In this document: positions 1-64,000 of the stretch, one piece after another
Layout of the letters: each line of letters starts with the position of its first letter
Position numbering within the stretch: position 1 is the first letter of the stretch
Assembly: GCF_902498745.1 (NCBI RefSeq)
Contig: NZ_LR701479.1
Location: 624,292-688,291 of the forward strand
Reading direction: 5' to 3'
Source of the DNA: Erythrobacter sp. EC-HK427
GTDB lineage: Bacteria > Pseudomonadota > Alphaproteobacteria > Sphingomonadales > Sphingomonadaceae
DNA: 64,000 nt
The notes under the pieces: model-generated
What the model saw: only the letters and a program-made list of their open reading frames with translations
What the model was told of the DNA's origin: nothing
Database searches by the model: none
Made by a program: the position numbers and the translations under genes

Positions 1-2676
1 GAATATCTCGTCAACGTCTTTAACGCGGTTGCCGCCTGGACCGGGTCCGGCGGATACAAGAGCCTGATCCAGGTCGCGCTGGTCATGGGGATGGCGCTTG
101 CCGTCATTGTACTGGCGTTCAACCAGGACTGGCGCGCCTGGCTCAACTGGTTCCTTGGCGCGACGCTCATCTATATGTGCCTGATGGTTCCGCGCATGGA
201 CGTTCAGGTCACCGACCGCGTCAACCCCGGACTTGCTCCCGCCACTGTTGCAGATGTCCCGCTCGGTCTTGCCCTGATGGCGAGCTTTACCAGCCAGGCA
301 GGGGATTATCTGACCCGCTCAGCCGAGCTCGTGTTCGGCCTGCCCGACGACCTCAATTACTCGAAGAACGGCATGATCTACGGCGCACGGCTGCTCGAAG
401 CGACCCGAGGCTTGCGCATCTCGGATCCCGAGTTTGCCGCCAATCTCGACGAGCATTTCCAGCAATGCGTCTTCTACGACGTGCTGTTCGGCCGCTATTC
501 GATGCAGGAGCTGGCCGAAGCAACCGATATCTGGTCGAGCATTGGTCCCGGAAGCGAAGCGCGCGCACAGCGCTTCCTGATCCGCGATGTCCATACCGGT
601 CAGGTGACCTCGGTCATCACCACATGCCGCCAGGCCTACAATACGCTCGGCGCGCAATGGGCAGGCCTGATCAACGATATGGGCACCGTCTTCGGACGCC
701 AGCTATACCCGCGGCAGACCGAAGCTCTGGCGCGCGCAAAGCTCTTCGCCGACCTGCCGATCGCCTACAGCTATCTCTCGGGGGTCTCGAGCAATGCCAG
801 CGAGATTTTCCGGCAGGTGCTTTCGATCAACGCCATGAACCAGGCCATGCACGGCTTTGCCGCGGCGAGCGGGACGTCGAGCATCGACGTTTTTGCGCAG
901 ACCCGCGCGGATATCCAGACCGAGCGCACCTACGCCTCGATCGCGCACAATGCGATGAAATGGGTGCCCATCCTCAATGTGGTGCTGACGGTCGTTTTCT
1001 ATGCCCTGTTCCCGGTGCTGTTCCCGCTCTTCCTGCTGCCCAAGACCGGACCCGTTGCCTTGCGCGGCTATGTGACGGGCTTCTTTTATCTCGCAGCCTG
1101 GGGACCGCTGTTCGTGATCCTCCACATGATCCTGATGTTCAAAGGCGCGAATGATGTTGCAGCGGCAGCCGGCGATACGGGTCTCAGTCTCGCGACCTTT
1201 GTCGGGATGAGCGATGTGAACTCCGATATCGGCATTCTGGCAGGCTATCTGGTCGCGTCGGTGCCGTTTCTGGCCGGCGGGGTCGCGCGGGGCGCGCTGG
1301 CGATTTCAGGGCAAGCGACCAGCTATCTCAATCCGAGCCAGAATGCGGCAGAGGAAGCTGCGCGCGAGGCCAGCACGGGGAACATTTCGCTGGGCAATAC
1401 CAGCCTCGAGAATTCCAATCTGTTCTCGCGCCAGTTCGCGCAAGGCAATCTTGCACCCAGCATTTCCTATGGAGCTGCCCAAATACGAAGCTTGGCCGAC
1501 AATGGAACGCAGACGACGGGTTTCCCGGGCGCCGAGTTCGCCAGCGTACCGACATCGAGCTATCCCTTCTCGCCGACTCTCGGATCGGATTTCTCGAGCA
1601 GATTGTCGACTATCGCGGGGCAAAGCCACGGCCAGAGCGAAACCTATAGCAATCTCGCACAGGAAGCGACGAGCTCGGCGGTCGCCCAGTTCTACGAGTT
1701 GCGCGAGACCTATTCGCGCGGACAGTCGAATGAAACGGTCGAAGGTGTGTCCACCAGCGACAGCATGAGCACGGCATTTGCCGAGATCGACAATGCGTCG
1801 CAAACGCTGCAGCAGCAATTCGGCCTCTCGCGCAGGGCTTCTGACGACATTACCGTGTCATGGTTCCTGAATGGTGAGGCAGGTCTGAGACTGCAGGGCG
1901 GGGTCGGTCCGCTGCAGGGCAATCTCGGAGGGCGCGGTGGGCGTACACAGACCTGGACCGATAGCGATATCGGGATTGCTTCTGAGGACCGCTCGCGGCT
2001 CATGGCAACGCTCACCCAGCTTTCGGACAGCAGGAACTGGGCAAGCACCCGTGAGGGTTTCCTGCGTGAGACCAGCACCAGCTCGGAGAGCCACGTTTCC
2101 TCGGTCGCATCGGGCCTCACCACCTCTTTGACCGAAGCACAGAGCTACACGATCGAAGCGCGCCGTTCCGAGGAATTGGCGAGCCGGCTTGAGGATCAGG
2201 CAAGCTGGCATGAGAATGCCAGCGCAGCAGGCACCCTCAATCTGAGCCAGACCTACAGGGAGTGGGGTATGGCCGAAATCGAAGCCAACCGCGACTATTA
2301 TGGCCCTGTGCGCTTCGATGATATCGGTTTCCAGATGAGCCCCGCCGGTCAGCAATTGCAGGCGCGCTTCGTGGCAAGCTATGCCGAGCAGATCCATGCC
2401 GCAATCGAAGGTGAGCTGGCTTTCCCCGAGACAGCCCCGGTCGCACGCCCGGACATTGACAGCAGGGGCGATGTGCGGGGCTCGGTGAGAATTGGCTCGG
2501 TACCCTCGGGGCTGAGCGGATCGCCTGTTTCGCGCGGCGACATTGGCGAGCGCGTTGGCCGCGCACAAGACCGGGGTGGTGAACGGGTCGACAGGGTTAG
2601 CGATTACCTTGATGGCCGAACCCGCAATGCACGCGGCGCAAGCGCTGAAGCGGCCGACGGGATCAAGGAGTGGTAG
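1..2676 (+). CDS. traG: TraG-like conjugal transfer mating-pair protein, 5' truncated
   Basis: The frame is open from base 1, so the N-terminus lies outside the window; 891 residues are visible. The visible start, two hydrophobic segments near residues 19-41 and 45-67, and later segments near 321-347, 355-380 and 413-433 fit the TraG N-terminal domain of F-type type IV secretion. That family is an inner-membrane protein needed for pilus assembly and mating-pair stabilisation. The last ~430 residues are hydrophilic and rich in Ser, Gln and Glu, as expected of the periplasmic TraG C-terminal part. It is the last plus-strand gene of a transfer cluster to the left. The entry-exclusion and stabilisation roles come from F TraG and are not shown here. 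Family confidence is high; the exact N-terminus is unknown. Confidence 0.85.
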   Translation, partial: EYLVNVFNAVAAWTGSGGYKSLIQVALVMGMALAVIVLAFNQDWRAWLNWFLGATLIYMCLMVPRMDVQVTDRVNPGLAPATVADVPLGLALMASFTSQAGDYLTRSAELVFGLPDDLNYSKNGMIYGARLLEATRGLRISDPEFAANLDEHFQQCVFYDVLFGRYSMQELAEATDIWSSIGPGSEARAQRFLIRDVHTGQVTSVITTCRQAYNTLGAQWAGLINDMGTVFGRQLYPRQTEALARAKLFADLPIAYSYLSGVSSNASEIFRQVLSINAMNQAMHGFAAASGTSSIDVFAQTRADIQTERTYASIAHNAMKWVPILNVVLTVVFYALFPVLFPLFLLPKTGPVALRGYVTGFFYLAAWGPLFVILHMILMFKGANDVAAAAGDTGLSLATFVGMSDVNSDIGILAGYLVASVPFLAGGVARGALAISGQATSYLNPSQNAAEEAAREASTGNISLGNTSLENSNLFSRQFAQGNLAPSISYGAAQIRSLADNGTQTTGFPGAEFASVPTSSYPFSPTLGSDFSSRLSTIAGQSHGQSETYSNLAQEATSSAVAQFYELRETYSRGQSNETVEGVSTSDSMSTAFAEIDNASQTLQQQFGLSRRASDDITVSWFLNGEAGLRLQGGVGPLQGNLGGRGGRTQTWTDSDIGIASEDRSRLMATLTQLSDSRNWASTREGFLRETSTSSESHVSSVASGLTTSLTEAQSYTIEARRSEELASRLEDQASWHENASAAGTLNLSQTYREWGMAEIEANRDYYGPVRFDDIGFQMSPAGQQLQARFVASYAEQIHAAIEGELAFPETAPVARPDIDSRGDVRGSVRIGSVPSGLSGSPVSRGDIGERVGRAQDRGGERVDRVSDYLDGRTRNARGASAEAADGIKEW

Positions 2677-2677
2677 G

Positions 2678-2884
2678 TCAGAGCGGCCCGTCGTAAATCA
2701 CGACGAAGATCACGAAAGCGATGAGCAAAAGGGCAAAGAGGAGCAATCCCGCACGTCCCCGCGGATCGGTCCAGGCTTTCTCCAATTGTAAGCGGCTATT
2801 CTGTTCGCGGCGATGGCGCGATCGATTTCGCCAAAGCCTTGCCAGTCTCCCTCGGGAGATGGCGGTGTTGTCGGGATTTGTCAT
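2678..2884 (-). CDS. Small single-pass membrane protein, unknown function
   Basis: This 68-residue protein is basic at the N-terminus, with many Arg residues between 11 and 31, and ends in one strongly hydrophobic segment (about residues 47-64, core LLLFALLLIAFVIFVVI). It is therefore probably an inner-membrane protein with its basic part in the cytoplasm. It lies convergent to traG with a 1-base gap, so it closes the transfer block. I chose the ATG at 2884; an in-frame upstream start would add eight residues. No strong ribosome-binding site is visible. I do not recognise the family. A role linked to conjugation is guessed from position only. Confidence 0.55.
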   Translation of the reverse strand: MTNPDNTAISRGRLARLWRNRSRHRREQNSRLQLEKAWTDPRGRAGLLLFALLLIAFVIFVVIYDGPL

Positions 2885-2888
2885 CCGA

Positions 2889-3146
2889 ACTTTTCGATTT
2901 AGCGACAACTCCCCCCATCAAGGCGGCGGGCAAAACCGGATCGCTGGCGTATCTGTACCCATTTATTCCGGACCCAAAACGATCGCGGATGTCTTCAGGA
3001 AACCGAAGCTCGTGGACCGCTTTGTCGCAATCGAAGGCCTTCGCGCCATGATCGAACAACGCAAAGCGCGGCCCGGCGAAATTGCTCAAGCGGCTGTCGA
3101 GGGCAGAGTCTCGAAGAAGATGCAACCCCATCTCGAAGCCTTCGCC
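2889..3146 (+). pseudogene. AbiEi-family type IV antitoxin remnant (C-terminal part)
   Basis: The plus-strand frame here encodes a stretch reading ...GVSVPIYSGPKTIADVF followed by ...AIEGLRAMIEQRKARPGEI and ...GRVSKKMQPHLEAF. This matches my memory of the C-terminal domain of AbiEi-type antitoxins (pattern G-V-x-V-x-I-Y-S-P-x-K-T-V-A-D-C-F, then an LRDA-like helix and M-x-P-Y-L-E-A). The N-terminal winged-helix half is missing, no plausible start precedes the conserved part, and the frame runs past the expected end. An AbiEii-like fragment follows directly, as in intact operons. I read it as a degraded antitoxin gene. A profile search would settle this. Confidence 0.6.
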
Positions 3147-3150
3147 TCCC

Positions 3151-3327
3151 ATGGACAAGCAACCGGTCAAACTCACCAAGTCGGTCAAGGATCGCCTGCT
3201 CAACCGAACACGGGCGGAATGCAAAGTGTTCAACGTCGTCCTGGGGCGCTTTGGCCTTAAGCGCCTCCAAGTTCAATCACCCGTCCGTCGCTTGGACCTC
3301 GCACGCCTTTGTATTTCAGCGACATAA
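3151..3327 (+). pseudogene. AbiEii/AbiGii-type nucleotidyltransferase toxin remnant (N-terminal part)
   Basis: An ATG at 3151 opens a 58-codon frame. Its first ~38 residues (MDKQPVKLTKSVKDRLLNRT, then ...FNVVLGRFGLKRL) resemble the N-terminus of AbiEii nucleotidyltransferase toxins, which typically read as a short basic helix followed by RLLN-x-A-R...F-N-x-L-L-x-R-Y-x-L-E-R. The match stops at about residue 40, a stop follows at 3327, and the catalytic nucleotidyltransferase core is absent. It follows the AbiEi-like remnant in the usual antitoxin-toxin order. This is most likely an inactivated type IV toxin-antitoxin system left in the gap between transfer genes and cargo. Confidence 0.55.
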
Positions 3328-3395
3328 TTCGGTTTTCTGCTTGCGGGAATCACAGGACTCTGCATGATACCGCATTGAGGGGAGAGGGTCGCGTA

Positions 3396-4142
3396 ATGGC
3401 AAATTGGGCGTTTACCAGATGGCGTGGCTTAGGCGGCGCTCTGGCGCTGTTTGTGTGCGTGCCGCTCACGTTCGCGGGGTGCACAGAAGAAACCGATGAT
3501 TATCGTTACCGCCTGACTGTTGAGGTCGAAACACCCGATGGGTTGCGCTCGGGTTCGAGCGTTATCGAGGTCGAGACAGAAATCGTGCGCCCGGGATCAA
3601 ATCCGGCGGGAAGCGCCGTCAGCTGGAAAGTGCGCGGGGAAGCTGTTGCTGTTGACATGCCAGACGGAAGCACGCTTTTTGCTCTGTTGCGCTCCAACAA
3701 TGACGTAGAATGGCCGGCGCGAGTGGTGCCCATGGCCATCATGCGGGGGCGTAACCTCAGCTGGGAACAGGTCTATGCAGAGCTCCCTCGCATGGACGGT
3801 GTGCAGAGATTGCCGCGCAACTGGCCCGCAAATGCAATCCTGCCCGAGCGGTCTGCCTATCCCATGCTGGTCACATTTGGCGACATTTCCGATCCCACCA
3901 GCGTCATGGAGATCGATCCTGATAATCTGGCCGCTACCTTCGGCGAGGGATACGCCCTCCATCGCATAACCGTCCAGATCACCGACGATCCCGTTACTAC
4001 AGGTATTGAGGAACGGTTGGGGTGGCTGCCGGAATTTTACGACAAGATGCTTGACGGTCAGCGGCTTAATTCAATCGACGCTGAGAACAGATTAGCGAAC
4101 GATCTATCGCAAGGCGCATTCAGTAAGGGAATTTTACAATGA
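3396..4142 (+). CDS. Predicted lipoprotein, possible immunity or accessory partner of the RTX lipase
   Basis: The 248-residue product begins with a lipoprotein signal peptide: Arg at 8 and 10, a hydrophobic core from about 12 to 27, and a lipobox TFAGC placing the lipidated Cys at residue 29. The mature part starts with a Glu/Asp-rich linker and is acidic. The chosen ATG at 3396 follows a GGGGAGAGGG ribosome-binding site. Its stop overlaps the start of the giant RTX gene (ATGA at 4139-4142), so the two are very likely translationally coupled. I do not recognise the domain. Lipoproteins coupled to secreted lipases can be immunity proteins or secretion helpers; either role is inference from context. 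Confidence 0.75.
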   Translation: MANWAFTRWRGLGGALALFVCVPLTFAGCTEETDDYRYRLTVEVETPDGLRSGSSVIEVETEIVRPGSNPAGSAVSWKVRGEAVAVDMPDGSTLFALLRSNNDVEWPARVVPMAIMRGRNLSWEQVYAELPRMDGVQRLPRNWPANAILPERSAYPMLVTFGDISDPTSVMEIDPDNLAATFGEGYALHRITVQITDDPVTTGIEERLGWLPEFYDKMLDGQRLNSIDAENRLANDLSQGAFSKGILQ

Positions 4143-7100
4143 TCAGGGAAGTATTTCTCTCACTTCTGGCCTTGGACTCCTACAACCGCGGATATGGTCA
4201 AAATGTGGTCACAACATCTGGCGACTCCGCCGCAGGACAGAACGAGCTAGGTCGTTTCATAGGGACAGCACAGATCGTTCGACAGGATATTACTGATCAA
4301 GCCCAAGCCGCAGGCTTCTACGCCATCGCCTATAATTGGAATGGCGAGACGATCATTTCGTATCGCGGCACGAACTTTCCGACAGGTGGCGGTGGCCTTT
4401 TTTCTACAATTGGAGAAGTGGCCGACTTCTTTGCTCAGGATTTTGGCCAAGGTTGGACGATATTCACGGGGCTGGGAACTGGTGCCCATGCCAGTTTGGC
4501 GGAGGAGTTCTATAAAAACGTCACCGGGCTCGAGTTTCGTGATACCGGTGTTTACGTTTACCCCTCAAACATTACGCTGACTGGCCACTCGTTGGGCGGG
4601 GCTCTTGCAGGATATGTGAGCGCGCGCACATATGCTGACGCGGTAACGTTCGATCCCGTTCCCTTTGGGGCATATACCTTTCGGCAAGTCTTCAGTGATG
4701 CCCTGGCGGCCACTATTGAAGAGTTCTTTGCTGACGTGCAGACGCTGGAAGATGCCCTGGCTGCGGCAGGCGAGATCATTCTCGGCGAGCTTATTCCCGG
4801 CAACGACCGGACGTGGCAGGAGTTCTACGACAGGCTCTCCTCAAATATCAACATTCGCGAGCCGATATTTGAGCAGGTTGGAGGGTACTATCTCCAAGGT
4901 GAAATTGCTTCACTCATAACCAACCTGCAGATCGTTGGCGGTGCTGCACTGCTTGACGTCGGCCCGCTGAGCGCGCTGGCGCTCCAACAACTTATAGAAG
5001 GTGCCAGCAATGCGCTGATTGGTGATCGCGATAATGTGATCGATGTAAGCAATCGGGGGCTGCCCTCGGACGGGCTTGGCGATTCCGTCGCGTTGCACAG
5101 TATGAGCACACTGACGTTGATGCTGTTTGGGCAGGAGCAGTGGTCCAAGAATGAGAATGGCGGCACGGAATGGGAGCAAAGTATCCGTTACGTTTTGCCG
5201 CACGCCAGTGACGCCGAACTCGGAGCTCATTTGGGGTTGGGCGCCAACACGGGGGCAGCCGATGCGGGTTCTCAGATGTCGACGATCATAGCCTATTCTC
5301 TGATCGACACTGGCGAGAAGCCGTTTGGTGATGTCGGCATTCGCGCACTGTTCAACGATGCCGATGATCTGGGCAAGGCTCTGGGGTCGAGCACATTCAC
5401 CGCGACGGTTGATGCGGACGCCCGCGAAGAAATCGGAAAGCTGGTTGCGCAATTTGCCGGTTTCACATCGGTCAACAAGGCTCTTGGACTGAATGGTAGC
5501 CCCGATTCAGCTAAGCTTGCAGGTGTGCTCGACTTTGATAACGGGGCACTGGATATTCATCTTTCAGAAGAGCGGTGGAAGCTCGCTGACGGAACGACTG
5601 CAAACATTCTGGGACGGCAAAACCTTATTGAGAGCCTTCTCCCGGATAGCGGCCGGACTTCCGCCTATTTGCTCGCTGCCAGATGGTATCGAGAGCAGAA
5701 GTATGGAGAAGGCAACCCAGCGGGCCTGCTGGGCCCCGGGCTGGCAGACGATATAGATATTGTCCGGATCTCTGCGACGCAGGGAGCGTCTTATTATGAT
5801 CCCGATTCCGATGGTGTCGTGTTCTCAATTGTGGGCAGTGTGACTACAAATTACGTCTACAGCGATAATGTCGAGCTGATTTATGCCACCGGTAGCGCCA
5901 ATTCTCTAAACGGCGGTGGCGGAAACGATATGCTCATCGGTAGCGACGCCAGTGACACTCTGATCGGCGGAAGTGGCTCCGACTTCTTTATCGGTGGCGC
6001 TGGTGTGGACTACATCTGGGGCGGAGAAGAGGGCGAAAAATCCCAATCTGACGATGATATCGACTTTGTAACCTATGCCGATCAGATCCAGTCCGTAACC
6101 CTGACCTTCAGCGGCCAGGCGAAGGCAGTGGAAATCAAAGTCGATGGCGGGTTTAGCGGTCGAGATTACTTGTATTCCATAGAGCACGTTGAACTGACAG
6201 AGTTTGACGATCGCTTATTGTTCGACGGCATTGTGTCCGAGGGCATCAAGCTGACCATCGATGGGAATGGTGGGCAGAGAGGCAATATCTTACAATTTGG
6301 CAAGCTGGAAGACGGGATCAATCTCGTTATAGACAAGGACGGCGGTGCTTTAAGGAGCGCGCAGGCGTCTGACGGTCAGATCGACCTCATCGGATTTGGC
6401 ACTACAATCAGCGGTACCGATTTCGATGACAGTATCACCGACCTGAGCGATGATGATAAAATCATCTTCGGCGGTGAAGGCGACGATACCATTTCGTTGG
6501 GCTTTACGCCGGGTGACGGCATTTTGATGGGCGGTGCCGGTGACGACAACATCACTGGTGGCAACGGTAATGATATCATCATCGCCGGCACTGGCAGTTC
6601 GCATACCTTACGCGGAAGCAATGGCGCAGATCTCATCATCGCGGACGAGTTATCGCGAGCTTACGCGACCATACCGGATTTGCTTGCCGGCAACACACCG
6701 GACCCCACCCGCATAGAAGGCGGTACTGGACACGATTTCATTGTTGTCGGCGTGGTGGAAAACGACCTCGGTTATCCGATGTCCGTCGCGGTGTCGGGCG
6801 GATCCGGCAACGACTATGTTTATCTGTCGACGGACAACCCGCAGGATTGGGAGCAGGAATTCGACGGTTCAACTTGGATCGCATCTCGCGGCTTCACGTA
6901 CAACTATTTCGGCGGCCAGACCTCCAGCGGGCCTGGTGGAGGCTTCTTCGTTCCCGGTGATGGCAGGGATCATATCGTCCTGTCTGACGTGGCAATCGCC
7001 CAGGAGGGCGGCTTCAGGCTGAACGTTAGCGGCGTTGCTGCTCGTGACATGCGTTTCACCTTCCAGCAGACTTCGGTCGAACTCTTCGGTCAGGGGTCGG

Positions 7101-10100
7101 AAGGACTAATCCCGATCGACGAGTTCGATCCCTCAATGTACCAGGACGGGCCGTTCTACCTTGCGAGATATACTGGCACACTACTGATCACTTTCCCGGG
7201 TGGCGGTGACAGTATCGTGATAGAGAACATGAGCGCCTTTGGCAGGGCGATCGGAACCACTGCGGCGCTCGAAGCCGGCAACCCGGCCGATTCTTCCGTC
7301 ACGGCGTTCGGCTTTGGCATCGAGGGTATCCCGATCTACTCCACCAATGGATCACCCAATTCGCTATTCGCGAACCAGATCCGGTTCGGTACGATTTCGA
7401 GCGAATACTTCAGAGCGCAGAGCGATTTCGCTGCAGCTACCGGCGGTATTTCCGCTCTCTCTGCGGTGCCGCAAGCGGCAATGGCAGGCGACGGTACCGA
7501 CGCTGCAGCGTCAGTCGCATCCGCAGCCGCAGTCGAGCCTGCAACCAACGACACCTATTCGTACGAACGCGGTGACAGAACGATCGATGCGGGAGAGGGC
7601 TTCGATACGTTCGAATTGTTCGGTGATCTCACCGATTACGTGCTGAGCGTGGTTGATGGGGTGATCACCGTAAGGGATCGCTGGGGGATTATCGGCAAAA
7701 GCACGCTGATCGGTTTCGAATCCGTTTATTCAATTTCCGACGACACATCCTACTCGATCGACCAGCTTGTTGCCGGTGAATTCCCGGTGCGCGGCATTCG
7801 ATTGGATGGGACGCCGGGTGATGATGTTCTGGAAGGAGGAAGCGGGCGCGACACGATCAATGGTCTCGGTGGCAACGATATCATCGACGGAAATGGCGGA
7901 AACGATATTCTTTCAGGCGGCTCGGGAGATGACGTAATCAATGGGGGTTCGGGTGATGACAGCCTCGACGGCGGTTCCGGCGCAGACGACATGCGTGGTG
8001 GAACAGGCGAGGACCGTTACGTGGTCGACGATGCCGGAGACAATGTCGTGGAACTGGAAGGCGAAGGCGAGGACACTGTCATCGCGCATGTCGACTACAC
8101 CTTGGCCGCCAATGTCGAAAACCTTTACCTCGCAGGCGAAGCAACGTCCGGAACTGGGAACGCGCAGGCCAATCTCATGCGCGGGCGAACCGACAGCGAC
8201 GACACACTTTCGGGCGCTGGTGGCAACGACCGGATCTTCGGTCTCGGCGGTGACGATACGATTTCCGGCGATGACGGGGATGACGAGCTGTTTGGCAACG
8301 CGGGCGACGACACCCTGCGCGGCGGTGCGGGTGACGACTACTTGAGTGGAGGATCTGATCAGTCTGAGGCGGGAGGCAACGGGGACACCGCTGTCTATGC
8401 AGGAACACGTGCCGATTATGAGGTCACCTTCATCGGCGGTGGCCGCGTACAGATTTCGGCAATCGGAACGACCGGAGAAGGCACCGATGTTCTTTATGGC
8501 ATCGAGCGCATACAGTTCCTACAAGAGACCGGTGAAAATCAATTCTTGTTGTTGGAAAAGCCGGTAGTACTCGGTCCGGTTGGAGAATTCATTACTCAGG
8601 AGGATGCGCCTTTCGCGCTCCCATTCCCTGTCGACAGCATAGTTGATCCGTATGGCGGGGAAATTCGTTTCACCGCAAGTCTGTCTACCGGCAGGGCACT
8701 TCCGAACTGGTTGAGTTTCACCGATGGTCAGTTCATCGGCACCCCGCCTGCCGATTTCTTCGGTTCGCTCAATCTCGTCATTACTGCAACAGGATCGGCC
8801 GGCGCAATCGACGTGCCCGTCACCTTCGTGGTCGAGAATGTTCCGGATGCTCCGCGCCTCGTCGGTGAAATCCCCGACTACGATATTGCAGGAAGCGGCA
8901 TTTTCATCGGCATTGCGGGCTACTTCCTTGATCCGGATGGCACCCGACCGTCCTATTCGGTCTCACTTGCCGACGGCCGCGATGCGCCGAGCTGGATAAG
9001 CATTTTTTCAAGCGGTGGCCTCTCGATCCGCCCGCCGGCAGGCGAAAGCGGCCATTACTCCCTGCGGATCACCGCAAGCGACAATGTGGGCTCCGCCAGC
9101 GACGTCATGATCATAACCTACGGCGGTGGCGGCAACACGTTACCGGTATTCCAGGGCATGATCCCGTCCATTACTGTCGATGCGGGTGAAATGATCGAGT
9201 ATGCTGTGCCTGCAGATTTCGTGTTCGATGCTGACGCTGACCTTATCGAGTATACGGTCCTGCAGCAGGATGGCAGCGATCTGCCGGATTGGCTGACGTT
9301 CGATGGTCTCACGCTTTCGGGGACTGCGCCTGCAGTGGGCAGCGAAGACCTTTCCCTCGCACTCATCGCTAGCGATGGTTTCGACAGCGTTTCGAGCCTT
9401 TTCAACGTAGGCATCGTGGGAGGCAACGCAGGTCCTGTAGTGTCCGGTAGTGTTCCGGCGATAGAGGCGCTGGAAGACGAGCCTTTCGCAATAGCAATTG
9501 CAACCAATCTCTTCTCCGATCCGGATGGAGATCCGTTGTCCTTCAGCCTGTTGGGCGCGGACGGATCCGACTTACCCGACTGGCTAGCCTTCGACGGCCT
9601 GAACCTATCGGGTCAGGCGCCGGACAATTTCAACGGTGAACTCCAACTCCTCCTGCGAGCTTCTGATGGCTCGTTGCATGTCGATGCGCCGCTTGATCTG
9701 CGCATCATTGCCGTGAATGACGCGCCTGAAGCCGTTGGCGCGCTTCCCGGACGCGAAATTGCCACGGGCGATTTGGTCGATTGGACGATCCCGCCCGGTA
9801 CATTCGTCGATGTCGATGGTGATGGGCTGACGCTTACCGCCTCGCTCGCCGATGGTTCGGCCCTGCCAGATTGGCTTTCATTCGACGGATTGGCTTTCGC
9901 CGGTGAGGTCCCCGGCGGCGTGAGCGGATTGTTCGACATCGCCGTTAACGCAAGCGACGGATCCCTTTCCGCTTCGACCGGCTTCACGCTCTCCGTCATC
10001 TCGTCCAATTCGCCGCCACTGGTCAATGACGATGGCATGTTCATCGGACTCCAAGCCCGGAGTCTGGTCATTCTTGCGAGCGATTTGCTGCAAAATGACA

Positions 10101-11542
10101 GTGACCCCGATGGAGACCCGTTGACCATCGTAGCCGTGAGTGACGGTGGATTCGGAACAGTCACTATCGATGGTAACGGAAACCTGGTTTATTCCGCCGG
10201 AGCTGATTTTGTCGGGCTTGACGCTTTCTCCTATACCGTATCGGACGGGCAGGAATTGGCGACCGCCTCCGTTTCATTGCGCATTGACAGCCTCTATCAG
10301 GGGTGGTCGCAAGGCACCTCAGATGATGACAGGCTTTTCGGTAATCACAGGGCGGAAAACCAGATTTTTGGTGCCGGAGGTCATGACCATATCAAGGGTG
10401 GCCAGCTCGATGACTCGCTTGCCGGTGGTTCGGGCAATGACAAGATCCAAGGTCTGTCGGGCAACGACATGATTTGGGGCAATGCTGGCGATGACGAACT
10501 GATCGGCAATGGCGGCTTCGATACGGCATACTACTTCGGTGCTAGGTCAAGTTACTCGATCGTGGTATCTGGTGGTGCTGTCTACGTGACCGACGAGAGT
10601 CCGCACGCAGATGGCGACGATGGCACCGACAAGCTTGAGAGCATCGAGAAGCTGTCCTTCAAGAATGGTGAAACCGTGTCATTGGTTTCGCCGATAATAG
10701 TCGACATCGGCGGTGATGGAATCACCACGCTTTCTAGCCGTGAAAGCCATGCACGGATTGATCTCGACGGGGATGGCCGCGCCGATGACACAAGTTGGAT
10801 TGGTGCAACCGACGCATTTTTGTTCCTTGATCGTGATGGAGACGGGACTTTCAGCGGCGGTTCCGAAATGTCGTTCATCGATGATCACCCCGGAGCTAAA
10901 ACTGATCTTGAAGGGCTCGCCGCGTTCGATTCCAACAAAGATGGCGTTCTTGACGCTGCCGATGAGCGTTTCTCTGAGTTCAACTTATGGAACGATCGCA
11001 ATGGCAATGGACGTGCCGAAGCTGACGAGATTCTCAGTCTGGCCGATGCGGATATCGCAGCTATCAATCTATCCGGTAGTGCTGTGGAGTCAGCCTACGG
11101 ATTTGGTGATGTAGTCGTGGTAAACGAAGGCAGTTTCGTGCGGTCAGATGGTACTGAGGGGATGCTCTATGACGCTGCCCTGAGCTATTTTTCGGCACCA
11201 GGGAGATCGCAATTCTCGATTGATCCATTTGAGAACAGGATCGAGCGAATGCAAGGAAGGGGTGCGCGAGATGACGTGTTCCGCAATTTCATCCAGGATG
11301 AGTATATTGCGCCACGTCTAGCCGAGCTCGATTTGGACATTGGTGAGACACAGAACCTTTTCGACCAAATGGAATCTCTGCAAATCGAGGATGATCGCTT
11401 TGATCGTTCCAGTTTCGTCGCTTCCAATCCTTGGTCCGACACAGGCTCCCCCTATGATCAAACACACGACTTGGGAGTCGCCCTCTTTGGGAGACAGCAG
11501 CACCTTGAATGGTTTGTTGTCGAGAGCGTCCAAATCACCTGA
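4139..11542 (+). CDS. Giant RTX protein with N-terminal lipase-like domain, cadherin-like repeats and calcium-binding C-terminus
   Basis: This 2467-residue protein has no N-terminal signal peptide. Residues ~1-480 look like an alpha/beta hydrolase of the class 3 lipase kind: GHSLGG at 149-154 gives nucleophile Ser151, and FDPVPFG with Asp172 follows. Glycine-rich GGxGxD RTX calcium-binding repeats occur near 590-630, 780-830, 1220-1300, 1345-1405 and 2057-2130. Residues ~1480-1957 hold four to six putative Ig/cadherin-like repeats of the DPDGDPLSFSL...LPDWLAFDGL type, then one tandem cadherin-like domain to ~2050. The C-terminus carries EF-hand-like loops (DLDGDGRAD, DRDGDGTFS, DSNKDGVLD, DRNGNGRAE). 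RTX proteins are normally exported by type I secretion; no HlyB/HlyD-like genes are seen in this window. It is probably a secreted adhesin-lipase or toxin. Domain calls are strong; the biological role is not known. Confidence 0.85.
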   Translation: MIREVFLSLLALDSYNRGYGQNVVTTSGDSAAGQNELGRFIGTAQIVRQDITDQAQAAGFYAIAYNWNGETIISYRGTNFPTGGGGLFSTIGEVADFFAQDFGQGWTIFTGLGTGAHASLAEEFYKNVTGLEFRDTGVYVYPSNITLTGHSLGGALAGYVSARTYADAVTFDPVPFGAYTFRQVFSDALAATIEEFFADVQTLEDALAAAGEIILGELIPGNDRTWQEFYDRLSSNINIREPIFEQVGGYYLQGEIASLITNLQIVGGAALLDVGPLSALALQQLIEGASNALIGDRDNVIDVSNRGLPSDGLGDSVALHSMSTLTLMLFGQEQWSKNENGGTEWEQSIRYVLPHASDAELGAHLGLGANTGAADAGSQMSTIIAYSLIDTGEKPFGDVGIRALFNDADDLGKALGSSTFTATVDADAREEIGKLVAQFAGFTSVNKALGLNGSPDSAKLAGVLDFDNGALDIHLSEERWKLADGTTANILGRQNLIESLLPDSGRTSAYLLAARWYREQKYGEGNPAGLLGPGLADDIDIVRISATQGASYYDPDSDGVVFSIVGSVTTNYVYSDNVELIYATGSANSLNGGGGNDMLIGSDASDTLIGGSGSDFFIGGAGVDYIWGGEEGEKSQSDDDIDFVTYADQIQSVTLTFSGQAKAVEIKVDGGFSGRDYLYSIEHVELTEFDDRLLFDGIVSEGIKLTIDGNGGQRGNILQFGKLEDGINLVIDKDGGALRSAQASDGQIDLIGFGTTISGTDFDDSITDLSDDDKIIFGGEGDDTISLGFTPGDGILMGGAGDDNITGGNGNDIIIAGTGSSHTLRGSNGADLIIADELSRAYATIPDLLAGNTPDPTRIEGGTGHDFIVVGVVENDLGYPMSVAVSGGSGNDYVYLSTDNPQDWEQEFDGSTWIASRGFTYNYFGGQTSSGPGGGFFVPGDGRDHIVLSDVAIAQEGGFRLNVSGVAARDMRFTFQQTSVELFGQGSEGLIPIDEFDPSMYQDGPFYLARYTGTLLITFPGGGDSIVIENMSAFGRAIGTTAALEAGNPADSSVTAFGFGIEGIPIYSTNGSPNSLFANQIRFGTISSEYFRAQSDFAAATGGISALSAVPQAAMAGDGTDAAASVASAAAVEPATNDTYSYERGDRTIDAGEGFDTFELFGDLTDYVLSVVDGVITVRDRWGIIGKSTLIGFESVYSISDDTSYSIDQLVAGEFPVRGIRLDGTPGDDVLEGGSGRDTINGLGGNDIIDGNGGNDILSGGSGDDVINGGSGDDSLDGGSGADDMRGGTGEDRYVVDDAGDNVVELEGEGEDTVIAHVDYTLAANVENLYLAGEATSGTGNAQANLMRGRTDSDDTLSGAGGNDRIFGLGGDDTISGDDGDDELFGNAGDDTLRGGAGDDYLSGGSDQSEAGGNGDTAVYAGTRADYEVTFIGGGRVQISAIGTTGEGTDVLYGIERIQFLQETGENQFLLLEKPVVLGPVGEFITQEDAPFALPFPVDSIVDPYGGEIRFTASLSTGRALPNWLSFTDGQFIGTPPADFFGSLNLVITATGSAGAIDVPVTFVVENVPDAPRLVGEIPDYDIAGSGIFIGIAGYFLDPDGTRPSYSVSLADGRDAPSWISIFSSGGLSIRPPAGESGHYSLRITASDNVGSASDVMIITYGGGGNTLPVFQGMIPSITVDAGEMIEYAVPADFVFDADADLIEYTVLQQDGSDLPDWLTFDGLTLSGTAPAVGSEDLSLALIASDGFDSVSSLFNVGIVGGNAGPVVSGSVPAIEALEDEPFAIAIATNLFSDPDGDPLSFSLLGADGSDLPDWLAFDGLNLSGQAPDNFNGELQLLLRASDGSLHVDAPLDLRIIAVNDAPEAVGALPGREIATGDLVDWTIPPGTFVDVDGDGLTLTASLADGSALPDWLSFDGLAFAGEVPGGVSGLFDIAVNASDGSLSASTGFTLSVISSNSPPLVNDDGMFIGLQARSLVILASDLLQNDSDPDGDPLTIVAVSDGGFGTVTIDGNGNLVYSAGADFVGLDAFSYTVSDGQELATASVSLRIDSLYQGWSQGTSDDDRLFGNHRAENQIFGAGGHDHIKGGQLDDSLAGGSGNDKIQGLSGNDMIWGNAGDDELIGNGGFDTAYYFGARSSYSIVVSGGAVYVTDESPHADGDDGTDKLESIEKLSFKNGETVSLVSPIIVDIGGDGITTLSSRESHARIDLDGDGRADDTSWIGATDAFLFLDRDGDGTFSGGSEMSFIDDHPGAKTDLEGLAAFDSNKDGVLDAADERFSEFNLWNDRNGNGRAEADEILSLADADIAAINLSGSAVESAYGFGDVVVVNEGSFVRSDGTEGMLYDAALSYFSAPGRSQFSIDPFENRIERMQGRGARDDVFRNFIQDEYIAPRLAELDLDIGETQNLFDQMESLQIEDDRFDRSSFVASNPWSDTGSPYDQTHDLGVALFGRQQHLEWFVVESVQIT

Positions 11543-12165
11543 TCACAGCGAGTTCGAATTTTTGGATCGCGTTACTCAGCGAAAGATTGCTGGTCGACTG
11601 ACGTCAATTGTTTCTGCGCGCTGCGGGCTCAATGCTCGCAGTATGCAGCATGCAGCATGCAGCTTCACTAACTCCAACCTCTGTTCAATTGACAACGGCA
11701 CGAGGCGGGCGCAGTTTTGCTTCTGCTTTGGCTCGAAGAGTTCCGGAAATTGGCTTGGGCAAACAGATAGCGACCCGGCGCGAATTAGATATTCAAGTGA
11801 AGGCGATAACCGTTTGACCTAGGCGTAGTCTACTTGGGAGGTGGCCGGGCTGATTTTTTCCCAGATCATAAGAATGCTTTGCTCGATCCTTGCGCCCTCG
11901 CCAGGTGAAACAGGTGAATGCAACTCGCGGCCGAAGAATTGCGGCTTTTAGGGTCACTGCAGGTAATTACAAATGGCTGAGTTTAGGGCGCATTCCAAAC
12001 CGGCGGCAAATGGGCCGTTATCGGTCAGTCTGATGTCGGATGTCGTGACTTCGAAAGCCGACGTTTTGGTGTCGACGAGATCATCGCCGGTGGCGGTTGA
12101 AATCTGATAATTTATTTGCGCTGTTTTGGTGGCTGCTTTTGTTTAGCGAGGCGTCAGGAAGAAGT
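11543..12165. other. Long intergenic region, no convincing gene
   Basis: This 623-base stretch separates the RTX gene from the HNH-ATPase gene. It contains a short tandem repeat at 11643-11663. A minus-strand frame at about 11821-11950 runs 42 codons between stops and reads somewhat like a protein end (KPQFFGRELHSPVSPGEGAR, ...MIWEKISPA), but has no good start and no recognised family. It may be debris of an older insertion. The promoter of the HNH-ATPase gene is presumably near the right end, but I could not place it. Confidence 0.5.
11643..11663. repeat. Three tandem copies of ATGCAGC
   Basis: The 7-base unit ATGCAGC occurs three times in direct succession in the gap after the RTX gene. 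It lies outside any supported gene. It may be a slippage-prone microsatellite; no function is claimed. Confidence 0.8.
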
Positions 12166-13380
12166 ATGGCACGCGAATCATTCACGCCAACGACCCGGCT
12201 CAAGCTCGGGCAGAGAGCTGCCTATCGCTGCGCCTTTCCCGGTTGCAACCGCTTGACAATTGGCCCCGGTGTACAAGCCGACAAGATCGAGAATAGCGGA
12301 AAGGCCGCGCACATCTATGCCGCATCCGAATATGGCCCCCGCGGACAGGGTTTACTGACCCCGGAAGAGCTAAAGGCAATCACCAATGGTATATGGATGT
12401 GCGGCCATCACGCCGATCTGATCGACAAGAATAGCGGTGAACGGTATCCGGTCGCGGTGCTCAAGAGCTGGAAGGCGCTACACGATTATCGTATCGCCTA
12501 TGAACATAGCGGACGCGCCGCCGCTTTTGGCTTCGTGCGTTCATTAACCTTGCTGGCCTCGCCGCGTTTCGAACCAACGACGATCGAGTTCGGCAAGACC
12601 ACGTTTCTAGTTGGCGGAAATAAGAGCGGCAAGACAGCGCTGCTCGACTGGCTGTCGGTTCTCGACAGCCCACGCCGCTTGCGGCGATGGTTGGAACCCC
12701 GCCAGCTTCACTACGCACTGCTCTTCGATGCCCCCGGCGAGCATCGATTGGAAATCGAGACGGGTAATGGCGCTGTCCGATTTAACCTGGATGCTCGTCA
12801 AGTGGCGTTCAACCATCATCGCATCGCTGTAACCGCCCTCACAAAGCGCTACGACCACTCTGCGGAAGACGATCTCGCTAATATGATGAAGCTCTTTCAT
12901 CTAGACGACATCAGCGTCCGTTCGCTTGCCGAACTGATCGACAGCACAACGCTTTACCTGCGCTCAGCGCGTTTCGAACGAGAGACCGACGATGAGGGCG
13001 AGATGCGGGAAACCCTACAATGCAGACTTCAAGATGGCTCCGAGGTGCCCTTCGCTGCGCTATCGGGAGGCGAACAGGGGCGGGTCATTATGGAGTTCGC
13101 AATCGCGCACATGACGAGTGTCGCATCGGTTGCCCCGGCACTGCTTATCGTCGAGCGACCGAATCTTTGTATCGATGACGCCGGGTTCGGGTTCTATCTT
13201 GACTACTTTTCGAGCAGCGAGTGCCGTTTTCAAACGGTGGTTACCCAGTTCACCTTAACCGAGGATATCAAGGGCTTGGGTTGGCAGGTCTATCAGTTGA
13301 CAGGCGCCACCGACACCGCACTTGGCAAGATTGAACCGGTCCTGCCGAGTAAGTCAAAATCGGGGATGACTGACCGCTAA
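12166..13380 (+). CDS. HNH-like nuclease domain fused to ABC/SMC-type ATPase, candidate defence protein
   Basis: The protein has 404 residues. The N-terminal ~105 residues form an HNH-like domain: Cys22-x4-Cys27, AAHIYAAS with His49, GPRG at 57-60, then NGIWMC with Asn74 and Cys79, HH at 81-82 and LID at 85-87. I recall this arrangement from HNH-like domains found at the start of other defence proteins. The rest is an ABC-type ATPase: Walker A GGNKSGKT at 150-157, signature LSGGEQGR near 308, and Walker B LLIVERP near 336. The ATG at 12166 follows AGGAAGAAG; an upstream TTG would add 23 hydrophobic residues and is less likely. The composition recalls Septu (separate PtuA ATPase and PtuB HNH), but here the order is reversed and the parts are fused. 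It stands alone near other defence genes. A nuclease role is inference. Confidence 0.75.
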   Translation: MARESFTPTTRLKLGQRAAYRCAFPGCNRLTIGPGVQADKIENSGKAAHIYAASEYGPRGQGLLTPEELKAITNGIWMCGHHADLIDKNSGERYPVAVLKSWKALHDYRIAYEHSGRAAAFGFVRSLTLLASPRFEPTTIEFGKTTFLVGGNKSGKTALLDWLSVLDSPRRLRRWLEPRQLHYALLFDAPGEHRLEIETGNGAVRFNLDARQVAFNHHRIAVTALTKRYDHSAEDDLANMMKLFHLDDISVRSLAELIDSTTLYLRSARFERETDDEGEMRETLQCRLQDGSEVPFAALSGGEQGRVIMEFAIAHMTSVASVAPALLIVERPNLCIDDAGFGFYLDYFSSSECRFQTVVTQFTLTEDIKGLGWQVYQLTGATDTALGKIEPVLPSKSKSGMTDR

Positions 13381-13733
13381 TTGTGAGCGACACCGTCATC
13401 CCGTAATCAGTTAATCGTTTTGGCCATGCGATGCCGGTCAGACGAACGCTCGGAGTCCGCTCCAGACAAGAGCTGTCGTTAAACCCATCACTCTGGGATG
13501 GTGGTTTTGTCCCAGAAAGCCGCCATCTGCCCGGTTTTGCAACTGTGACCGCTCCCAAGCGGAAACTACGCGGGGATGAATGGCAGACATTAGGGCGCAA
13601 GACTGTCACAACGTTCGCCCTCAACAAGGCAGGAAAGGGAACGGCTTGCTCGTTAGAGTCCTGATCCGCTGTTTTTGCTAGATTTTGTTTTCCTTTCGAC
13701 GCATCAAGACCCAGGGCTAACAGGGGAAGTGAC
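13381..13733. other. Intergenic region without supported gene
   Basis: This 353-base gap lies between the HNH-ATPase gene and the exported-protein gene. Short open frames exist on both strands, but none has a protein-like composition with a good start. A GGGGAAG ribosome-binding site for the next gene is at the right end. No terminator-like hairpin with a T-run was seen. Confidence 0.5.
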
Positions 13734-14531
13734 ATGAAGCTGGCAGTGGCCGCTGCCATTGTTGTGGCAATTTCATCGCCAGTAATGGCACAGGAGGTTC
13801 AGAACATACCGCTGCGCGTGGCAGACGGACCGCAGGGCAATGCAATCCTGCCAGCGGGGACCCAGATCCCGCTGCGAATGGTTGATACGGTCACCACCAG
13901 CCGAGATACTTGGGAGCAAGGCGACACGTTCGATCTGGTCGTGGCGCACGACATCATGCTTGGCCAGTACATCGTTATTCCAGCAGGCTCGCCGGCCCAG
14001 GGCCGCATAACCGAACTCTCGAGCCGAGGTGCTTTCGGGCGGTCTGGCAAAATGGATATCGAGATCGAGCATATCATAGTCCATAACCAGCGTATCAATG
14101 TGAACGGGACATTCCGGCAGGAAGGTGAAGGTGCCACACTCGAAACCCTTGGCGGCGTGCTCGTCGCAGGTGTATTTGCGGGTTTCATCACGGGAGAGAG
14201 CGCAACCATTCCGGCAGGGCGCGAGCTCACGGTGACTCTCGAAAACGGCATCGAGATTGATGTTCTGGCCAGCGATATCGAAAACGAGTCACGCCAAATC
14301 AGCGAAGCCGATGCCGATTGGCGGACATACCATCAATACACCGACCGAAACCTCACACCTTCAGCACGCGTGATGCAAGCGCGCCAGATGCGCGATGCTG
14401 CCATTGCTGATGCACAAAACAGAGCGGCAGGTCAGGCAAACATTCGTGCAGCCGTGGTCACTCCGCCAATCGACGAAGAGGACACATCAGGCGAGGTCAT
14501 GCCTGACATGGCGGAGGTTGAAGTAGAGTAA
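13734..14531 (+). CDS. Exported beta-rich protein of the element backbone, VirB10/TrbI-like style
   Basis: The 265-residue product starts with a clear signal peptide (MKLAVAAAIVVAISSPVMAQ, cleavage probably after AQ at 20), so it should be periplasmic. Residues ~38-115 read LPAGTQIPLRMVDTVTTSRD and continue with IVIPAGSPAQGRI, a pattern reminiscent of the beta-barrel domain of VirB10/TrbI conjugation proteins, where P-A-G-T-x-I-x-x-x-L is common. It is much shorter than VirB10, has no N-terminal membrane anchor, and is not next to other VirB genes, so this is a resemblance and not a family call. A GGGGAAG site precedes the ATG. It could also be an envelope-stress or lipoprotein-like accessory of transfer. 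Confidence 0.7.
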   Translation: MKLAVAAAIVVAISSPVMAQEVQNIPLRVADGPQGNAILPAGTQIPLRMVDTVTTSRDTWEQGDTFDLVVAHDIMLGQYIVIPAGSPAQGRITELSSRGAFGRSGKMDIEIEHIIVHNQRINVNGTFRQEGEGATLETLGGVLVAGVFAGFITGESATIPAGRELTVTLENGIEIDVLASDIENESRQISEADADWRTYHQYTDRNLTPSARVMQARQMRDAAIADAQNRAAGQANIRAAVVTPPIDEEDTSGEVMPDMAEVEVE

Positions 14532-14959
14532 CAGCGTCACGAAGTCCGCAGCCAGCTGAAAAGCATTTCGGCGGCAGTCCCCTTATTGCACCCGGTATCG
14601 GCGTTTCCTTCCTCGGCAGCGCGCTCCATGACGATACGTCTCACGTTGAAGCATGAGCACGCTGCCGAGCATAACCGGATCTTTAGGGATCTAGGCATCC
14701 GCCAGTGGAATGACGACTTCGTAGACTTTGAAGCCGACAAAGCGACGGCAGATGCAGCGGTGACTGTAGACGAAAATGCCGGGCCAGCGGCTGAGCATTG
14801 ACCCGCTTGTTTCGCCCTCGTTCGCCGCTTCTCCGACATCGTGCCTTTTTGTCGCCACTGCCGTCATGTGCGTGCATCGGGCACATCACGGGACTACAGA
14901 AGCGACCCCGGCCATGCTAGAATGCCAAAGCAAGGTGGTGACGGTGCAGGATGTGAGTG
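14532..14959. other. Intergenic region, no confident gene
   Basis: This 428-base region holds a plus-strand 71-codon frame (14586-14801) rich in Asp, Glu and Ala in its second half, and overlapping frames on the minus strand. None has a good ribosome-binding site or a recognised motif. I leave it without a gene; a remnant of a small backbone gene is possible. Confidence 0.45.
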
Positions 14960-15082
14960 ATGCTTAGGGACTGGCAGGACAAAGAGGATGATGGCTCAAT
15001 CCATCCCTACGCTGAACTGGCTCTTTATGGCCTTGGCATACTCGCGCTCGTTGCTGCACCATTTGTCTTCGCAGCCTTATGA
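14960..15082 (+). CDS. 40-residue single-pass membrane protein coupled to the SNase-like gene
   Basis: An ATG at 14960 opens a 40-codon gene. The first 16 residues are charged (MLRDWQDKEDDGSIHP), and residues ~20-39 are one hydrophobic segment (LALYGLGILALVAAPFVFAA), so it is a small inner-membrane protein. Its TGA at 15080-15082 overlaps the ATG of the nuclease gene at 15079, the usual sign of translational coupling. The function is unknown. The membrane segment and the overlap make it more likely real than a chance frame, but no family supports it. Confidence 0.55.
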   Translation: MLRDWQDKEDDGSIHPYAELALYGLGILALVAAPFVFAAL

Positions 15083-15450
15083 CCATCATTCTCGCAGCTT
15101 TGGTGGCCTGGACGCCGCCCATCGGGGTTTGTCCTGAAAGCGGTGTTCGGATAACCTGTGTCCACGATGGAGACAGCTTCATCGTCGAACGGGAACGCAT
15201 GCGGATCATGGATATCGACACGCCTGAACTGGAAGGCCAGTGCGCGAGCGAAAGCCGTCTTGCCATCAGAGCAAGAGACCGTCTGGTCGAACTCCTGAAC
15301 GCAGAACCCTATCGCATTCATCGTGATGGCGAAGACCGATACGGACGAACGCTCGCAGTCGTGACCAACTCTCGCGGTTCGATTGGCGACCAGCTGGTGA
15401 GGGAAGGTCTTGCCAGAACGTGGAGCGGTCGTCGCGAAACCTGGTGCTGA
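15079..15450 (+). CDS. Thermonuclease (SNase-like) family protein
   Basis: The 123-residue protein matches the staphylococcal-nuclease fold. Its first ~11 residues are hydrophobic and may act as a signal or anchor. The core begins with VHDGDSFIV, then RIMDIDTPEL, which carries the family Arg and the calcium-binding Asp residues, and later EDRYGRTLA and LVREGLAR, the second Arg-containing motif and terminal helix. The family cleaves DNA and RNA in a calcium-dependent way. Small SNase-like proteins are common on alphaproteobacterial conjugative elements. The gene overlaps the preceding small membrane protein by four bases. The family call is strong; the substrate and whether it is exported are not known. 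Confidence 0.88.
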   Translation: MTIILAALVAWTPPIGVCPESGVRITCVHDGDSFIVERERMRIMDIDTPELEGQCASESRLAIRARDRLVELLNAEPYRIHRDGEDRYGRTLAVVTNSRGSIGDQLVREGLARTWSGRRETWC

Positions 15451-15849
15451 CGTGTTACTCGGCGGTTGAGGAAGCTTCAACGCGTTGAAGGGCGCAATTT
15501 GCCTCAAGTCTCTCAGCGATTGGCTTGGAAGGAGGATGAGCCCTTCGAAAATTGGTGCGCAGCGGAGAAGTAGCCATTTCCGCCGCGCACAAGCCAGGCT
15601 GTTGCCCCGGCTATAGGCAGTCATCCGGCTTTCGAAGTTAGCACGGGTGATCGATAGCAGGCCGTCCCTGTCTGACTTGTCGCCCGACCTTTCCATTTCC
15701 CTTGGAATTAACCCGCCCTATAAAGCACCATAGTTGATACATTATAGGCCGATTGCGCCTTTACGACTCGATGTTGACACATTAACCTGCCCCGTGTAAG
15801 GACGCAAAATCGATACACAAAGAGTCAATTTGCAGATAATGTTTCGATA
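15451..15849. other. Intergenic region upstream of hipB
   Basis: This 399-base gap between the SNase-like gene and hipB has no supported gene; the long minus-strand frame across it is a shadow of the SNase gene. Its right third is AT-richer than the surroundings and holds the direct repeats annotated separately, so it is the likely promoter-operator of hipBA. Confidence 0.6.
15733..15820 (+). promoter_or_regulatory. Direct repeats, likely HipB operator and hipBA promoter
   Basis: GTTGATACATTA (15733-15744) and GTTGACACATTA (15773-15784) differ at one base and start 40 bases apart, about four helical turns. A weaker third copy, ATCGATACACAA, is at 15809-15820. All lie within 120 bases upstream of hipB. 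HipB-type antitoxins autorepress by binding repeated operator sites, so this is the probable operator. The assignment is inference from position and repetition. Confidence 0.5.
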
Positions 15850-16209
15850 ATGCCACATTATGATTCAAAAAGTCTACAGCCTCTCTCGGTGTTGTTATCC
15901 GACCTCGGAAAACAGATCGAAGCATATCGCATATCACGCAATCTCAAGCAGGCCGAGCTTGCGGAAATGGCTGGCATCTCGCGTTCAACGCTCGCACGCT
16001 TGGAAGCCGGCAATGGCGGAACCATCGATAGCCTTGTCAGGATAATGCGTGCACTTGAAATTGAAGACCGCCTTCTGGATGTCATGCCGGACGCCAAGCT
16101 GAGCCCGCTCGATCCCCGGTCCGACACCGGCAAGGCGCGGCAAAGGGTGCGCAAGTCTTCTGAAGGTGAGGCTGGCGAGGAATGGAGCTGGGGTGACGAG
16201 GCCCCATGA
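15850..16209 (+). CDS. hipB: HipB-like XRE-family antitoxin/repressor
   Basis: The 119-residue protein carries a classical Cro/C1-type helix-turn-helix at about residues 18-70: GKQIEAYRISRNLKQAELAE, then AGISRSTLARLEAGNGGTI and a further helix. The tail of ~45 residues is charged and probably flexible, and in this family can contact the kinase. The stop overlaps the hipA start (ATGA at 16206-16209), the standard antitoxin-toxin arrangement. HipB neutralises HipA and represses the operon; direct repeats upstream fit its operator. The length is typical. The assignment rests on the helix-turn-helix plus the adjacent clear HipA. Confidence 0.88.
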   Translation: MPHYDSKSLQPLSVLLSDLGKQIEAYRISRNLKQAELAEMAGISRSTLARLEAGNGGTIDSLVRIMRALEIEDRLLDVMPDAKLSPLDPRSDTGKARQRVRKSSEGEAGEEWSWGDEAP

Positions 16210-17507
16210 CGCGTGCCGTAGTCAATCTCTGGGGCCGTCAGATCGGCGCCGTCCTGTGGGATGAGGATCGCGATGTCGGGGTTTTCGAATACACTCCGGA
16301 ATTCAGCCGCAGCGGTATCGAAGTCGCCCCGCTCACAATGCCCCTGCGAAGTGGCGTCTACGACTTTCCCGCGCTGAATTACGAGACCTTCAAAGGGCTT
16401 CCGGGCATGCTGGCCGACAGCCTGCCCGACAAGTTTGGTAACGCCCTGATCAACCGTTGGCTTGCCGAGCAGGGCCGCACAGCCGACAGCTTCGATCCGG
16501 TCGAGCGCCTTTGCTATACCGGTCGCCGAGGCATGGGCGCGCTCGAATTCGAGCCTGCTACCGGTGAGCGGCGTGAACAGGGTCGGCCGGTCGATATCGC
16601 TCCGCTTGTCGATCTGGCGAACAGGGTCATTGCTGCGCGTGAAGAACTCGCCGGTGTGCTCAAGGGAGAGGATGATCAGCGCGCACTCCAGGAGATCCTG
16701 CGCGTCGGAACCTCTGCCGGCGGCGCTCGGGCCAAGGCCGTCCTCGCCTGGAACGAGGCAACCGGAGAATTCCATTCAGGGCAGCTGACTGCAGGGCCCG
16801 GCTACACGCAATGGCTGGTCAAATTCGACGGCGTGTCGGGCAATTCCGACAAGGAACTCGCCGACCCGATGGGGTTCGGCCGCCTCGAATACGCCTGCTA
16901 TCTGCTAGCCAAAGAAGCCGGTGTCACTATGGCCCGCTCGCGCTTGCACGAAGAAGGTGGGAGGGCGCATTTCATGACCCAGCGCTTCGATCGCACGCCA
17001 GACGGCAAGAAGCTCCATATGCAATCGCTGTGCGCAATGCGGCATTTCGATTTCAACCTTGCCCGCGCCTACAGCTACGAACAGGCGATCGAAACCATCC
17101 GCATGCTCGGTCTCGGACGCGAAGCGATCAAGGAGCAGGTGCGCCGCGCGCTGTTCAATGTCTTCATTCGCAACCAGGACGACCACACCAAGAACATTGC
17201 ATTCCTCATGGACAGCTCAGGCAGATGGAGCCTCTCGCCCGCATTCGATGTCGTATACGCCTACAACCCTGATGGCGAGTGGACCAGCGAGCACCAGATG
17301 TCACTAGCCGGGAAGACCGATGGCTTCGAGCTCGAGGACCTACTGACTTTCGGAAAATTCGCAGACCTAAAAACAGGCGAGATCAAAGCCATGATCGAAG
17401 AGATCAAAGAGGCCATCGGCAACTGGGAAAAGCACTGCGATGTAGCGGGAGTGCCGAATGAAATGGCGCAAAGGGCGATGCTCGGCCTTCGTTCGAACAT
17501 TCGGTAA
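16206..17507 (+). CDS. hipA: HipA-family serine/threonine kinase toxin
   Basis: The 433 residues match the usual HipA length. The N-terminal subdomain (residues 1-115) is followed by the glycine-rich nucleotide loop VGTSAGGARAKA (167-178), WLVKF with Lys206, and the catalytic region NQDDHTKN (323-330) with the active-site Asp at 325 or 326. The metal-binding motif PAFD has Asp348. HipA phosphorylates glutamyl-tRNA synthetase in E. coli and halts growth; other family members target other tRNA synthetases or DNA-related proteins, so the target here is open. All catalytic motifs appear intact. It is coupled to hipB and lies at the edge of the defence block, where such toxins often serve as addiction or abortive modules. 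Confidence 0.92.
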   Translation: MTRAVVNLWGRQIGAVLWDEDRDVGVFEYTPEFSRSGIEVAPLTMPLRSGVYDFPALNYETFKGLPGMLADSLPDKFGNALINRWLAEQGRTADSFDPVERLCYTGRRGMGALEFEPATGERREQGRPVDIAPLVDLANRVIAAREELAGVLKGEDDQRALQEILRVGTSAGGARAKAVLAWNEATGEFHSGQLTAGPGYTQWLVKFDGVSGNSDKELADPMGFGRLEYACYLLAKEAGVTMARSRLHEEGGRAHFMTQRFDRTPDGKKLHMQSLCAMRHFDFNLARAYSYEQAIETIRMLGLGREAIKEQVRRALFNVFIRNQDDHTKNIAFLMDSSGRWSLSPAFDVVYAYNPDGEWTSEHQMSLAGKTDGFELEDLLTFGKFADLKTGEIKAMIEEIKEAIGNWEKHCDVAGVPNEMAQRAMLGLRSNIR

Positions 17508-17577
17508 CAGGATCGAATTTCATGGAAATCGTTGAAATAAAGTCGACTTCGGCCATCTGTGCAGGCAGAAGAATGCG

Positions 17578-18288
17578 ATGACACAGCATCGTCAGATCAA
17601 GCTTCCGGAAATCGCAAGACTGCAGGAAGCGTTTCTGGCCTTGCGCCCCTTGGTACGCGGCGGGCTGCCGCGCGCGCCCAAGCAGACTTACCACCTCACA
17701 AACCTTGAGAGTGCATTTGGGGAACTCCGAACCGGCCTTTCCCAAGCGATAGACGAGGGTGGGCTTGTCAATCCATGGTCGATTGCAGGACTCAAGCGCG
17801 ACGAAGTCAGAAATGCTGCTGCTCTCGCCGGAATATGGCTCCCTGAGTTTGGCGGGGCAGCTTCAATGCGCTTCTTGGCAAATGTTCTGAATACGGCATT
17901 GCCGAGCGAAGAATGGAGCAAAGAACTCGCCGAGGGTTACCGGGTCGAAACCGAGTTCAGCCCGATCGGAGATATCTCTGATCGCGTGGACCTGGTCATC
18001 GAGTCCCAAAATCATCTCGTCGGCATCGAAGTAAAGATCGACGCAACGCTCGGATACCAACAGCTGGAGAGATATTCGGCCTCCATGAATCGCCGTGCAT
18101 CAATGACGGGCAAGCAGTCGCACGTTTTCCTGCTTGCCCCGTTCGCAAGCCCGAATCCTCTGACACCTTCCATAACCTGGAGGGAGATTGCGCGCGCCGC
18201 GAGAGCATCAGCCCCAAGTAGGTTGCAACACCGCTCATTCGCCGAGCAACTTATCGTTAGTTTTGGCGATCATGTGCAAATTTTCTAG
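17578..18288 (+). CDS. PD-(D/E)XK nuclease family protein
   Basis: This 236-residue protein has a PD-(D/E)XK-type core in its second half: a Glu at about 125 in ETEF, then RVDLVIES with Asp138, GIEVKID with Glu151 and Lys153, and YQQLERY with Gln161-162. That pattern fits the PDDEXK_4-like nucleases I know from defence neighbourhoods. Residues 1-115 are helical and unrecognised and may sense the trigger or bind the partner. It starts 70 bases after hipA and ends 12 bases before an unknown gene in the same direction. It probably cleaves DNA; the pair may be a toxin-antitoxin or defence unit, which is inference. Confidence 0.78.
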   Translation: MTQHRQIKLPEIARLQEAFLALRPLVRGGLPRAPKQTYHLTNLESAFGELRTGLSQAIDEGGLVNPWSIAGLKRDEVRNAAALAGIWLPEFGGAASMRFLANVLNTALPSEEWSKELAEGYRVETEFSPIGDISDRVDLVIESQNHLVGIEVKIDATLGYQQLERYSASMNRRASMTGKQSHVFLLAPFASPNPLTPSITWREIARAARASAPSRLQHRSFAEQLIVSFGDHVQIF

Positions 18289-18300
18289 GATTTGGAGATC

Positions 18301-18915
18301 ATGAGCGAAACTTCTGTTGGTAAACTGATCGTTCGGCACATTGAGGAGCTGGAAGCAGCTCTCCGCTACTCGAGAGGGCCGATGAGCCAGTCGCTCGGCA
18401 ACGCCCTCGCCGATCTGGTGGATGATCGCAGGCGAGCCCTCGATTGGGACGGCGAGGTCAATCGTGACCTCAACGAAGGAATCTGGTTTGCGCCAAGCGA
18501 ATGGCGAACTGCGGATAACGATGAAGAAAGTTACGACCTTTACGTTGAATTCAAGGAAACAAATTGTCTCGATGGGAAGGAAGCGGACACTTGGATTGGT
18601 GCCTTCTGCGGCTTTGCAGGAGCCGGAGTTCGCCTCCGCCTAAATACCAATGCACTTGGTCCGCGCGACTGGAAAGCGCTGCTTCGTACCGAAACGAAAG
18701 TCATTGACCAGCTCGTTGAAGGCGGCTTCTTGTGCGACCCAAAGAAAGGAGAACTTGCAGCTCTCATTTCAATTGAGAAAGACAAGCTAGCAGAAGCATT
18801 CGCTGTGGATGAATTCGACGAAGCTCTGCAACCCTTTGGCTGGGCAATCGATAGAATAGCGAATAAGCGGTCGAGCTTCGATGAGCTCGTCGCAGCGATT
18901 AGAAGGGTGCGCTGA
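18301..18915 (+). CDS. Unknown protein paired with the PD-(D/E)XK nuclease
   Basis: The 204-residue product is acidic and probably soluble. Nothing in it matches a family I can name. Visible features are an N-terminal helix (residues 1-30), a central beta-like part around YDLYVEFKETNCL and CGFAGAGVRLRLNT, and a C-terminal helical part rich in Asp and Glu. The ATG at 18301 follows TTGGAG; a TTG three codons earlier is less likely. It follows the PD-(D/E)XK gene by 12 bases, so the two are probably one operon. An acidic partner of a nuclease could be an inhibitor or DNA mimic, but there is no direct evidence. It converges with hsdR. Confidence 0.65.
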   Translation: MSETSVGKLIVRHIEELEAALRYSRGPMSQSLGNALADLVDDRRRALDWDGEVNRDLNEGIWFAPSEWRTADNDEESYDLYVEFKETNCLDGKEADTWIGAFCGFAGAGVRLRLNTNALGPRDWKALLRTETKVIDQLVEGGFLCDPKKGELAALISIEKDKLAEAFAVDEFDEALQPFGWAIDRIANKRSSFDELVAAIRRVR

Positions 18916-18942
18916 TACGGAGATCAGTGTTGTTTCCGTCAA

Positions 18943-18959
18943 CGATAGCTACGCTATCG
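18943..18959. terminator. Short hairpin between convergent genes
   Basis: CGATAGC (18943-18949) pairs perfectly with GCTATCG (18953-18959) around a 3-base loop, overlapping the hsdR stop codon. It sits exactly where the plus-strand PD-(D/E)XK operon meets hsdR. There is no clear T-run on either side, so the termination role is only suggested. Confidence 0.35.
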
Positions 18960-21900
18960 CCAGCTCGCAGCAAGCAGCTCAGCCTGTTCAATCACGGTCT
19001 TCACAGCGTCGTCTTGCAGGTCGGGCGGATACCCATACTTACGCAGGATACGCTTCACGAGGACGCGCATCCGAGCACGTGCTGATTCTCGCCGGGCCCA
19101 GTCCACGGTTGCATTCGAGCGGAGGCTGCGCACCAATTCGGCAGCGATCACTTTGAGGCTGTCATTGCCCATTACATCAACGGCACTTTCGTTGTCCGCC
19201 AACGCCTCGTAGAAGGCCATTTCTTCCTGGCTAAGGCCGTCTGCGTTGCCCTGCTCAATTTTCTCGCGAATGTCCTTCGCGAGCTCAATAAGAGCTTGGA
19301 TCACTTCCACAGTGCTGATTGCGTTCGTATGATAGCGGGCGATCGCATCATTCAATCGCTCTGAATACTTGCGGCTTTCGACCGCATGGGTTTCGGAGCG
19401 GGAACGGATTTTGTCGGCGAGGAGCTTCTTCAAGGCTTCGAGGGCAAGGTTTGGGCGCTCACTACCCTTCATTTCTGCCAGAAACTCATCTGACAGGATC
19501 GAGACATCGGGTGTCTCCATACCGGCAGCTTTGAGGATGTCGACAATGTCTGTGGACACCACGGAACGGTCGATGAGCTGCTGGACAGCGAACTCTCGCT
19601 CGCGCTTGGAGAGACCGCTGCTGGCGCTCTTCACCAACGCCGCTCTGACTGTCTGATAAAACGCCACCTGGTCGCGAATGGATTTCGCTTCATCGCTCGC
19701 AGAAGCCAAGGCGAAAGCCTTGCTCAAGCTCAGAACTGCATCCTGATAGCGGCGATGTGCAGCCCTTTTCGCATCGTCGCTCGTTTGATGCTGAGCGTCT
19801 TCGTGTTGCCGGGCAAGGATCCACTCGATGGCCTGCGCCAGACACTTCAAGCGTTGTGCTGGTGTGCCGGCGATACCTAGATCGGAGTCGAAGCCTCTAA
19901 ACATCGCTTGGACGACATCGAACTTCTCGAGCATCACTCGAACCGCGAGTTTTTCGTCGATACCCGTCTGTTCGCGATCCGAGGGCGAGTAAACACCGAG
20001 CGCCGCTTTCAAATTCTGAGCGATGCCGATGTAGTCAACTATGAGCCCCGCTTCCTTGTCGCGGAACACCCGGTTGACCCTAGCAATAGCCTGCATCAGA
20101 CCATGCCCCTGCATTGGCTTGTCGATATACATCGTGTGCATCGACGGAGCGTCAAAGCCGGTTAGCCACATATCTCGAACGATCACGAGTTTGAGCGGAT
20201 CGTCGGGTGCTTTGGCTCGTTTGGCCAGTTCATCGCGCCTCGCTTTGCCGCCAATGTGCGCTTGCCATTCCTGGGGATCTGACGCGCTCCCGGTCATGAC
20301 GACCTTGACCACCCCTTCCTTGTCATCGCCGGAATGCCACTCGGGTCGAAGCGCAACAATTTCATCGTAAAGAGCGACACAGATGCGCCTGCTCATGCAG
20401 ACCGCCATCGCCTTACCATCCAGAGCTTCGAGACGCCTCTCAAGGTGCTCGACCTGATCGGCTGCAATCATCTTGAGGCGTTCTTTCGAACCAACCAAGC
20501 GCTCTACGGCAGCCCAGCGTGCCTTCAGCTTCTCTTGGCTGGCCGTGTCCTCGTCCTCGGTGAGCTCCTCGATTTCCTCGTCGAGCTGAGGAATTTCGTC
20601 TTCGGGTAATTCGATACGAGCAAGGCGGCTCTCGTAGTAGATGGGGACCGTCGCACCATCCTCGACCGCCTGGCTGATATCATAGATGTCGACATAGCCG
20701 CCAAACACAGCGGGAGTATTCACGTCGTTCTGCTCAATCGGCGTTCCTGTAAAGCCGATGAAGGACGCGTTTGGCAGCGCATCCCTAAGGTACTTTGCAT
20801 GACCGTAACTGCGTTCACCTGATTTCTTGTCAATGCGAGCCTTGAAGCCATATTGAGAGCGATGCGCCTCATCGGCAATCACGATCACATTTTGCCGATC
20901 GCTGATAACCGGAAGCTCGTCACCCTCGGCGGGAGCGAATTTCTGAATGGTCGTGAAGATCACACCGCCCGCAGCTCGGTCGAGTTTCTCGCGCAAGTCG
21001 TCTCGGCTGTCAGCCTGGATCGGTGCTTGCCGAATGAGATCGCGACACATTGAGAATGTCCCGAAGAGTTGATCGTCGAGATCGTTCCGGTCGGTGATGA
21101 CCACGATAGTCGGGTTCTCAAGCGCTGGCTCTCGGACCAACAATCCGGCGTAAAATGCCATAAGCAGGCTCTTGCCTGAGCCTTGCGTATGCCAAATAAC
21201 ACCGATGCGCCTATCGCCGTCCCTTGCTTCGGGTCCATCATCCAAACAATAGACGGATTGATCAGGCAGGTGGCGCCGTTCACCTGTCGTCGCGGCGTAG
21301 GGTAGAGCGCGAAGGGTAGCGTCCAGCGCATTCTGTGCCGCGAAATACTGATGATATCCCGCCACGATTTTCACAGTCCCGGAGCCTGTTTCTCCAAAGA
21401 CGGTAAAATCGCGAACCAGCTGCAAAAGCGCGCGGCGGCAGAACACACCTTTGAGGACGGTTTCGAGCTGCGGATCACTGGTAGGGGCGAGAGTTTCGCC
21501 GTCGGTCGAGCGCCACGGCATGAACCGCTCTTCGTCTGCGGTCAGAGATCCGACGCGCGCCTTTATGCCGTCAGACGTTACGAGCAGCGCATTGGAGCGA
21601 AACAGTGATGGGATTTGCGACTTATATGTCTGAAGTTGGTTGAATGCCCCATGCAGGGTCGCGTTCTCGTCGCCGGGATTCTTCAATTCGATCACGGCTA
21701 GAGGCAGACCGTTGACGAACAACACAACGTCGGGTCGACGGGTATGACCGTCCTCGATGACGGTAAACTGATTGACCGCGAGCCAATCATTCTCTCCGTC
21801 CAGGTCCTCGAACGAAAGGAGCCTTACTCTATCGCCCCGCACGCCTTCACCATCATGGAATTCCACAGGCACGCCTTCGACAAGCAGACGATGGAGACGC

Positions 21901-22160
21901 CGGTTCTCCTCAACTAGTGACGGCGTTTCGCTCGCCAAGACACGACGAAGAGCCTCGTCGCGTGCATCAGACGACAAAGTCGGATTGAGGCGATCAATTG
22001 TCTCGCGCAACCGATCGACCAGGATTGTGTCGCCAAACGAGGGCCGGATCGGCTTGGCACTGTCAGGCGCCACTTCGATTCCGTAAGCAATTTCCCAGCC
22101 GATCTCGCCTAGCCACTCGAGGGCCGCTTCCTCAACATGAGATTCGGCGAGCTTGCCCAT
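18954..22160 (-). CDS. hsdR: Type I restriction endonuclease subunit R
   Basis: The 1068-residue protein has the full HsdR plan. The N-terminal PD-(D/E)XK nuclease shows [20 protein letters not shown] (Asp and the E-x-K pair). The SF2 translocase follows with Walker [12 protein letters not shown], motif [11 protein letters not shown], motif III FTGTPI and a helicase C domain with [21 protein letters not shown] helical C-terminus contacts the methylase. It cuts unmodified DNA after translocation with HsdM and HsdS. The ATG at 22160 overlaps the stop of the DUF262 gene by one base. The operon order (hsdM, hsdS, small gene, DUF262 gene, hsdR) places two extra genes between S and R. All catalytic motifs look intact, so the system is probably functional. 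Confidence 0.95.
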
Positions 22161-23923
22161 CAACCGAGCTTCTCGAAACCTTCGCGAACGATCTGCGCCA
22201 TGCGCTTGCGCCGCTCACCAAGAAACTCATCATAGGGCATGGCCTGCCATGCGTCGGGCAAAGCATGCAGACGGTGCATTGTCTGCCAATCACTATCGCT
22301 AAACCGTGTTTGCAATTCCGGAACGTAGTCCGACGGCGCCCTATCACTTATATCAATGTTGTCAGGCCATTCCACCAAGGCGTAGTTCGCCATCTGATTG
22401 CGTGAACGTTGGTCTTCGACCCCTTGCTTTTCCAACCACGCCTTGGGGAAAAGATGGTGGCGTTCGAGCGCTTTCTTGGTCGCTTTCACCGTCGGATCGA
22501 GCATGTCTGCCACGGTCTTGTGCGAGAACAGCACGGGCGCACCCAGTCTGTTCTGCGCAGCGAAGAACGCAAACAGTTGCGGGTTGCGCGCTGAGGAACT
22601 GTCGAACTCGGATGGCAGGGTAATTTGCCAATAATCGTTCGTCAGTTCGCTCGTAATCTCTCCGCCCAGCCAATGCATGAAAGCATCGCCTGTGCCGATC
22701 TCGCGAATGCGCGCAAGGTCGCCGTCCATGACTGTCTCCGGGGAGCTGGTGTAGCGCCCGGTCAAGGAGGAAAAGAAGAACCATCGGCCAATGGCCTTCT
22801 GGAGTTTATATTCCGGTAATCCGAAGCGCACCTTGCCGATGAGGTAGAAGGCATAGCCGAACAGGAGCGCATTGACCGAAGAAACAAGCTCTCCGCTGCG
22901 GAAGCCCGCGCCCACTAGCGCTTTGAAATACTGGTGCCAGTTATTGAGGTTCAGGACGTGCGCCTGTGCTTCGGAGAGCACATCGAACTGGTCTTGCCTG
23001 CGCTGGGGATCATACTCTCCGGTGTCCGGATCCTTGCCACGAAGGACCTGATACACGCTCTTCAAACGACCGCGGTTGAAAGCTAGTGCTACGGCAACAC
23101 GCAGAAGTTGGTCGGGATCGGGTTCAAGAAAATGATTGAACGGGGACGTGTCCGAGCCCTTTGCCGGCACACGGGCTTTCCGACAGAACGTCTCAAGGTC
23201 GGCGCGACCTTTGTCCCAGAATACCGATAGTAAAGTCAGAATAAAGTCGGCTTGGTTGAGCTTCACACCTTCGCTGTTGATCCGGACAAAGATGTCCGCG
23301 ACCTGCTCCTCGTCGACCGACTGAGCAATTTCTAGGGCCGTGAACGGATACTTCTGCAGATCGAACAGTCTATCAAGATTGTGAGCGATATGCTCCTCTT
23401 CCTCGTCGCTGAGCTCGGATTTGTCAGCAAGCTTATCAATGAAGCTGTTCACCAGCTTCCGGCTTGAAGCCCCAGATGACCACAACTCAGAGATATTGGG
23501 GATCCACTCTGGATCGCGGCGAATGGCTGCGTCGGCCACCTCGAATTTTCCGTCGCGGGGCCGGAAGGCGATTTCAATCTGACGGAAGGCGTAGTTCTCA
23601 TCCAACACCTTCTGCCCACGGAATACAGCGTAGAGTGAAGTCAGGCGCTGCTGACCATCAACAATAAGACGTGCTGGCGCCTCGCGCTGTTTGTCGTCCA
23701 TGCCGATCTGCTTGGCACCGTTCATTGCGGTGTTTTCCCAGAACAGCAGATATCCCACAGGGAAACCCCGATACATGGAATCAAAAAGATCGCGGACCTT
23801 CGCGTTTTTCCAAACGAACGGGCGCTGGATATCAGGCAGGCCGATATCGCCCACGTCGATAAAGTGCAGCAGGCTGGAAAGGTCGTAGTCGACGCGCTTG
23901 AAACAGGTCTTCAATTCACTCAC
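22160..23923 (-). CDS. DUF262/DUF1524 GmrSD-like protein inside the type I restriction operon
   Basis: This 587-residue protein starts with a DUF262 (ParB-like) domain: [12 protein letters not shown], then [13 protein letters not shown], the nucleotide-binding signature, and [16 protein letters not shown]. The C-terminal DUF1524 His-Me finger nuclease shows [11 protein letters not shown] and [12 protein letters not shown]. GmrSD and BrxU proteins with this architecture cleave modified phage DNA (for example glucosylated hydroxymethylcytosine) in a nucleotide-dependent way. I chose the GTG at 23923, preceded by a perfect AGGAGGT; a TTG at 23947 is possible. The stop overlaps hsdR by one base. 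Its position in the hsd operon suggests the same transcript handles unmodified and hypermodified DNA. The specificity cannot be told from sequence. Confidence 0.88.
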
Positions 23924-23943
23924 GCGCACCTCCTGCTGCGTAA

Positions 23944-24336
23944 TCAATAGGTTGCGAACTTGCTCAAATCGCGATCAATCGCAATCCCTTGCAAAGATTT
24001 ACGGACAGCCATTGCAATGTCGCCCCACTCTTTTGCGCCTTCGGCAAGCGCCATTTCTAGGAGCTGGCGTTCGGACTGTTCCAGCCGGTCGACCTGCCAT
24101 GCTATCATTGGATCGACGGTTTGGTCGAACGCCGCTTCCAGCATCGGGTGCGGGCCTTCCTGCACCTCTCGGCAATACTCATCCCAGACCGACTTGAATC
24201 GGTAGTCGTCTCCGAAAATGCCGCTTGCCGGCATACGCTGCATGGCGGTGATCACCTTGCGCGCGAGCGCCTGGATACGGGAATCGGAGAACCGCCACGC
24301 TGCTTTCCGGAGTGCCGAGTCCAGATCGTCGCTCAT
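23944..24336 (-). CDS. Unknown 130-residue protein in the type I restriction operon
   Basis: The product is mainly helical and acidic, with no motif I can name. It opens [16 protein letters not shown], has a central MPASGIFGDDYRFKSVWDEY, and ends with a Glu/Leu-rich helix and a basic-to-polar tail. Its ATG at 24336 overlaps the hsdS stop (ATGA), and the DUF262 gene starts 21 bases after its stop. Conserved small genes between hsdS and hsdR are known in some loci, sometimes as regulators or anti-restriction partners. Here it may be specific to the GmrSD-like insertion. No function can be assigned. Confidence 0.7.
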   Translation of the reverse strand: MSDDLDSALRKAAWRFSDSRIQALARKVITAMQRMPASGIFGDDYRFKSVWDEYCREVQEGPHPMLEAAFDQTVDPMIAWQVDRLEQSERQLLEMALAEGAKEWGDIAMAVRKSLQGIAIDRDLSKFATY

Positions 24337-25603
24337 GCAGCGGAAAACTCTTTGCTAGCCATATCGCCGACGCGGATTTCGCCGGACATTAGCTTGGGCA
24401 GGAGGAGGTCGCGGGTGCGCGTCAGAGTTCGGCACTCAAGTTCGTTGGTTCGAACTTTTTGATCGATTGGGCCTACCAGCTCATCGAAGGCCTTGAGCAC
24501 GGCCATGTCAGGCTCGACTGTTTTTAGTGCTTCAAACTGCTTCTTATTGATCGCGCCAAATACCGTCCCGGTATGCTGATAGATTTCCAGTTCCGAACGA
24601 AGGGCTGCGGCGGAATAATACGTGAAGCTCGCCGATCCCGACTTATGTCGCACTGCGGCGACCCCTCGGCCCACACAACTTTTTTCCCATGCCAAATTGA
24701 TATCGCCGACTGGCGCACGCACGCTGACCAAGGTGTCTTCTGCCTCAGCAACGCGCTTCGGCGCATCGCAATACTTTCGATTTTCAGGATACCGGAAGCC
24801 GAAGTCGGTTCGCCCTTGGAAGAACGGCAAGCCCTCACCGTCATCGTTGTAAGTATCGCCTGGGGGGGATTGACCCATCGTTAGGTTGAAACTGGCGCCA
24901 ATAGTGCTGCGCTTCCACCCCTCCGGCACGCCGTCGTCGTCGAGGCGGATGGGAAAGAGGGACCAGACGTCCGGCGCCAGATAGGGGGTGTCGCCAGCCA
25001 TCTTGGCCTTCACCGGGCCGAAATCGACGAACCAGTCGCGGAACAGCACCCGCGCCTGCGCCTCCAGCGTCTCGTTCATCCGCCGGTTCAACTCGATCTT
25101 GTCGTCGAGGGCGGAGAGCAGCCCAGAGATTGCTTCTTGGTCGGCAATTGGCGGCACCGGCAACTCAAAATTCGGAACGTCTGCACAGCGCAAGCTATCG
25201 AATACTGCGCCCACATTGATGAACTTGGCAATTTGATCCCACCAGAGGGGACTTGATGCCAGCCAGCGTAGAAAACCGGGAGAGACACGTTCACCGCTTG
25301 CGCGCAGGAGCACCAGATTCTGACCGAGAGCGAAAGGCGTGTCATCACGGACAGGCGCTATAACGCCGGGGTTCGTTCTGCGAGAAAGCACGATATCGTG
25401 CATCTGCGGCTTTGTTTTGACCGTCCACTTTATGAAGTCCGCGTCCGATATTTTTCGAGCGTCGTCGAAGTCTAATCGACCATCCTTCATCTGTGGAATG
25501 CCAATATAAGGATAGCCGCTTTCGACAGCAGCGGGGGTAGCATGGACACAATCTATCAGTGTGACACCCGCTTCGCGCAGGGTCATTATTTCCCACCCAG
25601 CCA

Positions 25604-25607
<4 letters not shown>
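24333..25607 (-). CDS. hsdS: Type I restriction-modification specificity subunit S
   Basis: The 424 residues show the HsdS layout: two target-recognition domains separated by a conserved helical spacer. The first domain covers residues 1-150, the spacer is around 160-205 ([20 protein letters not shown] and [16 protein letters not shown]), the second domain is about 215-370, and a closing helix ends with [15 protein letters not shown]. The subunit decides which bipartite sequence is methylated and cut. The start ATG at 25607 overlaps the hsdM stop (ATGA). The recognition sequence cannot be read from the protein. The gene is intact, without phase-variable repeats or inverted copies nearby. Confidence 0.93.
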
Positions 25608-27166
<1,559 letters not shown>

Positions 27167-27229
27167 TTCTGATCATCCGAATTCCACACTCCAAAAAGAT
27201 CCAACGCAGCAAAGCTGCGAGCCGGCGCT

Positions 27230-30200
27230 TCAAACCTTCTTAACAGCAAAATAGCTTTCCCCAACGCCGGCGACCGCAGTCGATGCGCGCAAGAGCTCAT
27301 TCGCCTGCGCAGCGGGTGCCGAACGAAAGTCATGCCGCGGTGGGGTGCCGGCTACGCGCCAATATCCAAACCCTTGGTCGAGCAGCACGAACACCTTCTG
27401 ACCATCGGCGTATTCAAGCTCGAGCTTGCGGCCATGGTCGGAATTTTCCGTGACCTGCAGATCGACATCGAGGCCAAACTTTTCGCCCAATAGCTCGGCT
27501 ACTTCCGCTCGGTCGTCTTCATACTCCCAGTCATGGAAGATCCGATGGGGTGGCCGATCCTTCTTCAGTGGCTGGACCAGGATATCGACTTCGACCGGGC
27601 TATCCGACTTCAGGTCAGCAGATAGAGCTTCGCATGTCCGCAGGAAGAGAAGCATCGGTAGAGGCGCGTTAAGATAGCGGTCGGTGTAGGTGATCCGCAC
27701 AAGACTGCCGGGCCTCCAGACGCCAGCCGCCTCCAATTGGTGCTTCAGCTTGGCTCCGAAGCGTTTCCCAAACTGGCTCACAGGGCATTGGCCAAACCCC
27801 TGCATCAGCTCAACCTGATCACCCGCTGCAACCTGACGCTCCAGTTCCTCTGGGTCGATTGGCTCAAAGATAGTGTGACTATCCAGCGTACCGGCAACCA
27901 CCGCGTGCGTTGCCCCCACCCCCCAGAGTTCTCCGGGCTGAGCCGCGTTCGCATCGCGCGAGAAGAACCCCGTAATGCTCTCGCTCGATTTCAGCTCAGC
28001 GAGGCGAACGATGCCAAATGCCACGCCTTGTGCGCTTGCCAGGCCAAGAGCAAACTCGAAGCGCACCGATGCATCGCGCAGGAATCTCCGCTCAACTTCT
28101 TCTAGGCTTTCAAACGACTTCGTATCGAGCACCAGCGCAACAGGCAATCCGCGTACCGAGGCTGCCGAGAAGAACGATCGCATCTTAGTTGATGTCAGCT
28201 CAGCCAGATCGAACGTCGATGGCAAGAAGATAGAGATGCTGTCCCCGCCGCCTGCTTTCAGCAGAAGCGTGTTTGCCGCATCATTAATGGGCCTTGCATC
28301 GGCAACAGCCTGATCTTCCTCTGGCAGTTCGGCATTTTTCTCAATGAAGGCCTGGACGGCAACGAGTGCAGCACGCCTATCGAGCTTTCCCTGTTGCTTG
28401 AAGAGATCGGCAGAAAGCACACACGCGGAACAGCCCATCTCACACTCATTCGGGCAATCGAGGACGTGAGCCGCTCGCTCAAAGACATGATAAATATCGT
28501 CAAGAAGTCTCGGAGCGTATCCGGCACCTCCAGATGCCTTATCGAAGATGTAGACCGACGGCACTCTGCGACCCAGCTTGCCGTCTCGAGCTGCCACGGA
28601 AATCCCAAGTTCCCGAGGTTCGATCGCTAGCCAGCGCACAAGACCCTCGCGCAGCGCTGCGCCAAACGCCCAGGCCGCACCATCGCTTCCCAGACCTGGC
28701 AACTGGACCTCGACAACGTCGGTGAGGACTTCGTGACCCAAAGCGAGGGCCCCCGTGATAGCGTAGCCCTCGTCGTTGCCAGGGCAGCGCTCCATAGCCT
28801 TCTGGTTTCTGGGGGTAAGCGGCCTGTGGTCTTTCAGCGCATCGGTCCCCGCGTCGCCAGCCCGTCCGCATTCCAGACAAATCTCGTAGCCCTTGTCGTC
28901 AGGACCACGCGAATGGTTGTAGATATATCCTTCGCGCGACGCGCGGATCCGGCCACTTTCGGGCTGCAACAAAGGCTGCCAGAGAGCATCGCCCACGCTG
29001 ACCTTGTGAGACTTTGGCTCGATATAAACTGCCTGGTCAGTGTCGGCATGCGGCTGCGCATTCCAGTCGACGCGGAACCCGGCCGGTTCAAGAAACTGCT
29101 CAATGGTAATGCTGCGCTCGCCGCAATGATCACAGTGATCGGGCATCTGGTGATCGCTTCCTGCGCCGCCACAATGATCACACCACCAGGCCCAGCGAAG
29201 GTTCTGTGGCTCACGCTGACCGCTGTCGATGGGGCTCAGCCAATTCAGAGTTACCCCGGCGGACCTCCAAACCAGACCGTCGACAACGACCTCAGCCCCG
29301 GGGGCATACTCTCGGATGGCGATATCAGCGTTGCGCGTAGGGCATTCGTAGCGCCTGTCACGGGTGCCTTCATCTTCCGAACGATTGCGCTCCTGCGCCT
29401 TCTGGGTTTCAGCACAAAGAGTGTCGAATGGAACAACTGCTGTTGGGAAGCCGCTGCCTGGGATAAGCGAACGATTGGCAAGCTCCTTCAAAAGAAACTC
29501 TTTGCAGAGGCGCCGTGCTTGGAACTCGATCGCCTTCTTCGCCGGACCATCAAGCGCGTCCGCATCCTCTTTGAGGCGCTGCCAGGTGCGCCGGAAGTTT
29601 GCGGCTTCTTTGGCGAACATCTTTGCCGTGTGTTTCCTGATCTCAGCATCGTATGCGAGGCCAGTTCCCGCGAGAAGACGTTTGAGCCCCTGCTCGGTAG
29701 CCGAGGCTGTCGCTGGAAGTTCAAGCCACTTGCAGAAGTCGTCAACTGGCACGAGATCTTCAAAGGTACGCAGGTCCGAGCGGCAGCCGAAGAAATCCCC
29801 CGTTTTTGTCTTGGCGAACTCACCGTCAACCTCACGGAACCACTGCGCAAGCAGGTAAGCGTTGGCGTGACGCTGTGCGATCCGGTCAGAATCGAGCGAT
29901 ACGCGCGGAGAGGCCAGTTTGCGCCGCATATAGCCAGCCGGATCAGCAAATGTTTCGAGATCGAGCGGCGTATTCCGGGCGATCGTGAGGCTGGTAGAGA
30001 AGCCCTGTCCGCGGCGGCCCGCTCGGCCGGCTCGCTGATTGTAGTTGGCAATCGAGGGTGGAACGTTGGTCATCAGCACGGCTTCGATCGAGCCGATGTC
30101 CACACCCATTTCCATTGTGGTGGAGCAGGCGAGCAAGTTGATATCGCCTGCCTTGAACTGCTCCTCGAAGTCGCGCAGCCGTTGAGGGGGCTGCTGAGCA

Positions 30201-33187
30201 CTGTGTTCCTCGGCTCGTAGGTAGGGCGTGCCGAGCGCTGCCTGATCGTGAAGATCGGTCCAAAGGTGCAACTGTCGAAGGATTTGGATTGATGTGTCTT
30301 CAACCAGCCAATCTCTGATCTCTTTCTTATCGTCTGACGAGAGCGGTCGCGTACGCGGAACTTTGGAAAACTCTATCGGCAAGACGGCTTTCCCGTCGAT
30401 CTTGCTTCCAGGCCGTACCAGATTGGGCGACCTCCCGAATACAAGACGCGGTAATGCGCGGCGAGTCAGGGGGCATTGCCAAGCTCTTTCAACCGCCTCG
30501 ATCTCGGCTTTCTTTTCGAGACGCAAGGTGAATGTCCCACCAACACCCGAAAGAAGGGGGGAGAGTTGATTCCAAGCGGCATGCATAACCTGATTGATCT
30601 CATGGCGGTCGCGCTGAGAAGTAAGATCAAGGTTCAGAGCTGACGCCAAGAGAAGGATAGAGTCGGGCTGGCGACCCTTAGAATTGACGGTCGGCCAGGA
30701 AGCGTCACGCTTTTCGCCTAGAAGCTCCTCGGGTCCGGTCACATTGCGTGGCCGAGCCCGTCCGGGCATCCAGCGTGCGTCGCCCTCATCCACCTCAATG
30801 GCAAACTGGCCCCGAAGAAAATCGACCATATAGTACAGGAAATCGCGCCAGTGCTCGATCGAGTAGCCGTTCTCGCTCACGATTGGCGGTAGCTTGTCCA
30901 CACCAATTCTCTCGATGTCTGGGAATCGTAACCGCGCAAGCCCTAGCGTTTCCATTGCGTTGGCATTGCGGGGGCGACGGGCGAGTTCGCGCAAGAGCAT
31001 GAAGCGGGCCAGCGCTTCCCGGTTATCGTGAAATCGTTCGCTGCGATCAAGGTCCCAGACCTTGGCCATCATGCCAATAGCCGGCTCAGAAGCAAGCGCT
31101 GACACGAGATCCGTCCAGGGTATGCCGGTTGCCGCTCCACCAGCAAGCTCAGCGTCGATCTTGGCGATATCATCTTGGAAGGCAGGCATATCTGCCACGA
31201 AACCCGCTAGAACGGCCTTCTTTTTGAGTAGCTCTTCCCTGTGCTCAACGGTCAGGTCGCTGCCCCGGGCGGCCTTCTGAACGGCATGGTAGATAAAGCC
31301 GCGAACGAAGCCCCGCTCACCGTTGGTTTCAATATTGGCAGCGAAGCGGGCAGTTCCCTGCCTGCTGTCCGAAAAGCTGATCAGCTGACGGCCATCGAAC
31401 GGCAGGGCGTGCTCCGCCTGATGCGGCGACACACCGTCAAGAAGGATTGGTGCTGCATTCTGGGTGAGGAATGGTGTGCCAAAGCGAAAGGGGAAGATGG
31501 CCGGTCGCCCGCGCCGCTTGTTCCCGAGACAGGCCGGGCAACGTCCCTCATTGAGCTGGGTCAGATAAAAATGTCCCGCCTCGCCAGTAAACTCTCCGCT
31601 GGATACATCGAAAGCGGTCGCGGTAGCTTCGGGTTTCGGGTTGATGGCAATCAGCCGTGGATGGCCGATCCCCTCATGCTCATCTTCTTCATCGTCATCA
31701 TCATGATCGCGATCACGATAGCTATCTTCGCGAAACTCATCTGCATCATGATCACTTCGCCGCTGTACGATCCTATCGCCCATGTCATCGGCCGGAAGGA
31801 AGGGCTCGCCACAATCGAGGCAGTTCTGAATTTCGAACACCATCGACTGGCAATGCGGGCATTGGTCCCGATGGTCGAAGAGCACAGCGCCAAATGGCCA
31901 ATCCTTGGGCCGCATCTCACTCGGGCAATCGACATTGATGCAGGTCCAGAGCCCGGCAACTGCCCGCGTGAAGCTGTGTGCTCGCATCGGCAGGACAGGC
32001 TTCGCTTCGCTTGCATTATGGGCCGACAGATCGAGCAAAATCCTTTCGGCATCCGGCGAAAGCGCTTTAAGCGAGGCCAGGGTCTGGGGCTCGCCTTCCA
32101 GCTTCTCGGCAACCGACGATGCTGCCGGATCATCGGACGCTGTCAGGACCTTCGAGAGGTCGACCGGCTGAGGCTTGCCCACAATGACATGCGCCCGCTC
32201 AAGCGGAACGCCAGCAATGTCGGCAAGGAATTTCTGAAGGTCGTTGCGGGCCTTCTGGTCGTCAGCAGAGCCGATGGTCGCCGACGTCGCAACGAAGCGG
32301 ACCTGATCCGGCGTCACATCGAATGCGTTCATTACCCGGCGAAGCAGGAGCGAGAGCTCCGCCGCTGCCGAGCCGATGTAACTGTGCGCTTCGTCGATAA
32401 TGATCCAGCGCAGCTTGCCTTTTGATGCGTCGAGGATCGGACGATCCTCGCGCCGGATCGTCATGTATTCGAGCATCGTCTGGTTGGTAACGAGGATCGG
32501 TGGTGGGTTAGCCCGGAGGGTTTCGCGGTAAAGAACCTGATGCGGTATCTCGTGCTCAGCCTTGTCGCGATTGGACTTCCGCGCCGTTCCCATCAATCCG
32601 TTGTAGAGGGCAAAGCGGACAGCGCCGCCGAGCGGCTTGGTCCAGGCTGTAAGACGCTTCTCCTGGCTCGCAATGAGAGCATTCAGAGGATAGAGCATAA
32701 GGGCTCGCACCCCTGTCAGCGGACCATACTCTGCAGACTCCCGGACCAGATCATCGAGCATCGGGACCAGGAAACACTCGGTCTTGCCCGACCCCGTGCC
32801 GCTCGAAACCAGGACCGAATGCGGCTCTTGCGTGCTGAGCAGTTCCCATGCCGCCAGCTGGTGCGCGTAGGCAGGGTAATCGAAGCGTAATTCAGTATCC
32901 GATGTTTGCGTGATCGCGTCGATTGTGCGCTGATGCAGCAGCGCATGAAGTTGGTCAGGACTTTTTCCTGACGACACATAGCCGGGAGCAGCCTGAAAAA
33001 GCTGTTCGGAAAGGAGGCTACCGTTTACGGGGTCCGTACCGGCAAGAGTGCTCCGGAGAAAAGCGTTAAGCCCTTGGTGCCGGATACCTGCGCGCGAGAC
33101 AACCGCTTCGGCGAGACCAGTCCTCAGCCGCTGGTGCACCTCCATCGGCGACAATCGGGATGTAGGGAGGGGATCACTGGCGGCCAT
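27230..33187 (-). CDS. druE: DruE-like giant DUF1998 helicase of Druantia (type III)
   Basis: This 1985-residue superfamily-2 helicase has Walker A SSGTGSGKTECFLVP near residue 130, DEAH box WIIIDEAHSYIG near 264, ATSATIGS after it, and motif VI NYNQRAGRAGRRGQGFS near 1054. Putative zinc clusters are at ~415-465 (CINVDC, CPHC, CLDCGE) and ~1330-1360 (WWCDHCGG, HCDHCGE). The C-terminal DUF1998 region has CPNECEMGCSAC near 1582 and a ~350-residue extension. Size and domains fit DruE, the signature protein of Druantia anti-phage systems. With DruH directly upstream, this is the two-gene type III. The ATG at 33187 overlaps druH by 14 bases and follows CGGAG; longer upstream starts lie inside druH. 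The mechanism of Druantia is not well understood. Confidence 0.85.
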   Translation of the reverse strand: MAASDPLPTSRLSPMEVHQRLRTGLAEAVVSRAGIRHQGLNAFLRSTLAGTDPVNGSLLSEQLFQAAPGYVSSGKSPDQLHALLHQRTIDAITQTSDTELRFDYPAYAHQLAAWELLSTQEPHSVLVSSGTGSGKTECFLVPMLDDLVRESAEYGPLTGVRALMLYPLNALIASQEKRLTAWTKPLGGAVRFALYNGLMGTARKSNRDKAEHEIPHQVLYRETLRANPPPILVTNQTMLEYMTIRREDRPILDASKGKLRWIIIDEAHSYIGSAAAELSLLLRRVMNAFDVTPDQVRFVATSATIGSADDQKARNDLQKFLADIAGVPLERAHVIVGKPQPVDLSKVLTASDDPAASSVAEKLEGEPQTLASLKALSPDAERILLDLSAHNASEAKPVLPMRAHSFTRAVAGLWTCINVDCPSEMRPKDWPFGAVLFDHRDQCPHCQSMVFEIQNCLDCGEPFLPADDMGDRIVQRRSDHDADEFREDSYRDRDHDDDDEEDEHEGIGHPRLIAINPKPEATATAFDVSSGEFTGEAGHFYLTQLNEGRCPACLGNKRRGRPAIFPFRFGTPFLTQNAAPILLDGVSPHQAEHALPFDGRQLISFSDSRQGTARFAANIETNGERGFVRGFIYHAVQKAARGSDLTVEHREELLKKKAVLAGFVADMPAFQDDIAKIDAELAGGAATGIPWTDLVSALASEPAIGMMAKVWDLDRSERFHDNREALARFMLLRELARRPRNANAMETLGLARLRFPDIERIGVDKLPPIVSENGYSIEHWRDFLYYMVDFLRGQFAIEVDEGDARWMPGRARPRNVTGPEELLGEKRDASWPTVNSKGRQPDSILLLASALNLDLTSQRDRHEINQVMHAAWNQLSPLLSGVGGTFTLRLEKKAEIEAVERAWQCPLTRRALPRLVFGRSPNLVRPGSKIDGKAVLPIEFSKVPRTRPLSSDDKKEIRDWLVEDTSIQILRQLHLWTDLHDQAALGTPYLRAEEHSAQQPPQRLRDFEEQFKAGDINLLACSTTMEMGVDIGSIEAVLMTNVPPSIANYNQRAGRAGRRGQGFSTSLTIARNTPLDLETFADPAGYMRRKLASPRVSLDSDRIAQRHANAYLLAQWFREVDGEFAKTKTGDFFGCRSDLRTFEDLVPVDDFCKWLELPATASATEQGLKRLLAGTGLAYDAEIRKHTAKMFAKEAANFRRTWQRLKEDADALDGPAKKAIEFQARRLCKEFLLKELANRSLIPGSGFPTAVVPFDTLCAETQKAQERNRSEDEGTRDRRYECPTRNADIAIREYAPGAEVVVDGLVWRSAGVTLNWLSPIDSGQREPQNLRWAWWCDHCGGAGSDHQMPDHCDHCGERSITIEQFLEPAGFRVDWNAQPHADTDQAVYIEPKSHKVSVGDALWQPLLQPESGRIRASREGYIYNHSRGPDDKGYEICLECGRAGDAGTDALKDHRPLTPRNQKAMERCPGNDEGYAITGALALGHEVLTDVVEVQLPGLGSDGAAWAFGAALREGLVRWLAIEPRELGISVAARDGKLGRRVPSVYIFDKASGGAGYAPRLLDDIYHVFERAAHVLDCPNECEMGCSACVLSADLFKQQGKLDRRAALVAVQAFIEKNAELPEEDQAVADARPINDAANTLLLKAGGGDSISIFLPSTFDLAELTSTKMRSFFSAASVRGLPVALVLDTKSFESLEEVERRFLRDASVRFEFALGLASAQGVAFGIVRLAELKSSESITGFFSRDANAAQPGELWGVGATHAVVAGTLDSHTIFEPIDPEELERQVAAGDQVELMQGFGQCPVSQFGKRFGAKLKHQLEAAGVWRPGSLVRITYTDRYLNAPLPMLLFLRTCEALSADLKSDSPVEVDILVQPLKKDRPPHRIFHDWEYEDDRAEVAELLGEKFGLDVDLQVTENSDHGRKLELEYADGQKVFVLLDQGFGYWRVAGTPPRHDFRSAPAAQANELLRASTAVAGVGESYFAVKKV

Positions 33188-36100
33188 TCTTGAGCTCCGA
33201 AAGGGCATAGCCAAAGGCTTTGGCAAAATAGTCGGGGTGACGTCGTTCGACGTCCTTGATGGTGAGGACTTGCTCCTTCTTGAGAGAAGCACGTCCGGTA
33301 GCGGACAGAGCAGCGGCGAAAGGAGCATCGAAGGCCCGCATCAGCGCTTCGACGAAGTTCTCTCTTGGCAGTAGCTCGCTGTAAGCAGGCCGAAAAGGGT
33401 TGAAGCCGCCGGCATCCATATTGATGCCCTCGCTTGTATGGCTCGTGAAGTGGTTGCGAAGCTCTTCCCAGCTCAACGGTGAGAAGTCCCGGCAAATGAG
33501 TGGCGCAAGCTGCGGCGCACGCGCCGCGATTTCGTTCTGACGTTCCGTGATGTTTGCCAACGCCCACTGAGGGTCATCGAGCCGGCTGACCAGATAATTG
33601 CCTTGAGCCTGAAAGGCAGCGTCCCAGGCCTTGATCGGCAAAAGAGACCAGCTTGAGCACAGGCCATCAAACAGCTCGAGGATCGTCGAGAGGTGTTGCT
33701 CCTCGCAGCGATAAAGAAGGAGCGGCGCAAGCGGACCGGCAATCTCAAACTTGCTGAAGATTTCGAACGTCTGCGGAGGCAAGCCATTGAGCGACAGCGC
33801 CAAATCCATGACTGCACGAATGGTCTGGGTCGCTTCAGAAGACATGGGCTCGGCAGCGAGTTCCTCCGCCAGCCGCACCAAGTCCTCGCGCGCCTGCAAA
33901 AGAGGCTGTGCCATGGCCCGGCCGAGCCTGTGTTGCGGAACGTCGTGAACCGGATCGCCGTCGATAAACTTTGGCCTCGTGAGGACGCGAGAACCTTCGC
34001 GCAGATAGACGAGCCATGGACCGCGCAATCGTGGCAGCTGGATCAATTGCCCTCCGAGGCCGCCAAGCAATCCGTCAAACGGACCGAAATCCACCTCTTT
34101 CTCGGGAGCACCAAGAAAGCGGCCGCCAACGCGGACATCCTCGCCGACAATGGCCGTTTTCGGACGCAGCCCTCCCGAAGGCTCCCACTCAAGAGAATTG
34201 CCGAATTCCGTGACGTACCAGTTGTCATTGCTGCCGTTGTGAAAGTCGAGCCGGACCTGGGCATCGATGCCGAGCGGCCGCATCAAGGCGGCAATATCGT
34301 TGCGCAGAGCCGACAGGCCCAGTTCGACATCGACCTTCCAACTCGCCTCTAGCGACGCTCCAGCGTGATGGGCAACTTCGCCCATCAGCATCGCACGGCC
34401 CGGCGCGCGGGCAACGGTGTCACGAAGATCGGCGAGGCCTACGATAGTATCGCGCCTGAGAAGTTCGCCATCCCAGGTCGTCAGCCATTCTTTCGATCGC
34501 AAAGGCACATTGAGGTCGAAAGTGGAGCCATGATAGGGGGTGAGGCGCAAGCCGAGCACCGCGCGACGGGGCGGATCGATCCGCACCCGCCAGCGATGGT
34601 CCGCAATCGGCGTTTCATCGCTGAGCACCGCTTCTCCGGTCCAACCTTCCAAAAGGACTTCCGCATGGGCCGCATTTATCCGCTGGCTGAGTGCGAATTC
34701 AGCCGGCAGAACCAGTGCATTCGTCCGGTCCCGAACATGCTTGGTCGCGCCATCGAGCCAGGCGAACTCGCAATGCCCAGGGCCCGCGTTGACAAGATCA
34801 TCGCGCCAAGTGCTTTCCCCTGCAAACCGCCAGCCGACCTCTCCACGCGTTGCAGTGCGCCGGGAAACCCCGTCTTCGACTTCTGCATGCAGCGGATGTT
34901 TGATCAACCGCTCGCCGCCGGGTGCCTGCACACCGGTCGCCTCTTGGGCCACTATGGTCAGGCGATCCTTACGATCTGCACTCTGCCCCGTCCGCACCAG
35001 AAATGCGTCGCCGTTGGGCTTCTCGGCGATGATCTGGCCAGCACAGCGGTAGAGCGAGCGACCAGGTGCAAAAGCAAAGTCCTCGGCTTCGATCTCTGTA
35101 TTGCTGTCCTTGCCGCGAAGCATCCAATCCTGCGGAACATCGACAAAGACTGGTTCGGCGCGATAACCACCTGACCCCTGACCGATAAGGGAATACGTGC
35201 CTAGCTCCGTGTCTCCGGTCCGCCGCTCAAATATCCGCAGTCCATCCCCAACCGCTTTGCCGCCCGGCAGGACAAAGCTTTGGGCTAGTCTTTCGCCGCG
35301 CGCATGGAATTCGGCGGTGACGGAGAGGTCCAAGGGAAAATCGATCGCAGCTTCGCTGCGCATTGCGCGCGCTACCCAGCAATTGCCTGATTCGACCTCA
35401 AGGTAAGCCAGCCGACCGGAAATACGGTCTGCCAAGGCACCCGAGGGCTGAAGTAACACGCGGACATATTCACCTGCGGACAGCACACGATCCTTGTCGT
35501 CCCAGCGACCTTCGAGATGGAAAGCCAAGCTTTCGCACCATTCACCATCCTGCGAACGCATCAGCCGTCCGACCCGGATACTCCCTGTTCCGGTCAGCTT
35601 TCTGGCTTCAAGGAGCGTATCGATGAGGCTCGCAGCTGCCCCGTCGAGCGTCATCGGCAGTTCATCGCGCCAGTCTTCGTAAGCGTGGTCCAGCCGGGCC
35701 GAATAAGGGCGACCGTCAACTGGCACTTCCTTGTCGATGAATGCACGAAGCTCGACGATCTTGAGGGCAAGTTCCCCGCAGATTGCGTGCATTTCCGGGC
35801 TGCGCCAGATTGAGGGAAGCAGATAATCGTTACGTTCGCAGATCGAGACAGCGTTAGCGATATCCTGCACCTCTACTCCCAGCAGTTCGCCGACTACCCG
35901 TTCAAGGTAACGGCGTGGCCAGCTGGCGCCGCTCGAGATTGCCGCTGCCGGGAATCCTCCCTGTCGCGCCAGATTGGAAAGTCGTTGGTTCCCATGCGCC
36001 GTAATGAGCGGATTAACGCCCCAGGCATCGAAGCCTCGATCCGCAAGGGCTCGCCATTCCGACTGCGGAAGCTGGAGACCCAAAACGGTTCCAATGTCGG

Positions 36101-36470
36101 ACCATCGCTGGATGCCGCCTTGGTAAGAGCGGCGAAACCAGTCGGCGGCCCAAAGGACGAAAGCGGGGGCCAGAGAGTGGCGCAGAATTGCTGATCCAAG
36201 AGTGGCGGATAGCTTGGCTTCTATCCGCTGAAAAATCTCCGGAGCTAGCTTGTAGCGGTAAAGCGGCATCCCCGTAGGACGGGGTATACCAAGATCACTG
36301 CAGACTTTTCCCAACGGATGCGGGCCGCTTTCTGCGGACCGGGCCAGATGGATGGCACGGATCATCAAAATGCGGGAACCGCTGATTGCGTGTATGTCAT
36401 CGGCGATCTTGCGCAGTTGTACCGGGTCGGTTCGCGCCGCATCGATCTCGCGCTTAAAGTCCCGGGTCAT
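33174..36470 (-). CDS. druH: DruH-like Druantia type III protein (STY4851-like)
   Basis: The 1098-residue protein contains no catalytic motif I can recognise. It looks mixed alpha/beta, with a helical first third, a central beta-rich region rich in aromatic and charged residues, and a helical end. Size and position, coupled to the giant DUF1998 helicase and just upstream of it, match DruH of Druantia type III, which I recall as a large protein of unknown function annotated in enterobacteria as STY4851/ECs_5259. Its ATG at 36470 overlaps the stop of the 325-residue gene (ATGA), and its end overlaps druE by 14 bases. The call rests on context, length and general style. A profile search would confirm it. 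Confidence 0.75.
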   Translation of the reverse strand: MTRDFKREIDAARTDPVQLRKIADDIHAISGSRILMIRAIHLARSAESGPHPLGKVCSDLGIPRPTGMPLYRYKLAPEIFQRIEAKLSATLGSAILRHSLAPAFVLWAADWFRRSYQGGIQRWSDIGTVLGLQLPQSEWRALADRGFDAWGVNPLITAHGNQRLSNLARQGGFPAAAISSGASWPRRYLERVVGELLGVEVQDIANAVSICERNDYLLPSIWRSPEMHAICGELALKIVELRAFIDKEVPVDGRPYSARLDHAYEDWRDELPMTLDGAAASLIDTLLEARKLTGTGSIRVGRLMRSQDGEWCESLAFHLEGRWDDKDRVLSAGEYVRVLLQPSGALADRISGRLAYLEVESGNCWVARAMRSEAAIDFPLDLSVTAEFHARGERLAQSFVLPGGKAVGDGLRIFERRTGDTELGTYSLIGQGSGGYRAEPVFVDVPQDWMLRGKDSNTEIEAEDFAFAPGRSLYRCAGQIIAEKPNGDAFLVRTGQSADRKDRLTIVAQEATGVQAPGGERLIKHPLHAEVEDGVSRRTATRGEVGWRFAGESTWRDDLVNAGPGHCEFAWLDGATKHVRDRTNALVLPAEFALSQRINAAHAEVLLEGWTGEAVLSDETPIADHRWRVRIDPPRRAVLGLRLTPYHGSTFDLNVPLRSKEWLTTWDGELLRRDTIVGLADLRDTVARAPGRAMLMGEVAHHAGASLEASWKVDVELGLSALRNDIAALMRPLGIDAQVRLDFHNGSNDNWYVTEFGNSLEWEPSGGLRPKTAIVGEDVRVGGRFLGAPEKEVDFGPFDGLLGGLGGQLIQLPRLRGPWLVYLREGSRVLTRPKFIDGDPVHDVPQHRLGRAMAQPLLQAREDLVRLAEELAAEPMSSEATQTIRAVMDLALSLNGLPPQTFEIFSKFEIAGPLAPLLLYRCEEQHLSTILELFDGLCSSWSLLPIKAWDAAFQAQGNYLVSRLDDPQWALANITERQNEIAARAPQLAPLICRDFSPLSWEELRNHFTSHTSEGINMDAGGFNPFRPAYSELLPRENFVEALMRAFDAPFAAALSATGRASLKKEQVLTIKDVERRHPDYFAKAFGYALSELKNGRQ

Positions 36471-37444
36471 GGCGAACGCTTCCCTCTGCCTTCGTCATTT
36501 CTAGCCTGCAAGATATCGGCGATCACGCTCTGGGCACGGTAGGGGCCAATCTCGCGATACTCGATAAAAAAGTTCCGTACTTTGGCGACTTCATCCAGCG
36601 AGGGTCCCTCCATGATCCAATGCTTGGGCACCAGGTCGCCATGCCAAAAGTATCCTTCTTGCGCTTCTCCAAGTTCGACTGCCGGGCCATCATCGCGATG
36701 TAACCGGCCCATTTGATCCTGCCACACGTGCTTGGGACCTTCGCTTGCCCAGACGATATTTTTGTATGAGTACATCCACCACAATCGAAGGGGTGACTTG
36801 ATCCGGGGATCGCAAAGGTCAGCAGGCGTCAACCTTTGGATATGCCGCCATGCTTCTTGGAGCCCGTCATCGATCGTGTCATAGAGGTCGACCATCGTGT
36901 CCATGTCTGGCTTGCAAAGCTCGGAAGCCCTCGTCTTTATGCACGTGCTCACACAATTTTCGACCATAGCCTCAAGCCCGCGACAATTCGCAAAGAACAC
37001 GTTTAGGTCCTGAGCTGGGGCCTGCGGAACCATGAGATGGCACGAGCTTTCAAGCCATGACCGGAGCGTTTCAAAAGGACCCGACTTAAGGACATTCCGA
37101 GAATAAAGACCACCCAAGGTGAATAGCGCAAAGAACCCTTCCTGCAGGTCTCCGGCATCTGATACAGACCCGCCACTATCAATCGCTTCAATGGCGCACT
37201 CTACATTTCTGGTATCGAAATCCCATTGTTCTTCGACCTCCATGACCTCTTGCATTTCCGTCGAAAGAACGTGGATTGTGGCTTTAAGCAGAGCTTCAAA
37301 GCCAGAGTTGCAGAAGACTAATTCTGGTTCCGAAACCTCATTGCCTTGGAAAGCCGAAATTAGTCCCTCTTGAAACCGTTCGCGCGTATTGCCCTCCACA
37401 TCATCCCCCCAGTTGCGCAATTCTACCCTTTGACACGAACCCAC
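36467..37444 (-). CDS. Unknown protein between Zorya and Druantia, translationally coupled to DruH
   Basis: The 325-residue product is acidic. Residues 1-220 are helical and unrecognised. Near the C-terminus is a motif of the kind L-H-R-D-D-G-P-A with a following aromatic and Y-F-W-H-G (about 258-278, MGRLHRDDGPAVELG), resembling repeat units of secreted or phage-related proteins that carry HRxxGPA motifs. No catalytic residues can be named. The start is GTG at 37444; GTG at 37399 after GGGGGATGAT is an alternative. It starts 62 bases after zorD and overlaps druH by four bases (ATGA). It is not part of the Zorya or Druantia gene sets I know. It could be a sensor or regulator for either system. 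Confidence 0.7.
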   Translation of the reverse strand: MGSCQRVELRNWGDDVEGNTRERFQEGLISAFQGNEVSEPELVFCNSGFEALLKATIHVLSTEMQEVMEVEEQWDFDTRNVECAIEAIDSGGSVSDAGDLQEGFFALFTLGGLYSRNVLKSGPFETLRSWLESSCHLMVPQAPAQDLNVFFANCRGLEAMVENCVSTCIKTRASELCKPDMDTMVDLYDTIDDGLQEAWRHIQRLTPADLCDPRIKSPLRLWWMYSYKNIVWASEGPKHVWQDQMGRLHRDDGPAVELGEAQEGYFWHGDLVPKHWIMEGPSLDEVAKVRNFFIEYREIGPYRAQSVIADILQARNDEGRGKRSP

Positions 37445-37505
37445 ATTGGAAGTTCCAAAGCATCCCTGATTTTTGTTCCGGAAACAATGACGAAGGTCTG
37501 GCCTT

Positions 37506-40500
37506 TCAGTGCATTACTCCACTGCCTGACGTCGAACTCTCGTGGAACGCGTTCACCACACAAGACCAGCGCGCATTCATCACACCATCGATACCACGTC
37601 CAAGATCCCAGATAATTGTATCGCCATTCTCTAATTGGGCTCTGACATAACGATCGTGTAAGTCGCCACCTGAGCGCCGCGATTTCTGTGCGAGATGGAG
37701 GCGAACCGAGGCTAGCATACGCCGCCAGCGATCTTCGAGGTCTTGCCGCTGGTCATGCGTGCTCTCGGGCTCGCGAGTTTGCACAGAATCGGCGTCGAAG
37801 GTCACGATCTGGACTGCGGCGATCTCCGAAGCCAGCTGTGCGAGGCGGCTGATGAAATTGATGAGACGCCCGCGCGCCTGCTCGTCTGCGCAACAATAGG
37901 GATCTTGAATTTCGAGCCATCCAATTCGCGCATCGCGGACGTATTGCTCGAAAATTGTCCAGTCACGTTGGCCATATTGCTCAAACACGACACGCCGAAC
38001 GTATTGCACACGCGCTTCGGCCGCTTCGACGGGTGTGCGTATTGAAAGTATCGGGCGCCGCTCTTGATGCTCGGCATCGCTGGACGCAACCTCTCCAGGC
38101 TCAGACAGCGCACCAGCAGAGACCGCGTCTTTAAAAGCCTGATCAACCGTGATCTCCGAATCCTGATCAAGCGGCCTACCATCCCGTGCGCTTTCGCGCG
38201 GGGTTTCGAAGGTAGGGGTGCCTGCACTGTCGCCAGCCGGTTTCTCAAGCGCAGGTGACACCACTTGAGGGCCAAGCGGGTCGGGAGACCCAGCTCTGTC
38301 ACCTTGAAGGGAGCTTTCAATCTCCATTGGCGCCTCTTCGGCGGCAACAGCCGAACTGCGGATATCGCTGTTTGTTGTAGGGCGCCCATCGAGTACGTCG
38401 GAAAGCAGATCCTCTACGTCGCGATCGCTCTCCGGCGGCATCAGCAGACCCCGGCTCAGCGAACGCTTGCGCTCCATGAGGGCGTCGAGACGCTGGTCGA
38501 AGCTTGAAGAGCCAATGGCTTCGTCGGGGTGTACAGCCATCGGGATGTGGATGGTCACTGGCTTGGTCTGGCCGATCCGGTAGGCCCGATCCGTCGCCTG
38601 ATCTTCAACCGCCGGATTCCACCAGCGAGACAGGTGGATCACATTGTTTGCAGCGGTTATGGTAAGCCCGACGCCGCCCGCCTTTGGAGAAAGGATGAGA
38701 ACATCGAACGCGGCTTGAGAATTCTGGAAAGCAGCGACCATTTCCTGGCGCTTATGGCCCGCGACCTTCCCGCTGATGCACATCGGGCGGCGCTCGAGCG
38801 AGAAGCGTTCCTGAATTGCCATTGCGAGAAAAGCCTGCATCTCAAGATCTTCGCAGAATAGCAGAGCCTTTTCGCCGCGCTGCTTGACCTCCTCAAGGAT
38901 CTCAAAGGTCTTCTTCAGGCGTGCAGATTGCCCGATGTAATCGTCGATGTTGGTAATTCCGCGCGGCGGCGACGGGTGGAGCGATGTACCGCGCAACATG
39001 TGCAGCACTTTGAGCATCGCTCCCTGTTCACCGCTTTCCCGCAGCGCTCGCGCTCGCGCGAGTACGAGGTCGTAAGCCTGCGCTTGTGAAGGCGGCATCT
39101 CGACCGGATATTTGCGCGCCCTTTTCTCCGGCAAACCGGTGAGAATTTCGTCCTTCATTCGACGCAGCATGAACGGTGGAAGTTCTTTGTCGCGATCGAT
39201 GAGGCGGTGCTGGAGATCGCCAAGGCGCTCGAGATCGTTCGCGGGGAAGCTGTTCTCGAATTCCCGGCTTGAGCCGAGGAACCCTGGATAGACAGTATCG
39301 GCAATTGACCAGAGGTCCTGTAACCGGTTTTCGACCGGTGTGCCCGTCATAGCGATCTGGATTCTTCCATTCAGCGCCTTTGCGGCCCGCGTCATCTGGC
39401 TGGCAGGATTCTTGAGCTTCTGGATTTCGTCGTAGACGATGGCTGCAAACGGAACGCGCGCGAAGCTCATATGATAATCGCGCATCGTTTCGTAGGTCGT
39501 CAGGACAATTCCGGCGTCAGACCATTCGGATACATCGATACGCGAAGTTCCCCCGCGAATATCGCTCCCCGACCCAAGACGGAAATTGCGCAGGTTTGCG
39601 CCGAACGCCTCGACAACGGGCCCCATGAGCTCTTCTTCGATGTGCTGCGAAAGCTCGGCTTGCCAATTTCGCAGAAGACCTGTGGGCGCGACAATCAAGA
39701 CGGGCTTCTGGTGAGGCGTTTTACTGCGCAGCCACAGCAGGAACATGAGCGCTTGGAAGGTCTTGCCGAGCCCCATATCGTCGGCAAGCAAGACGCCCGG
39801 CATTCGGCGCTCCCAGGCCTCGGCAAGCCAGGCGAACGCCTGCACCTGGTGAGGCTTGGGTTCTGATCTCAGTCCGTTGGGGAGCTCGGGAGCATCGAAA
39901 TTCTGCACTTCGGCGTCGGGACGAGGCAGCCGCGCATAGTCCAGCTGCTCAAAATTCTCACCGACCTGAAGGAAGAAAATATCGACGCTATCGCGTTCGG
40001 TTCTGTCCGAGCCTGGTCCTCCGACCTCGAGAGCTATCTCACGTTCTAGGTCTGCGATTGCGCGTGCAGCCTGCAGTGTCGCGGGAGTGGCGGGGATGCT
40101 TCCGTCGCGCCAGGCGATCGTTTCCTGACCTGCGCCAATCGCAGTCTCGACTTCGCATACAATCGTCTCGGCTTCACCTGGAGCCAACTCGACATGACGC
40201 GCGTCGGGCGGATCCCCAATCCGCAAACCAAACCCTTCCGGCAGCCAACTGTTCGGCTGGGGTTTGATCCAAGGCAAGACGGGCTTTTGCCAGACCTCGA
40301 TCCCGCTGACCCGTTCAGAGAATTGCTGCGTTTCAATGAAGAGGCGATCGGCCGCCTCGTCATCGCCTCCTGCATCGAGCTTGAGCTCTTCTCGCAGAAC
40401 ACGTTGCGGCGACCGCAGAAACTCACGCTTCTCCTGTGACGTGCCAGTCTGTTTGGCGCGCACGATGTCAAGTGCTTTGCCGAGAAGCGGATCAAGGAAC

Positions 40501-41321
40501 AAAAGTGTGCCGTCGGAGAGCAGATAGCTTCGCCGCCCGCCCTCCTGCCCCTTGAACCGGCGCTGGAAATGCTGATTGTCCTGCGGCGTCAGAAGCGACG
40601 CTTCTTCTTCGTCGACCAGGTCACCCTCAGCGCTTTCGTTTTCGCTTCTAGAGAAGAGGACTGGGTCGAAGTCGAAACGCCCATGGTCGGTCTTTGCGCT
40701 CAGTGAAAAATTCGCGGCATAGGCAATCCGAACACGCTCGAGAAAGCCATCCGCCTGGATGCCGGTGCCGATGTCGTCTCCAAGCGTCGAACGAAGCTCG
40801 GCAAAAGCTGCGCGGCGCTGATCGGGATCAGCACCCGCGTTGACTGCAAGTGCGGACTGGAAGGCCGAGTAGATCGGCTCAGGAATTCTTCCGACACGCC
40901 CGCCTTCGCGCAGACGTGCACCAGCGATGTCCGCTCGAACTGGCAGGCCACCGCGGCGGACCCATTTCGTATCAACTTTGATTGTTCCTTCAGCGAGCGA
41001 ACCTCCCGAGTTGAGCTGAAGGGTTATCGACGTAGCCGGAGGAAGACCGAGGGCAAAGGCGTCGGCCTCATCGAGCCGTGCAACGATCTGCGGTGGAAGA
41101 ACTATGCCTTTCGCTTCCTCGCTAATCTGACCATCTTCATCGAGAGCTCGAGCCAGCGCCAGAGCGGCCTGCCCGGCTTCCGGGGCTGCTCTTGGCCACT
41201 CCGAGACCGGAATGATTTCGCTTGATGCTCGCCGGAAAAGCCCGCCTGGCTGTTCGCGGAGAAGTGCAATCGTCTCACCGCCGTCCTCGTTCTGTGTGGC
41301 AATGAACTTGGTTGTTACCAT
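37506..41321 (-). CDS. zorD: Zorya type I SNF2-family helicase/nuclease ZorD
   Basis: The 1271-residue protein has an unrecognised N-terminal ~490 residues, then a Snf2-type ATPase: Walker A LADDMGLGKTFQ near 515, motif II YDEIQKLKNP near 628, and a helicase C domain ending QATDRAYRIGQTKPVTIH near 913. The last ~300 residues (from about 970) are acidic, disordered-looking, then helical. ZorD is the Zorya type I effector reported to degrade or remodel phage DNA through its helicase with a nuclease part. I see no clear nuclease motif. The gene order ZorA-ZorB-ZorC-ZorD supports the call. The start at 41321 overlaps zorC by seven bases. A generic SNF2 helicase alone would be weaker evidence. Confidence 0.88.
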   Translation of the reverse strand: MVTTKFIATQNEDGGETIALLREQPGGLFRRASSEIIPVSEWPRAAPEAGQAALALARALDEDGQISEEAKGIVLPPQIVARLDEADAFALGLPPATSITLQLNSGGSLAEGTIKVDTKWVRRGGLPVRADIAGARLREGGRVGRIPEPIYSAFQSALAVNAGADPDQRRAAFAELRSTLGDDIGTGIQADGFLERVRIAYAANFSLSAKTDHGRFDFDPVLFSRSENESAEGDLVDEEEASLLTPQDNQHFQRRFKGQEGGRRSYLLSDGTLLFLDPLLGKALDIVRAKQTGTSQEKREFLRSPQRVLREELKLDAGGDDEAADRLFIETQQFSERVSGIEVWQKPVLPWIKPQPNSWLPEGFGLRIGDPPDARHVELAPGEAETIVCEVETAIGAGQETIAWRDGSIPATPATLQAARAIADLEREIALEVGGPGSDRTERDSVDIFFLQVGENFEQLDYARLPRPDAEVQNFDAPELPNGLRSEPKPHQVQAFAWLAEAWERRMPGVLLADDMGLGKTFQALMFLLWLRSKTPHQKPVLIVAPTGLLRNWQAELSQHIEEELMGPVVEAFGANLRNFRLGSGSDIRGGTSRIDVSEWSDAGIVLTTYETMRDYHMSFARVPFAAIVYDEIQKLKNPASQMTRAAKALNGRIQIAMTGTPVENRLQDLWSIADTVYPGFLGSSREFENSFPANDLERLGDLQHRLIDRDKELPPFMLRRMKDEILTGLPEKRARKYPVEMPPSQAQAYDLVLARARALRESGEQGAMLKVLHMLRGTSLHPSPPRGITNIDDYIGQSARLKKTFEILEEVKQRGEKALLFCEDLEMQAFLAMAIQERFSLERRPMCISGKVAGHKRQEMVAAFQNSQAAFDVLILSPKAGGVGLTITAANNVIHLSRWWNPAVEDQATDRAYRIGQTKPVTIHIPMAVHPDEAIGSSSFDQRLDALMERKRSLSRGLLMPPESDRDVEDLLSDVLDGRPTTNSDIRSSAVAAEEAPMEIESSLQGDRAGSPDPLGPQVVSPALEKPAGDSAGTPTFETPRESARDGRPLDQDSEITVDQAFKDAVSAGALSEPGEVASSDAEHQERRPILSIRTPVEAAEARVQYVRRVVFEQYGQRDWTIFEQYVRDARIGWLEIQDPYCCADEQARGRLINFISRLAQLASEIAAVQIVTFDADSVQTREPESTHDQRQDLEDRWRRMLASVRLHLAQKSRRSGGDLHDRYVRAQLENGDTIIWDLGRGIDGVMNARWSCVVNAFHESSTSGSGVMH

Positions 41322-42727
41322 CGATCATTCCAGTTGCGGCCCCGGCCTCTCCCATGACGGGGATGGGCGATTGACGTCCGACGATGGATGATACCAGCGA
41401 ACTTGCCTTCCCATCCAGGACTCGCAGGGACATGAGACTCATACTCAAAATCCGACCGTCCGCTGGTGGTTCGCAGCTTCCCGCCGTCGTAGACCTTTGC
41501 GTAGAGTTTCGGGGCTCCGGGATCGGTGTCACTCCAGAAGCGGCAGGATCCGTTATCGCTCCATTCCGATATGCGCAGGTCGCCAATCTGCATAATGATG
41601 GATGAAGATTGGGAGGGACCTCCTCGAATTTGACCGTATTCTGGTCGCTCGCCACTCTGGCGGATAAGAGAATCGATTTGGTGTTTCGCGCGTGATCCCA
41701 GCGCAGGCCAGGCGTCGGTGACCAACCCCTCATCGAGATATGCAATCCAAAACGCTTCACGTTGCTTCCACTGATCAGGTCGATCTGTCGTCTTAGCAAT
41801 GGCGCGGAAGAACTCGCGCATCGCGACTTCAGTCAGCCAGCGCTTGAAAACCTGGGTAACCTCGCGCGCACGTTCTTTGCCAAAAGACTCTGCGAGCGAA
41901 GCCACAATCTGCTCCCAACGGTTCGATTTGAGTTGAAAGCGTGGATCACCGACTTGAATGAGCAGAAACTCAGAAATCGCCTTTCGATGTTCGGGCTCAG
42001 GTTTTGTGCTGATCCAGGGCTCGAGCAGAGCGCGGACAACCAGTTCCAACTGTCCTGCCTGCGCTTCTGTATCAAACATACGCAGGATACTGCGCTGCGG
42101 TCCGACTGCTTCGGCAGGCTGAAGCTCTGCGGTTGCTTTGCAGGTCTCGGCGAAAGTTGCCTGACCAAACCCGCTCGCGGCGAGGTTTGCGCCAAGGCCC
42201 GTCTCGCGCATCAGCGAGGCAATGCCGTCCGCATCGCGCGCGACAAATTCGCGAGCTACGTTCGCTGGGCCCAGATGTGGCTTGAACAAATCCCACCGTG
42301 CGCCACGCTCGCGCCACGCCCAGTCATGCCGACTGGCCGCACGGGAGGCAGCTTCTGCAAGCATTGGCATTATTGACCGGCCTGTCGGGAAATAGGTAAG
42401 GTAGCCATCGATCACGGCTTGGTCGGAGCTACGCCGATGATCACCATCGGCGCGCGCAAGTGCTGCTGCTCCCAAGTCATCAAATTCATCGTCACACCAT
42501 ACGCCGCGCAATACCCGGTTAAGTTGAAACCTGGGCAATCCCGCTGCGCCATTGGTGGCAGCTTTCCGAAGAAACGGCTTCAGCTCGACAATGGGTTCGG
42601 CTTCGCCGACGCTGGAATCAAGCTTTGCCAGCTGCCGCTGCAACTCAGGCTGCGTGGTCGGAGGCTTTGCCAGTCCGGCTGAAGCCAACGCTTCCATTCG
42701 GCCAATAGCAGACCGTAGATAAGTCAC
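41315..42727 (-). CDS. zorC: Zorya type I protein ZorC (EH-signature type)
   Basis: The 470-residue protein is Arg- and Glu-rich, mostly helical, and has a basic C-terminal tail. It matches by size and position the EH_Signature-domain protein ZorC, which separates ZorB from ZorD in type I Zorya. The pattern TYFPTGRSIMPML near residue 107 is a part I associate with the family. The mechanistic role is thought to be DNA binding and delivery of the effector. The GTG start at 42727 overlaps the zorB stop by four bases. Taken alone the sequence would not be identifiable; the call depends on the flanking ZorA/B/D. Confidence 0.82.
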   Translation of the reverse strand: MTYLRSAIGRMEALASAGLAKPPTTQPELQRQLAKLDSSVGEAEPIVELKPFLRKAATNGAAGLPRFQLNRVLRGVWCDDEFDDLGAAALARADGDHRRSSDQAVIDGYLTYFPTGRSIMPMLAEAASRAASRHDWAWRERGARWDLFKPHLGPANVAREFVARDADGIASLMRETGLGANLAASGFGQATFAETCKATAELQPAEAVGPQRSILRMFDTEAQAGQLELVVRALLEPWISTKPEPEHRKAISEFLLIQVGDPRFQLKSNRWEQIVASLAESFGKERAREVTQVFKRWLTEVAMREFFRAIAKTTDRPDQWKQREAFWIAYLDEGLVTDAWPALGSRAKHQIDSLIRQSGERPEYGQIRGGPSQSSSIIMQIGDLRISEWSDNGSCRFWSDTDPGAPKLYAKVYDGGKLRTTSGRSDFEYESHVPASPGWEGKFAGIIHRRTSIAHPRHGRGRGRNWNDRW

Positions 42728-43452
42728 TGCTCCTGCCTCAGTATTTCAGTATCAAGTCCGGAGCTTGGCGTGGCCATGAGAAAACGAAGGTCGATGCGCC
42801 GATTTCGCTTCTTCGCTTCCTCCGAGTCACCCCGGTCCACAGGGCGATCGGGACCATAACCGCTCAGACTAAGGATCGGTGCCGATCCGTCTTCTTCCAC
42901 CGGCCTGTTGAGGAAGCCGCGCAAGGCCGGTTGATTGCGTTGCAACATTGTGAAGGTCGTCTCTGCCCGACGAACCGAAAGTTCATAATTGTTCATGCCG
43001 CCGGACATCGGGTCGGAATCCGTGTGCCCTTCCACGAAAACGGCATCGATCAGGTGCGGTGATCGCTCACCGTCACACAAGTCGGATGTGGTGTAACAAG
43101 GCAGGACTTCGACCATTGCGCCGGCAATCTTGCTAATGGCTGCCTCCCCTCTGTCGGTGAGTTCCCACTGGCCTTTGTCGAACAGAACATCGTCGGGGAG
43201 CCGCAGAACTCCGGTCTTGGTGTCGATCTCAACCTGGAGCCCTCTGTCTTGGAGAGACTGCTGGAGATTGTCGAGTATCTCGGCGCGGGTCCTGTTCGCG
43301 CCGGTCAGTTCTTCTGTCTTGGTTTGCAGGTTGAGGGCAAAGTAGGCCAACAGGATGATGAAAATGAGGAGCAGGCCCACCATCATGTCGGTCATGGACA
43401 TGAAATAGCTTTCGCCCTCCTCGGGCGGTTTTCGGCGAACCGCGCCCTCCAT
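42724..43452 (-). CDS. zorB: Zorya ZorB, MotB/OmpA-like stator subunit
   Basis: The 242 residues begin with a short cytoplasmic basic tail, then a single membrane helix containing the MotB-type aspartate (SMTDMMVGLLLIFIILLAY, Asp22), followed by a linker and an OmpA-like peptidoglycan-binding domain (~residues 120-230, VFVEGHTDSDP and LSVRRAETTF). Two copies with five ZorA form a proton-driven stator in the inner membrane anchored to the cell wall, which senses phage infection and signals to ZorC/D. It overlaps zorA by one base (TAATG) and zorC by four. The conserved ion-channel residue is present, so the motor is probably active. Confidence 0.94.
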   Translation of the reverse strand: MEGAVRRKPPEEGESYFMSMTDMMVGLLLIFIILLAYFALNLQTKTEELTGANRTRAEILDNLQQSLQDRGLQVEIDTKTGVLRLPDDVLFDKGQWELTDRGEAAISKIAGAMVEVLPCYTTSDLCDGERSPHLIDAVFVEGHTDSDPMSGGMNNYELSVRRAETTFTMLQRNQPALRGFLNRPVEEDGSAPILSLSGYGPDRPVDRGDSEEAKKRNRRIDLRFLMATPSSGLDTEILRQEQ

Positions 43453-45377
43453 TAGTCAGCGGCTCCCTGGTTCTGCTTGGCGAGGATGTCTGCAAGCTCT
43501 TCGACGGTATCGCGCAAGGTCGTCAGGGGCTCGAGTGCACCGGCAAGCTGCGCCACACCGTCGCCGAGAGCCTTGTCGATTTGTCCTACACGCTCATTCA
43601 GGTTCGACGCGTGATTGCCAGCGGCATCCGTTATTTTCTCGATTGCATCGCCAAGAGCGCGGTCGACGTCTTCAAAACGCGCACGATACTCCGACCAGGC
43701 GGAAGAAGCGGCGTTTGCAGTCTCGCTAAGGGCAGCTGCAAGCTGGCGCATTTCGTCACGAGCACTTTCGGACGATTGCGCATTTCTCGACACAATCGCT
43801 TCCACCGAACTTACCGCTGCGGCGATGGCAACCGCCGATTGCCTTACGGGCCCAGTCGCCGCTTCAACGTCGTTGGCAACCGCTCCGAAAGCCGTTGCAA
43901 GATCGCTTGAACGCGCTGCAACCTGCTCGATGGCGCGCGCGTGGTCTCCGATCGCACCTTGTGCAGACGACAGACGGTCCGCAGATGAGGAAATCGCATC
44001 ACTTGCGTCTTTCATGCTGCCAACCAGCGGACCGCCGGTCTGGTTGAACCGTTCTACAAACTCCGAGAAGGACGTTTCCATCGCTTCCTGGCCGATTCGT
44101 GCCGCATCATTCGCTGCCCGTGCAGAGGCCTCACCCATCTGACTGGCCGCCGAAGCGAGACCTGTCTTCATATCGTCGAGCGTAGAGCCGAGGTTGCTCA
44201 ACAATTCGTCCATCCGCTGTCTGGCAAGCTCACTGGCTTGCTCGTTTTCCTCGCGCATGCGGTCCGCGACAACGCCAAAATTTCGATTGAGTTCACCAAA
44301 TGCCGAACGCATCTCTTCCGAAGCCTGTCCGAAGCGCCTGACGGCTTCTTCGATCTGGCGGTCGGCTTCGCCGCTCTGCTTTTCGATGCGTTCAGACATC
44401 GTCGCCATCGAGACGGTCATGGCGCCGATGGCATCCGCGAGGCCGGCCATTTCGGCACCGGCGCTCGTCGCGATTGCATCGCGGACGGCTTCCCCTCCCC
44501 CGCCGCTAATCTTATCTATGCCCTGCTGGATCGACCCGAGGTGCGTGATCATGGGGGCCATCTGCTTTTCCAACGCTCCATCGAGCGCGGCAGCAAGCTG
44601 TTCCGAGAACGACCGGAGTGCCGGGGTTTGCTCCTTGAGCTGTGCCAGCTGATCGCTCGCGATCCGTTGCGGCGGCAAATAGGCCATCCCATGCTCAAGC
44701 TTGTCACACAGCATCGAGAGCCCATCGTTGATCCGCTTGCCGAAGCGATAATCGTAAGACCGCAGGATGATGGACGCCACGATACCCCCGACCGAGGCCC
44801 AGAACTTGGCCCCTGCGACTTTCATGAGATCATTCAGCCGCTCCTGCATTTCATCCACACCACCGCTAAAGTCGAGCGTGGAAAGTGCTGCAATGATGCC
44901 AAGGAACGTGATCAATAGACCGATGGCGATAAAGATATTCGCGAACCAGTTCAGTCCGCGATGACGATCACCTAGATTGACAAAAAAGTGTTCCGGACGT
45001 GCAGAGTTCTGGAGAATTTCAGCACTCGGATCGACGATGGTTTCGCGATATTCTTCCCAGGTTCTTCTAAGCGGCAAAGCCTCGGGATCGTTCGCCTCCA
45101 TCATTTGAACATCGATATCGTTGAAGCGTCGTGCGAATTCGAGGCGCGCGTGATCAACATCCGCAGTGCTTCCGCCAGTTACCTCGTCGAGCAACCGGAC
45201 TCTTGCTTCGATCGCGTGAGCGAGTGGTGCATGATATTGACGCTGGTATCTGTACGAGATGGCAAAGGCTGTTCCTACCAGGACAATGGCCAGGAACGCC
45301 GCCATCGCGTCGCCGATAAGCGGGATTTCAGTGAAAAAGTATATTAGCCCTTGGCCGAGCCATTCGGTAATTTCCAC
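43452..45377 (-). CDS. zorA: Zorya ZorA, MotA/ExbB-like membrane motor protein with long tail
   Basis: From the GTG at 45377 (preceded by CAGGGGG at 10 bases) the product has 641 residues. Three membrane helices are seen: residues ~20-43 (LIGDAMAAFLAIVLVGTAFA), ~148-172 (NIFIAIGLLITFLGIIAA) and ~193-212 (FWASVGGIVASIILRSY). The rest, about 400 residues, is a long helical tail of alternating Ala, Glu, Ser and Met that should form the intracellular coiled-coil tail typical of Zorya. ZorA and ZorB together make a proton channel of the MotAB/ExbBD class. It is the first gene of the Zorya operon, with a 175-base gap to the small gene upstream. A longer start at 45515 would add an implausible Cys-rich stretch. 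Confidence 0.92.
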   Translation of the reverse strand: MEITEWLGQGLIYFFTEIPLIGDAMAAFLAIVLVGTAFAISYRYQRQYHAPLAHAIEARVRLLDEVTGGSTADVDHARLEFARRFNDIDVQMMEANDPEALPLRRTWEEYRETIVDPSAEILQNSARPEHFFVNLGDRHRGLNWFANIFIAIGLLITFLGIIAALSTLDFSGGVDEMQERLNDLMKVAGAKFWASVGGIVASIILRSYDYRFGKRINDGLSMLCDKLEHGMAYLPPQRIASDQLAQLKEQTPALRSFSEQLAAALDGALEKQMAPMITHLGSIQQGIDKISGGGGEAVRDAIATSAGAEMAGLADAIGAMTVSMATMSERIEKQSGEADRQIEEAVRRFGQASEEMRSAFGELNRNFGVVADRMREENEQASELARQRMDELLSNLGSTLDDMKTGLASAASQMGEASARAANDAARIGQEAMETSFSEFVERFNQTGGPLVGSMKDASDAISSSADRLSSAQGAIGDHARAIEQVAARSSDLATAFGAVANDVEAATGPVRQSAVAIAAAVSSVEAIVSRNAQSSESARDEMRQLAAALSETANAASSAWSEYRARFEDVDRALGDAIEKITDAAGNHASNLNERVGQIDKALGDGVAQLAGALEPLTTLRDTVEELADILAKQNQGAAD

Positions 45378-45552
45378 GCAAAACCCCCTGAACCAGCAGT
45401 CGCAGTGGCCCCCGGCCGTCGGTTCGAAAGCAGGCCTAGCTTTCCGACAGCAAACGCAAGGAATGCCCCAAGTCGGGAATGACGATAACGGCAATGCCAG
45501 CCCGCGCCAACCCAACTTCCTCTAAACGGGGAGAAAATCCTTCATGCGGGAG

Positions 45553-45735
45553 CTATTGCGGGACGGTATCGGTTTGCAGGTAACTCTCCACCTTCTCTAT
45601 CGTCCGACGCCGCGGTCTGCGTCCTGCCCTCAAGTCAGCCACGAAACGCGGATCGCCTACGACGCGACGACCAAATCGTGTCGCCGACATATGCGATGCC
45701 TCGAGATGCTCCTCAATGCGCTCCAGCAGTTCCAT
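45553..45735 (-). CDS. Small DNA-binding-like protein divergent from the S24 repressor
   Basis: This 60-residue basic protein reads MELLERIEEHLEASHMSATR, then FGRRVVGDPRFVADLRAGRR and a closing helix. I recall highly similar small genes next to S24 (LexA-like) repressors in sphingomonads. The pattern suggests a short helix-turn-helix. I chose the ATG at 45735, preceded by GAGGAGAG. It is divergent from the S24 gene, and the SOS box sits in the 112-base space between the two. It may help control expression from this region, including zorA 175 bases downstream. The function is inferred from position. Confidence 0.7.
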   Translation of the reverse strand: MELLERIEEHLEASHMSATRFGRRVVGDPRFVADLRAGRRPRRRTIEKVESYLQTDTVPQ

Positions 45736-45763
45736 GGCTCTCCTCGACTCACCCAAGACTTGC

Positions 45764-45778
45764 GTTCTTGTTATGTTC
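45764..45778. promoter_or_regulatory. Perfect alphaproteobacterial SOS box (LexA site)
   Basis: The bases GTTC-TTGTTAT-GTTC form a perfect GTTC-N7-GTTC, the known LexA site in alphaproteobacteria. It lies between the small minus-strand gene and the plus-strand S24 repressor. It is likely that LexA, or the S24 protein itself, binds here and that both genes are induced by DNA damage. Binding is not shown. Confidence 0.7.
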
Positions 45779-45847
45779 TTATTAGGAAGGTTCCATCGAG
45801 TCTAGGAGATTTCCTTCTCTCCTCAGACCCTCAGAAGGAACGACACG

Positions 45848-46483
45848 ATGGAACATGTCAGAGAGGAGCTCGATCGCCTGATCCAGCAGCGACGGCTCGG
45901 ATATTCTGAAATCTCGCGAATGATCGGACGCAATGCGTCCTACATCCAGCAATTCATCAAGCGCGGATCGCCGCGCAAGCTGGATGACGACGACCGGCGC
46001 ATGCTTGCCAGCTTCTTCGGCGTCGACGAGCAGGTCCTCGGCGGCCCGGCCGCACCGGTCCGCGACGGGCTGATCGAAATCCCGATACTGAATGTTGATG
46101 CATCGGCGGGCTTTGGCGCGATTGCCGAAAGCGAGACGGCCTATACCCGTTTCGGCTTCGACGAGCGCTGGCTCGCGCGGCTGACCCGGGCAAAAGGCCC
46201 CAGCCTCTCGATCATTCATGTGCTGGGCGACTCCATGGAGCCGACACTCAGCGATGGTGACGAGGTGCTCGTCGATGCGTCCGATCAGGGTTCGCGCCTG
46301 CGCGATGGCATCTACGTTCTGCGTGCCGATGACACGCTGGTTGTCAAACGGGTGACGCTCAAGCCTGGTGGCCGCAAGCTCACTATCAGCAGCGACAATC
46401 CGGCTTATCCCAGCTGGGACGATGTCGACCGGTCCGGGATCCAGGTGGTCGGGCGGGTGATCTGGTTTGGCCGCGCGATCTAG
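45848..46483 (+). CDS. S24-family LexA-like repressor/peptidase
   Basis: The 211-residue protein has an N-terminal helix-turn-helix (~residues 15-60, LGYSEISRMIGRNASYIQQF) and a C-terminal S24 serine protease domain. The catalytic Ser is 129 in GDSMEPTL and the general-base Lys is 167 in VVKRV. Ala-Gly at 87-88 in ASAGFG is a plausible self-cleavage site. Like LexA and phage CI, it should lose repression through RecA-stimulated autocleavage. It is divergent from the small 60-residue gene, with the SOS box between. In many sphingomonads such a gene regulates prophage- or SOS-linked genes. The targets on this element could include transfer or defence genes, which is speculative. Confidence 0.88.
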   Translation: MEHVREELDRLIQQRRLGYSEISRMIGRNASYIQQFIKRGSPRKLDDDDRRMLASFFGVDEQVLGGPAAPVRDGLIEIPILNVDASAGFGAIAESETAYTRFGFDERWLARLTRAKGPSLSIIHVLGDSMEPTLSDGDEVLVDASDQGSRLRDGIYVLRADDTLVVKRVTLKPGGRKLTISSDNPAYPSWDDVDRSGIQVVGRVIWFGRAI

Positions 46484-46498
46484 TAGGTCAGACAAGCG

Positions 46499-49435
46499 TC
46501 AGATACCAACTTCGAACGGCTTAACCCTCTCTTTGGTGAGTTCGCGGGTGAGTTCGGGTTTCTCGCTGGCCGGTGACGAACCGGTATTGCCCTTGCCTGG
46601 TGTATGCCCCTTCGCCGCTGCCATCTTGAGCCGTTGCGTGACTTCAAGAGCCGACGCTTTCTCGCCGCTATTGGACTTGATGGCTCGGCCGAGTTTCTCT
46701 GCATTGTCCACGACAAGCGTCAGCCCATCCCGCAGCCGGGTGACGGTAACAAGAAAGGTCTGCTTGTTCGCGAGATTGCGTTCGCGGCTGTCCATCACCG
46801 CAATCCCGCGATCCGCCGTCAGTCCCTGCGCCATATGGGCATTCAGGGCATAAGCGAGGTCGACGCGTGCGAGCATCGGATCCTCGCGGCGCAGGCGAAG
46901 CACTTTGCCCTCTGAGGCTTCCACGGTGATGCCCTTGCCGTCGATCTGCGTGATCCTCGCCTGGCCGGCATTAAAGAGCCCGCGCTTGTGGTCATTGTCC
47001 GTCCAGCGGATTTTGTCCCCCTCGAACAGAGCCAGCTGCCGGCGCTCGAAGAGCGACAGCCGGTCGCCGTCCGCGCCCGGCCGCAGGCGTGCCGGCGTGA
47101 ATGTGCGAAGCCGTCCCTTCTTGTCTTCGAGCACGATCCGCTTGCGCGCATGGTCGACAGTGTTGACGGTATAGTGCCCTTTGGAAAGCTTCTGCGTGCT
47201 GTCGCGTGAACGCAAATCGAGCACCATTCCGGGTTGATAGACGTGCAGGTGGCGCAGCTCCTCGCGGGTCGCATTCACCCGCGACAGGACAGTCAGCTGC
47301 GCAGCGCCCGGGCCCAGCTCGCCATTGGCCCTGAGGCCGCGCTGAACGGCCTCGTTAACCGCAGAGCGCAGCGCCCGGCCCGAGGCATAGATCGCCGTCC
47401 GCTCGCGATCCGCCGGGCCCAGCGACAACCATTGCTCGGCAGCCACGATTGCACTGTCCCCGCTGGTCTCAATGGTCGCAGGCGCAAGCGCTTTCAGTGC
47501 ATCATCGATGCGCCCGTCCTGCGCGGCTGCCTGCGCGCGGCGCAGATCAGGATCGCGCCCGCGCAGATTGACGTCCATGATGGCGCGCGCGATTCCCGCC
47601 TGCTGGACAAGATCGAAGGGCTTGCCGGCATCGACGGCACCCAGCTGGCGTTTGTCGCCAACCAGAACGAGGCGATGGACTTCTGCAAGGTTCGCGAGGC
47701 GAACCAGCTTTGCCTTGTCCGCGTTCGACACCATCGATGCTTCATCGAGCACCAGCACATGATCGCCAAGCGCATCGCGCGCCGCGTTCACGAGCGCGGC
47801 ATTGCCGGGCTCCTGCAAGAGCCTGCCCCACTGGGCCAGAAAGCGGGCAATCGTCATCGAACGGATGCCGGTGTCGCGCGCGAGCATCTGGACGAGCGTG
47901 TTCTGCACCGCGAGCCCCAGTACCTGTTTGCCCTCCTCGCGAAGCAGCTGCGCAACCGGCGTCAGCACACTGCTCTTGCCCGCCCCGGCAATGCCTTGGA
48001 TCGCAACAATTCTGTCGCGCGAGGACAGGACTAGACTGGCCGCATTCTGCTGCCCCGCATTAAGGGCGAAGCCGTGATTGAGCGCGGCGACGGCCTGGAC
48101 CCGCTCCTCGGCATCCTTGCGATCCAGAATGGGCGATACGGCTCCTCGCCCTAGATCGACATCGGCCAGAACAGAGCTCTCAAGATCAAGCGCCTCACGG
48201 CTTGCCAGCCAGCCCTGATGCTCGCCCTTGCCCCGCTCGAGCGCACCGCTTCTGAGCAGGGCGGCTACGCGCGTTTCGACATGCTTTACCGTCGTCGGAA
48301 GCCCAAAATCGAGCGCAGCCTTGAGCAATCCCTCGCGGGGGAACGCTGCCTCGCGCTGCGAGAGGTGGCGTACTGCGGAAGCGACTGCCTGCGCAGCGGC
48401 TATCGTAGGCGCGTCTTTCTTCAGCACATGGGCCGGGATAAGGGGGTCTCCCGGATCGCCTTTGATCCGCTGCGCAAACTCCCGCAGCTTGGCCATGCCG
48501 CGGTGGAGGAGGCTTTCCGCTTTTGCATCTGCGATGGTCCTGGCTGCTGCCCGCATCTGGGATGCATCGATCATACCCGGCAGATCAAGCCCGACCTCCC
48601 CTGCACTTTGTTGCCACTCCCCAAGGAGGCCTTCACGGTCCCTTACAGGTGCTTTGTTTTTCCGCGTAGCAAGCACGGCAACGTCACGCGCCTTCGGGGA
48701 GTTTTCGCCAAGGTGACGGACCGCATCAAGGACCTCTTCGCGGCGCGACGAGAACGCCCTGATCTGCTCGCGTGTGATGCCGGCGGCTTCAAAATTGCCG
48801 TGCTTGCCGACGGGACCGGCTTCGTAGCCCAGTTTTTCGACGTCCATGCGGAAGCGGGCCATGGTCATCGCGTTGAGCAGCGTGTTAAATGACCAGAGCT
48901 TATCATTGCGCAGCGCCCGCCACTTGCCGTCGGGACCTTGCGTGACGTTGGCGACAACCGCGTGAAAATGCAGGTTGGGCTCCTGGTTGCGATTGGTATC
49001 GTGCTGGAAGAGGCCGATTGTAAGGTTATCGGTCGCGACCTTCCCGTACCCCTCCTTGCTGCCCATCCGGGTCTGTGCCGCGTTGGTCTCGGCCCAGCGC
49101 AATGTCTCGACCACTGCTTCTCGGTAGGCTTCGATTATCCGCTTGTCTCCGCCAACAAGCGCAAGGAGCGACCAGCTCTTCGGGAGCGAGAAGGTGAGGT
49201 CGGTTCCGGGCCTGTGGGACTGGCCAGCGTTACCAACCTGGATGCCGCCGGGCAGTTCTCCGCGCAGCAAGGCGTCGAACTGCTCCGCATTGACGCTGCC
49301 CTCAAGGCCAAGTCGCTCGGCTCCTTTGCCGGTCCAGGTTCCCGAGCGATCGGCATCAGCGCCGGTGTAGTAATTGTCGGCGGCAAAGTAGGCCGCTGCA
49401 GCCGAAGGGGAGCGCACATTGGCAACGGAAAGCAT
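46499..49435 (-). CDS. traI: MobF conjugative relaxase/helicase TraI
   Basis: The 978-residue protein has an N-terminal relaxase domain with tyrosine candidates in AAAYFAADNYYTGADA and the three-His metal site region NQEPNLHFHAVVAN near residue 175. The C-terminal UvrD/RecD-like helicase has Walker A GIAGAGKSSVL near 483, motif II LVLDEASMVSN near 560, and a final YALNAHMAQGLTADRGIAVM. It nicks oriT on one strand, stays covalently linked to the DNA, and unwinds it for transfer. The length is typical of TrwC (~960) and shorter than F TraI. It is followed by TraD and an accessory gene on the same strand, in an arrangement common to sphingomonad plasmids. The S24 repressor gene converges on it. 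Confidence 0.93.
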   Translation of the reverse strand: MLSVANVRSPSAAAAYFAADNYYTGADADRSGTWTGKGAERLGLEGSVNAEQFDALLRGELPGGIQVGNAGQSHRPGTDLTFSLPKSWSLLALVGGDKRIIEAYREAVVETLRWAETNAAQTRMGSKEGYGKVATDNLTIGLFQHDTNRNQEPNLHFHAVVANVTQGPDGKWRALRNDKLWSFNTLLNAMTMARFRMDVEKLGYEAGPVGKHGNFEAAGITREQIRAFSSRREEVLDAVRHLGENSPKARDVAVLATRKNKAPVRDREGLLGEWQQSAGEVGLDLPGMIDASQMRAAARTIADAKAESLLHRGMAKLREFAQRIKGDPGDPLIPAHVLKKDAPTIAAAQAVASAVRHLSQREAAFPREGLLKAALDFGLPTTVKHVETRVAALLRSGALERGKGEHQGWLASREALDLESSVLADVDLGRGAVSPILDRKDAEERVQAVAALNHGFALNAGQQNAASLVLSSRDRIVAIQGIAGAGKSSVLTPVAQLLREEGKQVLGLAVQNTLVQMLARDTGIRSMTIARFLAQWGRLLQEPGNAALVNAARDALGDHVLVLDEASMVSNADKAKLVRLANLAEVHRLVLVGDKRQLGAVDAGKPFDLVQQAGIARAIMDVNLRGRDPDLRRAQAAAQDGRIDDALKALAPATIETSGDSAIVAAEQWLSLGPADRERTAIYASGRALRSAVNEAVQRGLRANGELGPGAAQLTVLSRVNATREELRHLHVYQPGMVLDLRSRDSTQKLSKGHYTVNTVDHARKRIVLEDKKGRLRTFTPARLRPGADGDRLSLFERRQLALFEGDKIRWTDNDHKRGLFNAGQARITQIDGKGITVEASEGKVLRLRREDPMLARVDLAYALNAHMAQGLTADRGIAVMDSRERNLANKQTFLVTVTRLRDGLTLVVDNAEKLGRAIKSNSGEKASALEVTQRLKMAAAKGHTPGKGNTGSSPASEKPELTRELTKERVKPFEVGI

Positions 49436-49494
49436 CGTCTCTGATCCTCGTCACGGCTCCCCTCCGGGCCGAAAAATCCCTTCCCTTGTTCACG

Positions 49495-51810
49495 TCACAT
49501 ATCGGGCTCAAACTCTCCCAAATCCTTCGCAGGCGGATCGCTTACAGCGCCTTCTCGCAGATCCCTTTCGGCCGGCTTGATGGACCGGCGCTCACTCTCG
49601 CGTGATCGTTCCTGGGCTGGAGGAAGAGCCTTGTCGGGGTTTTGATCGCTGGCAGATCCGGGCTCAGCCAGGTCCTTTTTACCAGCCTCGACCAGAGAGT
49701 TATCGCCCGTTTGCACGGCAGATGGTGGCAGCGTCGCAGACGCGTCAACGACTGCATTGCCGCCAGCTCTGGACCTGGCCTCTCCGGCCTGACGCCATGC
49801 CTCCAACTGCTCGCGGGAATCCGCTTGCTGATGATCTCGCGCCTCAGCAACGGGACTATCTGGTCCTGACAAACTGAGGTTGAGCTGCTTGGGATCGACA
49901 GGCTTTCCAGCACCATCGTCATTAGACGCAGGATGCTCACCATCCGTTTTGGAGCGGGCCTTTCGCATCTTCGCCGAAGCGGTGCCCGAACCCTTTGCGC
50001 TCTTCGCAGACGGTTTCTCGCGCGGAATGAAACCCTCGGCAATACGATCGCGCGAACGGGGTATGAGCGATACCGGGGCGGCAGGGAACCCGTCAGGAAA
50101 CTTGATATAGGCTGAGAGCCTGGGAAGGTTCATGAACTGGTCCGGGAGGAGCAGAGGCTCGACCTGCCGCCTCGGTGTCAGGCTGACTGCGTCGCGGGCA
50201 TTGTTGTAGCCGTAGCTATAGCCCTCTTCCATATCGCGCACCTGCCGGTGACCGATGAAATCGGAGCACCATGTCGCAGTCTCGCGGTCGGCTGTTGCCA
50301 GGATAAGCTTGGTCCGCGCAAGCGAAGACAAGGTCATGGCCATGTTCTCGCCATAGACTTCCTTGAGCTTGGCAAACGCATGCACCCCGGTGATGATCGC
50401 ACCGCCGAAATTGCGTGCGGTCTGCAGCCCCTTTTCGAGGGCAGGCAGCCGATGCAGGGCACCGAGCTCGTCGATCAGGAACCACATTCTGAGGTCCTGC
50501 GTGCGCTCAAGCGTCATCAGCGTGTTCATCGCCGTATCGAGCCAAAGCGTGAGCAATTGCGATGAGATGCTCATGTCGACATAGCGCGCGGAGAGGAACA
50601 GGATCGAACCCGTTTCGCAGTCACCTTTGACCCAGTCGCGGACCGAAAAGCGTGGCCCTTCCGAGGGCAACAGCTTGAGCACTTTCGCGTTCGCATTGAA
50701 CACCGCACGGATCGATTCTGCCATGCGGGCAGCCTCGGGAGCGGTGAGCGGGTCGGCCATTGTCCCGCGCATCAGCTTGTGCACCTCGGCCAGATCCGCC
50801 GTCATCAGTTTCTGTGCGAGGGCCTCGTTGGTTGCGGCACCATTGCGTGAGAGATGAAGGCACATCTCGACAAACAGCATCCGCGCCGCAAGCACCCAGA
50901 ACTGTTCCGATCCGCCGCCATCATGAGGCACCAGCGCCTCGGCTGCGGCATGGAATTCGGCCTCGTTCGAGCAGTCGTTGAACACGCTCCAAAGCGGACA
51001 ACGCGCATCGATGGGGTTGAGAATAATGTCGCGTGCCGGATCGTAATAGGCCTCGATAAAAGCACCGGTGAGATCGAAGATCACCGCGCGCTGGCCGCGC
51101 GCCCGGGCCTCGGTCACGAGCTCTGTCAACGCGACCGTCTTACCGGTTCCGGTCGTGCCAATGAGCATGGTGTGGCTCTGCTCGAGCCGCCATGGCCAGC
51201 TCACGCCAGCAAGATGCGCGGGCGCGTAATGACCTGCTTCTGCAAGTGCAGAAGAGCTTGCCAGCCGCCATTTCCAACCGAACTTTTGCCCGAGCTCTTC
51301 GGCACGACGCTTGGCGTTATAGCGTTCGATTTCGTCCTCGAGGTCATCGAGCGAAACCAGCATGGCTCCGCGCTCGTGCTTACGTTCTTTTGACTTTCCT
51401 CCGAAGCGCTCGGCGAACCACCAGAAGAACACGAAAGCCGGACCGAGAAGAACTGCAGAGGTAAGCAAACCCTGCTTTGCTGCCGTTCGGAATGCGTCCA
51501 TCGCGGCGATCATGGGCGGGAAGTCGCGGACCACCGCGAATGGGAGACCAACCTTCTCTCCGTCGGCCAACGTAAGGTTGACCAGTTTTGCCGGATCAAA
51601 CTCCATAAAGGCGTAGAGGCTGGCATAGACATGCATCCAGACCAGGTAGAACTGGTTATCGCTCAGGGTCGTTCGCACTTCCCAGTAACAAGTACCAAGA
51701 ACGACAAGCGCAGTGACGATTGCGGGGCCCTTCAAGCCCGCTGCAAACATGAAGGCAAAGTGCCCAAGCAACTGGCTTCCGCGGGTGAAGTTGAGAAGGT
51801 TATGCTTCAT
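49495..51810 (-). CDS. traD: Type IV coupling protein TraD
   Basis: The 771-residue protein has two N-terminal membrane helices (residues ~12-40, GHFAFMFAAGLKGPAIVTAL, and ~100-118, LLTSAVLLGPAFVFFWWFA), then a RecA-like ATPase with Walker A IGTTGTGKTVALTEL near 223 and Walker B WFLIDELGALHRLPAL near 446. The last ~200 residues are charged, low-complexity and probably disordered. It couples the relaxosome to the secretion channel. The start ATG at 51810 overlaps the end of the accessory gene by 11 bases; the longer start would run through the other gene. It lies 59 bases upstream of traI on the same strand. Confidence 0.92.
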   Translation of the reverse strand: MKHNLLNFTRGSQLLGHFAFMFAAGLKGPAIVTALVVLGTCYWEVRTTLSDNQFYLVWMHVYASLYAFMEFDPAKLVNLTLADGEKVGLPFAVVRDFPPMIAAMDAFRTAAKQGLLTSAVLLGPAFVFFWWFAERFGGKSKERKHERGAMLVSLDDLEDEIERYNAKRRAEELGQKFGWKWRLASSSALAEAGHYAPAHLAGVSWPWRLEQSHTMLIGTTGTGKTVALTELVTEARARGQRAVIFDLTGAFIEAYYDPARDIILNPIDARCPLWSVFNDCSNEAEFHAAAEALVPHDGGGSEQFWVLAARMLFVEMCLHLSRNGAATNEALAQKLMTADLAEVHKLMRGTMADPLTAPEAARMAESIRAVFNANAKVLKLLPSEGPRFSVRDWVKGDCETGSILFLSARYVDMSISSQLLTLWLDTAMNTLMTLERTQDLRMWFLIDELGALHRLPALEKGLQTARNFGGAIITGVHAFAKLKEVYGENMAMTLSSLARTKLILATADRETATWCSDFIGHRQVRDMEEGYSYGYNNARDAVSLTPRRQVEPLLLPDQFMNLPRLSAYIKFPDGFPAAPVSLIPRSRDRIAEGFIPREKPSAKSAKGSGTASAKMRKARSKTDGEHPASNDDGAGKPVDPKQLNLSLSGPDSPVAEARDHQQADSREQLEAWRQAGEARSRAGGNAVVDASATLPPSAVQTGDNSLVEAGKKDLAEPGSASDQNPDKALPPAQERSRESERRSIKPAERDLREGAVSDPPAKDLGEFEPDM

Positions 51811-52132
51811 GGGAACTGCCCCCCATGTTGGTGCGCAACGGCAGGCCAAGCCGTTCAAGACGGCGGCGGTAAGCCTCGTGGGTCCGGTCCCGCAATGTCG
51901 GGTCCGGATGACCGGCAAGCAGGGCATCGAGAGCCACGGAAATGAAGACGTTTTGCCGCGCCGGATCGAGTGCTGGAGGCCTGTCCTTCGGCTGGTTATC
52001 GCGGTGCCAGGCCGCAACAATGAGGTCGCGGATGAAGACGCTCACACTCTCGCCCTGATCCGCAGCACACTGGCGAACCCAGTTGCCGACAGGAGGCGAT
52101 ACAAATGTCTGGAGCCGATCTTGTCGGGTCAT
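51800..52132 (-). CDS. Ribbon-helix-helix-like relaxosome accessory protein
   Basis: The 110-residue product begins MTRQDRLQTFVSPPVGNWVR, then QGESVSVFIRDLIVAAW, which fits a ribbon-helix-helix DNA-binding domain (a beta strand followed by two helices with conserved S-x-F/V-I-R). TrwA, TraY, MobC and similar auxiliary relaxosome proteins have this fold. It overlaps traD by 11 bases and is followed by traI, and the likely oriT is within 140 bases upstream. It probably binds oriT and helps the relaxase. The role is inferred from fold and context. The ATG at 52132 is chosen because the longer frame has no plausible N-terminus. Confidence 0.72.
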   Translation of the reverse strand: MTRQDRLQTFVSPPVGNWVRQCAADQGESVSVFIRDLIVAAWHRDNQPKDRPPALDPARQNVFISVALDALLAGHPDPTLRDRTHEAYRRRLERLGLPLRTNMGGSSHEA

Positions 52133-52136
52133 GAAA

Positions 52137-52165
52137 CAGGTTCCTTGTCGGGCCGACGGAACCTG
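52137..52165. repeat. Inverted repeat upstream of the relaxosome gene
   Basis: CAGGTTCC (52137-52144) and GGAACCTG (52158-52165) form a perfect 8-base dyad with a 13-base centre. It starts five bases upstream of the ATG of the ribbon-helix-helix gene. The centre TTGTCGGG recurs in another dyad element near 54285. It may be an operator of the tra accessory operon or a translational hairpin. Confidence 0.55.
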
Positions 52166-52166
52166 G

Positions 52167-52186
52167 CTCACCTTGCGGAAGGTGAG
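52167..52186. repeat. Second inverted repeat upstream of the relaxosome gene
   Basis: CTCACCTT and AAGGTGAG form a perfect 8-base stem around GCGG. The dyad lies between the 52137 dyad and the putative oriT, within the leader of the ribbon-helix-helix gene. Binding by the accessory protein, or a structured leader, is a reasonable guess. Confidence 0.5.
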
Positions 52187-52200
52187 GATGAGAATAAATC

Positions 52201-52271
52201 GTGAACAACTCACAGTCAATGGAAACTTTAGGACATGATTACAATGTTCTATGCCGATGTGAGTTGTGCAC
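52201..52271. other. Candidate origin of transfer (oriT)
   Basis: GTGAACAACTCACA (52201-52214) is mirrored by TGTGAGTTGTGCAC (52258-52271), matching at 13 of 14 positions across a 43-base AT-richer centre. The centre contains a smaller dyad, ACAT-GATTACA-ATGT. The site lies just upstream of the relaxosome, traD and traI genes, where TrwC-type origins are usually found. The nic site itself cannot be picked out. The call is made from geometry, not from homology. Confidence 0.55.
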
Positions 52272-52821
52272 GGATCAGCGCAAACCCGCTCGACCCGCAG
52301 ACGGGTTGTTTCCGCCCAAAACGGGATTTCTCAATACATTCCGAATGATACTTCCCGAATTCGCGGGGTAGGGTGTGCTCCCTGTTCCCCTATGCGCAGG
52401 ATCGAACCAGTAACTCCGGGGTCCTTGCTGCTGATGCCTTTTGCCCATGTCCCGAACGGAGCGCGAGCAGCGGTCATACGGCACGTTTTCGCAAGCAATT
52501 CGGCCGAACAACGACGCTACCAGGAAGAGACAGCACCTGCGAAGGAGGCAGCGGCCAAGGGCGCGTGGGCAGCAAGGCCCGCGGGAGCTGTCGCGGCCGC
52601 CGCTTCCCGCCGCCCGACCCGTTGCCGGTGCGCAAGTGCTTGCGGGGCCCAAGAGCCCATCAGGCCGCTCCCTCAGGAGCGCATCGTCAGATGCGCGGGA
52701 CAGAGAGCGTCCGCAGCCCCGCTCAATTCTTCGGGCGCCGCCGCATTGCGGCGCGCGCCCGTCAGCACGTCCGAAAGAGGGTATGACCAACCCGCTCCGC
52801 ATATACGGCGAACAAGAAAAT
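52272..52821. other. GC-rich intergenic region right of oriT
   Basis: No credible gene is seen in this stretch. The long frames are Arg- and Pro-rich and arise from GC-rich composition, without ribosome-binding sites. It may hold relaxosome or partition sites. A GGTTCGATCC-like motif on the minus strand at 52400-52409 resembles a tRNA T-arm, but no tRNA can be folded around it. Confidence 0.5.
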
Positions 52822-52851
52822 AGGGCGAGAACCGGCACCGGTTCCCGCCCT
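52822..52851 (-). terminator. Rho-independent terminator after the 73-residue gene
   Basis: The minus strand folds into a 14-base stem (AGGGCGGGAACCGG with CCGGTTCTCGCCCT, one G-U pair) with a 2-base loop, followed by ATTTTCTTGTT. It lies 11 bases beyond the stop of the minus-strand gene ending at 52862. Confidence 0.8.
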
Positions 52852-52861
52852 GTCGAAAGCG

Positions 52862-53083
52862 TCAGAATTCGTCGAGCATACCCCCGTGGACGGTATGGAC
52901 GACGCGGCCTGCAAGATGCGCCGGCAGGGCGTTGTAGTCACCCTCGTCGATGGCGAAATACCCGAGCTGATCATCCTCGATGACGTGCTGATCAAAGAAG
53001 CTGTGCAATGCTCTGCGTTCAGCGGTTTCCAAAGCCTCGAAGTAGCTCCGGGACGGCACGGCGTAACGTTTGGCATAAGTCAT
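52862..53083 (-). CDS. Small backbone protein of unknown function
   Basis: The 73-residue acidic protein begins MTYAKRYAVPSRSYFEALET and contains FFDQHVIEDDQLGYFAIDEG. No motif is recognised. It is preceded by a strong AGGAGGA and followed by a terminator, so it is a well-formed single-gene unit. A perfect hairpin is five bases upstream of its ribosome-binding site, as in other genes of this backbone. Comparable small genes occur in sphingomonad plasmid backbones. No function is assigned. Confidence 0.75.
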   Translation of the reverse strand: MTYAKRYAVPSRSYFEALETAERRALHSFFDQHVIEDDQLGYFAIDEGDYNALPAHLAGRVVHTVHGGMLDEF

Positions 53084-53434
53084 GATAATCCTCCTGATTT
53101 CTGTCGTGAGACGACAGGAGGCGTGCGTGATGGTGTTGGGGCTGCCGGGTCACAGGATCGCCCGTTCGGGCGACCGCGTCAGCGGCGGCGGGGGAAACGA
53201 TTTTGTTCGACGCCGGATGCAATCCGGTGGCGGGCAAAATGGTGGGGCCCCGCGCGTCCTTGATGCGGCGGACACAAGGCCATCATACTGGGACAAGTGT
53301 GAGCAAGGACCCTCCCCCTCCCGCCCAGTGCGCAAAATTTGGCAGACGGGCACAAGCAGGCTTTCCTACACCCCGTCGATGCGCACATGATGGTCCTCGG
53401 GAGGCTTTGAAGGGGGAAGGAAAGGACCACAGAC
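53084..53434. other. Intergenic region with leader hairpins, no gene
   Basis: This 351-base gap separates the divergent 73-residue and 88-residue genes. It carries two perfect hairpins: CTGTCG-TGAGA-CGACAG (53101-53117), just 5' of the ribosome-binding site of the minus-strand gene, and TCGCCCG-TT-CGGGCGA (53158-53173). It presumably contains both promoters, which I could not place. Confidence 0.55.
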
Positions 53435-53701
53435 ATGCCCCGAAACAAGAGCGCGATTGCTGCCCTGCAAAAGCTCGAAGCGGACCGCAAAGCGCTGGAT
53501 ACAAGGCAGCGGCAACTCGAAGCCGAAGCAGCCAGAGAACTTGGCGAAATCATCCTCGGGAGCGGCCTTGAAACCTTTTCGAAGAAAGGTCTGAGGCAGG
53601 TCGCCGAAGCGCTCGGCAAGCTGGGTGAAGCGGCCGCAACGCAAAGACTGGCAGAAGCCGCGAGCGACCGAAACGCAAAACCCTCTCTGCAAGCGCGGTA
53701 G
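53435..53701 (+). CDS. Small coiled-coil-like backbone protein
   Basis: The 88-residue product reads MPRNKSAIAALQKLEADRKA, then a long Glu/Ala/Arg helix and a conserved-looking LGEIILGSGLETFSKKGLRQ. I recall a similar family of plasmid-borne small proteins in sphingomonads (perhaps DUF6437) and a loose resemblance to Ti-plasmid TraC/TraD small proteins, but neither is certain. The gene is preceded by a purine-rich GGAAGGAAAGGA and followed by a strong bidirectional terminator. It probably binds DNA or other proteins through the basic N-terminus and coiled coil. Confidence 0.75.
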   Translation: MPRNKSAIAALQKLEADRKALDTRQRQLEAEAARELGEIILGSGLETFSKKGLRQVAEALGKLGEAAATQRLAEAASDRNAKPSLQAR

Positions 53702-53710
53702 TCACAGCAG

Positions 53711-53744
53711 AAGAGGCCCCTGCCGCTTGCGGCAGGGGCCTCTT
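53711..53744. terminator. Bidirectional terminator hairpin between convergent genes
   Basis: A perfect 16-base stem (AAGAGGCCCCTGCCGC with its complement) closes around TT. It lies nine bases after the 88-residue gene and 26 bases after the end of ssb on the other strand. The AT-rich outer ends of the stem provide a short U-run in either direction. Confidence 0.85.
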
Positions 53745-53769
53745 CCTCGTGGCAGCGGTGCTGTGAAGG

Positions 53770-54165
53770 TCACTCGATCTCGGGAGCGTCCTGGTTCTCC
53801 TGATCGTCAGAACCATTGGCGCGGGAGAGGAAGTCGACCTTGTCGGCGAGGATCTCGCAGCCGTAACGCTTGACGCCATCCTGATCTTCCCACTGGGTGT
53901 AGTGAAGACGGCCCTGCACCGAGACCAGTTGGCCCTTGGAGCAATATTGGCCAACGGTTTTGGCGAGGCCGTTGAAGCAGGTCACCCGGTGGAATTCGCT
54001 GTCCTTCGCGGTGTAGCCGTTTTCATCCTTGTAGGTCTTGCCATCCTTGTCGCGTGCGGGGCGATCGGTGACGACGGTAATGCCGGTAACGTTGGTTCCA
54101 CCCTGGGTCGTGCGGACATCAGGCTTGCGGGCAACGCGGCCAGTGAGGATAACGAGATTGGTCAT
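53770..54165 (-). CDS. ssb: Single-stranded DNA-binding protein (element-borne)
   Basis: The 131-residue protein has the SSB OB-fold: MTNLVILTGRVARKPDVRTT, then FHRVTCFNGLAKTVGQYC and GQLVSVQGRLHYTQWEDQDG. The C-terminal tail is short and acidic (SDDQENQDAPEIE) but lacks the usual DDDIPF tip, so its contacts with host repair proteins may be changed. Conjugative elements carry their own SSB to protect transferred single strands and dampen SOS. The ATG at 54165 follows AAGGAG. A 9-base hairpin (54188-54208) is in the leader. It ends at a terminator shared with the 88-residue gene. Confidence 0.94.
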   Translation of the reverse strand: MTNLVILTGRVARKPDVRTTQGGTNVTGITVVTDRPARDKDGKTYKDENGYTAKDSEFHRVTCFNGLAKTVGQYCSKGQLVSVQGRLHYTQWEDQDGVKRYGCEILADKVDFLSRANGSDDQENQDAPEIE

Positions 54166-54187
54166 GGTAATTCTCCTTCAGGTCTCA

Positions 54188-54208
54188 AACCGGAAGGCAT
54201 TTCCGGCT
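54188..54208 (-). promoter_or_regulatory. Leader hairpin of ssb
   Basis: On the minus strand AAGCCGGAA pairs with TTCCGGTTT (one G-U) around ATGCC, ten bases 5' of the AAGGAG of ssb. Similar hairpins stand just before the ribosome-binding sites of the 73-residue gene, the DUF2493 gene and ardC, which suggests a common leader design. Confidence 0.5.
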
Positions 54209-54272
54209 TGCGAACGTCGAAGAGAAACAGGGCATGGGAGGACTGCACCGCAGGCCCGTAGGGACTAAGGGA

Positions 54273-54340
54273 AACCTGTTCCTTGTCGGGTGGTGCGGGC
54301 AGCCTGCGCAGCAGGCAACACGGCCGGCAAGGAACAGGTT
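54273..54340. repeat. Long dyad element with inner hairpin (element family copy 1)
   Basis: AACCTGTTCCTTG (54273-54285) and CAAGGAACAGGTT (54328-54340) form a perfect 13-base inverted repeat. The centre contains GCCTGC-GCA-GCAGGC (54302-54316), a perfect smaller hairpin. It is 108-175 bases upstream of ssb. A related element at 55827-55878 shares GGGAAACCTG, GCGGGCA, ACACGG and CAGGTTGC in the same order but lacks the inner 16 bases. Confidence 0.75.
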
Positions 54341-54434
54341 GCTGTCCTTCGCTGACCTGGTTCAGACAGGTTCGCAACAAAGCCGGATTGGCATTCGGTC
54401 GGGAATGAAGGTGATCCGCAGATCCAACGCTTCC

Positions 54435-54704
54435 TTACCCCTCTGCATCGCCTTCGCTTGCCGCGAGCAGATCCATGAAGCTGCGGGCAGCGTCCCGGTC
54501 TTCCTCACTCTCGAACGCGACATCAAGGTCAGGGGCGGACCCGAACATGTGGAGGAGCGACCACAGAGCAAAGCGCTTACCCCGGTCTTCCTCAAGGCCG
54601 AGATCGACCCGGCAATGCTCGATGCCGGCTGCCAAAGTGTCGGGCGCCGCCCCAGAGAGGTCGGTTGTAGCGAAATAGCGGCGGAGCAGATCGTCCAGTT
54701 GCAT
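54435..54704 (-). CDS. Small acidic backbone protein
   Basis: The 89-residue protein begins MQLDDLLRRYFATTDLSGAA and is rich in Asp and Glu, ending SFMDLLAASEGDAEG. No family is recognised. I chose the ATG at 54704; an upstream frame extension by 12 residues looks like untranslated leader. It lies downstream of the DUF2493 gene on the same strand with a 70-base gap. It may be DNA-mimicking or a small regulator, but there is no direct support. Confidence 0.65.
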   Translation of the reverse strand: MQLDDLLRRYFATTDLSGAAPDTLAAGIEHCRVDLGLEEDRGKRFALWSLLHMFGSAPDLDVAFESEEDRDAARSFMDLLAASEGDAEG

Positions 54705-54774
54705 GCCTGAAGCATAGCCGGGTTGACGCCGGATGCACATCCAGGGAATTCAGAACCAGATGATGAAAGGCCCA

Positions 54775-55710
54775 TCAGGACCCGGGAGAGGTGCCCAACG
54801 GGCCACGGCGATCAACCACAGTGATCCGGCGCGCCTTGGCATCAATCACGAGCCGTTCGGTCACGCCATTGCCCGGAAAGGCAACAACGTAGCGCGGATT
54901 GAGGGAGAGCATCTGCTCGTTGCGCTTGAATCCTGCACGCGCCCCGAGACGGCGATCGAGCGAATAGGTCAGCTGCTGGACCTCGCGGCGTTCAGCCCAG
55001 CTCGCAGCCAAGCGATCGGCACCTTTGCCGTCGCCGCCATGGACAAGGAAGAGATCAGGAACAACATCGCGGACCTTGTCGAGGGTCGCCCAGATATTGT
55101 CGGCATAAGCACGCGCATCCTCGGCACTTTCGAAGCTCGGGCGACCCCCGGCAAAGAGGACCGGAGTGCCTTCGGGGATCAGGGCAAGTCGACGATTTTC
55201 CGTGCGAGCGCGGAGGAAGTCGCGGGCATCGATCACGGCCGAAGTGAGGTGGCGCGAATGGCTCGTGCGCGAGCCGGAAACAGGCTTCCATGAGGAGCCG
55301 GTCTCGTCGCGATAGAGTGCTGCTGCGGCCTCGCGCATCTGTTCAAAAGCCAACATGCTGGCTTCGGCAGCCTGCGCGCGTTCAATCTGTTCTTCCAGAT
55401 TGCTCGAATGCACTTCGGAACCATCGGAAGATGCGAGGAGGACGCGTATCTCGTCGCTGGCCCGGTCCAGCTGAGCCGATTTGCGGCTGGCAGCACGGTG
55501 GAACAGATTGACCACGCCCCACGCAATATCCTCGGCATCGGCTTCCAAGGCTGTGTCGGAAAAGATCGCGAAAAGGTCGGACCAAATTGCGGTGAGCGTC
55601 TGGTCGATCGCGTCTTCGCAGGGAAAGTCGGTCTGGCTGAAAGGAGCGGATTTGATGCTGAGGCCTGACAGGTCGAGGCCGCTCAACTGGTCGATGAAGC
55701 TGTCGTACAT
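54775..55710 (-). CDS. DUF2493 (SLOG-like) domain protein
   Basis: The 311-residue protein has a helical N-terminal ~180 residues and a C-terminal DUF2493 domain: TPVLFAGGRPSFESAEDARA near 187, then LFLVHGGDGKGADRLAASWA near 228. This nucleotide-binding fold is related to SLOG/LOG-type domains that may bind or process nucleotides or nucleotide derivatives. Similar genes are common on alphaproteobacterial plasmids, but their role is not established. The start follows AGGAGA. The leader contains a nested hairpin structure. It is possible that it acts in element maintenance or as a nucleotide-sensing accessory. Confidence 0.85.
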   Translation of the reverse strand: MYDSFIDQLSGLDLSGLSIKSAPFSQTDFPCEDAIDQTLTAIWSDLFAIFSDTALEADAEDIAWGVVNLFHRAASRKSAQLDRASDEIRVLLASSDGSEVHSSNLEEQIERAQAAEASMLAFEQMREAAAALYRDETGSSWKPVSGSRTSHSRHLTSAVIDARDFLRARTENRRLALIPEGTPVLFAGGRPSFESAEDARAYADNIWATLDKVRDVVPDLFLVHGGDGKGADRLAASWAERREVQQLTYSLDRRLGARAGFKRNEQMLSLNPRYVVAFPGNGVTERLVIDAKARRITVVDRRGPLGTSPGS

Positions 55711-55719
55711 AGGGTGTCT

Positions 55720-55790
55720 CCTGATCTGATCGCGCGGACAAGAAGAGGAGGCATCATTGCCTCGGCTCTGTCCGCCGGAGTCCGATCAGG
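55720..55790 (-). promoter_or_regulatory. Nested hairpins in the leader of the DUF2493 gene
   Basis: Three nested dyads share one axis: CCTGATC/GATCAGG (55720-55726 and 55784-55790), GCGGACA/TGTCCGC (55734-55740 and 55769-55775) and GAGGC/GCCTC (55748-55752 and 55759-55763). The outermost arm overlaps the AGGAGA ribosome-binding site, so full folding could mask translation. Regulation is inference. Confidence 0.5.
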
Positions 55791-55826
55791 GCCGGAGCAA
55801 GGGGTGAGACGCACCGCGTAGCGGGA

Positions 55827-55878
55827 AACCTGCGGCCCTAGGCTGGCGCGGGCAACACGGGCCGACGGGTCGCAGGTT
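55827..55878. repeat. Long dyad element (element family copy 2)
   Basis: AACCTGCG (55827-55834) and CGCAGGTT (55871-55878) form a perfect 8-base inverted repeat around a 36-base centre that contains GCGGGCAACACGGGCCG. It is the second copy of the element at 54273-54340, at a similar distance (117-168 bases) upstream of its minus-strand gene. Confidence 0.65.
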
Positions 55879-55934
55879 GCGGCGCGCCCCGACCGGCCCA
55901 AGGGCCTCTCCCGGCGGACAGGGACAAGGAAGGA

Positions 55935-56375
55935 TCAGGACCTTGTGTCACCGGCGGATCGGGAGCGCTCGAAGATCGCTTCGCCATTCGAGAAGCGACC
56001 TATCATGCGCAGCTCACCAAACAGATCGATGAACCTTCCCGACACCTGGGCGAGCCAGTGCTGTGCCCTCGCCGTTCTTGGTATGCAGAGATCAGCTTCC
56101 CAATACCCGGGATCATCGCGCTCGGCGATCCAGATCGCGGCGAGCCCGCAATAGGTCGATATGCCGCAATCGGCGAACGCGTTGCGCAAGAAGATGCGGT
56201 CCTCGCGCCCGCGCCATCCATCGAAACGCTCGAAGGATGGAAAGGCCGTTTTCGCGGTATCGATGATCTCGTCGACGAGGCACTCATAGGCCCAGTCGAA
56301 ATCTTCGTCTTCGCTGCCATCAAGCAGACGAAAGGCCACCACGGAGCCGGTCGGATAACTGACGGAGCGTCCCAT
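55935..56375 (-). CDS. Backbone protein of unknown function
   Basis: The 146-residue protein begins MGRSVSYPTGSVVAFRLLDG, continues with FDWAYECLVDEIIDTAK and GREDRIFLRNAFADCGISTY, and ends basic. It has a mixed alpha/beta look and no catalytic signature I recognise. The ATG at 56375 has an AGGAGA site shared in style with the neighbouring ardC and DUF2493 genes, and it begins 14 bases after the ardC stop, so the two form one operon. Similar proteins accompany ArdC in sphingomonad plasmids as I recall. The function is unknown. Confidence 0.75.
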   Translation of the reverse strand: MGRSVSYPTGSVVAFRLLDGSEDEDFDWAYECLVDEIIDTAKTAFPSFERFDGWRGREDRIFLRNAFADCGISTYCGLAAIWIAERDDPGYWEADLCIPRTARAQHWLAQVSGRFIDLFGELRMIGRFSNGEAIFERSRSAGDTRS

Positions 56376-56389
56376 CTACAGTCTCCTGC

Positions 56390-57319
56390 TCAAGCCGCAT
56401 CAGCGAGATCGAAATCGCTCTCGCTTTCACGGGATTGGTGACCCCCAAGGTCAAGCAACAGGCTGGCCGCTTCCTCGGCCTTGGCCGCAGCCGTCAGGAT
56501 CGCGCGCTCGTCCGATTTGAGGATCTTGAGCCAAGATGCGATGTAGCTCGCGTGATGGTCGAGGTGGGTGACCGGAAGACCCAGTTCGGCCCCAAGAATG
56601 GCCGAAGAGAGTTCAGCGACCAGTTCCTCAGCGGCATAGGCGTCGCTGCCAAACCGGTTCTTGAGATCTCGATCGAGCCGCGAAGAATGTCCGGTCCAGT
56701 GCGACAACTCGTGCGCGAGCGTCGCGTAGTAGTGGTCATAGGCTGCAAAGAGCTCGGCTGGCGGCATGGTGACGCGGTCACGCAGCGGCTCATAATAGGC
56801 TTGCGCGCCATGATGGCGCAGATCTGCGCCGATGCGCGCAAAAAAGGCATCAAGACGGTCTGCGCGTCCTTCGGGCTCAATCGCTGCGACCAACGGCTTG
56901 GGATGATAGAACGCAGGGAGACCGTCGCACTGGTCGGCATTGAACACGGCATAGGCCTTGAGCACGCGCCGGTTCTCGATATCTACTTCGCGTGCGGCGC
57001 TTTCGACCTCCTTGGTGTAACTCTTGTAGAAGATCGCAATGGTCGATTTCTCACCCTTGCGGACCTGTCCACCGAGCTTCTGGCACTGGTGGTAGGTCAT
57101 CCAGTAAGGCGAGGCGTAGCCGCAGCCATCGGCTACCAGCCACAACCAGAATGTGTTCATGCCGCGATAGGGCGTGCCGCAGGAACGCAAGGGCCGTGAA
57201 ACGGGCACGCCGCGCCACGGTTTGACCCAGGGCTTAGTTCCTTGCTCGAGCTTTTCGATAATGGCGGCGGTGATGCGCTGGGCCGGCGAAACTGAAGCAG
57301 CGCGACGGGAGTTGGTCAT
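56390..57319 (-). CDS. ardC: ArdC-family antirestriction protein with metallopeptidase domain
   Basis: The 309-residue protein has the ArdC arrangement. The N-terminal ~110 residues form a single-strand DNA-binding domain (ITAAIIEKLEQGTKPWVKPW, then YRGMNTFWLW). The C-terminal zincin-like domain has its zinc site as LAHELSHWTGHSSRL, the HExxH-type motif being HELSH. ArdC binds incoming single-stranded DNA and shields it from restriction during conjugation. The ATG at 57319 follows GGAGA; a longer upstream frame reads as untranslated leader. A 7-base hairpin sits in the leader. The presence of ArdC with a full type I system on the same element is notable. Confidence 0.9.
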   Translation of the reverse strand: MTNSRRAASVSPAQRITAAIIEKLEQGTKPWVKPWRGVPVSRPLRSCGTPYRGMNTFWLWLVADGCGYASPYWMTYHQCQKLGGQVRKGEKSTIAIFYKSYTKEVESAAREVDIENRRVLKAYAVFNADQCDGLPAFYHPKPLVAAIEPEGRADRLDAFFARIGADLRHHGAQAYYEPLRDRVTMPPAELFAAYDHYYATLAHELSHWTGHSSRLDRDLKNRFGSDAYAAEELVAELSSAILGAELGLPVTHLDHHASYIASWLKILKSDERAILTAAAKAEEAASLLLDLGGHQSRESESDFDLADAA

Positions 57320-57336
57320 GGGAGGTCTCCTGATCG

Positions 57337-57356
57337 CCGGGACGGACATGTCCCGG
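57337..57356 (-). promoter_or_regulatory. Leader hairpin of ardC
   Basis: CCGGGAC (57337-57343) and GTCCCGG (57350-57356) form a perfect 7-base stem with a 6-base loop, ending seven bases 5' of the GGAGA ribosome-binding site of ardC. It is part of the recurring hairpin-before-SD pattern of the backbone genes. Confidence 0.55.
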
Positions 57357-57480
57357 TTCAGGAAAAGCAAAGCTCCCTCCCCTCTCGTTTGCTGATGACA
57401 GCTTTGCGCCCTCATCTCAGACGTTGTGCACCGAAGACTAGTCGCCCAGTAGCCGACGCTCACGCTACCGCTGCGCCCCC

Positions 57481-57891
57481 TTATTGGTTGGCCGACGAAC
57501 GGCGACGGGTGCTGACCTGATGTCCTCGGCAGCGCCAATTTCGGAGGTGAGCTATTGCAACAAGCAATGCTCCGGCTGTGGTCACTGCAACCTCTGCAAT
57601 TTCTCTTTCAGTGAAAATGCCTGCCGACATGAGGGCGAGGCCGACAACGCCGAGACCCAAGGAAACTTTCGTGCGCGTATATCGCTTTGAGGCTCTCCAC
57701 AGAACGATCCCGCTGAAAGGCAATGCCATCGCCAGCAGCCAGACATGCAAATCCTCGGGCAACGCCAACCAACTCGACCAAGCTGGAGCAAGTGCGATAA
57801 TCAGAGGTAGCAGCAGACAGTGCAGAATGCACAAGCCCGAAATCCCGACGCCAACGCCGTCGAGCCAAGAGCTCGATGTTTGCTGCGTCAT
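57481..57891 (-). CDS. MerC-domain membrane protein
   Basis: The 136-residue protein has four hydrophobic segments: residues ~11-32 (GVGVGISGLCILHCLLLPLI), ~43-62, ~72-92 and ~95-113. The first contains Cys-x-x-x-Cys, typical of MerC metal transporters. The soluble tail is basic. MerC proteins move mercuric or other metal ions across the inner membrane. There is no mercuric reductase or MerR here, and it shares an operon with DUF1826, so zinc or another metal is more likely. The ATG at 57891 overlaps the DUF1826 stop (ATGA); an ATG at 57900 is also possible. Confidence 0.85.
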   Translation of the reverse strand: MTQQTSSSWLDGVGVGISGLCILHCLLLPLIIALAPAWSSWLALPEDLHVWLLAMALPFSGIVLWRASKRYTRTKVSLGLGVVGLALMSAGIFTEREIAEVAVTTAGALLVAIAHLRNWRCRGHQVSTRRRSSANQ

Positions 57892-58505
57892 GATCGGCAT
57901 TCATCGTCGCTGGCGAACATCTTTGTATCGATAACGAGCACGAGCCGCTTGATCCCCAGATCGCCTGCCGACGGTGAGCGGTGGTAGCACGGTGCGTGGC
58001 CGTTTCCATATCGCCGTCCCTTGAAAACTCCGACATGCCCTGTCGGTACATCGAGCAAAATCTGAGCCTGAGGATTGTTATCGGTCGGAATCTGCGTTCC
58101 CGGCCCGGCATAGGTCGTTATCAGACGCAAATCAGTATAGTCGGCATGCAGCTTACGGCACGAATTCGTGGTGATCTGCTCGAGCCGGATCCTCACATGA
58201 TCCGAAGTAGCCAGCTGGGCAAACCGGGTTGCGAGACCTTCAATATCGCGGAAGATCGCTTCTGGAAGATCGCGGATTTGCGAGAGCGCAACCGGAACGC
58301 GGCCTTCGGCGATACGAGAGAACGGGGGCAACTCCAGCAACATTTGTGCAGCTTGGCAAAACTGCGATGAGTCTCGCGGCTCGATTACCAGATACGTGTT
58401 CCCGTCTGCAATCTTGTCCCAGTGGCGGTTGAATGCGCTCAACGGGTCTTCGCACAGGTCTGACGCGGAAGTTTGGGGCACGTGTCGTTCGGCGACAATG
58501 GTCAT
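57888..58505 (-). CDS. DUF1826 protein, likely zinc-responsive
   Basis: The 205-residue protein has the DUF1826 signature CRKLHADYTDLRLITTYAGP and later HRSPSAGDLGIKRLVLVIDT. DUF1826 genes often lie in zinc-uptake regulons of proteobacteria under Zur, but their activity is not established. The His/Asp/Tyr-rich pattern suggests metal binding. I chose the ATG at 58505. It is divergent from a TonB-dependent receptor gene, with a possible Zur site between, and is followed by the MerC-like gene in the same operon. The role in metal supply is inference from family association. Confidence 0.85.
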   Translation of the reverse strand: MTIVAERHVPQTSASDLCEDPLSAFNRHWDKIADGNTYLVIEPRDSSQFCQAAQMLLELPPFSRIAEGRVPVALSQIRDLPEAIFRDIEGLATRFAQLATSDHVRIRLEQITTNSCRKLHADYTDLRLITTYAGPGTQIPTDNNPQAQILLDVPTGHVGVFKGRRYGNGHAPCYHRSPSAGDLGIKRLVLVIDTKMFASDDECRS

Positions 58506-58578
58506 GAGCAAAACTGCTTTCTTTCAAATGTCATACCCGGACGGCTGCGAGAACGATGCCATCATGATTAAGTGTTGA

Positions 58579-58603
58579 CGTGATGTTATGGTGTATCATA
58601 AGC
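58579..58603. promoter_or_regulatory. Possible Zur-type operator
   Basis: CGTGATGTTATGGTGTATCATAAGC contains the half-site TGATGTTAT with a looser second half GTATCATAA, similar to Zur/Fur-type palindromes built on ATGTTAT-ATAACAT. It is centred in the space between DUF1826 (74 bases) and the receptor gene (79 bases). The right half is imperfect, so the call is tentative. Confidence 0.4.
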
Positions 58604-58681
58604 GCGCTGGCAAGCGGCGCATAGGCCTTACAGGATGCGTCAGCTCCACACATTCCAGTATCCGAACGGGGAGCCAATTCG

Positions 58682-60835
58682 GTGGTAGACTTTCGTTATC
58701 AAGCATCTCTCGCAGCCGTTGCAGCGGCGATTTCCGTTCCCGCCCCACTCTTGGCGCAGGACACACAAGGTGAAGCGGTTCAGGAGCAGCCAGACGATCA
58801 GATCGTCGTCACCGGCGTGCGCCAATTTTATCGGGGGGATTTTGCCCTCAGCGAGATTCCGCAATCGATTGACCTTATCGAGGAAGACACACTTGCCCAA
58901 AACGGCATTGTCCGTCTGGTCGACGCGCTAGACCTGAATGCCTCCGTTGCGCGCCAGAATACTCTGGGTGGGCTCTTCGATGCTTTCGCGGTGCGCGGTT
59001 TTGCCGGGGACGAGAACCTGCCTACCGGATATCTCGTCAATGGGTTCAATGGGGGGCGGGGTTTTGGCGGCCAGAGAGATACGGCCGGGATCGAGCGGAT
59101 CGAAGTCTTGAAGGGGCCTTCAGCTGCACTCTTCGGACGCGGTGAGCCGGGCGGTACCATCAACCTTGTTACGAAACAGGCCCGGATAGGCGACACTTTT
59201 GGCGATGTGGCTGTTCAGTATGGCAGCTTTGAGCGCTTTCGTGGCGAGGTCGACCTTAATCTTGCTGTAACTGACAACCTGTCGGTGCGCCTTATCGGTT
59301 ACGCTGAGGATGCCGACAGCTTCAGGGATACTGTCGAGGAGCTAAGATGGGGCTTCCTGCCATCGATCGGTCTTGCCCTCGGCGAGAACACCAGGCTCAC
59401 CTATGATCTCGAAAAGACCCGCGTCGAGGTGCCGTTTGACCGTGGTATCGTAGTGCTGAACAATGATTTTGACACGGTCCCGCGCGAGCGTTTTATTGGC
59501 GAACCGGGCGATGGCGATCACGTCGCCCGCGCCGAGGGGCATCAGTTGCGCCTGCAGCACGATTTCAGCGATCGCTGGAGCGCGCTGATTGGAGCGAGCA
59601 TACGCGATACACTGTTGACCGGCTTTTCCTCCGATCCGGAATTGGCCGGATCACGCCAGCCAGTCTTCACCGACGGTCGCTCGCTCTCGCGTCAGCGGCG
59701 TTCGAGGCTTTACGATTCCCAGCAGATAGTCGTTCGCGGCGAGGTCAGCGGCGAGTTCGAAACCGGCGCCCTCGCGCATCGCGTTCTCATCGGTGCCGAT
59801 TATGATCAGTTTGAGAACTTCCAGGACTTCCGCCGCGTTCGTCCCCCTTCAGTCGCGAGTAACCCGAGCGAGCAGGCCGCTTACATCATTGACATTCTCA
59901 ATCCAGTTTATGGCCGGTTCCCGCTTCCGACGCCGTTACCGCAGAACAATCGACTGGACGTCCAGGAATCCTTCGGGTTCTTCATTCAGGACCAAATCGA
60001 GCTGACTGATCGGCTGCAAATCCGCCTTGGCGCGCGTTACGATGATTTTTCGCTGAGGACGGAGAACAACATCACCGATGTGATAAGCAATCGCAGCGAT
60101 AGCCGCATCAGCCCTCAGGCCGGGATTGTCTACGAACTTAGCGCTCCAATAACGCTGTACGCGGCCTACAGCGAAGGGTTCAGAGCAAATATTGGAACGG
60201 ACGTAACCGGCGTAATCTTCGATCCCGAAATCAGCCGATCCATCGAGGCTGGGGCCAAGCTTTCCTTGCTAGACGGGGCAGTCACCGGAACCTTTACGCT
60301 GTTCCAGCTGGAGAAGGAAAACGTTCTCGCCAGCGACATCAATAACCCCGGATTCTCCGTAGCCATCGGCGAAGCGCGCAGCCGAGGCATCGAGCTTGAT
60401 CTGAATGGTCGGCTTCCAGGCGATTTCGAATTCTTGCTAAGCTATGCCTATGTCGATGCGGAATCCCGGTCGAGTGTGCTCGATCCCAACTTCTCGTTCG
60501 TCATTGAACCGGGCGATCCGCTTATCAACATTCCAGATCACTCGCTGAATGCCCAACTGTCTAAACGCTTCATCCTTGGCAATCGCACATGGATGCTGGG
60601 CGCGGGCGTGCAGCATGTCGGCGAACGACTGGGAGCCACAGGTACGGATTTCGTGCTTCCAGATCATACGCTTTTCCGGATCTTCGGCGAGGTTGAGTTG
60701 GTCGATGGCGTCATGCTCAACGGGAGCGTGACCAATCTGTTCGATACCGACTGGTATGCGAACAGCTACTCCTCGCTGTGGGTAATACCAGGCGCTCCTC
60801 GTACGGCGACGGTTTCGCTGCAATTCGCATTCTAA
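58682..60835 (+). CDS. TonB-dependent outer-membrane receptor
   Basis: The 717-residue protein starts with a signal peptide (to about residue 25, ending PAPLLAQ), a TonB-box-like segment QIVVTGVRQ, a plug domain (SIDLIEEDTLAQNG, RIEVLKGPSAALFGRGEPGG) and a 22-strand barrel ending in a terminal Phe (SLQFAF). The plug reads like siderophore receptors of the FhuA/FecA kind. With DUF1826, a MerC-like protein and an exporter beside it, it may import a zinc chelate or a related metallophore. The start is GTG at 58682 after GGGGAG. A possible Zur site is about 80 bases upstream. The substrate is inferred. Confidence 0.92.
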   Translation: MVDFRYQASLAAVAAAISVPAPLLAQDTQGEAVQEQPDDQIVVTGVRQFYRGDFALSEIPQSIDLIEEDTLAQNGIVRLVDALDLNASVARQNTLGGLFDAFAVRGFAGDENLPTGYLVNGFNGGRGFGGQRDTAGIERIEVLKGPSAALFGRGEPGGTINLVTKQARIGDTFGDVAVQYGSFERFRGEVDLNLAVTDNLSVRLIGYAEDADSFRDTVEELRWGFLPSIGLALGENTRLTYDLEKTRVEVPFDRGIVVLNNDFDTVPRERFIGEPGDGDHVARAEGHQLRLQHDFSDRWSALIGASIRDTLLTGFSSDPELAGSRQPVFTDGRSLSRQRRSRLYDSQQIVVRGEVSGEFETGALAHRVLIGADYDQFENFQDFRRVRPPSVASNPSEQAAYIIDILNPVYGRFPLPTPLPQNNRLDVQESFGFFIQDQIELTDRLQIRLGARYDDFSLRTENNITDVISNRSDSRISPQAGIVYELSAPITLYAAYSEGFRANIGTDVTGVIFDPEISRSIEAGAKLSLLDGAVTGTFTLFQLEKENVLASDINNPGFSVAIGEARSRGIELDLNGRLPGDFEFLLSYAYVDAESRSSVLDPNFSFVIEPGDPLINIPDHSLNAQLSKRFILGNRTWMLGAGVQHVGERLGATGTDFVLPDHTLFRIFGEVELVDGVMLNGSVTNLFDTDWYANSYSSLWVIPGAPRTATVSLQFAF

Positions 60836-60852
60836 ATGTCGAGATCGCTCTG

Positions 60853-61572
60853 ATGAACACCCCGCTTGAGGCACGATCTGTATCGCTTGTGCGCGAGGGC
60901 AATGCAGTCCTCGATGACGTCTCTTTCTCCGTCGCACAAGGCGAAATCTTCGCGCTGCTTGGCGGAAACGGGGCGGGCAAGTCGAGCACCTTACTCACGT
61001 TCCTCGGCTTCTTGCAGCCATCGTCTGGCGAGGTGCTGGTCAATGGCCAGAGCGTTCATGCGGACGTTGCCGCTGCACGCTCGGCCATGGCCTACCTGCC
61101 CGAGGCCGCTACGCTTTACGGACATATGAGCGCCTATGAGAACCTTGAGTATTTCCTCGACCTTGCAGGACGCAAGGCGACAAGTAGCGAGCTAGACGCA
61201 GCATTTGATCGGGTCGCGCTGATCGACGAAGCGCGTAGTCGGCGGTTGCAATCCTATTCCAAGGGAATGCGTCAGAAGACCGCAATTGCGCTCGCATTGC
61301 TGCGTGGAACCCCAATCCTGCTGCTGGACGAACCCACCTCCGGGCTCGACCCTGTGGCCATCGACGAGTTTCACGATCTGGTAAAAGTGCTGGCCTCCAG
61401 CGGCCAGACCATCCTCATGGTGACGCATGATGTCTATGGAGCGTGCCAGGTGGCGGACCGTGTTGGCCTCCTGCGACAGGGCAAGCTGGTTGGCAGTTTC
61501 ACTGCCAAACCGGGCGAGAGGATCGACACCGAAACAGTCCATGCAGCCTTTGCGGAGCGCGAGGCATCATGA
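60853..61572 (+). CDS. ABC transporter ATP-binding protein
   Basis: The 239-residue ATPase shows Walker A GGNGAGKSS near 40, a signature YSKGMRQKTAIALAL (a variant of LSGGQ), Walker B PILLLDEPTSGLDP and the switch His in VTHDV. It resembles the ATPases of NosF/ABC-2 exporters more than importers. It starts 18 bases after the receptor gene and overlaps the next gene (ATGA). With the two following permeases it forms one transporter. Its substrate cannot be told from sequence; the receptor and metal genes suggest a metal or metallophore, either for export of the empty carrier or membrane repair. Confidence 0.9.
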   Translation: MNTPLEARSVSLVREGNAVLDDVSFSVAQGEIFALLGGNGAGKSSTLLTFLGFLQPSSGEVLVNGQSVHADVAAARSAMAYLPEAATLYGHMSAYENLEYFLDLAGRKATSSELDAAFDRVALIDEARSRRLQSYSKGMRQKTAIALALLRGTPILLLDEPTSGLDPVAIDEFHDLVKVLASSGQTILMVTHDVYGACQVADRVGLLRQGKLVGSFTAKPGERIDTETVHAAFAEREAS

Positions 61573-63005
61573 GCACGGCAATTCGCATTGCCCGTGAAGA
61601 ATGGCGGCTTTGGCTGCGCTCCAAAGTGGTCGTTGCAGCGGCCCTAACCATTGCGGTGCTTCTCGCAGCAACCAGCGTGCTGACCATCAACCGGATTGCT
61701 GACGAGCAGTCGCAACGGATGGAGCAGCAGGTGGCAGCAGAAGAGACGTTCTTTGCCCAGCCCGATCGCCATCCGCACCGCATGGTCCATTACGGTCACT
61801 ACGCCTTCCGCCCTCCGCCACCGCTTGCCGTCTTCGAGCCGGGCGTTGATGCTGTCACGGGGCAGTCGATCTTCCTCGAAGGACATCGCCAGAACAGCGC
61901 AATGTTTGCCGATACCAAGGCCGCCGCCGACCTTGGCGGATTTGCTTCCCTGACACCGGCCAGCCTGTATCAGCTGTTGCTGCCGCTTCTACTGATCGTA
62001 CTGGGTCACGCGATGTTCCTGCGCGAACGGGAAACCGGCACTCTGGCCGTGCTGCTGGCGCAAGGAACTTCGGGAACAAGGCTCACACTGGGCAAGGCAA
62101 CCGCGCTGCTGTCCGTGATTGCGATCTTCATGATCCCGCTCGCGCTTATCGCTGCCTACTCGGTCGCGCTTGGCGAAAGTGCTCTGGCCGCAGCTTCTCT
62201 GGTTGCCGGGTATTTTGTCTATTTGTGCGCGTGGGGCGCCCTCGTTCTCGCCGCATCGATCCTGATCCGGCAGCGTGCCGTGTCGCTCGGCGCGCTCGTA
62301 TTCATCTGGCTGTTCGCCGCGCTTATCGTTCCACGCTTTGCCATCAACGTCAGCAGCGCGGCCATTGATGCGCCGGGCAAGATCGAAAGCGATCTTGTGA
62401 TGCTCGCTGAACAGCGCAAGCTGGGCGATGGTCATAACGCAGCCGATCCGGCGTTCGAGCAATTGCAGGCGCAAGTTCTGGAGCAATATGGCGTCGAGAC
62501 TGTCGAGGAGCTCCCGATCAACTGGCGGGGCGTGGTGGCGACGTATTCGGAGACCGAGCTAACCGATCTGCTCAATCGCTTTGCCGAAAACAGGATGGCG
62601 CTGGAAGCGGGGCAATCGCGCCTGTTCGATCTCTTCGGACTTCTCTCACCGACCATCGCAGTTGCCTCGTCCTCGCGCACACTTGCCGGAACCGATCTGG
62701 CTACGCATCACCGCTTTCTGCGAGAGGCCGAAGTCCTGCGCTTTGATTTCGTCCAGGCCCTGAACCAAGCGCATGTAACCGATCTGGATTACACGCTCGA
62801 CATCAATCGCAACAAGGACACAGCCGCGGCTGAGGCCGCCAGGATCAATGCCGAAAGCTGGCAGGTTCTGGACGAGTTCCGGTTCCAGCCCGACAACGCA
62901 AATGAGCGTCTCTCACGGGCTGGATTGCCGCTCGGCATTCTGCTCCTCTGGTTGGGATTATCCAGCGGTATCGTAGTTTGGGCAGCACGGAGGGTACGCA
63001 TCTGA
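61569..63005 (+). CDS. ABC-2 type permease (first of two)
   Basis: The 478-residue membrane protein has an N-terminal helix (~15-37, VVVAAALTIAVLLAATSVLT), a periplasmic loop of ~110 residues rich in His and aromatic residues (RHPHRMVHYGHYAFRPPPPL), then about five helices between residues ~135 and ~265, and a second large loop before the final helix (LPLGILLLWLGLSSGIVVWA). The layout, with two large external loops, is that of ABC-2/DUF3526-type permeases. It overlaps the ATPase gene by four bases and the next permease by one base (TGATG), so all are one operon. The His-rich loop may touch metal. Confidence 0.82.
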   Translation: MSTAIRIAREEWRLWLRSKVVVAAALTIAVLLAATSVLTINRIADEQSQRMEQQVAAEETFFAQPDRHPHRMVHYGHYAFRPPPPLAVFEPGVDAVTGQSIFLEGHRQNSAMFADTKAAADLGGFASLTPASLYQLLLPLLLIVLGHAMFLRERETGTLAVLLAQGTSGTRLTLGKATALLSVIAIFMIPLALIAAYSVALGESALAAASLVAGYFVYLCAWGALVLAASILIRQRAVSLGALVFIWLFAALIVPRFAINVSSAAIDAPGKIESDLVMLAEQRKLGDGHNAADPAFEQLQAQVLEQYGVETVEELPINWRGVVATYSETELTDLLNRFAENRMALEAGQSRLFDLFGLLSPTIAVASSSRTLAGTDLATHHRFLREAEVLRFDFVQALNQAHVTDLDYTLDINRNKDTAAAEAARINAESWQVLDEFRFQPDNANERLSRAGLPLGILLLWLGLSSGIVVWAARRVRI

Positions 63006-64000
63006 TGTGGAGCTCCCTCGCCCGTGAGTTTCGCTTTCTGCTCAAGGATCGCGGCGCGCTATTCTGGCTCTTGTTGGCCTTCATTCTTTCTGTGATCGCG
63101 GTATCCTTTGGCATTGCCGAGGTACGCGAGCAGCGGGCAACCATCGCGACACTTGTCGAGGAAGATGCAGCGGACCGGGCCAACGCCTTGTCGACGCAGG
63201 AAGACTGGGGAAGCGCTGCCTATTACGCTTTCCATCTGACCTATGAGCCACCATCCGATTTCGCCTTTGCCGCAATGGGCCAACGCGACACCGCGCCGTG
63301 GAAGCACCGGATCAAGATGCTGGCGATCGAGGGCCAGATACACGAGGCCGATACGCGCAATGCCGATTTCGGCCTGGTCGGGCGGTTCGACTTCGCCTTT
63401 CTTGCAGCCGCTGTCGCGCCGCTTTTGCTGATCCTCTTGCTCTACGATCTTCGCGCCTCGGAACGCACCGCACGGCGGTATGACTTGCTTGTGGCAACCG
63501 CCTGGTCTCCTCGATCGCTCTGGTTACCTCGCGCAGCTTTGCGTGTTGTCGGCCTCTCGCTGCTTCTGCTTGTGCCGCTCTGCGTTGGAGCGGTGATCGA
63601 GGGGACTGCGCCAAGCGTCGTTCTTCAGGCGAGTGCGATTGTTATTGTCTCGCTTCTGGTTTGGTGGCTGATTGTCGAATTGCTGAGCCGCATCGATGCC
63701 TCACCATCGGTTCTGCTGACTTCGCTGATCGGACTTTGGTTGGCGCTTGCGATCCTCGTGCCTGCTATCTCGAAAGCTGCAATCGAAGCGGCAAACCCGG
63801 TTCCTGATGGCGGCGAGATCCTGCTGCTCCAGCGCGAAACGGTGAATGATGCATGGGATTTGCCGAAAGAAGCGACCATGGAGCCGTTTATCGAGCAATA
63901 TCCCGAATGGCGCGAGCATGCGGTTATCGATGAAGGTTTTGAGTGGAAATGGTATTACGCCTTCCAGCAGGTCGGCGATCAGACGGTCGCACCGCTCGCG
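63005..64000 (+). CDS. ABC-2/DUF3526-type permease (second of two), 3' truncated
   Basis: The frame opens at ATG 63005, overlapping the previous stop by one base, and stays open to the window end (332 codons). It begins MWSSLAREFRFLLKDRGALF, with helices at ~18-38, ~138-157, ~180-200, ~208-227 and ~237-255. The external loop ends with WKWYYAFQQVGDQ, which I associate with DUF3526 permeases. It should pair with the previous permease and the ATPase. The C-terminal part is missing only because the window ends. Confidence 0.85.
   Translation, partial: MWSSLAREFRFLLKDRGALFWLLLAFILSVIAVSFGIAEVREQRATIATLVEEDAADRANALSTQEDWGSAAYYAFHLTYEPPSDFAFAAMGQRDTAPWKHRIKMLAIEGQIHEADTRNADFGLVGRFDFAFLAAAVAPLLLILLLYDLRASERTARRYDLLVATAWSPRSLWLPRAALRVVGLSLLLLVPLCVGAVIEGTAPSVVLQASAIVIVSLLVWWLIVELLSRIDASPSVLLTSLIGLWLALAILVPAISKAAIEAANPVPDGGEILLLQRETVNDAWDLPKEATMEPFIEQYPEWREHAVIDEGFEWKWYYAFQQVGDQTVAPLA

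Follow-up and report, generated by a model that had tools for sequence, protein, structure and literature searches.

A DNA stretch of 64,000 nucleotides from Erythrobacter sp. EC-HK427 (in the following, the window) holds a real and conserved gene for a protein of 404 residues, in which an N-terminal HNH domain of the Cap5 type is joined to a C-terminal, degenerate ABC ATPase-like domain. We consider it probably a one-gene anti-phage system, i.e., a candidate without earlier description. The gene and its parts are located as follows.

12166..13380, + strand: HNH-ABC fusion gene (open reading frame, 404 aa; with full-length relatives and signs of purifying selection)
12169..12501, + strand: Cap5-type HNH domain (residues 2-112; PADLOC Effector/SAVED_HNH profiles, PDB 8ysq, 9om4, 7rwk)
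12520..13365, + strand: degenerate ABC ATPase-like domain (about residues 119-400; ABC_tran, AAA_15 and Rad50/SMC1A matches)
12613..12636, + strand: Walker A, GGNKSGKT (residues 150-157; K156 invariant in 12/12 members)
13060..13080, + strand: ABC signature, LSGGEQG (residues 299-305; identical in the relative with 78% identity)
13141..13161, + strand: Walker B position, LLIVERP (residues 326-332; with Arg at the site of the catalytic Glu)

The reading frame starts with the ATG at 12166 and its stop codon ends at 13380. A TTG at 12097 would give a longer frame; this is the less likely start, since DNA similarity to the relative from Rhodobacter xinxiangensis (78% protein identity; locus L002) sets in at 12155, i.e., just before the ATG. 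The first-pass annotation had described an HNH-ABC fusion within a single gene that stands alone, and the spacing bears this out: 623 bases separate it from a large RTX-like gene ending at 11542 upstream, and the next downstream ORF taken as a gene (13734) follows after 353 bases. The upstream gene (4139-11542) encodes a 2467-aa protein with, as judged by eye, RTX/cadherin-like repeats and a lipase-like N-terminus. A promoter scan of the fusion gene found none (1.4 expected in shuffles). Compared with L002 over 395 codons, pN is 0.133 and pS is 0.727, the latter near saturation, and the gene is under purifying selection. When the whole window is compared with the 21-kb stretch of L002, DNA similarity is confined to 12155-13301, such that the gene is shared with L002 without its neighbours. 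Within its own genome, the 404-aa protein has no second copy at E <= 0.001 (self-match only); the family profile adds five weak matches to other ABC-type genes (best 2.5e-4).

Altogether, 12 distinct full-length members were found in Pseudomonadota, Actinomycetota and Bacillota, where L022 is left out of the count as near-identical to L021. Beside the Rhodobacter relative, they include a protein of Agrobacterium arsenijevicii (54% identity) and plasmid-borne relatives from Kitasatospora (L015, 33.7%), Streptomyces (31.6%) and Priestia (27.7%). A further member (L044/L067) is found in genome G942, which is of the same family as the Rhodobacter relative; L021, L022, L023 and L024 are located on IMG/VR contigs, and a second form is present in Sphingomonas AAP5 and Rhizobium hidalgonense. 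Single-member scans for additional viral relatives, including one with L044, gave no new locus, and one of them returned two known ones. The family looks rare: with counts that are lower bounds, as about 4-6 first-look candidates were scored per genome, a draw of the phylum gave a full-length match in 1/398 genomes (its own) and a match at 1e-10 in 12/398 (the other 11 concern the HNH half), and further draws gave full-length matches in 1/297 (the draw's centre genome; 7 with any match), 2/295 (one of them the centre; 8 with any match) and 1/346 genomes (its own; 6 with any match). A split two-gene form was considered and rejected, since the profile of the ABC half, with 10 candidates scored per genome, matched in 2 of 248 genomes and was fused to HNH in both. 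Against plasmids, the Erythrobacter ABC half retrieved 5 records at E <= 1, i.e., the Kitasatospora fusion and short P-loop matches.

By profile, the HNH half groups with the Cap5 (HNH-SAVED) effectors of CBASS and not with PtuB of Septu. In PADLOC, the matches of residues 2-112 are to endonuclease effectors of CBASS and to SAVED-HNH proteins (best 1.4e-23). The solved chains matched by this half are 8ysq and 7rwk, both SAVED-domain proteins, as well as 9om4, an HNH endonuclease for whose PDB chain no paper was found. The first-pass annotation had listed Cys22, Cys27, His49, Asn74, Cys79 and His82 as HNH-like motif residues. All of them are present: the first five are invariant in 12/12 distinct full-length members, and position 82 is either His (8/12) or Cys (4/12), as is expected of a zinc ligand. 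The Cys/His/Asn positions correspond to those in the 8ysq alignment, and by this analogy C22, C27, C79 and H82 are the presumed zinc ligands and H49 and N74 the presumed HNH motif residues. Over the three phyla, 23/112 positions of the HNH half are invariant. For Cap5 itself, PMC8568899 describes homodimeric HNH domains, which contain zinc and Mg sites and degrade DNA once the SAVED domains have rearranged.

The same HNH type also occurs with other partners. It is fused to a NACHT-like NTPase (motif by eye) in open frames of 854-1503 aa (L005, L038, L040-L043, L045, L054, L057, L058), and the genome draws contained ten such HNH-NACHT-like loci versus four HNH-ABC fusions. Furthermore, a recurrent protein of 214-217 aa combines this HNH with a short unknown C-terminal domain (L006, L039, L046, L048, L049, L050). 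In a tree of the HNH domains (FastTree), the Erythrobacter protein groups with L002, L003, L044 and the Actinomycetota members with a support of 0.70, which is modest and refers to a short domain. L018/L019 and the two Bacillota members fall into other parts of the tree, next to HNH domains joined to different partners; the NACHT/SAVED labels of these partners were read from motifs and lengths and not from profiles. Given this scatter, there may have been more than one fusion event. Dropped from the tree were 13 duplicate or near-identical sequences (L001, L053, L059, L036, L037, L034, L035, L033, L051, L052, L022, L028, L047), along with three rows that were poor or distant (L032, L014, L008).

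The ABC half, judged by its matches, resembles Rad50, GajA and AriA and is degenerate. Walker A and the signature, both claimed in the first-pass annotation, are present (K156; LSGGEQ from residue 299). For Walker B the position was found, but the catalytic motif is not intact, with Glu in place of the usual Asp and Arg in place of the catalytic Glu. By sequence, the domain is ABC ATPase-like; its activity as an ATPase is at best putative, the Walker B glutamate being absent. In Pfam, ABC_tran matches the Erythrobacter protein with 0.001, i.e., under the cut-off, and other members match AAA_15 (6/9, best 2.3e-10) and AAA_21 (4/9, best 4.5e-11). Profiles of the ABC half retrieve Rad50 and SMC1A chains. 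Among ABC proteins of defence systems in PADLOC, the best match of the Erythrobacter protein is GajA (6.3e-6, residues 136-199); AriA matches at 3.9e-4 (residues 135-166 only), and both matches are local and weak. Family-wide, among the PADLOC matches listed (25 of 67 families), AriA and mad3 are each found for 5/8 members, with a best value of 8e-11 for AriA.

Invariant positions in the ABC half number 6/286. Comparing profiles of the ABC halves, the group of the Erythrobacter protein, L002 and L003 shows relatedness to four others across some 230-255 columns, with scores of 99.0% (Actinomycetota), 97.9% (L044), 97.0% (Bacillota pair) and 94.5% (L018/L019). The remaining pairings range from 97.2% down to low values, e.g., 6.4% for L044 vs. 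L018/L019, and the 93.3% of the Actinomycetota group vs. L018/L019 refers to 34 columns only.

The Walker A lysine is kept also in L044, where the loop is shorter by one residue. The catalytic Glu of Walker B is kept in 4/12 members (L015, L016, L023, L024), all from the Actinomycetota-like group, and is replaced in the other 8/12 by Arg, Arg, Trp, Gly, His, His, Ser and Ser. The switch His shows the identical split (missing in 8/12, kept in 4), and hydrolysis thus looks dispensable in these eight members. Their signature is recognisable, though often altered. Of the Glu-keeping members, L015 retains part of it (RGSEQ), L024 has a doubtful one (IGGKE), and L016 and L023 have none that can be recognised, the alignment of the Actinomycetota members having large gaps in this region. 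All motif losses are counted over only 12 members and thus few lineages. In the Erythrobacter protein and most relatives, the ABC half would be an ATP-binding switch with little hydrolysis, and L015, which has the Asp-Glu pair, may hydrolyse ATP.

The surroundings of the gene within the window comprise the following genes, such that the defence genes nearby, reported in the first-pass annotation, are indeed found.

85-2673: conjugation gene (TraG_N)
18954..27166, - strand: type I restriction-modification genes (PADLOC REase_I, Specificity_I, MTase_I)
27230..36470, - strand: Druantia III genes DruE3/DruH3 (PADLOC)
37506..45515, - strand: Zorya I genes zorA-D (PADLOC)
46499-49435: RecD-like, perhaps relaxase, protein
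49498-52020: TrwB-type coupling protein

Flanked by TraG_N and TrwB, the region looks like the cargo of an integrated conjugative element, and 85-52020 is probably such an element carrying type I restriction, Druantia III and Zorya I. No tRNA was found at an island border within the window. Two further genes of the region were observed. Inside the type I restriction operon (22160-23947), a 595-aa protein matches HEC-05 (1.8e-35) and PDC-M55C with its N-terminal part. At 17578-18288, a protein of 236 aa matches the PDDEXK_4 nuclease profile and adjoins an HTH gene and a gene that is HipA-like by eye.

Defence matches (PADLOC) near the fusion were found at 7/9 loci examined, which is a raw count based on neighbours picked by eye within the stretch of each locus. 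The window is one of these seven; the others have type I restriction and an OLD/AriA-like protein (L002), part of a type IIG methyltransferase about 8 kb off (L003), a type II methyltransferase (L017), LmuB (L019), type IIG and PDC-S41 (L021), and type I restriction, Sir2-like and type II methyltransferase genes (L067). L015 and L018, with one neighbour examined each, gave no defence match in PADLOC. Genes of many kinds travel in defence islands, which counts against deriving a defence role from context.

That the fusion is not a described system, as held by the first-pass annotation, stands after searching both the profiles and the literature. Taken separately, the halves came out as Cap5-type (HNH) and as similar to Rad50/SMC1A and GajA/AriA (ABC). 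No profile covers the full length of the Erythrobacter protein, neither in Pfam and NCBIfam (E <= 1) nor among all 20 PADLOC families matched at E <= 0.001. No description of an HNH-ABC fusion was found in the literature searched, as far as its text was accessible, such that an earlier mention is possible; the accessible parts of PMC10853773, PMC8568899, PMC11555353, PMC12948488, PMC12409363, PMC10568477, PMC10952713, PMC10440598, PMC12137116 and PMC11980606 do not describe it.

A kinship with Septu, with whose two activities the first-pass annotation had compared the fusion, is not supported. Septu also combines an ABC ATPase with an HNH nuclease, but does so with two genes, PtuA and PtuB, whereas the fusion is one ORF with another HNH type. 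The PtuB profile is absent among the 20 PADLOC matches of the Erythrobacter protein (E <= 0.001), while CBASS endonuclease profiles reach 1e-23, and the PtuA match (7e-4) is confined to residues 127-165, i.e., 39 residues around Walker A. Septu membership is excluded by these profiles.

With Cap5, the fusion shares the N-terminal HNH type, by profile, and a single-chain layout with the sensor C-terminal to the effector. It differs in its C-terminal half, which is ABC ATPase-like and not SAVED, and in that no cyclase gene adjoins. Pfam gave no SAVED match at E <= 1, the endonuclease/SAVED_HNH matches end at residues 102-131 (PADLOC, among the matches listed), and a PADLOC scan of 18 proteins from the window at 1e-8 showed no CD-NTase. 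OLD and Gabija's GajA likewise unite a nuclease with an ABC ATPase-like domain in a single polypeptide; here, however, the nuclease of the fusion is an N-terminal HNH and not Toprim (no Pfam match at E <= 1, GajA covering residues 136-199 only), no helicase gene adjoins, and the Walker B glutamate is missing. The AriA profile of PARIS (AriA/AriB, sometimes fused) matches 5/8 fusion members among the matches listed, but the Erythrobacter protein only weakly, and PARIS is set apart by its effector, the Toprim nuclease AriB instead of an HNH. The ATPase domain of GajA inhibits its nuclease via ATP/GTP according to PMC10952713, and AriA keeps the AriB nuclease inactive until a phage protein binds, as stated in PMC12409363. 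By analogy, the fusion would work most like Cap5 and OLD/Gabija, yet it belongs to neither.

As the best explanation, which we put forward tentatively and with somewhat less than even confidence, the protein is a single-gene sensor-plus-effector defence nuclease, in which a hydrolysis-poor ABC switch holds or releases the Cap5-type HNH via nucleotide occupancy. The N-terminal HNH, of the Cap5 kind, would be the effector that, once released, cuts nucleic acid (most likely DNA) with little sequence choice. The C-terminal ABC domain would be sensor and lock: it would bind ATP, hydrolyse it poorly or not at all in most members, and serve as an occupancy switch and not as a motor. As long as the cell is healthy, ABC dimers with bound nucleotide would keep the paired HNH domains inactive. 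Nucleotide depletion, or a phage component that binds the ABC half, would rearrange the HNH domains such that they cut, which would stop the phage and probably the cell too. For this scheme, we infer nuclease activity, a role in defence, DNA as target, dimer formation and the direction of nucleotide control.

The role of the ABC half as sensor and lock is suggested by the related ABC parts of GajA and AriA. Since the catalytic glutamate is missing, control by occupancy is likelier than control by hydrolysis. The direction of the control is the weakest step of this explanation; we prefer 'nucleotide-bound' to mean 'off' because this avoids a nuclease that is stuck on in an ATP-rich cell. Four Actinomycetota-like members keep both the catalytic Glu and the switch His and may hydrolyse ATP, L015 above all, so that one mechanism need not fit the whole family.

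With the direction reversed, phage DNA ends or another ligand would dimerise the ABC domains together with ATP, and the ATP-bound dimer would turn the HNH on in a Rad50-like manner. ATP-bound Rad50/SMC1A dimers engage DNA, and chains of both are among those matched by the ABC-half profiles. We nevertheless consider this unlikely: the ABC domain is not long enough to contain a coiled coil and, with the Glu replaced in 8/12 members, an ATP-on switch would be constantly active unless a second ligand were required.

A role outside defence, i.e., as a nuclease of mobile-element maintenance or repair, would agree with the position between the conjugation genes TraG_N and TrwB and with the plasmids and IMG/VR viral contigs that carry the gene elsewhere. 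It appears quite unlikely given that no conserved partner gene was seen across the neighbourhoods read and that the same HNH type is found on CBASS effectors. The HNH might also cut tRNA or other RNA in the fashion of retron-Eco7 PtuAB, in which, according to PMC11555353, an HNH with an ABC partner can lead to tRNA loss. We regard such an RNase effector as very unlikely, since the HNH is like that of Cap5, which cuts DNA, and PtuB is unmatched at E <= 0.001.

PrrC and RloC act as guards of type I restriction, and the fusion could in the same manner fire when the neighbouring enzyme is blocked, with type I genes about 5.6 kb (window), 2.9 kb (L002) and 1.5 kb (L067) away. Type I restriction genes are, however, common in defence islands, the fusion is located outside the hsd operon in all three of these loci, and at other loci their place is taken by type II, type IIG or Lamassu genes, which makes this guard function highly improbable. 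Finally, an effector acting in trans for CBASS has close to negligible probability despite the Cap5-like HNH, as the only SMODS-type CD-NTase of the genome (C2:1546342) is about 0.9 Mb away and adjoins its own 2TM effector as a CBASS pair (L066, 6928-8840), and the ABC half is without SAVED match.

Taking the single-gene sensor-plus-effector nuclease further, it is possible, if doubtful, that the family forms a distinct class of immune nucleases. That is, it would be an HNH lock that reads nucleotide occupancy, with a composite ATPase site decayed by different routes per phylum, and an HNH counterpart of OLD/GajA that was built independently, perhaps more than once. From the motifs, these routes may be the loss of Glu and switch His in Pseudomonadota and Bacillota and a weakened or lost signature in Actinomycetota.

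Because the PADLOC 2023 profiles match the fusion in parts only, scans may miss it or call it a CBASS effector. One HNH effector type is common to CBASS and to an ABC-ATPase fusion, and the latter provides a compact single-gene candidate of 400 residues for nucleotide sensing by a hydrolysis-poor ABC domain, testable with two point mutants.
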